Shown here piece by piece: positions 1-64,000 of a DNA stretch of 64,000 nucleotides; within the stretch, counting starts at the first letter, position 1, and each line of letters begins with the position of its first letter. The DNA lies in the NCBI GenBank assembly GCA_947568835.1, contig OX387603.1:7042701-7106700 (forward strand), read 5' to 3'. This stretch comes from Protonemura montana. Taxonomy: Eukaryota > Arthropoda > Insecta > Plecoptera > Nemouridae. The notes below the pieces were generated by a model. It was given only the letters and a program-made list of their open reading frames with translations, was not told the DNA's origin and did no database searches. A program made the position numbers and the translations under genes.

Positions 1-595
1 GGAAAATTGGTCTTGGTGACTTGTCTGATAGGAGAGGTAGCTGTAGGTACACAACTTTGTGTCAAAGAAAGTAGCTGAGATTTTAGAATAATAGCAATTT
101 AGAGGCGTCAGAAATAGTTGATTGAAGAATCTATAAGAAAAAAAAAAATTTCGTTGATTAAAATTACTTGAAGAAATCACAAAAAAACAATACGAGTGGC
201 GATGAAAACTTAATAATGCAGGTTGAGCTAAAGCACTGTTTACTTCCAAAACGATTAACCGGCATCGCCACAGGTGCGATAAAACAGTGTTTCGTTGTCG
301 ATGTCCACCCGTGCAAATACAGTGCATTGTTGAACAGTCATACATTGTGTTGCTAGCGCGCGTCCGATCCGTAATGGTTGTAATCAGATGCAGATAGTCC
401 ATCGTGGTACGATTTACACGGGAGAAGGGAAAGTGCTCCGAAAGTTCTCAATCGGACGAGACATAGCAACGTGCTCGGACTGCGGAGACAATAACATGTT
501 TTTCACGTGATCGAAACACTCAACTGACGTCGCTTTAGAAATGAGAAGAGTTTCCAGCCAAGATCTCCATGGATCTACCTTTCTTTAGCAGGTGT

Positions 596-629
<34 letters not shown>

Positions 630-3600
630 CTGACCAATTTGATCGTGCTGTTGTTGTTGTGTATTACAATCTACATGGACCCCGGTACAATGCTCTCTTG
701 TGCAACAAGCAACCAATAACATTCGAATACATTGCTGAACAATCGATGAATTGTGCTATGTATAGTTATCGTCTATGAAATGTTCATTGCCGTGACTCGG
801 CGATATGTCGACTGTGATTTGTGCAATACACCTCTCAATCAATGGACTCTTCGGAATAATGATTTAAAAAAAAACATTTGTTAATGCCGAGAGAAATGCC
901 TGTTAGCAGTAATATACTGATTTAATTCAAAGAGTGTAAAATCGATTCTCAACCAAAGTCCATCGAGCATTGTCGTACTGTGCTGAAGAGACAAATAAAG
1001 GCAGTGAAGCCAAAAGATATTGAAATCTGTATTTGTCAAAATTTTCCTGCAATGTCTTTTTAGCGAGGAGATTTTCCTCCCCCTCCCGTGCGACACTTGC
1101 CCACGCATCCGAGCACGCGTCTGATGTCGACCATCATATCCAATCATCCGCACCATCGCTCGGCCTCACTGACCCGCGACAGGAGCAAATCCCCAGCGCA
1201 ACCCGGCGATCTCTCGACGCACTCCTGGGTTTCATCTTCTTGCACGGATGATAATGAGCACGTCGTGTCCATGGACCGTGTGAATGGTCGTCCGTTGACG
1301 CGATGTTTTCGGAAAAGCAGCAACAACGACAGGAAGTTGCTCGCGATGGCCAGCACAGAAGCTTCAGGTGCGTCCGCAGGCGTCCGCAGTCGCTCGGCAC
1401 GAGGCGTACGGTGCACTCGCAAGACGCAGCAGTTGCAGCCGTGCTAAATGGTTTGTCGGTGACATCGGTACAGGTCGTCAAGCAGCGATACGGTAGTCAA
1501 CGCAATACGTCGCATGTTCACGAACGGCAATCAACGAACGTGAGAAGCCAATCGTATGACGTGTGTGCTACTTTCAGGCCTTCTGAGTTATTAAACTTCG
1601 CGTTGGTCAGAGTTGATCGACAGCTCGTCGCAATAAGGCTCGTCGTCCCATCGCCGTGCGGCATGTGAACGTTGTTTTTGTGCCAAAATATACTAAAGAA
1701 TGAACTACATATTATTGCGTTTGTCTGGTGTTTTTATCACGTGTGAAATTGAAGTGAACGTAATTGAGCTCAAAGTTTCAAAACGTGTGTGCCGTGCACG
1801 TGTGAAATAGTAAGTGCGATCATTTCTGTGCGATGCTGAAATTTCAGAAATGAAAACGAGTGGTTTGGACTGTGTTTAGCGCGTGGTTTTGACTTGTGTG
1901 CTCGTGCGATCGCAAGGATGGACGGGGCACGCTCATGTCATATTGTCATCAGGAACGAGGTTGTCGAGGCTTCCAACTCGAACCTCTTTTATCGGACGCG
2001 TAGTCGGCGGCATGTCAAGAAGTTGCCTAAGGTATGCAGAGCGGTGTCCAAGAGAGCATCGATTCGAACCCAGGAGGACACCCCATGGCCATATTAATGG
2101 AGCCACTGACCTGTCCTCTGGTCATTTCTATGAGCTTTGAGCTCCTGTAGATTAATTGAAGTACAGACGAGCACAGAAGTTAGTGGCGACCGTCATGCAT
2201 GCCACACTCTATTTTTTAAATGAGTAATTGTCTGCAATATCACACAATTGCACGGAGGGAAATGTGTGTACCGGGTTTATATTGTTAATTCATAATAATT
2301 AGAGGTGTTATCGTTGTCATATCCTATGACAATTTTGTCCTTTTGTCAACATTCAGACTAAAAAATATAGACAAGTCGAGTTCAGGGAAATTGTATCGCT
2401 AGTTTAATTTAGATGTACACGGAAAATATACATCAAACAACAAGCTTTTTTTCTGCATCCTAAACATGAAGTTTACCATCCATAAAAATAATTGAATCCC
2501 GAAACGAATCGAAAGCAGCGGCTCGATCTAAAGAGTCGACTCACGCGTCGACGAGTCTCGCACGCTAAGTCCGAACACGGTGCCCCGGAGGCTGGATTGT
2601 GCAACATGAGGATTGCAGAGTGCAGTTTGCAATGTTGCACCATCACGAGGCGTAGGAGTGTGATGGCCGAAAACACAGCACGGGTCCAGACCGGCTGCCG
2701 TTGTAGAGTAGGTCATCGACTGTGAAACGTCTTATCCTTGGGCGCATCTCCCGTGTCAACGGATACGGAAATTACATACTATATTGCCCCCTCCCTAGTC
2801 CCTATCAGACGCGTGTTGAGGGAGCACGAAGGTTGGAGCATGTCGAAGAGCACGAGGACGCTTATGTAATTGTGCGAATTTTGTTACACCTCATTGCATT
2901 GGTATTGTCTCCGGTGATTTGTTTACCCTCCCAAGTTTTTCATTTTGTTTAAATTAACAGGAGAAAACTTTAGAGCAGCGGCCTTCGAGGTGCATGGTAG
3001 CTGGTTCATGGAATTTAGTTGCTTAAGAGCAAATTAATTGAGAATCGATATTTCTCTCGAAGGTGGCGTGTAAAAACATGTTTCATCTTCATGACTTTTC
3101 CAAGACTCGGTATTCCTACAGTCTAGCCCGCTAGAGAAGATAGCAGACCATGAGGACTGCCCCCGAAATTGCTAGCAACTTATGAATGAACTTGCAGTGA
3201 TTTAAGTGGCGTGATTTCAAAATACTTTTGTATTTGCAAAATAATTCCCAAGTCTGTTATAATTAGTAGAACAATTCTTAAAATAGCTCGAAAAAAATGA
3301 CGTCTTGGCACGACAAAAGCGTTAAAGGAAACTGACGGAAATTAGCGGAGATAATTTTTAGTGTTTTTAAAAATGACAGTTCGCCTACATGTCACCCCAA
3401 AACGACCAGTGGCGCCTCTGCCGGGATAGTATGTTCTCTCATTATTATTATTATTATTTATTTACATCTTACAAGCGCACATAGTGTACATTGGCAAGGA
3501 ACAGAGTCTAAACAAAGTGTGGCTAGGAATCGTGCACCACTCCCCAGAAAGCAAATCAAATCTTGCAGCGATATTCGTATGTGCAATGTAGAAAGACAGT

Positions 3601-5755
3601 CGTATGAGTTAATTATTTTTGCAATGTCTCTAATCATCTTGAAGAGATCGAATGCACTCGAAAAGACCCGTGTAAGATGACGATCGACCGCATCAGCGCA
3701 GCGAGCTCCTGTTGTTGCTGCTGTCCTCGTTAAAGCTGCCAAGCATCCAATAATTGACCATATTACAATCAGCTTTTTTACCCAATTTTTAAATGAGTGA
3801 AGAAAGCCCAGAAGCTAGTTATATCAGAGATGTGAACAAATTTTCTTTCATCTTTTACAATGATCACGATTTAGTGCACACGATTCTCTTATTTATGATC
3901 GTAAAAATTAGAAATGTTTTGGGCGATGCTGGGCCGGCTATTTCAAAACTCAAAACTGTGTCGAAGTTGTTAGAAAAATGTCAAAAGAGAGAGAAGATTG
4001 CATGTCAAATCTGTAAATCTAACGAGTCGTTACCACCTAGCGGCAGTTGCTTGATGAAATAATGTTTCCACTGAAAATTTGCTTCCTGCTGCACTAATTT
4101 CTTCGAGGTTTTCAAAAGCCTGTATTCATCACAATTATTGCTCAGTCGCTGATTGGCTTTGTCAATTATCACCTTCTCTTTAGAGCAAGGTGACTTAGTC
4201 AATGGGAATTTAACACAAGAAAATGCTCTAACGAGGCAAATCATCCGTTGCCCTGTTTTTTTTGGATGAGTCTCCGTCGAACACGACTGAGATTTGAACG
4301 CAGGAACAGGCACGACGCTTGCATGGTTCCCTACCCGACTGGCCGGTTCTGTCGGTTCCCGCTTCAGCCCCGAGTGCAGCACGAAAACTTTATTAGCAAC
4401 ACATGCGTGTAAAATGATCTCAAGTCACGTTCGCCATTAACGATACAACTCAATAAACCACCCGTTTGTAATACAGGTAACAAATTGATCCGTGAAGACT
4501 GAACAATATCTCGGTTGCAATACCATTTGGATAATGAAAGTATAAACAAATTGGTTGACCATAAGAAATCGCGGATGTACTTTTCTTGGTGGTGACTGTC
4601 AGTTTCCTGGAAATGGTTGACCATAGCCATTACAGGTATGCAATAGAAATAAAACCAGGAAACATTTATGTGTATGGATTTTATAAACTGTGGAGTCAAT
4701 TGTGATTAATGGCTGTAAAATGTAGAGCAAGCTGCTTTTAGTTCACTCCTATGATAAGTGATAACTCATGTAAACAATCTTTGCAGTAATTGATTAACGG
4801 CTTGGTGTAGGGCTACAATTTGCTTGAAGCAATCCGTGTAATTGCATGTTTGGAGTTAAAGCTCTGTGGCTAAATTGAATGATTTCTATCTGTCTACATT
4901 CTATAAAACGTATATATTTATATTACATCCTTTCGGGAATGCATGTATCCCTTACGCAACACCATCCATTCAAATTAATTATTTTATAGATTGCTTTTCG
5001 GTGGCCTTTGATCTCACTGTAAGATAACATTCAATAATAAGTTTGATATTTATTTTTCTATCACAAGGTAAGGAGTAACGAGTCATGAAGGCACTTGCCA
5101 CCGCTCGGCCAAAGAAATCGTCTGTGTCGACTGTTTGTACAAAGACACCGTTTCTCTCAAACAATCCGAGACGATCTCTTTACATTCCTTTCGAAATTCA
5201 CCTTGTAAACGACCTAGCGCTAAGTAAAAACAAATAAACACAGACGACAGGCTTTCTAAGGGGCTCGTACAAATGTCACCGGGAAGAATTGACAGCACCG
5301 ACCCTCGAGTGTGAGAATTTTGAACCCTTGTTTGCTGTTTTGCGGGCACAGATCTGTTTGCTCTGCATATATATTCTGCTGTAATTAGAGCAGATCTTGA
5401 TCTTCTACCTTTTTAAGAAGAGAGACAGTGTATTTAAAAACATTATTTGTAATTCTGATGTTTCCCCCTCGATTCGTAACATGTTTTACGATTGCCCAAG
5501 TAATTATCAAAATGTCAAAGGGTTACAAGATTCGCTGAAAAAGAGTCGATCATCTTTCGTACCAACGCCCTGCAATTTGGTGTAAGGTAATTGCTATTTG
5601 GAAAATGAGTGCCACTGCCAAGGTTGTACAGGAGTAGGACTCACGTGCTAAGAAAATCAGTATTATCTCCTGCAGAATTATCGTATTATAATGCTATGGT
5701 TGCATTTTAGTTTGCTGAGGAGCCATCTAATTGTTTGTGTTTTTGCTTGTTTCAG
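1..5755. other. Region without a recognised gene, 5' of the first NOSTRIN exon found
   Basis: No open reading frame here resembles a known protein. About 1030-1660 and 2490-2850 are CpG-rich and could hold a promoter or 5' untranslated exon of NOSTRIN, but nothing decides it. An ATG at 1918 opens 38 codons ending in AAG before a good donor (gtatgc) at 2032; its phase would join the NOSTRIN exon at 5756, yet the peptide does not look like the start of an F-BAR domain. A run of about 30 C lies at 598-627. Confidence 0.5.
3437..3760 (-). mobile_element. Possible 3' end of a non-LTR retrotransposon
   Basis: Read on the minus strand, this stretch ends in a TGTAAATAAATAAT tail followed by an (AAT)n microsatellite, at 3437-3465. 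Such tails are typical of LINE 3' ends. The upstream sequence has short broken open frames but no reverse transcriptase motif I can name, so the call rests mainly on the tail. Confidence 0.3.
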
Positions 5756-12273
<6,518 letters not shown>

Positions 12274-12620
12274 ACTGCGCCAAACCTTCGGCATTTTAAA
12301 AATGATAATGTCAGAAGAGAACGCCTAGAGATTTTACAGTGTCGCAAAGAAATGCTTGCCCAGCAACGCCTGCTGAATTGAAAACCCAAAAAAATCTGCT
12401 ATGCAGCTCAGCAGGGAGCCGAAGCCTTGGAAGGCTATGTACAAGAAAATAAATAACTAGTGTTTTGATGGGTGATGATCATATTGCACACCGACTGTAA
12501 AATTGTGTAATTTTGAGAGGTGAACCTCCAGAATCTGTTATAACAACAGTGCTGTTGTAAATTTGTGTAATCTATCAATATTATAGTTTATGTACCTACT
12601 TCTAATAAATAACAAATTTT
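12274..12620 (+). terminator. NOSTRIN 3' untranslated region with two poly(A) signals
   Basis: After the TGA at 12271-12273 there are AATAAA hexamers at 12448-12453 and 12604-12609, each followed by T- or GT-rich sequence. Either could end the transcript. The next 1.2 kb (12620-13887) holds nothing I can identify. Confidence 0.5.
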
Positions 12621-13887
12621 AAAATCTGCTTTTATTAATTATGTCAATTATTGAACAGAATTGAGTGAAATCCAATAGGTTTAATTAGATGACAATCATG
12701 AGATGATCAATTAGATTTTAATTTGGGAGCCTTGTCTGATGCAAATTGCAAATTATATGGGCGCAGACAAGATAAATCCGTGGATTACTTAATGAGCGTA
12801 GCAAGTTAAGTAAAATCTTTAATTACATGCTGATTTGAAAAAAATTGGCAGAGCACATTTCTGTGTTCTCAACTTAGACCTGCCATATTTTTTGAGAAAA
12901 ATGGGTCAAATAGTTAGGAACTATTCACAATTTACAAACATTTTCACATTTTTAAATGATTTTTTTTTACTTTATAAAGTGCAGACACATTATTGTTGAA
13001 ATTTACAGAAATAGTTTTCAAGACAACGGCAGTTTTCAGAGTTAGAGAAAACTTTTCGTTATTCCAAGACAATTTTCATAATAACAGTTTTAAAAATATG
13101 AACCAAAATTCAATTGACAGAAAATTTCAAAAGAAGCATACAGGGTCCCCTTTTCCAGAGAAAAATAAAGGATAAAAGAATTAAATAAACTACGCTCATC
13201 TACAGCGCAACTTAAATTGCGTTGCAGGACCCTAGATTTCAATATTGCTTGTAGAGGATATCCCCAACTAGTCTCACCCAACATGAGTGTAAAATAGTTG
13301 AACTGATAAAAATCTTGATCAGACCTTAAAATTAAATGGAAACTTTTTTAAGTTGATCAGATCCCTGATAATTGATAACCAATTTAACAACAAACCACCT
13401 TTCGAAGTTTTTATCTTAAATGCCTAAGTCTTCAGATCCTTTGCTACGGCTGTTAGTACAGAAAGTTTAGTATATCGTTTACGTTTCATGATTCAAAGTC
13501 TTGAATCGTCAGTTAATCATCACTTCGATGCACTTCTTGGTTACTGCTGAAGCTAATAGAGTTGGCAAACAAGCAAAACAAGCAGCAAAGATGCAGAAAC
13601 TGGGTGGTTTGCAAGGCTATTCACAATGGACTGTAAAGCTTTATTTTATCTTCATACATTGAACAGATAAGAACCTAATCAGATTTAATTAATTCTGCAA
13701 AATAGCCAGAAGAAAGCTTGCAAGTTATATGCAATATGAACTCATAAAAGATTATTTACAAATTCTTCAAACCACTGGTCCAACCACTGGTTTTATGCAG
13801 TAGGTAGCCAGAAGGTAAAACAAATAAATTGGCTCATGGATCATCATGCAAGTTGAGTGCCAGGAGGCTGGATATTTATTATGGTGA

Positions 13888-14041
13888 TGAAGGAAAGAAA
13901 GAAAACACAACTTACAGGAGAAGGAAATTGGCGTCGTATGGTGCCCTAATGAGACATATTTGGGATTTCCACAAATTTCTCAACAAGTGCACCACGCAAT
14001 GCGAATTTCCTTCTCCTGTAAGTTGAGCTTCCTCTCTTTCC
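13888..14041. mobile_element. Short inverted-repeat element (MITE) downstream of SPC25
   Basis: Arms of roughly 53 bp at 13888-13941 and 13990-14041 are reverse complements with few mismatches (shared core CTTACAGGAGAAGGAAATT). A related half-element lies at about 16690-16770 (GTGGTGCACTTGTTGAGAAAT). No coding capacity. It lies just past the SPC25 stop codon, where it could enter the 3' untranslated region. Confidence 0.6.
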
Positions 14042-14291
14042 TTGTTCACGGATTATCAATGTCATATTACATTCCTATTTAATACAAATATTACACTAAA
14101 AATTATTCACAAAATAGAAGATGCACATTTTATATAAATATGCGTCTAAATATATAAATATAAAGTTCAATAATATATTGGTTAATTTTCATATTAAGGT
14201 TCACATTATTGTGTACTATACAGTCCTTTTTTTCCATATTAGGGTAGGCAACATAAAAAGGAGGATTTGAAGTTAACGTGGATCCTGAAAT

Positions 14292-16175
14292 TTAAATGAA
14301 TTTGGCTCTGAGGCTCAGGTACTGTTTTCGTACATGATACAAGAATCCTTGAATATCTCCTGTGCGGGCAAGTTTCTTGGCAATTTCCGGCTGGCTAGGA
14401 AGTTTCGGGCTCATTTCTTCAACTGAAAAACAAACAAGGATGGGTTATTATTTACAGAAACTTACGTTTCTGCAATTCTACAAAAAAATACTTCCAGCAA
14501 CTTCCTAAAAGCCTATTCCCACGGTAGAGTCGAGCATTTAAGTTAGCGATAACCTATTTATGCTAAATTACACTAAAGCATTAAGATAATTCACAATATC
14601 ATGGTACAACCTTGCTATCAATTCACTATAACCCAATTCACACAGTAGTTTCGTGTTAGCAAATCAGCGAACTGCTGACAGCTGGCAATCAATAGACAGC
14701 AGGAACATTGTAGCATAAATGGACTAAATTCAGATTCATTCACAAAAGAAACCTGTAGAGGTTAAGAAAAGCAATGAGGCCAATGCTAAGGAATGGAGGC
14801 ATTTATTCGGGACTAAGACAACGTCGGTATTTCCAACACAGACCCTAGTACCATAGACAAATTCCTAACGGCAAGGCTGACAATGGTAGAACTAACTCTA
14901 GGACCGTAGACAATGACATTCATCTCAAATAAGATGACAATGGCATTGACCTCCAAACATAGTAAATCATGTAAAAAGATGTAAAAAGGCGGTGTAACAC
15001 CAAGAGGGGGATATGTCAGCGCCGCCATCTCGCTTGTGGTACATTGGCTTCCTTCAATTGGAACTGCATTAGTATGACACATTCTTTAGACTTTGAATAA
15101 ATGTAACTGTGTGAATACACCGTATAGTGTACACTGTTCTGCCGTGGGTCGAGTCAGTAATTGAGTCAGAGAGTAGTATTCCAGCACGTGGCCCACCTGG
15201 CAGACCCATGATAATAGGGATTCAGTATACCTATTGGCAGTACGGTAGCATGTCTCCCTCAGTGTGAGTACCAGATACTTGGAATATTGAGGCAAATTTT
15301 TTTTGAATCCATACTAAGTGTGACCTTGGAAAGCAACCATCAAGCAGGATCTATTGATTTATATACGCGGTGCATTACATTTTGCTTATCATTCGCAAAC
15401 AATGTTGGGTCGAACATACAAGTTGTTTACCATATATTACTTACCATACCCAATTACCAGCCAAAAATATCAAACTTTACTTTCAGAACAAGAAAAGATA
15501 TCTAGCCAGATAAAATTCTACTTACCAGTCCAAGTATTATTCTCAGTGTTCCATTTTATTGTAACAAAGTACTCGTAGGACACCTTTTTTTCCGAGGAAA
15601 AAAATGCAATAATGAATGTGTCATCGTTTGGATTATCTAGCTCAATGTAGCACTCCAAGCGGTCTTTGAAGTAGCCATTTGCCATAACCAAAGCGTTTTG
15701 TTGATCTCGAAGTGTTGTATGGAAACGTTCAAAATCTTTGGAAAAAAGTAGGAATTGGAAATAATGACACACACTTAAATTAAGAAATTGTTGCTAACTA
15801 AGCATCTTAAAAAAAAAATCAATTAAAAGCAAGTCCTTTACCTTCTGATAACTTTTTCTTCTGCTCCTCCAAACTTTTAGTTTCATTCATGATTCGTGTG
15901 ACTGCTGACTTCCGCTCAATAATCTTTTGGTTTAATTTAACTGCTTCAGTCTCTTGCCATAAAACTTTTAACTTGTTTTGAGCAATTATTTTTTCTACGG
16001 ACACAATTTTGTTTCTTTTATTTCCTATGAATTCTTCAACTTTCCGATCTCTGGCTGCTGCCAACTGAAGTGCGCTTTGAAGTATTTCTGAACTCTGGAT
16101 GCACATTCTGTGTTTATCTTGCACAAGTGAATCAAGCCATTGCGTTGAACCCATTTCACAGAACTCTGCCGGCAT
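14292..16175 (-). CDS. SPC25: SPC25, NDC80-complex kinetochore subunit
   Basis: SPC25 pairs with SPC24 to anchor the NDC80 complex to the inner kinetochore. Three exons: 15842-16175, 15526-15735 and 14292-14422, 675 nt or 224 residues, the same length as human SPC25. Residues 1 to about 110 are charged and heptad-like (coiled coil). Residues 110-224 form the globular RWD-type domain, with YFKDRLECYIELDNPND, FFSSEKKVSYEYFVTIKW and, in the last exon, TGDIQGFLYHVRKQY, which closely follows the family's C terminus. Junction phases agree. The start chosen is the ATG at 16175; an in-frame ATG at 16154 is possible, and no ATG lies upstream before a stop. Convergent with NOSTRIN, as in human. Confidence 0.88.
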
Positions 16176-16767
16176 ATTGGCCCCCTTATCTGACAAATTC
16201 GCCTCAGAATATAATTGACAGTCAGTCGCTAATAAACAGCATAATAATCATAGACGGTTTATAGAAATGCAACAACCGACTGAGCTACCTTCAAACTGCT
16301 CAATCTCATAAACATCACAAGCAGAACACTAACCTCAGATCTTGTTCATTTCGCGCCAAAGTCAATCATCTCGGCGCAGGCGTCAGTTCTGTTTTTGGCG
16401 TGCATTTTGAAATCTTGAAACAAATTTTACAATGGACTTCTAAAGAATTTCTGGCTGTTGTTTGCTCGGAAGAGAAATACTTCGTGGTTCAAGAATGATT
16501 GCCACAGAGACAAACAATTGTATCGATTTATTTACAATATGCTTTCTTAAAAATATATATTTACAAGTCATATTAAATCAATGCATTTTCATTATTAAAA
16601 AACTGAAGATTATTTTCTTAATTGTAGTATTTTTTTTCACACATCTTGTAGACCTGTTTGCAGTTATTTTCACATTATCTGATCAAATGTTCATTGTGGT
16701 GAAGAAGAAAAGAGAGAAGGAGCGCAATATATCTGAGAACATTGGCGTCGCGTGGTGCACTTGTTGA

Positions 16768-16917
16768 GAAATGTATAGAATTCAAGAGAATTTTGATGTT
16801 TTGGCATGTTGCCTGTGTCATAGTTAGAGATGTTCTATCATCTCTTTGTTATCATCTCTAACATTTACAAAGGCAATACACCAAAATGTCAAAATTCTTG
16901 GAAATTCTAGAAATTTC
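16768..16917. repeat. Perfectly folding inverted repeat (foldback MITE)
   Basis: Arms of about 64 bp pair around a short loop (loop edges TTAGAGATG and CATCTCTAA). The left flank (16690-16767) shares sequence with the MITE at 13888-14041, so the two belong to one family. Nothing else was recognised between SPC25 and ZSWIM7 (16176-17519) except the G tract at 17054. Confidence 0.6.
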
Positions 16918-17053
16918 TTACACTAACAAATGTACTCTAGTTTGCACTAGAGGTGGCCGAATGACGTGAGTCCGCGCTGATTTCTACGAGCTGGTTTGAC
17001 CATTGCGATAATTTTCTTTATATAGCTAGTTTACAGATAAGATGGTTTGGTAA

Positions 17054-17085
17054 GGGGGGGCGGGGGGGGGGGGGGGGGGGGGGGG
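17054..17085. repeat. Poly-G tract
   Basis: Thirty-one G in 32 bases, broken by one C at 17061, between SPC25 and ZSWIM7. Potential G-quadruplex on the plus strand. Confidence 0.85.
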
Positions 17086-17519
17086 TTCAGAATAATTGGA
17101 GGGTGAGCCCCGCAAACAAAGTTCTGACACTGCTAAAAGGTTATGAATTGATTCTCACACAAAGATGTAATTTTTGGTATAATTGCCTAGGTAGATTTGC
17201 AAATAGTATTATTAAACAAGATTTCATTGTTTACCGCAAACTGCCATAGGTGACACCCATGGTTATGGCTCCATGTTTAAAATTGTGTGAAATTGTGTTG
17301 TGCGTGACCGTGAATGACTAAAAAAAGACGTGCGTTATTGTGCGTGGCAAAAAATAATTTTCGTGTGTCGACCCGGCGTGAATGGATTTTTACTCTTGCT
17401 ACCAACTCTAGTTTGCACCACCCACAGCCAATTTTCTTCTTTGGTCCTCTATCTTATTTCATCACCAAAACAAATACCTAGCCCAAAGAATCTAGCCTCT
17501 TGGCACCCTATTTGCATGT

Positions 17520-18514
17520 TCAAATATTCCTAATGTTTGCAGCAGTACAAAGAATATTAGACATTTCTTCACCTGTCACTATAACTTCTCGTGATTTACC
17601 CATTATTGCAGAAAGCCGAGCAACCAAAATATGTTTACACGTAATTTTAGTCCTAGTGCCAAGTACATAATGCCTATAAGCTGGACACGGACAATAGTTA
17701 ACTCTGGGAAAGAAGGTGTACATCGTCCCGGAGCTTCCAGACACCTGAAATATGAAAATAAATTAACTCAAAATAGCACAAGGAATACAAAAACGCCAAC
17801 AAAAAGGATTAGCCGAAAAGGATTAGCCGTGCGGTAGGGTAGTGCACCACATTATTACCCATTTTTTAGTTGGATGCCCAGAAAGCCAAGAGGTTGATTT
17901 TCCAATGTTAATGTAATACATATTGACATGTGAGCAATGTGATCTAGCTTGGCAAAATATTTTGTTCACGGTAAGCTCATTGCCTGCCATCAGGTACAGT
18001 GGTATCAGAAGAATACTAGGTTATTTAGACCAAATCTGGACTAATATTCTTTACTTATTGGTCTTGCTGTTACATGTGGTGCTAATTTTTATATTTAATG
18101 ATGCCAGTACCAAACTGACACATGGTATAATGATAACTGTCAACAGGTAGTATCATAGGTAGTATCAGTGAATGCCATGTGTGATCATGTTTTACTACAT
18201 CAAACCTGTATAAGTCTCCGATTTCCTCCTTGGATTTGTAAATGTGTCACATTGTTTAAATCTAGCAGTTCTAGCGCCTGTTCCATCGATGATCCATAGA
18301 CCGAATGTAAAGCGATCAAGTTCTCGTCAGTTACTAATGGGAAACATCAAACAATTTTAGGTTAGTTTGTAACACAATAAATTAGTAATACCTGTATTTG
18401 CCAAAAAATATACTAACAAACACTTCCTTCTTTATGCTTTTGTTCGATTTCTTTTAAAAATGCATCAGAAATGTTAGGAATCATTGACAGTTTCAAATTA
18501 TTAGCTTTTTCCAT
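17520..18514 (-). CDS. ZSWIM7: ZSWIM7 (SWS1), SWIM zinc-finger recombination protein
   Basis: SWS1 partners SWSAP1 in the Shu-type complex that assists RAD51 filament assembly in homologous recombination. Three exons: 18424-18514, 18206-18333 and 17520-17744, 444 nt or 147 residues (human 140). Exon 2 carries LHSVYGSSMEQALELLD, matching the conserved FLFGSSATQALDLVD region. Exon 3 carries the SWIM zinc finger CxCx(n)CxH: NYCPCPAYRHYVLGTR then CKHILVARLS, with all ligands present (C, C, C, H). The first donor (gaaggaa|gtgttt) is weak but gives a matching phase. ATG at 18514 is the first methionine. The protein ends IRNI. Confidence 0.85.
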
Positions 18515-19042
18515 TGGTGCAGTATACTTACTGCTAGGTACTGGTTGAAACAGTGCTAGAAGTCTTGGACAATTTGACAATTTGAATGTGGATTTAAAAC
18601 TAGGACTATTTTACCATATGGACTGAAAGTTTTTTAAACCATTATTTTTTCAGGGATCAAATAATTTTTCCTTTTTGGTTTTTTCAGGCTGCCATGTGCC
18701 ACTTAGTGAAAAAAAAGTTAATATTCCGGTGCTTACAACTCTAGATTTTCAGGCACACTTGGCTTATACCATTAGATTTAGAATATAGATGGTGCTATTC
18801 TATGCTAATCTCACAGATTCGTTTTATTCTATGCTTATGCTTTCCTCATGCATCCTAGCCTACTGCAGACAAAATTCAAAGTGGCCACTGTACTCTTGCT
18901 AGATGTTTGTGTGCAAACAAATTACAGCTGACATGAATCTATGCCGTCCAATAAATTGTTGTACAAATTTGGGGAAAACACACAATTATCAGAAAAATAA
19001 AGGTGTATTCTGTTGGTTCTCAAAACTCTACAGTCCAAACAT
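18515..19042. other. Intergenic region between ZSWIM7 and eIF4G paralogue A
   Basis: AT-rich and without a supported gene. A TTTATT (AATAAA on the minus strand) near 18824 lies about 215 bp past the stop of gene A and could be its poly(A) signal. Confidence 0.4.
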
Positions 19043-20369
19043 TTACACATGCAGTCTCAAAAGCACAGCATTTGTTCTTCTACGCTCATCATCATCGTCA
19101 GAATCATCTTCATCGTCACTTGCATCGCTGCGCCGAGGTACCCAGTTGTTCTTTGCCAACTCAATCAGATCTTGCACCATAAACCTCACCCGTGATGAAA
19201 AGTCAGTACAGGCCAGCGTATCATTCATTTTGATAAAATACTGTAAAAAATAATACTGAAACAGAAAGATGCATATTATTACAAACCATGATAATGTCAA
19301 TGTATGTACATGGATTTCATTGAAGCAAAGAGACTGGAAGTATACACGCACATCTGAATTCATTGTTAGTTTGTCACATTCATTTTGCAATGTTTTTCCA
19401 ACAGTTGCTATTAGTCTGCAGAGGCATTCCATACTCAGTTCGTCACTTTTGTACAGCAAGTAGATGTTACATCGGTGAATAATTCCCCTTGAAAGCAGGC
19501 CAACGTTGTACAGTTCACCAACAAATCTGGAAGAGAAAAGAGTTGATTGCGAAGTAGGTATCAGGCTAAAATACCAAGGAGCCGAGCTCATCTCCAACTT
19601 GGTGCCAATGATGAAATTATCAATAGGATTAGGGTGTAGAGGGTAGGGAAAACTGAATTTCCTATCATTTTGTCTTACTGTAGTTTGTTGATCAAGTTAG
19701 GTTGAGGCCAGAGGAAAGTTGATAACCTACTTGGCATTTCCAATAGCTCTTATTCGTTGAATTGCTGGCTCCTCTTCCGTTGTTGTAAGCTCAGGGTTCA
19801 TCTTTAAGCAATGATTACGAATTTAGAAATGAGATATTAAAGCGCAGCAAGAAAGAAACTGTTAAACAAGTAGCGATGCCAATTTCACTCACAGCTTCAT
19901 AAAAAATCATATTTAAAACAGTGTCTCCAAAATCTTGAATTCTGGGTTTTGCTTCAAAGAAATTTTGACAGCAACTGATCAATAGCTCTTGGAAGCTAAT
20001 GGTTTCTGGATATTTCACAGATTTAGGTTTTGCATTAAACTGAAGAGACAGTATTTTGCACACTTGAGCATAAGGCTCAGAATAGCATTCCTCATCCACT
20101 GCCTAAAAAAAAAAAAAAAAAGTTTATTTCACATTTGTATTGGCATATTAATTGTGCATTTTCAACTTAGGAACCAAATAAACTAATTCTGTATCAAATT
20201 GGTCAGTACGTCTACCCAGAATACGACTTGCCTTATCATGCAGCAGACAGGCAACTGCATACAGTTCAACTGCATTATGAACTGGAAGCCGTTCAAATTG
20301 TTCAGCAAGATCTTGGACATTCAGAGATGTCACTTTATTAAGTAGACTGCGTACTTTTTTGAACAATTC
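19043..20369 (-). CDS. eIF4G-like MIF4G-only protein, paralogue A (5' end uncertain)
   Basis: Five exons read: 20232-20369, 19893-20102, 19731-19801, 19352-19526 and 19043-19240 (792 nt, one frame). They line up exon by exon with the MIF4G region of eIF4G in this cluster: FKKVRSLLNKVTS, AVDEECYSEPYAQVCK, GNAKFVGELYNVGLLSRG, MECLCRLIATVGKTL and SSRVRFMVQDLIEL..NNWVPRR. MIF4G is the HEAT-repeat domain that binds eIF4A and eIF3. After WVPRR the protein ends in an acidic run (DDEDDSDDDDERRR) and a TAA, with no MA3 or W2 domain. The first intron uses a GC donor (AAG|gcaagt). An upstream exon at 20899-20973 (ending HTDID, phase 0) may be the 5' part. It is strongly diverged from B, C and D, but the frame is intact, so it is probably functional. 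Confidence 0.75.
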
Positions 20370-20485
20370 CTGGAAACATGTTGAAATTAAGTTCACCTAC
20401 GTCTAGATTACCTAGCCGGTTACCACTTGAAATTCACGTGTTTGAGATCATAGTGGATATAGTGGAGGTAGATTTTTTTATTTAT

Positions 20486-21265
20486 CTAAAAAACTTTTAT
20501 CCTATGTTCAAATCCCAATGGTTTCACACTGGTATGTATTGTAAGTACAGCTGACCTGTGACTTGCAATTGCATTTGCCACATATGTACTAGGTAGTAAT
20601 ATTTTTCTTGTGAATTGGAACAACTTTGAGTTTTTCAAATCATCTTGGGCACAACAATAAATTTCTACTTTATCTGACAACCTAGCTTCTTTAATATCAT
20701 GTAGGTAGCAAAGTAATATACCAAACATCTCTTTTCTTTGGCAGTGTTTTTCGTCAAATTTTCACAATAGAAGAACCAATCTCTGGTCAAACCCAGCTGA
20801 AAAAAGCATTTAAAATTACAATCCAAACACTTGGAATTACTCCCATGAAAGCATTAACAACCAAAAGTTAAGTATACATAGATGTACAAGGTACTTACAT
20901 CTATGTCTGTATGGATGATTGGGAACATCAGCATCGCAAGTTCGAGGTAAACAACGGTGCTATTCTTCACTGCCTGATGGATTAGATTATGACCACTGCA
21001 GACATATCGAAAAACAGTAAGTTGAAAAGTTTAAACAAATTTCATAAAAAACTAAATGGCAAGGTTGGCATTCCTTTTCAAATTACCTTGCAGTTATTTT
21101 GTCTGAAACTCTCAGAACCTGTTGATCATAAACCAGAAATTGGAAAAGTCTTGAAAAATGGGGTAGATTTAATTTTGGCAATCCACTAAAGGCATTTCTC
21201 AGCAGAGGTGCACTTTTGTTCATGCTAAATCTCTTCACCCAAAATCCAGCATTCCAATTATTCAA
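20486..21265 (-). other. Unassigned open frames, possible 5' exons of paralogue A
   Basis: An exon-like block at 20899-20973 (25 codons, ending MLMFPIIHTDID before gtaagt) has acceptor, donor and phase fitting the MIF4G exon at 20369, and sits where gene D has the exon ending TEIEVD. Open frames at 20486-20757 (80 or more codons, DEKHCQRKEMFGILLCYL) and 21083-21265 have no similarity I recognise. I cannot link them into a gene. Confidence 0.25.
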
Positions 21266-21825
21266 CTAGAAGTAAAAATTATACTTTCACCAAAGCTCAC
21301 ACCACTCATCACAGTTCACAGCTTTGTACACAAATGTATGCCTCTCTCTACACACATTTAAAAAGTACCAGCAAAACTTCTGGTCTTAATAACAACTTTA
21401 AATCCTCTCTTATTCTGAACCCGTTTTACAAATGTGACTTAATTAAGTCACATTTTGCAAAATTAGATACTGCAGTAAAGCAACATTGCATTAGGTTAGG
21501 TACTGGGTGGGTGACCATTATACAATAAAAATATTACCAGTTCTGTTTGGGAGAGAGGTTGGAGGAAAGGTTGGAGAGTCTTTGGGTTGGAGGGATGAAA
21601 GTTAGTCAAAATATTTCATTCCCCTTGCTCATCAACCTCTTGACAGCATGGATTTTTGGATGAATTCTGCTGTTCCTGTGCTCATGAAACATACAAAAAG
21701 CTTATGCTTTGAATTACATGGGATTTTAAAAAACTGACAAGCACAGTATTTGGATAAGGGACAAGCAAGAAAATCTTTTTGATGGATTTTAGACTCATGT
21801 GTACTTGATTTATCCTTAGCACTAG

Positions 21826-22273
21826 TTTTAACAAAAACTATTTGAAATGTGTTTTGAATGCTAAGCCAAGCATTTTTTAAATTTTTTATTTTTATTGTTA
21901 ATTATTATTATTATTATTATGTTATTACAGTATTACATTTTTATTATTGTTTTTATTATTATTTTTTTATTTCTTTAAAATTTTTCCATACACATAATTG
22001 GTGTTAGGGATTTTATTTCAGAAAATACAAAATACATTAGTTTTTTAGTTATTGACCCTGATTATTTTATTTAGATGCATTTAGGATGCTTTTTAGATGC
22101 TTTTGATGCTAGGATGATTGTTATAGTTTTATGTGGTTCTTTTGTTATCGGAAAATGGTCAGTACTGATCTAACCCTTGAAGTAGTAACTAGTACATGTT
22201 ACGAAACGTCGGAAAATTTAGTTGTCCTTTACTTAGCATTCAAAACCCATTTCAAAGAGTTTTTGCTAAAGAA
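21826..22273. mobile_element. Inverted-repeat element (MITE) between paralogues A and B
   Basis: Arms of about 38-40 bp at 21827-21865 and 22233-22272 are near-perfect reverse complements (TTTGAAATGTGTTTTGAATG against its complement). The interior is AT-rich with ATT microsatellites at 21898-21960. It shares GAAACGTCGGAAAAT with the element at 11825-12066. The rest of 21266-23036 shows no gene. Confidence 0.55.
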
Positions 22274-23036
22274 AATCTTATGCTGAAATTCAAAATAATA
22301 CAATTCAAATGTCTTTTTAATAGGCCACACAGGATCTTCTGCATTTACAATGCGCAATAAGAAAATTCTAACGAATTTGAATTTTTTGTTTGACTAACAG
22401 CTATTAGTACACATTTTATAGGTACTCTTAAAAAGGGTCAACATTGACCTTAAACAAAGGTGTTATTGCAGAAAATAATTAAAGGAAATGTGCATTTTAG
22501 AATCAAAACTAGTTATTCTGGTTGGGGTTCTGATTCCCAATTGCAAAAAATTCTGAACGGTTCTGGTTCCAATCCCTGATGTTATTCACTGGAATAAGCC
22601 ATTTACATTCCCTAGAGCACTAAAGTAGAATTGAGGGACAGCCCAAATCTAAAATATGCAAAGATACCACTTCCCATTGAATGCCATCACAATGCCATAA
22701 ATCATAATAATAAAATGCTTCACTATATGCACAATTTTAGCACACCATGTAATGTTTTTTAATATTTTTCACCGATCTTGCTATTTGTGAACATCTAGAA
22801 AGACAACCAATTTGATAACCAGTAGGGCTAACATGCCACCTCAATTAAAAAAGCACCTATGTGTACTACCTCGATATTAAACGCCATCAAACATACAGAT
22901 ATTAATATATCAATATACAATATCAAACACACCAGCTGCTGACAGGTGTGCAAGATATTACAATTCTCAAGTCAAAATGGGAAAGAGGATAGTGAAAAGT
23001 GGCAAGAGAGAATAGTAGTCTTAGTAACGATTTTTG

Positions 23037-26000
23037 TTAGGCTTCGTTCCTGTGAGGCACCCAATTGTCTCTGTGCAGATTAATGACGTCGTTTAGCATG
23101 CCGCGGACGCGCGAAGACACCGATTCCGGCCCTTGTTTGCTTGAAATCTTGCTCATCTTGTGAAAGTATGACGACAGATCCTAAAAAGGACAAACAGCTT
23201 GGTGGCAGGAAATTTGGTTATTGACATAACTGGACAATCAAAAGGTGCCTAAAATAACACATACATGATTTGTTTTGAATTATAAATCGTAAATGATACC
23301 ACATAGTTAATTATACATTTTAATAATCAATAATAAAACTCTTTGATATGTCACCATTGCATGTCTGGTTCAAATGTTCGGGGAAGATTGTACTTTAAAT
23401 GCTTTTTTGAATCTTAAAAAAGCCAGTGTTGGGTCTAGGGGTCAGCATTTGAATCTGATTTTCTTTTTGGTAATACTAATAATAATAATAATACCTGTTG
23501 TAATAAATGATGAAAAAAAAACCAATTTAAAAAAATATGAATCTGGATTTTTATTTGTAAAACTTTAGATTTCCCTAAGATTGAACCAAAGATTTAACAA
23601 ACGACATGTTCTCACATACATTGCGTTTGCTCTGCTCTCAAGATCTTTGACAATAGTAGTTAGGTATTATTTAGTATTAATTTTTTAGTATTAATGCAAT
23701 CAATACTTATTTTTTTAGCAAAATAAGTTATATGCAAGTTTTAAGCAAGTTATAAGAGAAAGCATATAATTAATAGTTGCCTGGACCAGATAACAGATAG
23801 TGTACAAGTGAAGCTTTCTCACGTTGCTTCTGTTTGATGGTAGCCTCTTTTTACTCTCAAGATCTTTGCCAACAGTGGTGAGAAGTTTGCAAAGGCACTC
23901 TAGGCTCTCTTCGTCCCCGGCAGTGAGCAGCTGACTGATGCATCGATGCATGATTCCTGCAGTCAACATCTTCAGCTTGAACAGCTCTCCAATGAACCTA
24001 AAACACAAAAACCCAACATACAAAAAGTCCTGTAATTACTGGGAATCTGAGATCTTGTAACTCACCTTATGTTTCCTATTGGTTTCATTTGAATTCTTCG
24101 TTCTATGTCTTCTTCTTCAAATAGTAACATTAATTCGTTCTTTTTTTCCTGTAAAGAAGCATCTTACCAATTAGTCAACACAGACTAAAAAAAATAAACA
24201 TTTTATTAGATCGAATCAAAGATATCAGATCAAAAACCATCTTTTCTGGTTGGCTGTTACCAAGCAAATAACTAATTAACGGACTGTCTGGTTGTTAACG
24301 GAACACTGAAAAATCGGCCCTTAGCCCACACCGCTCGCATACTTACAGTATCTGTTTGTAAGTTGAATTCCTTGAGCTTGGCAACTTTATTCAGTCGAGC
24401 CTCTGTGTTCTTTTCAAATTCAGTTTGACACCGGTTGACGATCAATTTGCGGATACTAACAAATTCGGGATCATCGGGTGTCTTGCGCTCGGCTGGGACT
24501 TTTATGTTAGACAGCACTCTGCATATTATTGCATACTTTTCTAGTGGACCAGGATCTTTCACAGCCTTTGGACAATCAGATGTGTTGATTAGAAATGTTA
24601 GAATCATCACAATCATCAGAAAATTAGTGTATTTCATCAAGACTGTATGGTAAAGCTGCTTACATGTTCATAGATTAGATTTATGACACCTGTGAGCTTC
24701 TCACAGTTGTCAATTGGCAGCGCTTTTCCTTGGGATACTAGGTTTTCAAAATTGTGCGGTGTAATCTTGTTAAGCACACTTTGTACAAACATGGAGAGAT
24801 CCTGCAATAGATTAAGGTTCAGAAAGTAAAATAAACTGAGGAAAGGTTACTCAGTCCATAAGCACATTTAAGTTGCTTGCTGCCAAGCATGATCTGCAAA
24901 TGCATTTAATTTATTATGCAGCTGTTACTTTTGATGAAATTAACCCTAAATCCACACTTCCTAATAAATGTATGAACATTTTAAAATTAATGAGGTACAG
25001 AATTCGTTTAGGGATTAATTTTTACAAAAACTTGCTATTATCGTTTTGCTCATATGCTACATATTATTATTATTATTATTACACATGCTCGAAAACTGGG
25101 TTTTTGGGTATAGATAGGCTGGCAATTCCAGTGATTTGTTGACCTAGATAATTTCTTTTTTGCTATTCATGCTAGTAAAAGACTCCTGAAAGCTCATCAG
25201 AAATAATTATAAACCATTACTTGGCTATTCTTTTAAATAAATAACTATTGACACTCGCTATGTATTCAGTATCGGGAAATAGGGCAAGCGTGTCTGACCA
25301 TATTAACGAGAGCGACATATGAAAAAAACTTATCCCTTCAACAAGCGGTAGAGAAAAATATAATATTACACCTCTCTGAGAATTTACTACACGAAAAAAC
25401 TATTAATTAAATGTGAAACCACTAAAGAGTTAATTATGATATGATATGATATGATTAATTAATTCACAAGTAACCCTTAAATCTGCACACATATTAGCCT
25501 ATGACACGCAGTTATATCTGTGACCAACGTGCCATTTAGTTCCTGTTTTGTTAGAGGGGTTCATACGGAACGTGAAATTTGACATTAGAGCAAATCTGTT
25601 TTCATGGCTTTATTCTCACATGTTGCTGAATCACTAATAAAATACTCAATAAATAAGTCTGCAGGAAATTTGTGAGAAACTCGGAAAACAAACTTTGTTG
25701 TCGCCTTTGGCTTCCCGAGATGTAATAGATTTGAGTAATTTGCAATGTTTTTTACATCTGCAATACTAATCTTGAGAGAATAACAAGTTTTCAGACATCT
25801 TACTAATCTAATTCCAAATAAAAACAGTGTTTTTAATGATGTTAAAATGAGTTTAAAACTCCGTCTGTGTTTCAACACAAAAATCTCACCAGTAAATATA
25901 ATTTTGATAGCGATCTTTTGGTATTATTTACCCTAAAGCACGACGATTTCAAAAATATTAAACTTTTCTCGATCAGACAAATAATGTCAATGAAACCAAA

Positions 26001-26567
26001 GTTTTCGTAGTCAACGTACGACTCTAAATTACGTACGGTAGCTACCGGCAGCAATTCAGGGCGAGTCGCTCACACTTGCTGTTGGTAGATCCTCCTAACA
26101 GTAGAGTGGGGAGACCAATGAATCAGCTTAATGAATTTAAATTTAATTTTAGGTAAAAAAAAAGCAAATTTATAGCAAAAAGAAAAGCTTGTGATTTTTT
26201 TCCTTACAAATTAAAAATATTTAAAAAAATTGTGTCCCAACGGGGACCTGAACCCCGATCTCCACCTATCGAGGGTGTTGCCAATTGAGCTACTTGAACA
26301 ACTAGGATTTTAGTGTGTTTCATGAGAATGAAGGATCTCCAAGGAGTAGAACCATAATACTGTGAATACTCAGTCATTCTGATTCCTGCGATCCTATAGC
26401 TTGTCACAACCATTTGATCTCGAGTAAATCCAAATTGAGGTAAAGATGTATAATATCTTAAGATCATAACATCTTTGTACAATATCTTAGCTTTTGATGG
26501 CCGTTAGCAATAGTAATGAGTCTTTGTGTGCATGTAACGATATTGAATTACTCACCTTGTCACTCAT
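23037..26567 (-). CDS. eIF4G-like MIF4G-only protein, paralogue B
   Basis: Six coding exons: 26556-26567 (ATG AGT GAC AAG), 24664-24801, 24347-24565, 24066-24148, 23823-23997 and 23037-23180, 771 nt or 256 residues, all phases consistent. It is a MIF4G domain almost alone: [77 protein letters not shown] and [20 protein letters not shown], then TAA three codons later. The eIF4E-binding motif, MA3 and W2 are absent. The last exon has drifted most (RGMLNDV for RFMLQDV). The first exon is open upstream of the ATG but has no other in-frame ATG; the equivalent exon of C does (34230). It could act as a free eIF4A/eIF3-binding module or a dominant regulator; that is inference. Confidence 0.75.
25290..26176. 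mobile_element. Insertion in the first intron of paralogue B, absent from C
   Basis: Sequence on either side (GTATCGGGAAATAGG before, AAAAAGAAAAGCTTGTG after) is contiguous in C at about 33727-33757 but separated by about 890 bp here. The inserted DNA is AT-rich with TATGA repeats at 25437-25455 and codes for nothing recognised. No clear target duplication or terminal repeats, so the mechanism is unknown. Confidence 0.45.
26233..26302 (-). mobile_element. tRNA-derived SINE head, copy upstream of B
   Basis: On the minus strand an A-box-like TAGCTCAATTGG is followed by a T-arm that folds perfectly (CGGGG, loop TTCAGGT, CCCCG). The acceptor ends do not pair, and an AT-rich tail follows, so this is a tRNA-derived repeat, not a working tRNA gene. 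A second copy lies at 33801-33870 in the duplicated segment. Confidence 0.6.
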
Positions 26568-28046
26568 GTTTTCCTTAGGTGAGCCGTAAGTACCAAACGA
26601 GGAGGTGCCTGAGGTATAGTGAAGCTTTGCCCCCTGTTTTTTCGTTGTTGTTGCGATGTTCTGGTGAGGTTAAATCATTATTAGCAACAAAAAAATATCC
26701 TTCACTCGGACTTGTACACTTATGCAAATAGCTAACACTCTTGTGCGATCACACCCTGCTCTTTGATTCCATAAGCTTTTCACACTCAACATTTTTATCT
26801 ACACACATGCAACAAGAAGCAAAAAATAGACGCATTGCACAAACTCTACACCCACGGCCGCCGATACATCTGTCCATAATGGCACCCATTTATACAATTT
26901 GCATCAAAGAAATCGGAAAATGTTGTCATTATTGCTATTATAGTACTGCCGTGCCATTCTTATGTTAAGAAATATTATTTTTTTAGTAAAAGGTGTAACA
27001 GTTTTTTTTTGGTGGTCCTTATTTTTCCCAGTTTTAGTTAAGAATTATCATTTAAATAATGTCGTTTTCATTGCTAAAGTAGTACACTGTTGGTTCAAAG
27101 AAAACAAGAAGAAAACGTGGGGTCCCCTACCTTTGTGCCAAACCACCAATTTATGTTTTATACTTGCTGGATTGGATTAGAACAAAAGAAAAAGATTAAA
27201 AATCCAGTGTCATGGCTGGGTGTGATCAAAGTAGGTGATTGACAGGGAAGTCAGAGCCATTAAAAGTAAAAGATGGCTCTCAGATATGTGGTGGAAAAGG
27301 AGAAATGATTTTTGGTTGAATAGATGGAATAGATTCTTGACATCATGCCAAAGGCTAGCCAATAATCTTTAGTCATTCTTAGCAATTTCCATTATAGTCG
27401 GCAAAATAGACTGGATTTGGTCAAAGAAATGAGGCAGATTGGACACAAAAATCCACAGTTTAGGATCATCTGGGAAGCAAAGAAATGCTTTACTCATTAG
27501 ACAAAGTCAAAATTTTAAGTGAGTAATTTATTCTTTGTTGGGTTGAGTTCATTAAGAGTCCTTTGTCTTTGTGATCATAACTTAAAGACTTCAATTAATT
27601 TACTAGGAGATTGTCAAGTACCTAGCAGTCATGGGCCATGGAATTCCAAACAATGATCCAAGCTACGTTATCAGTTATTGCAGGACATGGACACATTTCA
27701 TTTAATGCTGTACATTGATCAGAAATCTTGGAAAACCACGTAAACTCTCGATAGAATAAGCTTAGCTTTCGTAACGATTCTCGGGTGATGCCGGTACATA
27801 TTTTCACAATGATGTATAGTTTTATACAAAACAAAACAAGGGAAGACCAAAGCAAAGAATATAATAATAATAAAGATAATAATGATGAAAAGTCATTATG
27901 AACACCGAAAGGAGAAAGAATATAATATTAACAACATAATATATTAATTATACAACGAACAGCTTCCAGAAGATTGCTCCACAGCGTTTACTCGAACTAC
28001 GTATTTAAAATATCTCGGTGCGCGCACTTGACGCGAGTGGACAAGT
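26556..28046. repeat. Spacer 1, between paralogues B and C (duplicate of 34126-40904)
   Basis: Sequence upstream of B (26556-27080) matches that upstream of C (34126-34660). The part from about 27090 to 28046 matches 38045-38260 and 39680-40904 downstream of D. So this is the shorter and less disturbed copy of a duplicated spacer. An AATAAA on the minus strand near 27523 may end the C transcript. A similar hexamer lies near 39868 for D. Confidence 0.7.
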
Positions 28047-31000
28047 TCAGGATTCATCACAGCTGCTCAGTTTCTTGAGCGCGGTATAAAACAAAGTGAC
28101 TGACTTCAAAGCGACCCCCTTGCCCGCCTGCTCAGCAGGATCCGTGCTGGTTTCCCAAGATATGAACGAATCGTTGGAAAATATTCCGTTGTCATTCAGA
28201 AATTGGAAAATGTTGCATAATAACCCTGCAAGCAAAGATATCACACAATAAGAAAATGCACTCCAAAAAAAAACCCACCTACACTTCTTTCAAAGGGTGG
28301 ACCGATGAAAATCTTACCTTGAGGGTGTTCTAGACTATGAATGAGGGCCTGCACTGCATATATGCATTGCAACTCGAGCTCTTCATTGTTATCTACATAT
28401 TTTGCTATCAATCTTTCAAAGCTATGGAAAATCTTTTCATCAAGTTTCCACGTAGCGTTCAATTGCTCTGAAAGAAGAAACCATTGATTAGCATTGGTAT
28501 GTATTGAGAGTCCCCAGATACATTCATATAGCAATACCAAATGGTATTACCACAAAATGCTATTCAGATATTTTGTGACCTCATAAATAATCAGTCCACT
28601 ACTTTCATAAAATCATCACGAAGCATTTTAGCACGACTAAACAACAAAGTGGCAAACAAAATTAATGCTATACAAAAAAAAAACAGTTCATCTTTTTGAA
28701 CTTACTAAGTGATTTTTCACAGATCACGGTCATCAAGGCACGGATAAACTGAGGCTCCTTTACTCTCTCATTAACATTGGCCTGAAACACAAACAAATAA
28801 GAAATTAAGACCATTAGCGTTGGGGATTAGCACCAGCATTTACACCCCAGTTCATCAGATTCCCTTTTCCCCAAAAGGTATGTTTATGTTCACATACTTC
28901 TATCCAATCACAGGCTGGATCAAATGAAGTAGGTAACGGCTCCGTGGTTAGGAAATTAGATAATTTTTTCTTGATTTCATCCATCGTGAGCTGGGAGGCT
29001 GTGGCGGTGGGTGGCGCACCGACCATAGACTCGAGGTTCTAGAAAGAAAACCGATATTTAAATATCCATTCAATAGACTATTTAAAGAGAGTGGGATCCA
29101 ATTAACATTAAGATAGCAGTCAGAGAATCTGTAAAATTCAGAGTAAAACTCAGAAACTCCAGTCCGGCATGACAATACAGAAAATCATCATTTTGACGTG
29201 AATGGGGAGCAGGAACGGTTGCAAATAAAAGTTTGCAAGTGGTTGGTCTTGAACTTATTTTTGGTACTTAAAATAGGAAGAATCACTTACATGAGCTTTT
29301 ATCAAATTATCGACTAGCCCTTCTTCAAGGAAGTCTTGCAATTGGAGGCCAGCCTCAGCCCATTGTGTGCGAATCCAATTGGGACCCTAAAACAAATAAT
29401 AAATTCAAAATAAGTAATCACACTTGAATTAATCTTTTATGCAAGTTCTAAAGTAACTAGTTATTTCCTCAATCATTGTGATAGTATCATCATAGATCAG
29501 TCCACTACTTTCATATAAATAATCATCTTGAAGAAATTCCATCCAATTCACATACATTAAAAGAATGTTCCCACAGCTCACCTTATCTACAATTAACAGC
29601 TTTAACACTTCGGCCACCAGTTCTGACGCCTTCACGGGGGGCCGTACTAGGCCGTGGAACTCGGAGAACGAGACCAGCTCTGAAGACATTATTGGAACTG
29701 AAACACAAGGAAACACATTGTTACTACACAAAGGCAGCCACTACAATTTGATGAACTCTAGCTCAAGTTCAGACACTTACCTATACTTTCGGCTAAGTAG
29801 ACCCAAACTTTCGGGACATCTATCGCAATATCGTCGGCTACCTCTAGGACCTCCTCCATGCCACACATGTACTGCTTTGAAGTGATTACATTCATTTTCA
29901 TAAGCGTGCACATGAGCTGGCTCACGTTTTGCCGACAGCGCGCAGTCTTTTCAAGCACCACATTTATGCTCTCGCGAACAAACTCGTGCATTTGAGAGTC
30001 TATAAACGTTTCCTGGACAGTTTCACAGCAATCCTAAAGAAGAAAAGTCACGTGTCGTTAACAAGAATACACAAGCTGTAAGATTAAAAAAGATGTGTCT
30101 CTACTTGGTGAACAGAATGGTCCTCTTGCCATGACAGGACAATTTCCTCACCGAAATGAGATTGTTGTGAAGTAGTTCATCTACCACCAGCTTGGACTTC
30201 TTCTGCACCTCCTCGCAGCTAAGCTCTTTGGCCAGCTTGGAGGTTGCTGCCCACCTCTCAGGCTGAACCCTGCTCACGCCTTTGTTGCTTGCAGTAAAGG
30301 ACCCAGGCTGGGAGCCCATGCCCGATCGCCAAGAGGAGTTATCACGTGACGACGGCCTGCATAAAAAAAAAATGAGCCGTCTTGAACACATTCAACACGT
30401 CATTTCTACTTAACAACGGACTAGCTGTCGGTCACTTCAGGCCTGTTGAGCTTTGTTTCAACCACAGAGTAATATGTAAGTAGAAGAGTGGTTTTCATCA
30501 TTTAGTGCCGGCTATAGAAGAGGTTTGGGAAGAACCAGTGATGCTACGAACCGGGAGGACTGCTGAGGACCAGTTGACGCAGATGGGGTGAACTTGCCAG
30601 ACGAACCTAGCCTTGGTTGCTGGCTGGAAACAAATGTAGAGAGGAAACAAGTTTAGAACAAACATTAATATCATCTCAAATGGGAAAAGGGTTTCCACTT
30701 TTTTCAGAGGTAATTCTACTGTAACTGGTAAAATGCTGACCTCAACATAGGTGGTGCTGCTCTCTTGTCTTCGCCAGTAGACTCGCTGCCAAGGACTGAA
30801 AACACCTTGTAGCCTTGGCCAGTAGATTTCTTTTCTTTGCTTTTTGATGAGCCTTCTGTACCGCGAGACCATTTTGAAAAGAGATTTTTTTTTCCCGAAG
30901 TTTTCTCCATCTCCACCTGAGAACATTTAGCGAGTGAGAAATAGCACCAATTAAAATAAATGAAAGTTGTAGGATTACTCACTTTGTTTACTTTTATATT

Positions 31001-34000
31001 AGCAGAGTCAACCACCAGGTGGCGGGGCCCCCGAGTACCAACGCTCGTCCAACCTTCGGTTTTTTGGCTGTCCCCTCGTTCTGGGGAAAGAAAAAATGTT
31101 AAAAGAGTTCACACTTAGAAGGCAGCGAGCAGCTGTTGCCACCCACTGATCTTTGATAAATAAAGTACTAGCTGCCACTGACGAAGATGGACAGTCTGTG
31201 GCTGGTTTAACCCCTTGATCGTACCTAGCATGCATCTCACAGGTAATAGTAATTCGTGCAGCTCACAGTTGAGTTTAATCTTCATTCTTTCTTATAAATT
31301 GTACATGGATTAGAAATTGAGTATTAACAAGTTTTTTATTTCTTCTTTAGCCCAGACAAAAATACCAATTCAGAGGATGTTCTAGGGTAATGTATCAACC
31401 AGCTGTAATATATACAGTTAAAAAAAAAAGTTTAAGATGCAAATGGAAGTATCTGATTGGCTGAGATCACATCTCAGAGACCACCAATCATTGTATAACT
31501 AGCCCAAGGAAAATAACCTGTAATTGATCAACCTCAGATGTTAAGCAGGTAGATAACTGAGACAATGGTCTCTTTGTCAGGCTGAACCATGTTTAATCTC
31601 CATTTAACTGCTTTACGGCACACAACCTGAAACGATCGTTGAGCCCGAAGATAACTTTGCTCCGCTCAAAGAACGAAATAAATTTAGCTCAACAACCGAG
31701 ACTCACGGTTCTTATTGCCACCCCTGCGGTCAGTGGCATTTCTGCCACGGTTGTAATTTCTCTGCCCAGGTGTCTGGTTCGACATGTTAAGCGCTATGTG
31801 CATGTCCATTATCTCCTTCTCGGCCTCCTTTTGGATTTGGTCTATGGTCTTGGGGTTGACATCGTCCCTGCGAGGCACCCACTTGCCCTGACGCAACTCA
31901 ATAACGTCTTGAAGCATGAAGCGCACGCGAGAAGACACCGATCCGGTTCCTCGCTTGCTGGAGATCTCAGTCATCTTGAGAAAGTACGCTGACAGGTCCT
32001 GCAGAGCACACAGCAAAGTGTCAGAATCATCATTCGTCAAACTCTACTAATAAGAGCAACCTAGACAAAAGATCTAAAAATAAAAATATATATAAATATA
32101 ATAGAAAAACTTAGTATTAATGCAGTCAACACATTCATTTTTTAGCAAAAGCTAGTCAAAGTGCTGAGAGAAACCATATCATTAATAGTTGCCTGGAACG
32201 GATAACAGATAGTGTACAAGTAACATTTTCTCACATTGCTTGTGTTTGATCGTGGCCCCGTTTTGCTCTCAAGATCTTTGCCAATAGCGGTGAGAAGTTT
32301 GCAGAGGCACTCTAGGCTCTCTTCGTCCCCGGCAGTGAGCAGCTGACCAATGCATCGATGCATGATTCCTGGAGTCAACATCTTCAGCTTGAACAGCTGT
32401 CCAATGAACCTCATATTTTCTATGGATTTCATTTGTATCCTTTGTTCTTCTTCTTCAAATATTAACATTAATTCTTTCTTTTTTTCCTGTAAAATAACCC
32501 AAGAAGTTATAACTAGAAAGACAACAACATTTTCTTAACAGTGAAACCTTGAAATATCTTCAGATTTAAATGTCCAATCATTTGAGCTCAGAAACTCTAG
32601 TCTGGCATGACAAAAAAGATTTCATCATATTATTGAGGAAAATCCACCTCCAAAACGTGTGCATGTCTTAACTTCTGCTTGAATGTGGAATGCACCCAAT
32701 GGGCATTCACCTTAGAAGTAGACCAGCTCCTAACTTTCTGGAATTTTGGAAGTCCCTCTCAAAAGGTTTAACAGTCCAGCAAATGATTAATATCAATATA
32801 CTTACAGGATCTGTTTGCAAGTTGATTTCCTTGAGCTTGGCGTCTTTATTCAGTCGAGCCTCTGCGTTCTTTTCAAATTCAGTTTGACACCGGTTGACGA
32901 TCAATTTGCGGAAATTAACAAATTCGGGGTCTTCGGGTGTCTTGCGCTCGGCTGAGACTTTAATGTCAGACAGCACTTTGCACAGAAGTGCATACTTTTC
33001 TGGTGGACCAGGATCTTTCACAGCCTTTGGACAATCAGATGTGTTGATTAGAAATGTTAGAATCATCACAATCATCAGAAAATTAGTGTATTTCATCAAG
33101 ACTGTATGGTAAAGCTGCTTACATGTTCATAGATTAGATTCATGACAACTGTGAGCTTCTCACAGTTGTCAATTGGCAACGCTTTCACTTGGGATACTGA
33201 GTCATCAAAATTGTGGGGTGTGATCTTGTTAAGCACACTTTGTACAAACATGGAGAGATCCTGCAATGGATTAAGGTCTAGAAAACAAAATAAATTGAGG
33301 AAAGGTTACTCAGTCCAAAATCACATTTAAGTTGCTTGCTGCCAAGCATGATCTGCAAATGCATTTAATTTTCATGACAACTGTACCTTTGATGAAATGA
33401 ACTCTTAATCCATACTTCCTAATAAATGTATGAACATTTTAAAATTAATGAGGTACAGAATCCATCAGTATAGGGATTCATTTTAACAAAAACTTGCTAT
33501 TATCGTTTTGCTCTTGCTAGACATTCTCAAAAACTGGGTTTCTGTGGTTAGATAGGCTGGCAATTCCGGTGATTTGTTGACCTAGATCATTCCTTTTTTA
33601 ACATGCTAGCAAAAGACTCCTGAAAGCTCATCAGAAATAATTATAAACCATTACTTGGCTATTCTTTAAAATAAATAACTATAGCTATGTAGTTATAACT
33701 ATAACTATATAGCTATGTATTCAGTATCGGGAAATAGGACAAGCAAAAAGAAAAGCTTGTGATTTTTTTCCTTACAAATTAAAAATATTTCAAAAAATTG
33801 TGTGCCAACGGGGACCTGAACCCCGATCTGCACGTTTCGAAGGACTTGCCAATTGAGCTACTTGAACAACTTAAGGATTTTAGTGTATTTAATGAGAATG
33901 AAGGATCTCCAAGGAGTAGAAGCAAAATGCTGTGAATACTAAGTCATTCTGATTTCAGTGACCCTATAGCTTGTCACAACCATTCAATCTCGAGTAAATC

Positions 34001-34230
34001 CAAATTGAGGTAAAGATGTATAATATCTTAAGATCATAATATCTGTGTACAATATGTTAGCTTTTGATGGCCGTTAGCAATAGTAATGAGTCTTTGTGTG
34101 CATGTAACGATATTGAATTACTCACCATGTCACTCATGTTTTCCTTAGGTGAGCCGTAAGTACCAAACGAGGAGGTGCCTGAGCTACAGTGAAGCTTTGC
34201 CCCCTGTTGTTTCGTTTGTTGTTGCCACAT
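28047..34230 (-). CDS. Short eIF4G paralogue C: MIF4G-MA3-W2 without the eIF4E-binding region
   Basis: Sixteen exons: 34126-34230, 33123-33260, 32806-33024, 32235-32486, 31707-31998, 30983-31080, 30741-30916, 30552-30623, 30152-30356, 29781-30033, 29582-29697, 29291-29386, 28898-29038, 28706-28781, 28318-28467 and 28047-28225. They sum to 2568 nt (855 residues) with every phase consistent. Start is ATG 34230 ([12 protein letters not shown]), or 34137 (MSDM). Domains: MIF4G about 35-270 ([39 protein letters not shown]), a linker, MA3 about 440-600 ([43 protein letters not shown]) and W2 about 670-855, ending KGVALKSVT. Nothing corresponds to D's exon with YDRDFLM, so it should bind eIF4A and eIF3 but not eIF4E, like DAP5. 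Relative to D it lacks 69 nt in frame in exon 30552-30623. Its 5' exons resemble B, the rest D. Confidence 0.8.
28554..28629 (-). ncRNA. Box C/D snoRNA-like gene, family 4, in C intron
   Basis: Minus strand: terminal stem AAAATGCT / AGCATTTT (8 bp), C box GTGATGA, CTGA (D') at 28591-28594, D box CTGA at 28564-28567. The guide before D' is ATGAAAGTAGTGGA; I recognise no rRNA target. Same intron and position as 41415-41490. Confidence 0.6.
29118..29197 (-). ncRNA. Box C/D snoRNA-like gene, family 1, in C intron
   Basis: C box ATGATGA at 29185-29191, CTGA at 29150-29153, guide TGCCGGACTGGAGT before it. Compared with conserved 28S ACUCUAGUCUGGCA it has one G:U pair and one changed base (CCGG for CCAG), so it may be decaying. 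Further CTGA motifs lie at 29138 and 29119. Confidence 0.45.
29464..29536 (-). ncRNA. Box C/D-like gene, family 4 second member, in C intron
   Basis: Carries the same guide and box (ATGAAAGTAGTGGA then CTGA at 29497-29500) as 28554-28629. Flanks can pair (TTTCTTCA with TGAGGAAA), but the C box is degenerate (AGATGAT) and no good final D box is seen. A relic or a weak gene. Confidence 0.35.
30429..30511 (-). ncRNA. Box C/D snoRNA-like gene, family 2, in C intron
   Basis: Terminal stem CGG-CACT / AGTG-A-CCG, C box ATGATGA at 30495-30501, D box CTGA at 30437-30440. The guide AAGCTCAACAGG before D is complementary over 12 nt to the conserved 28S stretch CCUGUUGAGCUU. Duplicate of 43293-43375. 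Confidence 0.65.
32553..32634 (-). ncRNA. Box C/D snoRNA-like gene, family 1, in C intron
   Basis: C box ATGATGA at 32622-32628, D' CTGA at 32588-32591, a C'-like ATGATTG, D box CTGA at 32560-32563. The guide TGCCAGACTAGAGT before D' is complementary over 14 nt to conserved 28S ACUCUAGUCUGGCA. Duplicate of 45500-45579. Confidence 0.6.
33801..33870 (-). mobile_element. tRNA-derived SINE head, copy upstream of C
   Basis: Duplicate of 26233-26302, with the same A-box-like TAGCTCAATTGG and perfectly paired T-arm (CGGGG/CCCCG). It came with the segmental duplication and is not an independent insertion, since the flanks also match. Confidence 0.6.
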
Positions 34231-35764
34231 TCTGGTGAGTTTAAATCATTTTTAGCAACAAAAACAACAAAAAATCCTTCACTCTGACTAGTACACTTAT
34301 GCAAAAAGTCAACACTCTTGTACGATCACACCCTGCTCTTTGATTCCATAAGCTTTTACACTCAACATTTTTATCTACACATATGCAACAAGAAGCAACA
34401 AACAAGCCTATTGCACAATACTCTACACCCACGGCCGCCAAAACATCTGTCCATAATGGCACCCATTTATATAATTTGCTTCTGAAAATGTGATAATTTT
34501 CGCCATTATAGTATTACCACGTATTACCAGTGCCATTCTTATGTTAAGAACTATTTTTTTTAATAGTAAAAGGTTGGTTGGTATATTTTGGTGGTCCTAA
34601 ATTTCCCCGTTTTCATTAAGAATTTTCGATTTAAAATATATTGTTTTCATTGCTTAAGTACTACCGTTGAGTGAGCAGGTTATAGGTAGAGGCACGACAT
34701 TAATGTTACAGTTTCTGTGTGTAAGATGGCCGCCAAATGACTACTTTACCGACAAAAATGCAGAATACCGTAACACCCTGTTAACAGTGGCGGTTCGTGG
34801 GGCTAAAATGTAAGAAGGCTGGCTGAAATACATATTTCTAACTTGCATGTAAGCATTTCTAGACTCGATAGGTGAAGTCAATGTGGCGTTCTTTCATGGC
34901 CGCAAAGAAGTCGCTGATGCGCTCGTACCACTCTGGCAATAACTCCGTTTCCTTGACGAGTGATTTTTCTATGCTTATTAGCATAGATATTAGCATTAAT
35001 GTTTCAGGTGTAAATTATATGTACTTCACATTCACAACAATTACACTACGCGAAAAATAAACACGTCTTGAGACCTAGCTTCAACCCGGAGGATGCTGGT
35101 TTGGGTCTGCATGCGTGCTAGCACCGTGATAAACATCAAAATTCGCGATGACTGCTCAAAAGGGAGGAAAGCGTTTGCTTTGTTTTCCGGTGAAATAAAA
35201 CCGTTTTAAGTATTGAAATAAGTATAATATAAGAATATAATATAAGTATAATATCATGGAATATTAACTAACAATATCTAAGATGATAATTTTTTGGTAG
35301 AGATTCGTAAGTAGTGGAAATCACTTAACTATTATCAGCCAAAATTATAATTCTGTGGCGCGCTTTGTTTTCCGATTTCCCTCCCTGCATGCCAACGTCG
35401 TGGGCAATCGGGAAAAGTTCGCAATTTTTCGTAGCCTCCTCTCAACGTCATACTACACAGTTCGCTGTCCTTCTCTGGGCAGCAGAGACCGAGAGAAAGA
35501 GCACATGACCCCTTCCCTTCCGCCTACATACTAGAGGCGGCTGGTCGTCGTCTGCCTCCCTGGGGATTTCTTCCGCAAGCGAGCTTGTGATGGTGTGTTG
35601 CGGGTCGTATTACAAACGATCGTAGGGATGAAATAACGCCCCAAATTCGAAAACAGCTCGTTTTTTTTTAGAAACAGCTCGATTCGAAAGTGGTTTAAAA
35701 ACATGATACTAAATTCTCTTCTTACCTCCCTTTTTCAGGGAGACTGTGCCTCCTTTGCCTCATG

Positions 35765-36611
35765 CATGAACCGCCACTGCCTGTTCAGTATTTTACCCTG
35801 TATTTACCTGTATTTAACACCCTGTATTTGAATATAATCGAGTCAAATGCTAAAAGAAAACTGCACTTTGTTATGAGAAATCTTAAAGCCAGCCTAACAG
35901 CAACAAAGGAGCATGCCTACAATTGTCTCATCCGTCCTCTACTCGAGTACTGTAGCGCAGTTTTGAATTCCCATAATGAAAACTATAGGAGTCGTCTTAA
36001 GGCATCCAAAACAAGGCTGCTCGGTATGCCAGAAATGCCCATCGCCGCTGGTGCTAGACAAAGAAGGAACCAACTATCAGTATCAGCTGCATTAAAAAAG
36101 ATTTAAAATGGGATTCACTGCGGCGGCGCAGACAAATGGCTTCCGTCCGCTGTCTTTACAAGACCCTGGCAGGTTTCTCCCGCCTGGAGTGCCATCGCTG
36201 AGATGGTTACCCCAGCAACTTTCCTCGGCAGAGGTGACCACAAGATGAAGCTTTTCCTCCCCTGGTACAGGACTGACACTGGCAGATGCTTTATCTTGGG
36301 CACTACTATCTGGCACTAGAATAGCCTCCCCCCAGGGGATGATGTCTACTTTCCCACCAGGCTTGACAGTACTCAACGGGATGATCAACGAGAGTAATTA
36401 TGACTCAAACTAGTATCATTAACTATTACATACTTAAATCTTTTATTATTCTTATTGTACTATTGTATTATTATATTATTGTATTATTACTTATTTTTCT
36501 CCTATTTAATTGTACAGTGTTGTCTCCTGTGCTGACTAGCGGCCACCGGAAGGTATACTAGTTCCTTAGCTGTTTTCACAAATAAATAAATAAATAAAAT
36601 AAATAAATAAA
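35765..36611 (+). mobile_element. Non-LTR retrotransposon 3' fragment nested in the TIR element
   Basis: The frame at 35765-36106 reads NAKRKLHFVMRNLKAS, EHAYNCLIRPLLEYCSAVLN and RLKASKTRLLG, the region after the reverse transcriptase palm in jockey/CR1-like LINEs. The frame then breaks, but similar-looking sequence continues (WDSLRRRRQMAS in another frame). An (AATA)n tail at 36583-36611 marks the 3' end. Degenerate. Confidence 0.65.
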
Positions 36612-36795
36612 AGTAGAGCCACTGTCATATGAAATTTAATTTCGATATATCTCGTGGGCTAACTCGCTTTTGCGACTTTTCATGCTCTAAGGGATCTCGA
36701 TCAATGTTTACCTCAACGATTGATTTACACCTAACGATATTCAAAAGCAAGTAACGTACGAGAAATATCGAAATTAAATGATAGTGGCTCCACTT
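36611..36795. repeat. Small inverted-repeat element (MITE-like)
   Basis: Arms of about 40 bp at 36611-36655 and 36757-36795 (AAATTTAATTTCGATAT against ATATCGAAATTAAAT) with GAGCCAC/GTGGCTC ends. It lies directly after the LINE tail inside the larger TIR element. Confidence 0.5.
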
Positions 36796-36927
36796 AACGG
36801 GGAGTTCCAATACTCTGCATTATTGTCGGTAAGGTAGTCACTTGACGGCTATCTTTCGCGCAGAAACTGTAACATTAACATCCCGCCTCTACCTATAACT
36901 TGCACACTCAATGGTAGTAGGTACACT

Positions 36928-38044
36928 ACCCCTATTCACTAACTTGGTGCGGGTTTGGTGCGGCTTTGAAACTGCGGCTTTCGGCCGTCGGTTGAACTCG
37001 GCTAAACCCGAAAGCCGCAAAGTTTCGCATTCACTAACTATTCGTATTTCGACCTAGCGGCGGGATCGTGAAACAGCCTGAAATGTCCGAGCACAGTCGA
37101 TAAGTCTGCTAAATAAGCAGAAATTGAAATATTTTCGGATGACAAGTGACAGATGACAAGCTTGTAAGTTTGCTTGTAAGGGCCAATTTCCAGCCAATTT
37201 TAAATGGCAAACAAGATTGATTGATTAAAAAACCCTGTCATTTGGATAATGCTTGAATATAGAATGTATATAAATATATAATAGTCTAATATTAAATTAT
37301 ATATAATATATATATTTATATTACAATTTAATATATATAATAATGCTTGAATCCTTCGCTTGATGCCTTTATGCTTTGTGCATTCATCCCGAGGAATTGC
37401 GCAAGTTGGTTTTGTTGGGTCGTATTTTCCAGCCTAAGATTACCCCTAAACGGAAAATACACAATCCATTTCACACCGCTATTGACAAAAACCTCTCGCT
37501 ATCAAATTCTGATAAACTGATCAAGGATTAAACTTTTGATTAATATTCTTTTTTTCAGAGATCAATTTACTTTGACTTTTGCGCTATCCTGAACTTAGTG
37601 AAAAAGTGCCATTTTAGGAGTTTATTTTGGCAAGTGGAGATAAAAAAAAAGTTTGCGTAAATCCTTTCTCTATAAAATGCTCGATTTTTAGAAATCCAAC
37701 TTCAACGAAAATCCGGAAAAAATTATTATTATGATTATTATTTTGATATTATTATGATTATTATTAATTATTTCCCCTTGACCACAGGAAGTTGTTTTAT
37801 TAAATATATAATGGTTATAACCTTATGCCGAAATATTTCAACGCACGAAATGGGAAAATATCATACAAAATACCTTATCGTTTGCCGTACAGCTTTCACA
37901 CAAGTTTACGTATCTTTTACCTCACTTCACCCAAACCCACGGCTTCTGACAGTGAAAAAGTTAGTGAATGCCAATTGTGTGACATTGCGGCTTTCGCAGC
38001 AAGTGCCGCAGCTTTCGCTTCGAAAAAAGTTAGTGAATAGGGGT
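36928..38044. mobile_element. Second TIR element, inserted 10 bp from the first
   Basis: The ends are inverted repeats, ACCCCTATTCACTAACTT at 36928 and its complement ending at 38044, with subterminal repeats of CATTCACTAACT and GCGGCTTTC. The interior is AT-rich (TA-repeats near 37260-37340, ATT microsatellite at 37725-37765) and codes for nothing recognised. Spacer 1 shows the empty site at about 27086-27091 (TACACTGTTGG). A short CT or ACT/CCT may be the target duplication. Confidence 0.65.
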
Positions 38045-38565
38045 CCTGTTGGTTAAAAGAAAACACGTCCCCCCCCCCCCCCTTGTGACAAACCACAAAT
38101 TTTAATGTTAAATACTTCATAGATTGGATTTGCACAAAAGAAAAAGTATTAAAAACCCAGTGTCATGGCGGTCTTTGGTCATGGCTAGATGTGATCATAG
38201 GAGATGATTGACAGGTGATTAAGAGCCTTAAAATTAAAATATGGCTCTCAGGTGTGGGGGAAAAATGATAATAATTTTTTGGTGGAAGTGATGTTGAGGA
38301 ACATTATAAATCCCTCGAAGATTTCCGGGTTGGAAAATGAAAGGAATAGTGAAGTCACGGAGGAATTGTTAAATCGCCCTCGATGCCTCAGTATTGCCAG
38401 CGACTCACTAAGTGTGGTCCTACAAGGCCATGTGGGAGGGGGGTTAGGATGCAGGGAACAGACTTCAACTAGCCAAATATAGTCATATAAACAAAGCCAA
38501 TTTACTGAAATAATTTCAAAACACATGGTCCCTAGCTAGCTGTCTGGTCAGAGTAAAAATATAAA

Positions 38566-39217
38566 TGTTACTTGATTACGATAGCGTAGACCAAAGACTG
38601 CGTAGACCAAAGGCGTAGACGTAGTGGTGTCGTTCGAGTCTACTCGTAGTTTCGAGGCGGCTCGTAGTTCAATGTACAGTCGAATAAGACGTCGCGAATC
38701 AGGCAACGTCGTGGGATCGAGGCGGTTCGCAACTCAGGCGGCTCGTAGCTTGGGATGCATTCGCGAAGACGTCGTGAATTAAGGCAGCGTCGTTGTTCGA
38801 GATATTTAGCGAATATCGGGCTCGACGGTTTATAACGGTCCTACACTCCGCTCGGTTCCTCTATCTCCAACCGTCCTACTGCAACTTCAGAGAGTAGTGA
38901 TGGTTGCAACTTCGTTGGTCTTCTTCAAGCTCCCTCTCCAGATTCCACATCTCGTGACTCAGTCGACCAATCGTTGGTTGCGAAAAGCTAGATGTTCGTT
39001 CACAGGGATTCCCCATGTCGCTACTATCCAACTTACTAAAATATTTCTCTATTTTACATTTACTGAACATTGAAAATAATTGGGCGAGGCAGTTTGGAAC
39101 GGATAAAAGTGACAGGACCTCACTGCAAACATCAGCACATTCCCCCGAGGGATCGTCATCCAAAATCGCCACTTCGAGATTAAACTAGGGCGCAATTTGC
39201 AAACCGAGGCAAGAACA
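38566..39217 (+). mobile_element. LTR-like sequence followed by a tRNA-primer-like site
   Basis: The block begins TGTTAC, ends ACA, and is followed after one base by TGGCGCCCC at 39219, which looks like a retrotransposon primer binding site. It is far more CpG-rich than its surroundings, with repeated GGCGGCTCGTAG-type words and a TATA-like TTTATAACGG near 38828. No gag or pol follows, so at most a 5' end remains. Absent from spacer 1. Confidence 0.4.
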
Positions 39218-40509
39218 CTGGCGCCCCGTCCGAGACTTATAAGAGAATACTCTATAGATGCACGTGGCTAGAAATCCTGTGGTGCATTAAGTGCACCTCA
39301 CAACAAAGTAATAGAAAGAGACGTTAGTTTTAGAAGATATAAAATAGAAGAAAAATTGAACTGCTCATTTATGAAAATATTCACAAAAAAAAATTCCGGA
39401 GAAGAACTGGAACCATAGAATTAAAAATGGCTAATTTGGAAAGTAAATTTGAATGACATAAACTAACATTACCAATGTTAAGATGCCACTTCGTGTCCTT
39501 TTAAATATTTGTTACTGATCTTGTTATTAAGTGACGATCTAGAAACACAACGCGCCACCTGAAATAAAAACGCACCGTGGCCCCGAAGTAGCTTTTAGTT
39601 CTGGTTCTACCCTGATACCAAACACCTCAACAAAGTATCAACCGGTTTTAGGGGTGCACGAAATTTTCTACCATGTTAAGTAATGATAGTAAGGCTATAA
39701 TCTTCAGTCATTCTGAGTAATTCACAAAATAGTCAGCAAAATACCTTCTGAAAATGCACACTGTATTTGGTGAAGGGAACGAGGAGGATTGGACATAAAA
39801 ATCAACAGTTTAGGTTGATCTGGGAAGCAAAGAAATGCTTTACTCATTAGACAAAGTCAAAATGTTAAGTGAGTCATTTATTCTTTGTTGGGTTGGGTTC
39901 ATTAAGAGTCCTTTGTCTTTGTGATAATAACTTAAAGACCCAATTCCACAAGCTGCAAGAGGTAGCACCTCTGGCCAATTACTGTAAGGATCTGTCATAT
40001 CAGTTTCATTGATTATAACCATCAAATAATAGCAAGTAAAACAATGTCTGTATATGTGTATTAAATATATGGAATAACAATATAAAACCCCAGCAAATAA
40101 AAGTTCTCAAGTCCAAACCTTGCATAGATTTGACTTAAATTAATTTACTAGGAGATTGTCAAGTACCTAGCAGTCATGGGCCATGGAATTCCAAACAATG
40201 ATCCAAGCTACGTTATCAGTTATTGCAGAGACATGGACACATTTCATTTAATGCTGTACATTTATCGGAAATCTTGGAAACCCACGTAAACTCTCGATAG
40301 AATAAGCTTAGCTTTCATATCGATTCTCTGATGTCGTCGGTACATATTTTCACAATGATGTATAGTATTATACAAAACAAAACAAGGGAAGACCAAAACA
40401 AAGAATATAATAATAATAAAGATAATAATGATGAAAAGTCATTATGAACACGGAAAGGAGGAAGAATATAATATTAACAACATAATATATTATTTATACA
40501 ACGAACAGC

Positions 40510-40820
40510 TCTTCCAACTCGACGCCGTATGGTGCAACACGGCCGTTGGAAATGGCAAAAATATCGACGCACTGACTTCACAATGCAGATTATCTTCTTG
40601 ACTCACTTAACTATTTCTTCATTCATTAGCATCCATGTTCCTTGGCAATGCCACCATTTAACTATTCTTTACAATAAAGTCCCAATGTACAAAAACTGTC
40701 CGAGCGAGTCCACAGTGGTCATCCCAGTTTTCACTTTCATTTCACCATTCAACAAAGAAACAATGCTATTTATAGTAAGCAATATAATTACTTAGATTTA
40801 TACACAATTCTGAAATCAAT
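40510..40820. mobile_element. Insertion of about 310 bp 3' of D
   Basis: Spacer 1 reads ACAGCTTCCAGAAGATTG without interruption (near 27961). Here about 310 bp separates the two halves, with CTTCCA at both junctions, which could be a 6-bp target duplication. An open frame of 88 codons on the plus strand spans most of it but resembles nothing known. Confidence 0.4.
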
Positions 40821-40904
40821 CTTCCAGAAGATTGCTCCACAGCGTTTACTCGAACTACGTATTTAAAATGTCTCGGTGCGCGCACTTGACGCGAGTGGAC
40901 AAGT

Positions 40905-43900
40905 TCAGGATTCATCACAGCTGCTCACAGTTTCCTTGAGCGCGGTATAGAACGAAGTGACTGACTTCAAAGCGACCCCCTTGCCCGCCTGCTCAGCAGG
41001 ATCCGTGCTGGTTTCCCAAGATATGAACGAATCGTTGGAAAATATTCCGTTGTCATTCAGAAATTGGAAAATGTTGCATAATAACCCTGCAAGCAAAGAT
41101 ATCACACAATAAGAAAATGCACTCCAAAATAAAACCCATCTACACTTCTTTCAATGGTTGTACTGATGGAAATCTTACCTTGAGGGTGTTCTAGACTATG
41201 AATGAGGGCCTGCACCGCATATATGCATTGCAACTCGAGCTCTTCATTGTTATCTACATATTTTGCTATCAATCTTTCAAAGCTATGGAAAATCTTTTCA
41301 TCAAGTTTCCATGTAGCGTTCAATTGCTCTGAAAGAAGAAACCATTGATTAGCATTGGTATGTATTGAGAGTCCCCAGATACATTCATATAGCAATACCA
41401 AATGGTATTACCACAAAATGCTATTCAGATATTTTGTGACCTCATAAATAATCAGTCCACTACTTTCATAAAATCATCACGAAGCATTTTAGCACGACTA
41501 AACAACAAAGTGGCAAACAAAATTAATGCTATACAAAAAAAAAAAACAGTTCATCTTTTTGAACTTACTAAGTGATTTTTCACAGATCACGGTCATCAAG
41601 GCACGGATAAACTGAGGCTCCTTTACTCTCTCATTAACATTGGCCTGAAACACAAACAAATAAGAAATTAAGACCATTAGCGTTGGGGATTAGCACCAGC
41701 ATTTACACCCCAGTTCATCAGATTCCCTTTTCCCCAAAAGGTATGTTTATGTTCACATACTTCTATCCAATCACAGGCTGGATCAAATGAAGTAGGTAAC
41801 GGCTCCGTGGTTAGGAAATTAGATAATTTTTTCTTGATTTCATCCATCGTGAGCTGGGAGGCTGTGGCGGTGGGTGGCGCACCGACCATAGACTCGAGGT
41901 TCTGAAAAGACAACTGATATTTAAATATCCATTCAATAGACTATTTAAAAAGAGTGGGATCCAATAAACATTAAGATAGCAGTCAGTTAATCTGTAAAAT
42001 TCAGAGTAAAACTCAGAAACTCCAGTCTGGCATGACAATACAGAAAATCATCATTTTGACGTGAATGGGGAGCAGAAACGCTTGCAAATAAAAGTTTGCA
42101 AGTGGTTGGTCTTGAACTTATTTTTGGTACTTAAAATAGGAAGAATCACTTACATGAGCTTTTATCAAATTATCGACTAGCCCTTCTTCAAGGAAGTCTT
42201 GCAATTGGAGGCCAGCCTCAGCCCATTGTGTGCGAATCCAATTGGGACCCTAAAACAAATAATAAATTCAAAATAAGTAATCACACTTGAATTAATCTTT
42301 TATGCAAGTTCTAAAGTAACTAGTTATTTCCTCAATCATTGTGATAGTATCATCATAGATCAGTCCACTACTTTCATATAAATAATCATCTTGAAGAAAT
42401 TCCATCCAATTCACATACATTAAAAGAATGTACCCACAGCTCACCTTATCTACAATTAACAGCTTTAACACTTCGGCCACCAGTTCTGACGCCTTCACGG
42501 GGGGCCGTACTAGGCCGTGGAACTCGGAGAACGAGACCAGCTCTGAAGACATTATTGGAACTGAAACACAAGGAAACACATTGTTACTACACAAAGGCAG
42601 CCACTACAATTTGATGAACTCTAGCTCAAGTTCAGACACTTACCTATACTTTCGGCTAAGTAGACCCAAACTTTCGGGACATCTATCGCAATATCATCGG
42701 CTACCTCTAGGACCTCCTCCATGCCACACATGTACTGCTTTGAAGTGATTACATTCATTTTCATAAGCGTGCACATGAGCTGGCTCACGTTTTGCCGACA
42801 GCGCGCAGTCTTTTCAAGCACAACATTTATGCTCTCGCGAACAAACTCGTGCATTTGAGAGTCTATAAACGTTTCCTGGACAGTTTCACAGCAATCCTAA
42901 AAAAGAAAAGTCACGTGTCATTAACAAGAATACACAAGCAGTAAGGTTAAAAAAGATGTGTCTCTACTTGGTGAACAGAACGGTTCTCTTGCAATGACAG
43001 GACAATTTCCTCACCGAAATGAGATTGTTGTGAAGTAGTTCATCTACCACCAGCTTAGACTTCTTCTGCACCTCCTCGAAGCTAAGCTCTTTGGCCAGCT
43101 TGGAGGTTGCTGCCAACCTTTCGGGCTGAACCCTGCTCACGTCCTCGTTGCTCGCAGTAACGGAGCCAGGCTGGGAGCCCATGCCCGATCGCCGAGAGGA
43201 GTTATCACGTGACGACGGCCTGCATAAAATAAAAAATGAGCCGTCTTGAACACATTCAACATGTCATTTCTACTCAACAACGGAATAGCTGTCGGTCACT
43301 TCAGGCCTGTTGAGCTTTGTTTCCACCACGGAGTAATATGGAAGTAGAAGAGTGGTTTTCATCATTTAGTGCCGGCTATAGAAGAGATTTGGGAAGAACC
43401 AGTGATGCTACGTACCGGGAAGACTGCCGAGGACCAGTGCTTCTCGAAGACCTTACGTCGGGGGTGCTAGGTTGCTTGAACGAGGCCAGCATACGTTCTT
43501 TCTCTATTGACGCAGATGGTGTGAACTTGCCAGACGAACCTAGCCTTGGTTGCTGGCTGGAAACAAATGTAGAGAGGAAACAAGTTTAGAACAAACATTA
43601 ATATCATCTCAAATGGGAAAAGGGTTTCCACTTTTTTCAGAGGTAGTTCTACTGTAACTGGTAAAATGCTGACCTCAACATAGGTGGTGCTGCTCTCTTG
43701 TCGTCGCCAGTAGACTCGCTGCCAAGGACTGAAAACACGTTATAGCCTTGGCCAGTAGATTTCTTTTCTTCGCTTTTTGATGAGCCTCCTGCACCGCGAG
43801 ACCATTTTGAAAAGAGATTTGTGTTTCCCAAAGTTATCTCCATCTCCACCTGAAAGCATTGAGGTACCCATTAGTGAGTGAGAAATAGCTCCAATTAAAA

Positions 43901-46900
43901 TAAATGAAAGTTGTAGGATTACTCACTTTGTTGACTTTCATCTTTGCAGAGTCAACCACCAGGTGGCGGGGCCCCCGAGTACCAACGCTCGTCCAACCGT
44001 CGGTTTGTTGGTTGTCCCCTCGTTCTGGAGAAAAAAAAAAGTCAAATGGGTTTACACTTAATAGGCAGTGAGCAGCTGTTGCCACCCACTGATCTTAGAT
44101 AAATAAAGTACTAGCTTCCACTGACAGAGATGGACAGTCTGTGGCTGGTTTAACCCCTTGATCGTACCTAGCATGCACCTCATAGGTAACAGGACTTCGT
44201 ACAGCTTACAGTTGAGTTTAATCTTCATTCATTCTTATAAATTGTACATGGATTAGAAATTGAGTATTAACAAGTTTTTTATTTCTTCTTTAGCCCAGGC
44301 AAAAATACCAATTCAGAGGATGTTCTAGGGTAATGTATCAACCAGTAATACTATATAGAGTTAAAAAAAAAAGTTTAAGATGAAAATGGAAGTATCTGAT
44401 TGGCTGAGATCACATCTCAGAGACCACCAATCATTGTAAAACTAACCCAAGGAAAATAACCTGTAATTGATCAACCTCAGATGTTAAGCAGGTAGATAAC
44501 TGAGACAATGTTCTCTCTGACAGGCTGAACCATTTTTAATCTCCATTTAACTGCTTTACGGCACACAACCTGAAACGATCCTCGAGCCCGAAGATAACTT
44601 TGCTCCGCTCAAAGAACGAAATAAATTTAGCTCAGCAACAAAGAACATAGACTCACGGTTCTTATTGCCACCCCTGCGGTCGTTGACATTTCCGCCACGG
44701 TCGTCGTTTCTCCGCCCAGGTGTCTGGTTCGACGAGTTAAGTGCTATGTGCATGTCCATAGTCTCCTTCTCGGCCTCCTTTTGGATTTGGTCCATGGTTT
44801 TGGGGTTGGCATCGTCCCTGCGAGGCACCCACTTGCCCTGACGCAGCTCAATAACATCTTGAAGCATGAAGCGCACGCGAGAAGACACCGATCCGGTTCC
44901 TCGCTTGCTCGAGATCTCACGCATCTTGAGAAAGTATGCTGACAGGTCCTGCAAAGCACACAGCAAAGTGTCAAACACATCATTCGTCAAACTCCACATA
45001 ACAAGAGCAACCTAGACAAAAAGATCTAAAAATAAATATAAATATAACAGAAAGATTTAGTATTAATGCAATCAACACATTCATTTTTTAGCAAAAGCAA
45101 GTTAAAGTGATGAGAGAAATCATATCATTAATAGTTGCCTGGAACAGATAACAGATAGTATACAAGTAACATTTTCTCACATTGCTTGTGTTAGATGGTG
45201 GCCCCGTTTTGCTCTCAAGATCTTTGCCAATAGTGGTGAGAAGTTTGCAGAGGCACTCTAGGCTCTCTTCGTCCCCAGCAGTGAGCAGCTGACCGATGCA
45301 TCGATGCATGATTCCTGCGGTCAACATCTTCAGCTTGAACAGCTCTCCAATGAACCTTATATTTCCTACGGATTTCATTCGTATCCTTCGTTCTTCTTCT
45401 TCAAATAGTAACATTAATTCCTTCTTCTTTTCCTGTAAAAAAACCCAAGAAGTTATAACTAGAGGAACAATAACTTTTTCTTAACAGTGAAACCTTGAAA
45501 TATCTTCAGATTTAAATGTACAATCATTTGAGCTCAGAAACTCTAGTCTGGCATGACAAAAAATATTTCATCATATTATTGAGGAAAATCCACCTCCAAA
45601 ACGTGAGCATGTCATAGCTTCTGCTTGAATGTGGAATGCACCCAATTGGCATTCACCTTAGAAGTAGACCAGCTCCTAACTTTCTGGAATTTTGGAAGTC
45701 CCTCTCAAAAGGTTTAACAGTCCAGCAAATGATTAATATCAATATACTTACAGGATCTGTTTGCAAGTTGACTTCCTTGAGCTTGGCGTCTTTATTCAGT
45801 TCAGCCTCTGTGTTCTTTTCAAATTCAGTTTGACACCGGTTGACGATCAATTTGCGGAAATTAACAAATTCGGGATCTTCGGGTGTCTTGCGCTCGGCTG
45901 GGACTTTCATGTCGGACAGCACTTTGCACATAAGTGCATACGCCACTGAGAAACCAGGCTCATCTACAGCCTGTGAACACACAAAAACATTGACATGTTT
46001 TCACTTCTTTTAGTACAACAACGCATTCAAGCGCCGAGTAGCTCACACTTTCTAATGTTGCACATGGCCGATTCTAACAAAGAAAACATTTTGTACGCAA
46101 AACTTAAAGCCACAGCGCCAATAGTTGGTCAAACTGTGGTAGTTATATCTTGCTCGTAATCTGGCAGCTGGTTGTTTTGCTCCAAGCTTTTGTCAACCCA
46201 GGAGCATTCAACCGTGCCGATGCTTTAAAATTTAATTTACCGAGTACTGTTGAAAAAGATCTCACACCCAACTGGCTATTTTTACTGACAATTGGGAAGG
46301 ATAATGTATGCAAAACTTAAAGCCACAGCGCCAATACTTGGCCAAACTGTGGTAGTTATATCTTGCTATTTATCTGGCAGCTGATTGTGAAGCTCCAAAG
46401 CTTTAGTCAACCTAGGAGCAGTCAATCGTGCATTTGAGTTTGCTGTTTCGACCACAAGATCTTGGAACACTTCACAGGAGTGAAGTTGTTAGCAACCTTT
46501 AAAGCCACAAATGCAGTTAGTTGGCAAAATTGTGGTAGTTATAGATTGCAATCAATCTGGCATCGATTTGGTTAGTCTCGCAGTCAGGAAATGTCAGCGA
46601 GCATTTAATCGTGCTCAAATCTAACTAGCACCACAAAATTGGTCATGCTTGTTTAAACTGCTCACCTTTTCGAAGACTAGATTTATGACACCTGTGAGCT
46701 TATCACAGCTGTCAATAGGCAGAGCTTTCACTTGCGACACTAAGGTGTCAAACTTCTGAGGTGTCAGCTTGTTGAGCACACCTCGAACTGACTTGTAGAG
46801 ATCCTATAAGAAAGTAACAAATTAGCGTCTGATCGTTACTTAATATTAATTGTGTAATATTATTAGATGTAAGTTAAGAAAATCACCATAGTGATGGAAG

Positions 46901-49900
46901 GGATACATCAGTTATTTTGTAGATGGTTTCATTACTAAGAGTTCAGAAACTCCAGTCTGGCATGACAACAAAATTCATCATGTACATATCCATAGTTAGG
47001 AAAAACCAGGAGCAATTCTATTGAAATTACTATTGAAATTACTCACGTCAACTTCGATCTCTGTTTGTGTCACCTCCTTCTTCATTACGCCTGGCTTCCA
47101 CGCATTTTCAGTCTCGTGCAGTTTGACGTCTTCACGCAGAGACAAGGACATGTGGATCATGTTAGGCTTGCCGCTCTTACTAACCGGCTTGCCCTGTTGG
47201 CTTTTGCGCGTCGGCGGAGGCTGCAAGAACATTGAAAAACATTTATAATTGCTGTAATCATTTGCCTAAAGCTAGTATATCTCCATGAAACAAGTGGACG
47301 AGATCTAGTCAACATGGGTGGGCTGACTGATAAAGATATTTTCAGGAAATAATAGATTTGCTAGCTCAATTCAACCTGGGTTAAGAGATGAAATGTAACT
47401 CTTACCCCTCTCGAGTTGCTGGCTCCTCCTGTCCTCATGAAGCCTGGCGAGAAATTGTTCTCACTGCTCCTGTTTACGAGTACTCGCTGCTCAGCCATGC
47501 CTCGTGGCTGTTGCTGTAAAAGATAAAGTATTGTCAGCGGAAAGAAATTGTGATTGCAGGCAATAAGTCACTGCTAACTCGTAATCAGACTCACTCGGTT
47601 TGTGTTGTCTTTAAGAACAACATCCATGTCTGGGAGGTTCTCTGGCTTTTTCTTTGACTGTGGGTCCTCCTTCAATTCCATTAGGAAATCCCGATCGTAT
47701 TTCTTTTTGCCGTCAGTGTTCAAGGGACTCCACTGATCTGCAAAAACAAACAAAAATCGCACAAATTTTAAAAAGATGTTAAATAAAACAATAGTAGTAG
47801 AAAAGAAAATAATACAGGGAGAATTGCAGATTGCACTTTTTAACATTCGAATTCTGCAAATGTTGTAACATTAATATTTGTACGTCTTATAAATGGACAA
47901 GTAGATACATTGGTACTGTGAATTAATTTTTAAAATTATCACTTAATGTTGCAATGATTATCCACAATTTTCTTTCAGGCTGGACATGCATTTTTTTATA
48001 TCATTCCCACTTTGTTTCTTGATTTGATTCTTAATGAGTTAGGTAATTTCTGAAACTGATTTATCTTGATAGTCAATCTGAATTGTACATCATCAGGCCT
48101 GTTGAGCTTTTGTTCCATCAAAAAAATCTGGACAAAGAATAGGTGTCATCATTCAAGTGTACAAATTGGATAATCAAGATAATTTAACAACTAACGACAC
48201 TACACTTAGCAAAGCTGGTAAAGATAACCTTAAACGTAGTTATGGTGAATACGAAGTAAATTTTCAATTAGGGTACGTAATAGAAACAACTAATAGTCAA
48301 TCTGGATTGTACATCATCAGGCCTGTTGAACTTTCGTTCCATCAAAGAAATCTGGACAAAGAATAGGTGTCATCATTCAAGTGTACAAATCAAACTGAAC
48401 TTAAACTAGTGTTTCACAAAACCCTGTGCAGGACTGTCTTTCACATAAAGCAAGTAAAATATGATTAAAAAGGCACGGTTTTCAGTAACGAGGAATTCCA
48501 GTTTTGTATCATCACCAAGATCCGAAATACTGTTTATCATCATAGAACCGTTATTCCTTTCTTTCATAATGAACACATTTTGTTACGTATTGCTCTCCTA
48601 TCCTATATTGCTCACCAGAAATAGATCAGAAGTGAATATGAAAAAGTGAAAAATATCAGAAGTGATGTTGCCCCAACGTGCAATCAGGTGAATTGAAAAA
48701 CTCTGCGTTGATGATGCCAAAATATTCAGATGCAGAGATTCAAGATATTTTGACGTTGCGATTATACAAGGAAACCTACATTTTTTCGGGCTACCCACAA
48801 AAATGAAAAAAATGGGAAGAATTTGAAGCAATGGGTGAAACTAGTGCTACACTAAATCCCGTGCTTGGCAGGACTGTCTTCCACGCAGCGCAAATAAAAT
48901 ATGATTAAAAAGGCACGGTTTTCAGTAACGAGGAATTCCAGTTTTGTATCATCACCAAGATCCGAAATACTGTTTATCATCATAGAACCATTATTCCTTT
49001 CTTTCACAATGAACACATTTTGTTACGTGTTGCTCTCCTATCCTATATTGCTCACCAGAAATAGATCAGAAGTGCATATGAAAAAGTGAAAAATATCAGA
49101 AGTGATGTTGCCCCAACATGCAATCAGGTGAATTGAAAAACTCTGCGTTAATGATGCCAAAATATTCAGATGCAGAGATTCAAGATATTTTGACGTTGCG
49201 ATTATACAAGGAAACCTACATTTTTTCTGGCTACCCACAAAAATGAAAAAATGGGAAGAATTTGAAGCAATTGGTGAAACTAGTGCTACACTAAATCCTG
49301 TGCTTGGCAGGTCCGTCTACCACGCAGCGCAAATAAAATATGATTAAAAAGGCACGGTTTTCAGTAACGAGGAATTGCAGTTTTGTATCATCACCAAGAT
49401 CCGAAATACTGTTTATCATCATAGAACCGTTAGTCCTTTCTTTCATAATGAACACATTTTGTTACGTATTGCTCTCCTATCCTATACTGCTCACCAGAAA
49501 TAGATCAGAAGTGAATATGAAAAAGTGAAAAATATCAGAAGTGATGTTGCCCCAACGTGCAATCAGGTGAATTGAAAAACTCTGCGTTGATGATGCCAAA
49601 ATATTCAGATGCAGAGATTCAAGACATTTTGACGTTGCGATTATACAAGGAAACCTACTTTTTTTTTCAGGCTACCCACAAAAATCCAAAAATGCAAAGA
49701 ATAGAAAGCAATGGGTGAAACTAGTGCTACACTAAATCCTGCGCTTGGCAGGTCCCTCTACCACGCAGCGCAAATAAAATATGATTAAAAAGGCACGGTT
49801 TTCAGTAACGAGGAATTCCAGTTTTGTATCATCACCAAGATCCGAAATACTGTTTATCATCATAGAACCGTTAGTCCTTTCTTTCACAATGAACACATTT

Positions 49901-52900
49901 TGTTACGTGTTGCTCTCCTATCCTATATTGCTCACCAGAAATAGATCAGAAGTGAATATGAAAAAGTGAAAAATATCAGAAGTGATGTTGCCCCAACGTG
50001 CAATCAGGTGAATTGAAAACTCTGCGGTGATGATGCCAAGATATTCAGGTCCAGATATGCAAGACATTTTGACGTTGCGATTAAACAAGGAAACCTAAAT
50101 TTTTTCTGGCTACCTACAAGGATCCAAAATAATGCAAAGAATTTACAGCAATGGGTGAAACTAGTGCTTCACTAAATCCTGTGCTTGGCAGGTCTGTCTT
50201 CCACGCAGCGCAAATAAAATATGATTAAAAAGGCACGGTTTTCAGTAACGAGGAATTCCAGTTTTGTATCATCACAAAGATCCGAAATACTGTTTATCAT
50301 CATAGAACCGAAATTCGTTTCCATCAGTGTGCACATAATTTCAGCCCCCCCACCATGGTAATATATCAAATAGCATAGCAAACCACAATTGAAATTGCCA
50401 CAATATTATAACAAATCAGCAAGGGAAGTTTAATTTCATTTGCAGTTTCCTTTCTTTTTTAATTATCACACCAAAATATCTGCTGGTGTATTGTCCAGCA
50501 GATTATACAAGCAAATCTTATCTATTCTAGATCTATGTAAGTCTTAAAATGCCAAGCAGGTGTCTTCTATGCAGAGCAAATAAAATATGATGGAAAAGGC
50601 ACGGTTTTCAGTAACGAGGAATTCCAGTTTTGTATCATCACAAAGATCCGAAATACTGTTTATCATCATAGAACCGTAATTCGTTTCCATCAGTGTGCAC
50701 ATATTTTAGCCCAGTTCTATAACCCACCCCCACCCACCCAAAGCATCAGAATTCAAGCTGCCACAACACAAAATGCAAGAGGATGATTTTAATTGAATCA
50801 ACAGCCACAAGTTGAATAGCTTTGCTTGGTTCTGAATATACTTCCACAAGCAACCCCAATCTGTTCTAAATCCCCACAAAGATCTTAAGACATCAAGTAT
50901 TTAATGCAATAAGCTGGTAAGATTTGATATCAGCAACGAGGAATTCCAGTTTTATATCAATCACAAGATTCTGAAATACTGTTTATCATCATTAAATCAA
51001 ATATCTACCGCAAAGGTGATTTCCTGAACAGCTAAATGCCAAATAAATGTACTTGTTTTCAGATTTGTTGAAGACCAAGAAATGGAATTAACTAACGCAG
51101 TTGATTCCGATGTATTCTCAGCATCCAGGAAGCTTTCTTTAGCACTGGAGAATCCCAAGTACAGATTGAAAGCTGCATCGGGCCAGTATAGTGCATGGTA
51201 TGTGTAGTTCTGCCGTAGTTTTGCAGTCAAAGCCTCGAATTCTCAGCTTCTCTCATATAATTTCCAACTAATATTTGATTACACTTCATTGTGGTTCGAT
51301 TTATTCCTCGCAAGGTGGCAGAAGAGCGGACGTCTTCAGAGGCAAGTGTTGGAAATGAGAAGGAGAACCATCACCGTTGATTCTGATGTATTTCTCAACG
51401 TCCAGGAGGCTTGTTTTAGCACCGGAGAATCCCAAGTACAGATTGCGACTGCATCGGGCCAGTATGGTGCACTTTTTTGCTGGATATTCTGCTTTTTTAC
51501 TTCCTAAATTGGGACCCCATTAGCATATTTCAGCATATACTCTCTACACACATCACATCCTATGATCCTCTCATCCTTGATACTGGCAATCTTAAAATTG
51601 CATAAGCTAGCATCAACCACAGTTCATGGTCAGACTATCTATTATCTTCAATACTAGAATATCATTCCACTGATAATTCTGTCCATCCAGCCACAAGGAA
51701 GTGATCAAGGCTAAAATTCAAGGAAAGCTTCCCCTTTTTCTTTACGCGCAAGTTCAAAATCCACGGCTAAAAACTAAATCAAAGACCTCAGTAATGAGGA
51801 ATTCCAACAGTTAATCTTCATAAAAAATACTACCATCACGTTTCATACAATTTTTTTTTTTAAATTTATTATACCACCTAATATAGCCAATAAGATTAAT
51901 TTATCCTCTCACGAAGAAACCGAGCAAATCATAAGGAAAATAACATCGTCCCAACTCCCAGCTATCTGTCAAACGGCGCAAATGATTTAAGGGGTGGGGT
52001 GGCTTGAGGAATCTGCGTTAGTATCATCGTGACCTACCAGGCTTATAGCTGAGCTGCTTGACCAGCGGCGGCGGCATCTTGACCAGATCTTCCGCAGCGT
52101 CTTCTGTCACCGACTGGCTGTCCTCCTGCAGAGCGGCCGCGGACACCTTGGCGTTCTCCTCATTCAAAGCGAGCACCATCTTCTCAGACTCTTCCTGCTC
52201 CATCTTCTCCGCTTCCACCGCCTCGTCCTGCACAAACCGGACCAACGTCACAAAATTTAGTTTGGGAAGAAGAATTCTTAATTAATTAGTAGATATATCT
52301 TTCACAGTAACCGGCCGCAGGGGGTTTGGATTTTGGAGACATCATTTGATAGTAAATAGGTGTGCATAGTATTTTAAATGTAACTCTAATATTTAGGAAG
52401 TGATTGTAGTTAATGAGCATGCATTCAGGCTTGCCCTGGTGAGACATTACATCCACTACCATAGTGCAACTGAGCTATTGAATTTGCATATTTATTGATA
52501 GGGATTGCAGTCAAGGGCCAATTGGACCAATCGCTATTGGTTTGCAGGGGCCTTTGTACATTTACCCACCATGCCGAGCACTTGCATCTAACTGACATCT
52601 AGCCTCGCAGTTCATGATATTCAGCACAAAAGCATTTGCATTGTTAATTTGCACCACCAGCCTGGAGATAAGTTGCCAGCCAATTATAAAATTGGTTCTG
52701 TGGGCCCCTAACATTCTTTAGAATCAGTAGTTAAAATTGTATGGCTACTTCGGTCATGAATTTATACCATCATAAGCTAAAGGTTCTGTCATCATTCTTG
52801 ATGATTGAACCAAGGTTCTTACTGACGTTTCATGGAACCCACTGGACTATCTCGGCATCGAGTTTTGGATGAAATTGGACTTTGTTTGCTAAAGCAGCTG

Positions 52901-55900
52901 CTAGGCAAGCCAACTAAGAGTGGTAGTTCGACACTATTCATGGTACAGATTATCCATTCCACGTTTCCCAATTGTGTCCAAAATCAATAGCCGAGTTGCA
53001 GTATTATTTGGTTCTCACATGTCAATGGCCTCAGTGAAATGCAATTTTAACTCGATAGGCCGTTAATGTATGAGAAATACCAATATATCACTGTCAATTG
53101 AATTGCATAATATTATCACATCCATCCAATCAATTAAAACTTATTTTATTCATCATTACTGCTCAGAAAATCTTTTCAAATCAATGTGTCACTCAGATAC
53201 TCTAGTCTGGCATGACATAAGATATCATCATATCAGTAGATGATGTACATTGGGGAACAGCTATTTTGGCCTCCTTTGTTTCAAATCTGCAATCCTGGAA
53301 ACATATAACAAGTTCCCTTCAACTGGCCACAAATCAACTACCAGCAGCAATATGCCAGACAAACGGACCTTTTCCCAACCAACAAATCAAACCTAGGTCA
53401 CTTTTAGGTCAAACTGTCAGATGATTTGACCAAAGATATTTTCTCACTGGCCACCTTTCTACTTCAATAAACCACGCTGAAATAACTAGTGATATTTTGT
53501 TAAGAAATCTCCCACTATTGTCCTCTAGTAAAGAGACCCTTCACTTGATAGGAAAAACTCACCTTGACTATTGAGCTGAGCACCTCGGCGTCGACTTGTG
53601 GCGGCGGCTCGGGCTCGCTGACGGAAGTCTCTACTGCTGGGACAGGCTCAGAGGGCAGCGAGGCAGCTGGCTCCGTTGCGGCACTCTCCACCGCATCAGC
53701 CGGCTCCTTGTCGGAGAGCTTGCGCGATTGCTCTGAACGCATCTTGCGGGCGCTTTTGGCACCTTTCACGTTCTGCTGGTGTGGCTTCAGGACCTTACCT
53801 AAAGAGACAAGAGAGCAAGGTTGTGGTTATGAATTTGTAAGGTGGTGGCTAGTTTTCTACGATGACCTACTGATGAATCTGAAAGTTTGAGCATGTTTCA
53901 TCTTTTCATACAATATGTTCAAAGAGTAGTTTCCAATTTGGCTCTCAGTTAACAGCAGGGGGTTAAATGTAAATGCTTTATTATATTTAAACACCTTCAC
54001 TTGGGCACAAGAACTCGTCAAACATTTTTTTTAGGGTGACATGTGAGTAGGTTCGTCATGAAGTGGCAGTGGTTTAGGGTCTGCTCCATGTACATGACAA
54101 GTTATTTTTTGGTTATGTCAATTTTAAAGAGGCATATTGATATGAACATTATTTCCACTTCCAACTTTATGGGGGAAACTTTTATGCTGAATAAGCAGAA
54201 AATCTATTTAGTATACATCTTGCAGGTGTCCAGAATTTAAACTCTCTAACATCCCAAGGGACAACCACACACAAAAAAATGCAAAAGGATGGGAGATGAT
54301 GTCATTGAAGGACCAGACCTAATATTTTATAGATAAAGAACGTGAAGACAGCAAATTGTCTTGTACCAGCAATAACCTTTGCATATAGTCGGCCTAATCT
54401 GTTAGGTACACGTGTGTAAGTAGGTGGAGAGTGGTCTGTGTTCTTCCTCAATTGCAGGGATACTAGGTTGTTAAAAGCCCAGCATGTCTCAACCCAGATG
54501 AAAATAGCAATTGGTCTGAACACGGTCTAAAAATAGGGCGCACGCAGAGTTTCAGCCATTTTAACCCATACACACACACCACAACCCAACGCGGCGCTGT
54601 AACCAACCATCTCGAACCCTCGACATATAGGCGCTGGTGCAGTTATGTAATTCGATTAGACAAGCTCAGGACTTCTACAATCAAGTTGTTACAAGGGAAA
54701 TCGCGTTACTGAGTGGAATCTGCCAAGACAATGGAATATTCTTGAGGGAGCCCACGCATGGCTTCGTGTTCCAAATAGAAGACAATTCGTGCTGATACCA
54801 GATAAATAGATACCGAGAAGCTATTTATCTGAATGCAGCGGATTTATTACCGATGTCGGCCCGTGCACGCATTAATGCCTGTCCATGTGTGTGTGTGCGC
54901 GCGTGATAAGCGAAGACAGGAAGAACTAGAGGTCAAAGTGGACAAGATAGACAATATAGCGACATTTAGGATTGAAAACGCCAGTTCTCATGGATTTTTC
55001 ATGAATTTTCAGTTAACAGCAACAGCCAACAAGAATGTAGGACGTGCGGCGTCATTTCTGTGAAGGCACACGATCTAATTAATGAAATCGAAAGCGATTA
55101 AAGCAGCTTAGGCTTGGTTTCATTTAACTGTACAGCCAAAAATCTAGAAAGCTTGAAATTTCATTAAACATAGTTTGTTGATTTAATGACAAATATCTAG
55201 TTACATAATTCGATGCGCATATTATTATCACCTCCATCTTTAGGATTACGTCGCCCTCCGTTCCGACTCCCACTGCCATAGTTATAATTATTTGAACTCC
55301 CAGCCGATTCCTTGCGTTCCATTTTCACGAAAACAATCTAGCATCCGGCCTGCTATGGTCAGCACTTGGGCGGCGCCTGTCTAGCACATTGCACTTGCAC
55401 CCCGGGGCATCATTGCTACCGCTCGCCGTTCTTCCCGAAGAGACTCGGAAAACGGGAAACGCACGACATTCCTTCGGGCCGCGCTCGGTAAATGTGATGG
55501 GACGCGCACTCCTCCGCGACTAGACACCAACTGAGAGCTCGGAAACTCCCGTCCGCTCTATCCGATGAGAAACTAACGAGACGTGTGAAAAGTCGAAAAT
55601 AAAGCGCTGTCCCACTAGCGCATCACACATGTGTATCACGAAGGCGGAAAAGATTTCTTTAGTTCGACCACACTATGGATGGAATGCTATTCTTGTCGCA
55701 TTATAGGGCGCCGAAATCTGCACGGTGTAATTTTGTTTAAATCTACCCAGATCTCTGAGCCGATTTGCTCCGCCGACTTTGCTAATTGATCAGCCGTTCT
55801 CGATTGTTACTCGCTCGTCGCCGAAGGGTGCCAAGGTATCTATGACATACCGTCCTGTGCGAACTGAAGGGGTGTCAGCCATCACTCTTGAGTGCGCAAG

Positions 55901-58900
55901 ATAAGACGAATTACATAAGGCTAAAGCGGTAGCGAGAAGTCGGACACAAACGTCAATCCCAGGAAACTCTCGATGGCTGTTGGTCCAAGTTAGGTGTTGC
56001 AGTCGCAAGAAATAAATGCAGATTGCGCCAGCACGGCAACGTTCCGAGGTGCGCGACCTCGCTGCGATCTAGTGCTCACGGACACCCGAATATTGAGACA
56101 GAGCGCGGAATCTAGCCATGCAGAAGACACGGAAAGTAATCATCTAGTGCCTAATGGGCATGCAACTGCAAGTAGCACTCATATCGCGTTGATTGATCGC
56201 CGAGCAACTGGAACGCGAGACCAAACGAATTACAGCATGTTCACGAGGCGAACAGCTGGAAGGCGACCAATTAGAAATCGTTTCACAGCGCGGAGAAAAT
56301 GTTATGGTGGTGCCACGTTAGACTTTAGTTACTATGGACGAGATAAGAGCCGATAGCCCGACACTCACATTTGACTTGCAGTTGCACGTAGTTTTTTTTT
56401 GTTCTTGCTGTTTTAGAGTGCAATAAAATCGCGAACGGAATGTTTGGTAAGTTGGTCAGCGGCAGACCTCTCGCCCTTCACACTGCCTGCCGTCGAGTGG
56501 CCGAGAGAGTCGGTACCGACCACGTCTTCGACTCGTGCACCGACAAAGTACTGCGGCCAAGTATGCAAAACGTAGTTGGTGAGTGCAAGCCTCCGCATAA
56601 TCATCCCCACTGCTCCTCCGCCGCTGGAAACGGCGCGGGGACAGCCGAACGAGGAGAACACATCTGCAGAGTGAACTGCATCTATGTGGTATTGGGATTG
56701 TGTCTACTCGGAATTAACTGGCGAATCGTACGCATTATACAATTTGACTGCATCGACTAGATGGAGTTCGGCGTTACATAAGAAAGTAGGTGGCGCGCCG
56801 TTGGTTGTGTTCACAACCCCCAGACGGGCGCAGGCTAGTGCAGGGGGGTAGGGAAGTAGGTCAGATGCAGACAAACCGTGCCGAACCGCGCGGCGAGAGG
56901 CCGGTGGACGCACGGACTCCATTGCGCCCATCTGCAGTGTTGCAGTTTCTGAGAATGCATAGACACCGCTGGCACTCGCATACCTAGCATCTGTCGCCCT
57001 GCTTGGCTAGCGAAATTCTCGAGAAACACTTGCCGGAAAGGCAAAATTGGCAGGGGTAACCAGTAATGTTTGGAGGGTTCGGTTTGTTATACGGTTTTGA
57101 ACCAAGGATGGTCACACTCCGACGAAAATATAAAATCTGTTTCTGTCGAATGTATCTCCTTACGGCCATGACATTGCTTGCGTCTCCTGCGTTTGCATAA
57201 TCATTTACGTCAATAGGTAACCTACTTTGATGCGCTTCCAGTTCCGTGCAAGGACGCGGATTGCGGGCCGCGGCGTCGAGCCGCGCCGCTGTACCACACA
57301 ACTTCCAAGAGTGAAAGCGGTTTGAATGTCAGCAAAAGTTTAGCAATCGATCAGAGCTGCGTTTTTCTATCATGGAATTTCTTTCGATTGCACACCAGTG
57401 TTGGAGACGGCGAGCCTAGTGCGAGCCCCAGGGCGAGGCGTTGTTAGCATATCTCACGTCACAGGCCACACTGGTTGCGAGCCTGCGACCATACGCGACA
57501 CCCAAAATCCCACAACTACCTGAGCAACCATACCGTTGTAGGCAGCCACACAGATCGTAGGAGTGCAGCAACAGCAGCATGCTAGAAATTGGATTCCGAG
57601 CCTATAATCCTACTATGCAGGTATCCTCTATGAATCCTACTATCCTCTATGCAGGTGATCTGATAAGTTAAACTATCGAAACATTTCGATCAGGCATCCG
57701 ATTAGGTCAACACAGACACGTTTAGCAAATACGAAATGATTAATCTTCGATTTAGGTGACACGTGTCTCGCGTCGAAGATTCCGTCGGCCACCAATATTG
57801 GGAGATTATGTCTCGCGGAGTTTATCAGTTTATTTTTCTCGTCTTAAATATTGCCCGGAGTCTTTCGACTCGCCTTGAACCAATTTAATAATGACAGTAT
57901 CACGAGGAAAGGCCGACGAAACTGTGCCCCGCGACAGTGCTGGGTGCTACGCTAACAGATGGAACGAACGACCAACAGCGATCGCCGCCCGGCGGAGGTT
58001 ACGAGCCACGTGGGTGGAATTACGAATATTTGTAAGCAGCCGCTCGAGATTTGACTTGAGGTGTCGACAACACACTTGCAGAGAAAATAAACCCGTCGAC
58101 AGCTGTTGCCGTTCGATTTGACACGGTGGACTCGAAAGGGGCGCAGAATATTTGGAAAAAGCCGACACGGGCTCGAGTGCGAACATCTCGATGCGATTAT
58201 AAGATGGCTGACGAGGTCGCCGGGTGTCGGGACCCTCGCGGCGGAGACCGACCGCCACGAGCCGGCAAAGAACCAGCAAAACGGCTTACATATCGTTCGT
58301 CTCTAACAGCTGGAATCCAATACGCAGACACTCGACAGTGATACTAGGGAAACAAAGTTCTGATGCAAAGGAAAAATGGCACTGGGTAACATACGTACAT
58401 CATGGTGGATGCTCCTTGAAAATCCTGGCACAAGGTCACAAGTGCATTGCCTCCGAGCGGACTGTAGAATAACGCCTCCGAATACACCGTTTACTGGAGT
58501 GTTTTTTAACCATTTGGTAGAACACGCAAATCAACTCGAAAAATTTAACACGAATTTGGATTTGAGTGTCGGTAGCGTATTAAATTTGAGGCCCGCGATT
58601 CGGCCGGATCGTCTCACACGTGTGCCCTTCCGCAGAACACTCGGGCAACAGGCGCCGACAGGGGACAGTTACTTGGTAGACACCCGACGAAAGCGCCTGT
58701 TTCTCCTTACGCCAACCATGCCGCTGCCAGCTTCGCGAAAGTCCGGCATCTTTCGTACGAATACTGGCTGGCTGATACAGGCCTAGAAAGGTAACCCCCC
58801 TCTCCGCAATCCAGCCAGACAGCCTATTATGCCATGCCTTTCGAAAAGACGGCATGTGCGAGGTCAAAGCCACCGATTACGAATTTGAAAATTAACCATT

Positions 58901-61900
58901 CAATTATAATGCATTCGATGCGAGCTAAATCGCCTGCAAAGTCAGAGCAGTGACACGTGCGCAGGATGAATATGAATGCTAAAAGCGTCGAAATATGGAT
59001 TATATTTTTTCGCCTGATTATGGAACGCAATAATTGATTGTTGAGTTAAGTTGCTTCTGCGACGATCAAGAAAGTATGCTAAATACATGTTCAAGGGCCG
59101 AGGCACAACAATTACCACTAAGTAAGGGCGACAATGAATTCTCTTCTCGACCCAAGCAACGCCGCACGTGGCGGGTTCACAACCATTGTTGTTGATTTGA
59201 GCATTCTTGGAAAGAAAAAACGCGGTGTTCATGTAATGTAACAGCCACACAGGGATATGTTTTGCGTTTAGCCTGCTTATTTATTATAGACGTTTTAAAA
59301 GATAAAACACGTGTTTGTGTTACTATCACCCATCAACTATCAACCACGATAGCAAGCATTAAATTTGCTCTGACGAAGTCTGTAGACTTCGGGGGACTTC
59401 GCGAGCATGTAACTCGCAGAAAGAGCAATCGATTATGAAAGGGATTTATTATAATGGTTTTATTACAGTACCGATTTCGGCAGAAATAAAAATAGTTCAG
59501 TCACTAACGACCACGGAAGACCGACGATGAAATTAGTTTCTGGGCGTTCGTAGTGGGGGAGTTTTCTACGAACACAGTAGATGACAATGACCGACTGAAG
59601 AGTTTGGTGGGAGGTCAGTTATTTATCCACAAGTTACGTTAATGCGTTGGTACCGATAATTCGATTAATATTTATCAAACATTACGATCGGAACGGATTA
59701 ACCTCAAATTTCAGCACCAGAATGTAGGGACGTGCCACTAGCACCATGCAAGCAAGTACGTGTTAAATTAATGGAAGATATTAAAAATATCTTACGCCAT
59801 TAGCTTACCTCTTTTATTCTTTCCTGCCATGTTGTTAAGCTCGATGTATTTCAGTTGGTTATATTTCCAAATAAAAATAACTAACACATTTGATAGATAA
59901 ACGTCATTTCACGATTCAGAAAATTCCACTGCACACTAGGCTTGAACACAGCACATCCTGACAGATTCTATAGAGGGCACAGCACACCGGCAGTTGAGGA
60001 CGACCGAACGAATCAACTTCCCGACAGGAACTGAACTACCGAGCACGAGCCGAACTGTCTCGACGGAGAGAACTCTCGGGAGGGTGGGCCAACAAATATT
60101 ATTGTGACTCAGCTTTCCGACGCTGGCACTTCGCATTTGGCACACGAGCAGCGCCATTTATTTTGGAGCTAATATTTGAATCGCAGATCAGGCATTCAAA
60201 ATACCCATCTCAACTGTCAACATTAAGTTGCGAAATCGTATTATTTAATGTGATTAATTTATAGGAAATATTAGTCACGCCATTTTGAATCTAAGAAATT
60301 AATGATCTACTCATTCTCATTGTCTGGTGAGTTTTGTCAACATAACCCTTATTTATCAAACTGTTAAACTGTGGTTGGATCTTATTGCTTACTTGTAAAA
60401 CACAATTATGGCCGATTGAAAGGGGATATGATGACACGTTAAATATGGTTTCACACAGCTGGTCCATGTTTCCAATGTAACAACTTTGGTTAAGTAACAA
60501 CTTGGACAATTGATTTTGAATGTAAGTGATTAAAATTAAAAAGGCATTGAAAATAACAACTGTCAAATCAACTGTTATATGCACAGCAAACAAGTGTATG
60601 AAACTGGCTTTTCTCTTCATAGGCAGTTGCTTAGCAAGCAGTAAAAAGTGGTAACAATAAATTTGATAGCGAGGTATGGAAAGTGGGATTTCTGCAATTT
60701 CATCTCTTTTCAAAATACTGGATGCCTGTCTATATCTGCAAACAGGTTTTCAGGTTGTAAAAGAAGGTAACCCCCCCCCCCCCCTCCCCCAAAAGGTAAT
60801 ACAAAAAAAAATGCAATTGACGTGAACTCACCATCAGCAGAGTCTGGAGAGATGTCCCCATTGGGCTGTTTTGCATCTTCCGGCGCATCGGATAGCTGCG
60901 GTAGATACTGGGGAGCGACCACCGTCTTCACAGGCGCTGGCTCTGACTCAGGGACCGGCGTAGGGGCCACCACCACCTCCGGCTCCTTTTTGACAACAAT
61001 CTTTTCTGCCTGAGGCTGTGGAGTCTTCTCTCGTTGCTGAGACTTGTCCGTTTCCCTTTCTCTACTCTTGGAGGAGTTTTTCCGGGCACCGCCAGTTTCC
61101 CTGTCGCGGCTTTGCGACAACTTGCGGTCAGTACTGCTGCGATTCTTGTCGGCCCGTTCTCGGCTTTCTGACGCTTTCTCGCGTCTCCCCCTGCTTGCCT
61201 TGTCCTTTTTGCTTGAATCACGTTTGTCTTTAGGAGGCGGCACGTGAGGCACCACGAACTCGTCTTTCTTAGGTACTTCTGGTTTCGCACTCTGGGTCGT
61301 TAATACCGCTAAGCTAGGCACTATCTGAACGCTTTGAGCCACACTCTTTTCCGCCGACACTGAATCTCGACTCGTTTTCGATTCCACTGGGGCCGGTTCC
61401 TTTTGAGGCAATTTTTTCCTAGGAGATTGGTTGACCTGATTGTTAGATTTCAGAGACGAAAAGCTTTCCGTTTTCGTCTTGTGAACCAGTGTAATGGACG
61501 GCGTATTTGCATTTGCCGACACTACTGGGGTGCTATTGTTTTCGAGAATAGGTTGCGGTTCCTTATTAATAATGACCTGAATTGGCTGTTCTAAGACAGC
61601 TTCTCTCGGAGTGTCAGCGGATTTCACCACTTCCTTGTAAGATAAACCTACCGATTGCGGAACAAATTCCTTAGGAAAATTATGTTCGACGTCTGAGACG
61701 TTTTTCACATTATTGTTTTCGGCACTGTCTACTTTTGGTACAGTTTCGGTTTCCTTCACTAATTCACTTTTAGACGACGATGTGCTTTTCGGAAATGGAG
61801 TCTTCCATTGGTTAGCATCTTCTACACCTACAATTGGTTTACTATTGTCAAATTCAGTTTGGTCCTGTATACTGATTACAGGTTCATTAGGGCTGGCTAG

Positions 61901-63872
61901 TTGTTCATTGGCGGGACTCAGGCTGGAACCTTCCGAGTAAGGTTGGGGGGCAGGGGAGATGGAATCTTCGCTTGCTACTTTTGCCACACGCGCGGCAAAA
62001 TCTGCTACCACATCCATAGCGGATGCGTCTGTAGTCTGCCAAAGAAAAGAAAGAGAATCCTCATTACAGAGTCAGTGTAAACTCTTCGCGACAGACATGA
62101 AAGAAATAACAAACACACATTGCAGAAAAGTACACGACATTATTCAGCTCGAATGGAAACAAAAAATTGAGAACGAAGCATGCTTACTACATGCACCATG
62201 ACGATTGCAAAATTACTTCATGTTTTGTCTGAAATTGCAATTTAATGTCGATCCAGGGAAAGGAGCATTAAATGAGAACTTGGTAGTTCTTTCACTATTC
62301 AATTTCCAAAAATCAATTAAAATCTGCTACCTACCCCAAAATATTGCCCCTTATAGCAATCTTTCAACAGTGTTTTGAAGATAAACACTGTTTATTCCCA
62401 TAAGTAATGATAGTTATCAACAAATATTGCTATTATTTTTTGCTTAGGCATTTGATCAAAATAAACCGAAAATCATGCAAAATTGATAAAAGAGTATTCA
62501 AACGTAACGTTCTTGTTTGGGAATCAAAATATTGATGCCAGTGACCCGAGATCAAGAATTTCAGAAAATAAGACAAGCTTAGACAGTTCATGTATAAAGA
62601 AAAGACAAAACTTAAAAAAAAAAAAACGTGTCTTCAAATAAAGATAAACAAAACATAATTACATGAAAAAGGGGTAAATTCAGTTATGTAACTCAACAAA
62701 CAATATACTTAGATGCATTTTTTGTAACAAAAGAAGATATACTTGTACAAGTGAACCAAAATTTGCTCACCATTAAATCAAATTATCATCTGAATTTTAT
62801 TGAAACGTAGAACAATACACAACATTATCACAACTCGACTAAAATTGGAAACAATTTAAAAAAAAAGCAGGTATAAAAATACAGTTATTGAAAAAAAATT
62901 TCAAATGAATAGGGCCTGATAACTCACCGGCGGTGGTTGCGGGGTTTGCCGCGCGCTCGAGCTCTCAGAGCCCGGCGGGGAGTTGGCTGCGCTCGATCCC
63001 TCGACATAGATCTCATTGTTGATCGACTTCATGGTCTTGGGGTCAACAATGTCTAACGCAAACTTGCGACGTACACCGCTCGAGTTGCGGTTGGAGGCGG
63101 GGGGCCCTTGTGCACCTGCCGCTTGAGATCCAACCGCAACGGGGGGACCTGGAAGTGGACGAGGGGAGAGGCACGGTTACTACTTGATCACCGACATCGT
63201 GACATGTTTTGTTTGGATGGAATATGCACCAAAATTGATATGAGTACATTTTACAGGGCCATCAACTGCTAAGCAATCAGAGATAATTGTCTACGTCAAC
63301 AGCAATTTTATGTGCCTAAATTCGTGTATGCTTCAATAGCAACTAAAATTGAAGTTTATGCTTTAAAGCATTTGGCCAGAGTTTGGCTGAGGAGGGTTGC
63401 TCTGTGATATCTCCTTCTCTATATTTCCCACTATTTTGCTTTCCAGTTGAACCAGTACGTTATTTTCTAGGAAACACTATTAAAAATAGCATTGTCCCAG
63501 AATTACATCCACAGTTTTAACTTATAACTGCCATCTTTGCCTATTTTTCTGCAGCCAAATAACAACATCTGTGAACGGTCGAGTAATAAAATTCTGAACG
63601 GTACTTTGTGATTCTAGCCTAATTGCCCACAGCTAACCTGTATCGCTGCTCTTTCATCAAAAGACCACTGAAAAGAAACTTGCGACAAAACACTAAGAGT
63701 CTCGTACCTGAGACCAAAGCCATGGGCACGGTTGGCTGTCCCATTTGCTGGGCAGCCGGTCCACCGGGCACCACTTGCTGTGGCTGGGGCTGACTCATCT
63801 GCGGTCCAGGACCACCAGGAACACCGGCCCCTTGCCGCGGCATGCCCACGGGGCTGGCTGTCTGGTAATAGT
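40905..63872 (-). CDS. eIF4G: eIF4G, full-length translation initiation scaffold (paralogue D; 5' end beyond window)
   Basis: eIF4G bridges eIF4E, eIF4A, eIF3 and PABP to recruit the 43S complex to capped mRNA. Twenty-three exons read, 5' to 3': 63708-63872, 62928-63148, 60832-62035, 53563-53798, 52038-52227, 47595-47737, 47406-47513, 47047-47220, 46666-46803, 45752-45970, 45181-45432, 44657-44948, 43927-44024, 43674-43849, 43416-43556, 43015-43219, 42644-42896, 42445-42560, 42154-42249, 41761-41901, 41569-41644, 41179-41328 and 40905-41086. That is 4976 nt with matching phases. The N terminus is Q/P/G-rich, then [15 protein letters not shown], then a long charged low-complexity exon. Exon 47595 holds [20 protein letters not shown], the canonical eIF4E-binding YxxxxL-phi. 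MIF4G, MA3 and W2 (ending [12 protein letters not shown]) follow. Introns host many snoRNA-like genes. Confidence 0.9.
41415..41490 (-). ncRNA. Box C/D snoRNA-like gene, family 4, in D intron
   Basis: Same structure as 28554-28629: 8-bp terminal stem AAAATGCT/AGCATTTT, C box GTGATGA, two CTGA boxes, guide ATGAAAGTAGTGGA with no target recognised. Confidence 0.6.
41981..42060 (-). ncRNA. Box C/D snoRNA-like gene, family 1, in D intron
   Basis: C box ATGATGA at 42048-42054, CTGA at 42013-42016 with guide TGCCAGACTGGAGT (28S ACUCUAGUCUGGCA with one G:U), further CTGA at 42001 and 41983. The terminal stem is not convincing. Confidence 0.5.
42327..42399 (-). ncRNA. Box C/D-like gene, family 4 second member, in D intron
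   Basis: Duplicate of 29464-29536: the guide ATGAAAGTAGTGGA and its CTGA are kept, the C box is degenerate. Confidence 0.35.
43293..43375 (-). ncRNA. Box C/D snoRNA-like gene, family 2, in D intron
   Basis: Terminal stem CGG-CACT / AGTG-A-CCG, C box ATGATGA at 43359-43365, D box CTGA at 43301-43304, guide AAGCTCAACAGG complementary to 28S CCUGUUGAGCUU. Confidence 0.68.
45500..45579 (-). ncRNA. Box C/D snoRNA-like gene, family 1, in D intron
   Basis: C box ATGATGA at 45568-45574, D' CTGA at 45534-45537, C'-like ATGATTG, D CTGA at 45506-45509, guide TGCCAGACTAGAGT against 28S ACUCUAGUCUGGCA. Confidence 0.62.
46089..46217 (-). ncRNA. H/ACA snoRNA-like gene, copy 1 of 3
   Basis: Minus strand: 5' hairpin GGTTG-aat-GCTCC ... 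GGAGC-aaaa-CAACC, H box AGATTA, 3' hairpin GCAA ... CCACAG ... CTGTGG ... TTGC, then box ACA at 46092-46094. Both hairpins have the internal loop that serves as a pseudouridylation pocket. It differs from copy 2 by paired changes in the basal stem. Confidence 0.65.
46302..46431 (-). ncRNA. H/ACA snoRNA-like gene, copy 2 of 3
   Basis: 5' hairpin GATTG-act-GCTCC ... GGAGC-ttca-CAATC, H box AGATAA, 3' hairpin with GCAA/TTGC and CCACAG/CTGTGG stems, box ACA at 46305-46307 three nucleotides from the likely end. About 130 nt, usual for the class. rRNA target not worked out. Confidence 0.68.
46484..46614 (-). ncRNA. H/ACA snoRNA-like gene, copy 3 of 3 (most diverged)
   Basis: 5' hairpin GATT ... 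CTCGC/GCGAG ... AATC, 3' hairpin GCAA ... CCACAA/TTGTGG ... TTGC, box ACA at 46487-46489. The stems are preserved by paired changes (CCACAA/TTGTGG for CCACAG/CTGTGG). The H box is imperfect (AGATTG). Confidence 0.55.
46901..46991 (-). ncRNA. Box C/D snoRNA-like gene, family 1, intron before MIF4G
   Basis: Terminal pairing GGATA/TATCC, C box ATGATGA at 46975-46981, D' CTGA at 46943-46946, D CTGA at 46908-46911, guide TGCCAGACTGGAGT against 28S ACUCUAGUCUGGCA (one G:U). This copy lies outside the segment shared with C. Confidence 0.62.
48083..48164 (-). ncRNA. Box C/D snoRNA-like gene, family 2
   Basis: C box ATGATGA at 48146-48152, D box CTGA at 48093-48096, guide AAGCTCAACAGG (28S CCUGUUGAGCUU), flanking TTGTAC/GTACAA pairing. 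One of two copies in a tandem duplication of about 220 bp. Confidence 0.6.
48307..48388 (-). ncRNA. Box C/D snoRNA-like gene, family 2, tandem copy
   Basis: As 48083-48164: C box at 48370-48376, D box at 48317-48320, TTGTAC/GTACAA ends. The guide has one change (AAGTTCAACAGG) that still allows a U:G pair with 28S. Confidence 0.55.
48475..48551 (-). ncRNA. Box C/D snoRNA-like gene, family 3, copy 1
   Basis: Minus strand: terminal stem ACGGTT/AACCGT (6 bp), C box ATGATGA at 48537-48543, C' GTGATGA at 48509-48515, D box CTGA at 48482-48485. The guide GGAATTCCTCGTT just before D is complementary over 13 nt to the conserved 18S stretch AACGAGGAAUUCC near the 3' end. By the D-plus-5 rule the target would be the G of AACG. 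Confidence 0.72.
48915..48991 (-). ncRNA. Box C/D snoRNA-like gene, family 3, copy 2
   Basis: As copy 1, with intact C, C' and D boxes and guide; one base of the outer stem is changed (ATGGTT). Confidence 0.68.
49354..49430 (-). ncRNA. Box C/D snoRNA-like gene, family 3, copy 3
   Basis: Boxes and stem intact; the guide carries one substitution (GCAATTCC for GGAATTCC) at its outer end, leaving 11 nt complementary to 18S. Confidence 0.62.
49795..49871 (-). ncRNA. Box C/D snoRNA-like gene, family 3, copy 4
   Basis: All boxes, the 6-bp stem and the 13-nt 18S guide intact. Confidence 0.7.
50235..50311 (-). ncRNA. Box C/D snoRNA-like gene, family 3, copy 5
   Basis: Boxes and guide intact. Sequence outside the snoRNA has diverged from copies 1-4, while the snoRNA itself has not, which points to selection. 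Confidence 0.7.
50601..50677 (-). ncRNA. Box C/D snoRNA-like gene, family 3, copy 6
   Basis: Boxes, stem ACGGTT/AACCGT and guide intact; the flanks are unlike copies 1-4. Confidence 0.7.
50921..51002 (-). ncRNA. Diverged family 3 box C/D snoRNA-like gene
   Basis: C box ATGATGA at 50986-50992, D box CTGA at 50930-50933, guide GGAATTCCTCGTT kept. The terminal stem is entirely different (TTTGAT/ATCAAA) but still pairs, while the C' box is weakened. A further relic of the guide and D box lies at 51788-51806 without a C box. Confidence 0.55.
51063..51194 (-). ncRNA. H/ACA snoRNA-like gene, second family, copy 1
   Basis: 5' hairpin closed by GCACT/AGTGC, H box AAAGAA, then a weaker 3' hairpin and an ACA at 51066-51068. 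Similar over about 110 bp to 51344-51472, with a paired change in the basal stem. Confidence 0.38.
51344..51472 (-). ncRNA. H/ACA snoRNA-like gene, second family, copy 2
   Basis: 5' hairpin closed by GCACC/GGTGC, H box AAAACA, 3' hairpin with GTTGA/TCAAC, ACA at 51347-51349. The 3' basal stem is not clear. Confidence 0.4.
52712..52797 (-). ncRNA. Candidate box C/D RNA, target unknown
   Basis: ATGATGA (C-like) near 52788-52794 and CTGA near 52722-52725 are flanked by AGAA/TTCT that can pair, in an intron of D. Only one copy exists, so there is no comparative support. Confidence 0.25.
53157..53238 (-). ncRNA. Box C/D snoRNA-like gene, family 1, 5' intron of D
   Basis: The best-formed member: terminal stem TACTG/CAGTA, C box ATGATGA at 53225-53231, D' CTGA at 53193-53196, a C'-like ATTGATT, D CTGA at 53163-53166. 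Guide TGCCAGACTAGAGT is complementary over 14 nt to 28S ACUCUAGUCUGGCA. Total 82 nt. Confidence 0.7.
55232..55322 (-). CDS. eIF4G: Alternative first coding exon of eIF4G (MERKES form)
   Basis: ATG at 55322 opens 30 codons ([10 protein letters not shown], then [14 protein letters not shown], a Gly/Asn/Arg-rich stretch) and ends in phase 1 at a GGAG|gtgata donor. The exon at 53798 needs exactly that phase (G + GT makes Gly). The spliced product with the remaining exons of D would be 1158 residues and lack the long N-terminal exons. The donor is not ideal (T at +5). CpG-rich DNA lies just upstream. Confidence 0.5.
59809..59830 (-). CDS. eIF4G: Alternative first coding exon of eIF4G (MAGKNKR form)
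   Basis: ATG at 59830 encodes MAGKNKR, followed by a strong donor (AGAG|gtaagc) in phase 1, again matching exon 53563-53798. With the downstream exons of D it would give 1135 residues, still carrying the eIF4E-binding motif, MIF4G, MA3 and W2. A CpG-rich stretch lies 110-330 bp upstream. Confidence 0.5.
59935..60175 (-). promoter_or_regulatory. Probable CpG-rich promoter for the short eIF4G form
   Basis: GC- and CpG-rich island in AT-rich surroundings, just upstream (on the minus strand) of the exon at 59809-59830. It contains AAATGGCGCTGC near 60150-60162, which fits the YY1 site common at housekeeping translation-factor promoters. No TATA box evident. A promoter by composition only. Confidence 0.4.
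60771..60789. repeat. Poly-C tract beside an eIF4G exon
   Basis: Nineteen C in 20 bases around 60771-60790 (one T at 60785), about 45 bp into the intron after the donor of exon 60832-62035. On the transcript it is a G-run close to a splice donor, which could influence splicing. Confidence 0.6.
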
Positions 63873-64000
63873 CTGCAAGCATCGGAAACAATTTGCATGA
63901 TAAGTATGATGTAGAGCTGCAGGTGCGTGCATGGACGAAAGACAAGGTGGGTCAGAACGAACAGGTATAAAAAGTCTGAAAAAGATAAAAGAAGACATCT

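Follow-up and report, generated by a model that had tools for sequence, protein, structure and literature searches.

Gene fusion by unequal crossover between neighbours is an established kind of event. Among the Lepore and anti-Lepore globins, it is the anti-Lepore type in which both parents persist on either side of an additional fusion gene. In human aldosteronism, a chimera of the similar genes CYP11B1 and CYP11B2 is ascribed to unequal crossing over (PMC8750845), and the chimeric HERC5/6 genes of rodents and bats have also been attributed to unequal crossing over (PMC7775381). Here we describe an array of eIF4G-type genes in which one member, paralogue C, is very likely a chimera of this kind, produced by one unequal crossover (non-allelic homologous recombination) between its neighbours, B and D. 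C resembles the CYP11B1/CYP11B2 chimera, as outlined in the report on that gene pair, in being, on our reading, an unequal-crossover fusion of similar genes (PMC8750845). It resembles HERC5/6, again as those genes are outlined, in that parts of neighbouring paralogues are joined at the parental locus with their introns kept, and in that later conversion is suspected of having kept one part parent-like (PMC7775381). HERC5/6, however, are genes of the ubiquitin-ligase type in mammals, whereas C encodes a translation factor, its join lies within an exon and both spacers can still be read. The CYP11B1/CYP11B2 and Lepore/anti-Lepore fusions are human disease alleles, whereas C is older, at about 0.1 synonymous changes per site. 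The value of this new case is in how complete the record is and in the shortened eIF4G that C would make; among the literature matches listed, no title or abstract start concerned an eIF4G fusion by crossover.

The layout of DAP5 (eIF4G2) is MIF4G, MA3, W2. This protein, also known as p97 or NAT1, is described as a member of the eIF4G family without an eIF4E-binding site (PMC9977666). C is like it in having MIF4G, MA3 and W2 and no eIF4E-binding part according to Pfam, and it also matches eIF4G2 chains, but it differs in descending from a neighbouring eIF4G gene. The testis-specific eIF4G2 of Drosophila, which has its own expression, is, like C, an extra insect factor of the eIF4G type; its abstract does not mention fusion (PMC4388691).

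Organization of the eIF4G array

The window, a 64 kb stretch of contig C2 analysed at its full length, contains an eIF4G gene, D, and, downstream of it, three shorter relatives, C, B and A, all on the minus strand (Table 1). The 5' part of D runs on rightward beyond 46803, and frames at 60.7-63.2 kb may represent its N-terminal part; two of these frames, scanned against Pfam, matched no family. Exon limits were placed by hand from splice signals, and they agree with the coordinates given in the first-pass annotation for the exon shared by B, C and D (24347-24565, 32806-33024 and 45752-45970, respectively). The B counterpart of C exon 1 (26556-26567, MSDK) has the same arrangement of ATG, donor and phase, and the B stop codon lies at the end of exon d, just past the MIF4G domain. 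We rejected the view of B as a derivative of C, given that B has its own exon d and intron b-c, plus an intron c1-c2 that is absent from C and D. A tRNA search found none. Mitochondrial COX1, ND2 and COX2 have an arthropod appearance and are probably from a hexapod.

Table 1. Coordinates of the eIF4G-type paralogues, the join in C and the matched pieces of the two spacers (window positions; paired coordinates give the B side, then the C side)
Feature	Position	Strand	Basis and remarks
Paralogue D, MIF4G-MA3-W2 part of eIF4G gene	40905..46803	-	15 exons, a-o; exon models set by hand
D frame with eIF4E-binding region ([12 protein letters not shown])	47574..47870	-	Pfam PF21140, E 2.6e-7, 31 bits against a cut-off of 27
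Paralogue C, proposed fusion gene	28047..34137	-	16 coding exons, intact 824-codon MIF4G-MA3-W2 frame; Pfam
C exon 1 (MSDM), B-type, with predicted start codon	34126..34137	-	Putative ATG followed by a GTGAGT donor; exon a is joined in phase 0
C exon a, B-type	33123..33260	-	23 B-like against 3 D-like sites
C exon b, holding the switch from B-type to D-type	32806..33024	-	Three-way alignment, informative sites, likelihood
Best crossover interval	32988..32996	-	Cautious interval 32797-32996; past the exon, the B intron has no match
D-type part of C, from b(3') through exon o, with the 3' end	27963..32988	-	Self-comparison of the window, C-D alignment
Paralogue B, 256-codon MIF4G-only gene	23037..26567	-	Exons 1, a, b, c1, c2, d; Pfam
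B upstream part (intron 1, exon 1) and spacer 1	25289..27963	.	Piecewise homologous to 33744-40821; dispersed repeat within 25300-26160
C upstream part and spacer 2	33744..40821	.	Pieces of spacer 1 in kept order, with dispersed-repeat insertions
Paralogue A, a MIF4G-only copy that is more distant and has an acidic tail	19043..20370 (approximate limits)	-	MIF4G match
Matched piece 1 (intron 1 of B and C)	25200-25289 / 33634-33744		
Matched piece 2 (spans exon 1 of B and C)	26174-27085 / 33742-34664		
Matched piece 3	27124-27216 / 38074-38169		
Matched piece 4	27410-27596 / 39760-39945		
Matched piece 5	27587-27964 / 40132-40510		

A sharp change of parentage within exon b of C

Comparison of the window with itself (blastn) matched C to D at 97.7% identity over 27963-30574 / 40821-43438 and at 93.3% over 30574-32995 / 43507-45941, and B to C at 89.6% over 24339-25248 / 32798-33682 and at 88.8% over 26174-27085 / 33742-34664. 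In the alignment of all three paralogues, C goes with B from the upstream flank through exon a and intron a-b into exon b, whose start ([12 protein letters not shown]) is still B-like; from LLCKVLSD on, C is D-like and has D's intron b-c. Across intron a-b, B and C are identical at 98 of 98 positions and the D counterpart has no match; across intron b-c, C and D differ by 3.8% and it is the B counterpart that has no match. Between B and D themselves, blastn found no match in either of these introns.

To locate the switch, we used 111 informative exon sites. The best single position is 32996/32988, before which 35 sites are B-like and 4 D-like, and after which 11 are B-like and 61 D-like. With sites treated as independent, this contrast was equalled in 0 of 10000 site shuffles. 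A model with one switch gained 31.6 log-likelihood units over a model without any, and just one other position, 32997/32996, came within 2 units in the likelihood profile. A cautious interval for the join runs from 32996 to the end of the exon, because B may have changed later at some of the D-like sites past the join. C thus changes parent once, sharply and at homologous positions, as expected of an unequal-crossover chimera, and in these alignments its gene region holds no private sequence apart from minor indels and some 30 bases around 33.7 kb.

These results uphold most of what the first-pass annotation had read from this region, namely, an abrupt switch inside exon b, a match to B at the 5' part of that exon, intron a-b, exon a and the upstream flank (about 89% over 32798-34664), and different introns in D at those places. 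The switch had been put at the middle of the exon, but it lies 29-37 bases into the 219 bases. Likewise, C 3' of the switch had been described as D almost base for base; this holds for the MA3-W2 part, where 0-7% of positions differ per 150 bases, but is too strong from there to the join (1-10%).

The predicted product of C

Spliced at GT-AG, C has no stop and no frameshift in its 824 codons, and its Pfam matches to MIF4G (1.9e-36), MA3 (8.8e-18) and W2 (1.5e-8), each above the cut-off, place it in the eIF4G family. The eIF4E-binding domain, which marks a canonical cap-binding eIF4G and is present in the D frame at 47574-47870, had no match at E 0.1 in the Pfam scan of the C and B proteins. 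C could still yield a shortened eIF4G protein that lacks the cap-binding part and would be expressed from a B-type upstream region. The domains of eIF4G have eIF4A and eIF3 as binding partners, and the product of C might act like DAP5 or compete with D for these two factors. If expressed, C would offer a natural test of what an eIF4G does without its cap-binding half beside an intact gene.

The MIF4G domain of C matches eIF4G chains (1hu3, 1.4e-58; 8huj, 1.3e-50) better than an eIF4G2 chain (4iul, 6.7e-25), and the genome has a separate gene, on contig C4, with its best match to eIF4G2 (4.8e-77) and a W2 match about 2 kb off on the same strand. On both counts, we rejected membership of C in DAP5 proper. 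A tentative proposal is that C is a second, independent and working factor of the DAP5 type, in which a B-type promoter and start would be combined with the MIF4G-MA3-W2 part of eIF4G, with conversion holding MA3-W2 to D while the MIF4G half changes fast towards a new, cap-independent or tissue-specific function.

It is also possible, though doubtful, that the crossover product is now a decaying unprocessed pseudogene. The ratio dN/dS between C and D is 0.22 in exon d and in MA3-W2, but is higher in exons b(3')-c (0.55) and in the linker (0.72), such that constraint is weak on part of the D-type half, and the linker exon g of D is represented in C without 69 bases (23 codons). When C-D differences are scored with human eIF4G1 as the reference, it is C that has departed from the reference at 8 of 9 MIF4G sites and at 2 of 2 MA3-W2 sites (a further 11 MIF4G and 6 MA3-W2 sites agree with neither), and with B as the reference the change falls in C at 11 sites and in D at 4; being the changed copy at most scored sites, C is therefore the faster of the two. 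These changed sites, the linker ratio and the missing linker codons suit decay, but the frame is nevertheless open throughout, the gap in the linker keeps it, and each of the 13 introns compared starts with GT and ends with AG in both C and D. The low MA3-W2 ratio also speaks against decay, although conversion by D could equally preserve that part. The retained introns led us to reject C as a retrocopy.

An exon island as the probable pairing site and collinear spacers around C

Exon b is 91.4% identical between B and D over 198 bases, and the introns adjoining it have no match. The join in C falls where the two parents are alike, at the 5' edge of this island of exon homology, as a crossover chimera should have it. 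In exons b(3') and c2, B and D differ at 10 of 79 synonymous sites, whereas for exons a, b(5') and d the figure is 29.8 of 72.9 (about 30/73; Fisher P 9e-5); with c1 added, the former set has 15 of 93 (P 4e-4). In intron c-d, similarity (79%) is limited to 140 bases. An older D-to-B exchange probably made the island, and such exchanges would have been confined to exons because the introns pair no longer. Within the island, dS is 0.16 for B-C and 0.18 for B-D, and, with B about equidistant from C and D, this exchange would therefore be older than the fusion.

Outside the genes, the upstream part of B with the B-C spacer and the upstream part of C with the C-D spacer share five collinear pieces (Table 1), which confirms the earlier reading of homologous spacers in the order B-spacer-C-spacer-D. 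Parts of each of the one-sided stretches 34800-36780, 38200-39650 and 25300-26160 match many other places in the genome, and these stretches therefore contain dispersed repeats; other unmatched stretches (e.g. 36.9-38.0, 39.9-40.1, 40.5-40.8 and 43.4-43.5 kb) were compared within the window only. From the conserved order of the pieces it follows that the duplicated unit extends from mid-exon B to mid-exon D, the geometry of one misaligned crossover between B and D. C sits between its two parents, on the same strand and flanked by homologous collinear spacers, again as in a crossover chimera. With the parents, the product and both spacers still present, the event can be resolved to a few bases.

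Altogether, the single B-D crossover of the first-pass annotation is supported, most strongly by the spacers and also by the join, but it would not be the whole history: to account for uneven identity, we propose that sequence had earlier passed from D to B and that B/C and C/D conversion came later. Conversion from D to B would beforehand have prevented exons b(3') and c2 from drifting apart and thereby provided a pairing site, at which D on one chromosome could have mispaired with B of the sister or homologue, in the part of exon b that the two share. This exchange would have left B - (D 3' half + B 5' half) - D, after which C-D conversion may have homogenised the MA3-W2 part and B-C conversion a short tract at intron a-b. 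The locus thereby suggests an order of steps in which conversion keeps exons alike while introns drift, an exon becomes the pairing site, and crossover delivers a new start and a shortened protein.

An alternative in which the whole of B, or of an older C, was duplicated and its 3' half then overwritten by a long conversion tract from D is improbable. Conversion as such is likely in this array, as seen from the identical B/C and C/D tracts and from exons b(3') and c2, in which B and D have diverged little, but the D-type stretch passes the end of the gene into the 3' flank and then a spacer that is collinear with the C-D spacer up to the B upstream flank; therefore, a conversion tract of more than 5 kb would need a traceless end. 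Still less credible is an assembly artefact that placed two haplotypes of a B-D locus in series: identities of 89-98% can occur between haplotypes of very polymorphic animals, but the artefactual join would by chance have to hit equivalent codons of two different paralogues whose similarity there is limited to about 200 bases at 91%, the DNA of 28.0-30.6 kb matches just two places, C and D, with no further copy in the 258 Mb assembly (34 contigs), and the two spacers carry different repeat insertions.

Divergence of the two halves and probable later conversion

Under the crossover reading, we compared the divergence of the two halves, with dS calculated by the Nei-Gojobori method in our own script. 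Before the join, dS between B and C is 0.126; between C and D, it is 0.092 in exons b(3')-c, 0.129 in exon d and 0.103 in the linker, values that fit one event, and 0.043 in MA3-W2, which is below those near the join. In noncoding sequence, the four C-D introns from b to f differ at 75 of 1241 positions (6.0%), compared with 90 of 957 (9.4%) for B-C introns 1-a and a-b (P 0.004). The nine C-D introns further downstream, which lie outside this test, range from 0 to 7.6% and are lower still on average, and the two B-C windows farthest upstream (26774 on) are 14.7% and 33.3% different. Conversion or alignment may explain this unequal noncoding divergence, but a single date is not established by it.

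The distribution of identical runs bears on the same question. C and D share runs of 367 and 350 bases, the longest of which was equalled in 22 of 5000 shuffles, and in 30574-32995 the longest is 125 bases (100/5000). The low dS of MA3-W2 and the long C-D runs together suggest later conversion between C and D, and conversion after the fusion would have blurred both halves. Between B and C, 26174-26900 has no significant excess of identical runs (572/5000), whereas in 24339-25248 the two agree at 138 successive columns around intron a-b, adjoining the join, and this run was equalled in 0 of 5000 shuffles.

Intron and repeat structure of the eIF4G-family array

Directly before the R/K-F-[IV]-G-E-L motif, a phase-2 intron interrupts the two MIF4G-only paralogues, A and B, and is absent from D, the paralogue with the eIF4E-binding region, and from C, the B/D fusion gene. 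Therefore, this intron was either lost by D or gained in the common ancestor of A and B. Paralogue A (19043-20370) also closes with an acidic tail, DDEDDSDDDDE, whereas neither B nor C shows one at its end.

Intron 1 of B and C contains, at the equivalent place, a tRNA-like stretch with A-box-like and B-box-like words; ARAGORN called no tRNA. The tandem repeat near D probably lies inside an intron of that gene, and in the spacer between C and D the arms of an inverted repeat bracket some of the dispersed-repeat sequence.

Features of the array and COX1 matches in the assembly
Feature	Position	Remarks
Phase-2 intron, A	about 19530-19725	
Phase-2 intron, B	23998-24065	
tRNA-like stretch, B	about 26225-26305	intron 1
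tRNA-like stretch, C	about 33790-33870	intron 1
126-base inverted repeat	34659-34784 and 36794-36919	C-D spacer; arms 83% alike
Tandem repeat	48450-50310	440-base unit, 4.2 copies; upstream (5') of the exons for the eIF4E-binding region and MIF4G domain of D
COX1, L016	C34:3504-4841	small contig
COX1, L015	C4:5760925-5762262	

COX1 copies elsewhere in the assembly

Mitochondrial COX1 matched a small contig (C34) and, with equal score, contig C4, where the copy either reached the nuclear genome recently or is a misplaced fragment.
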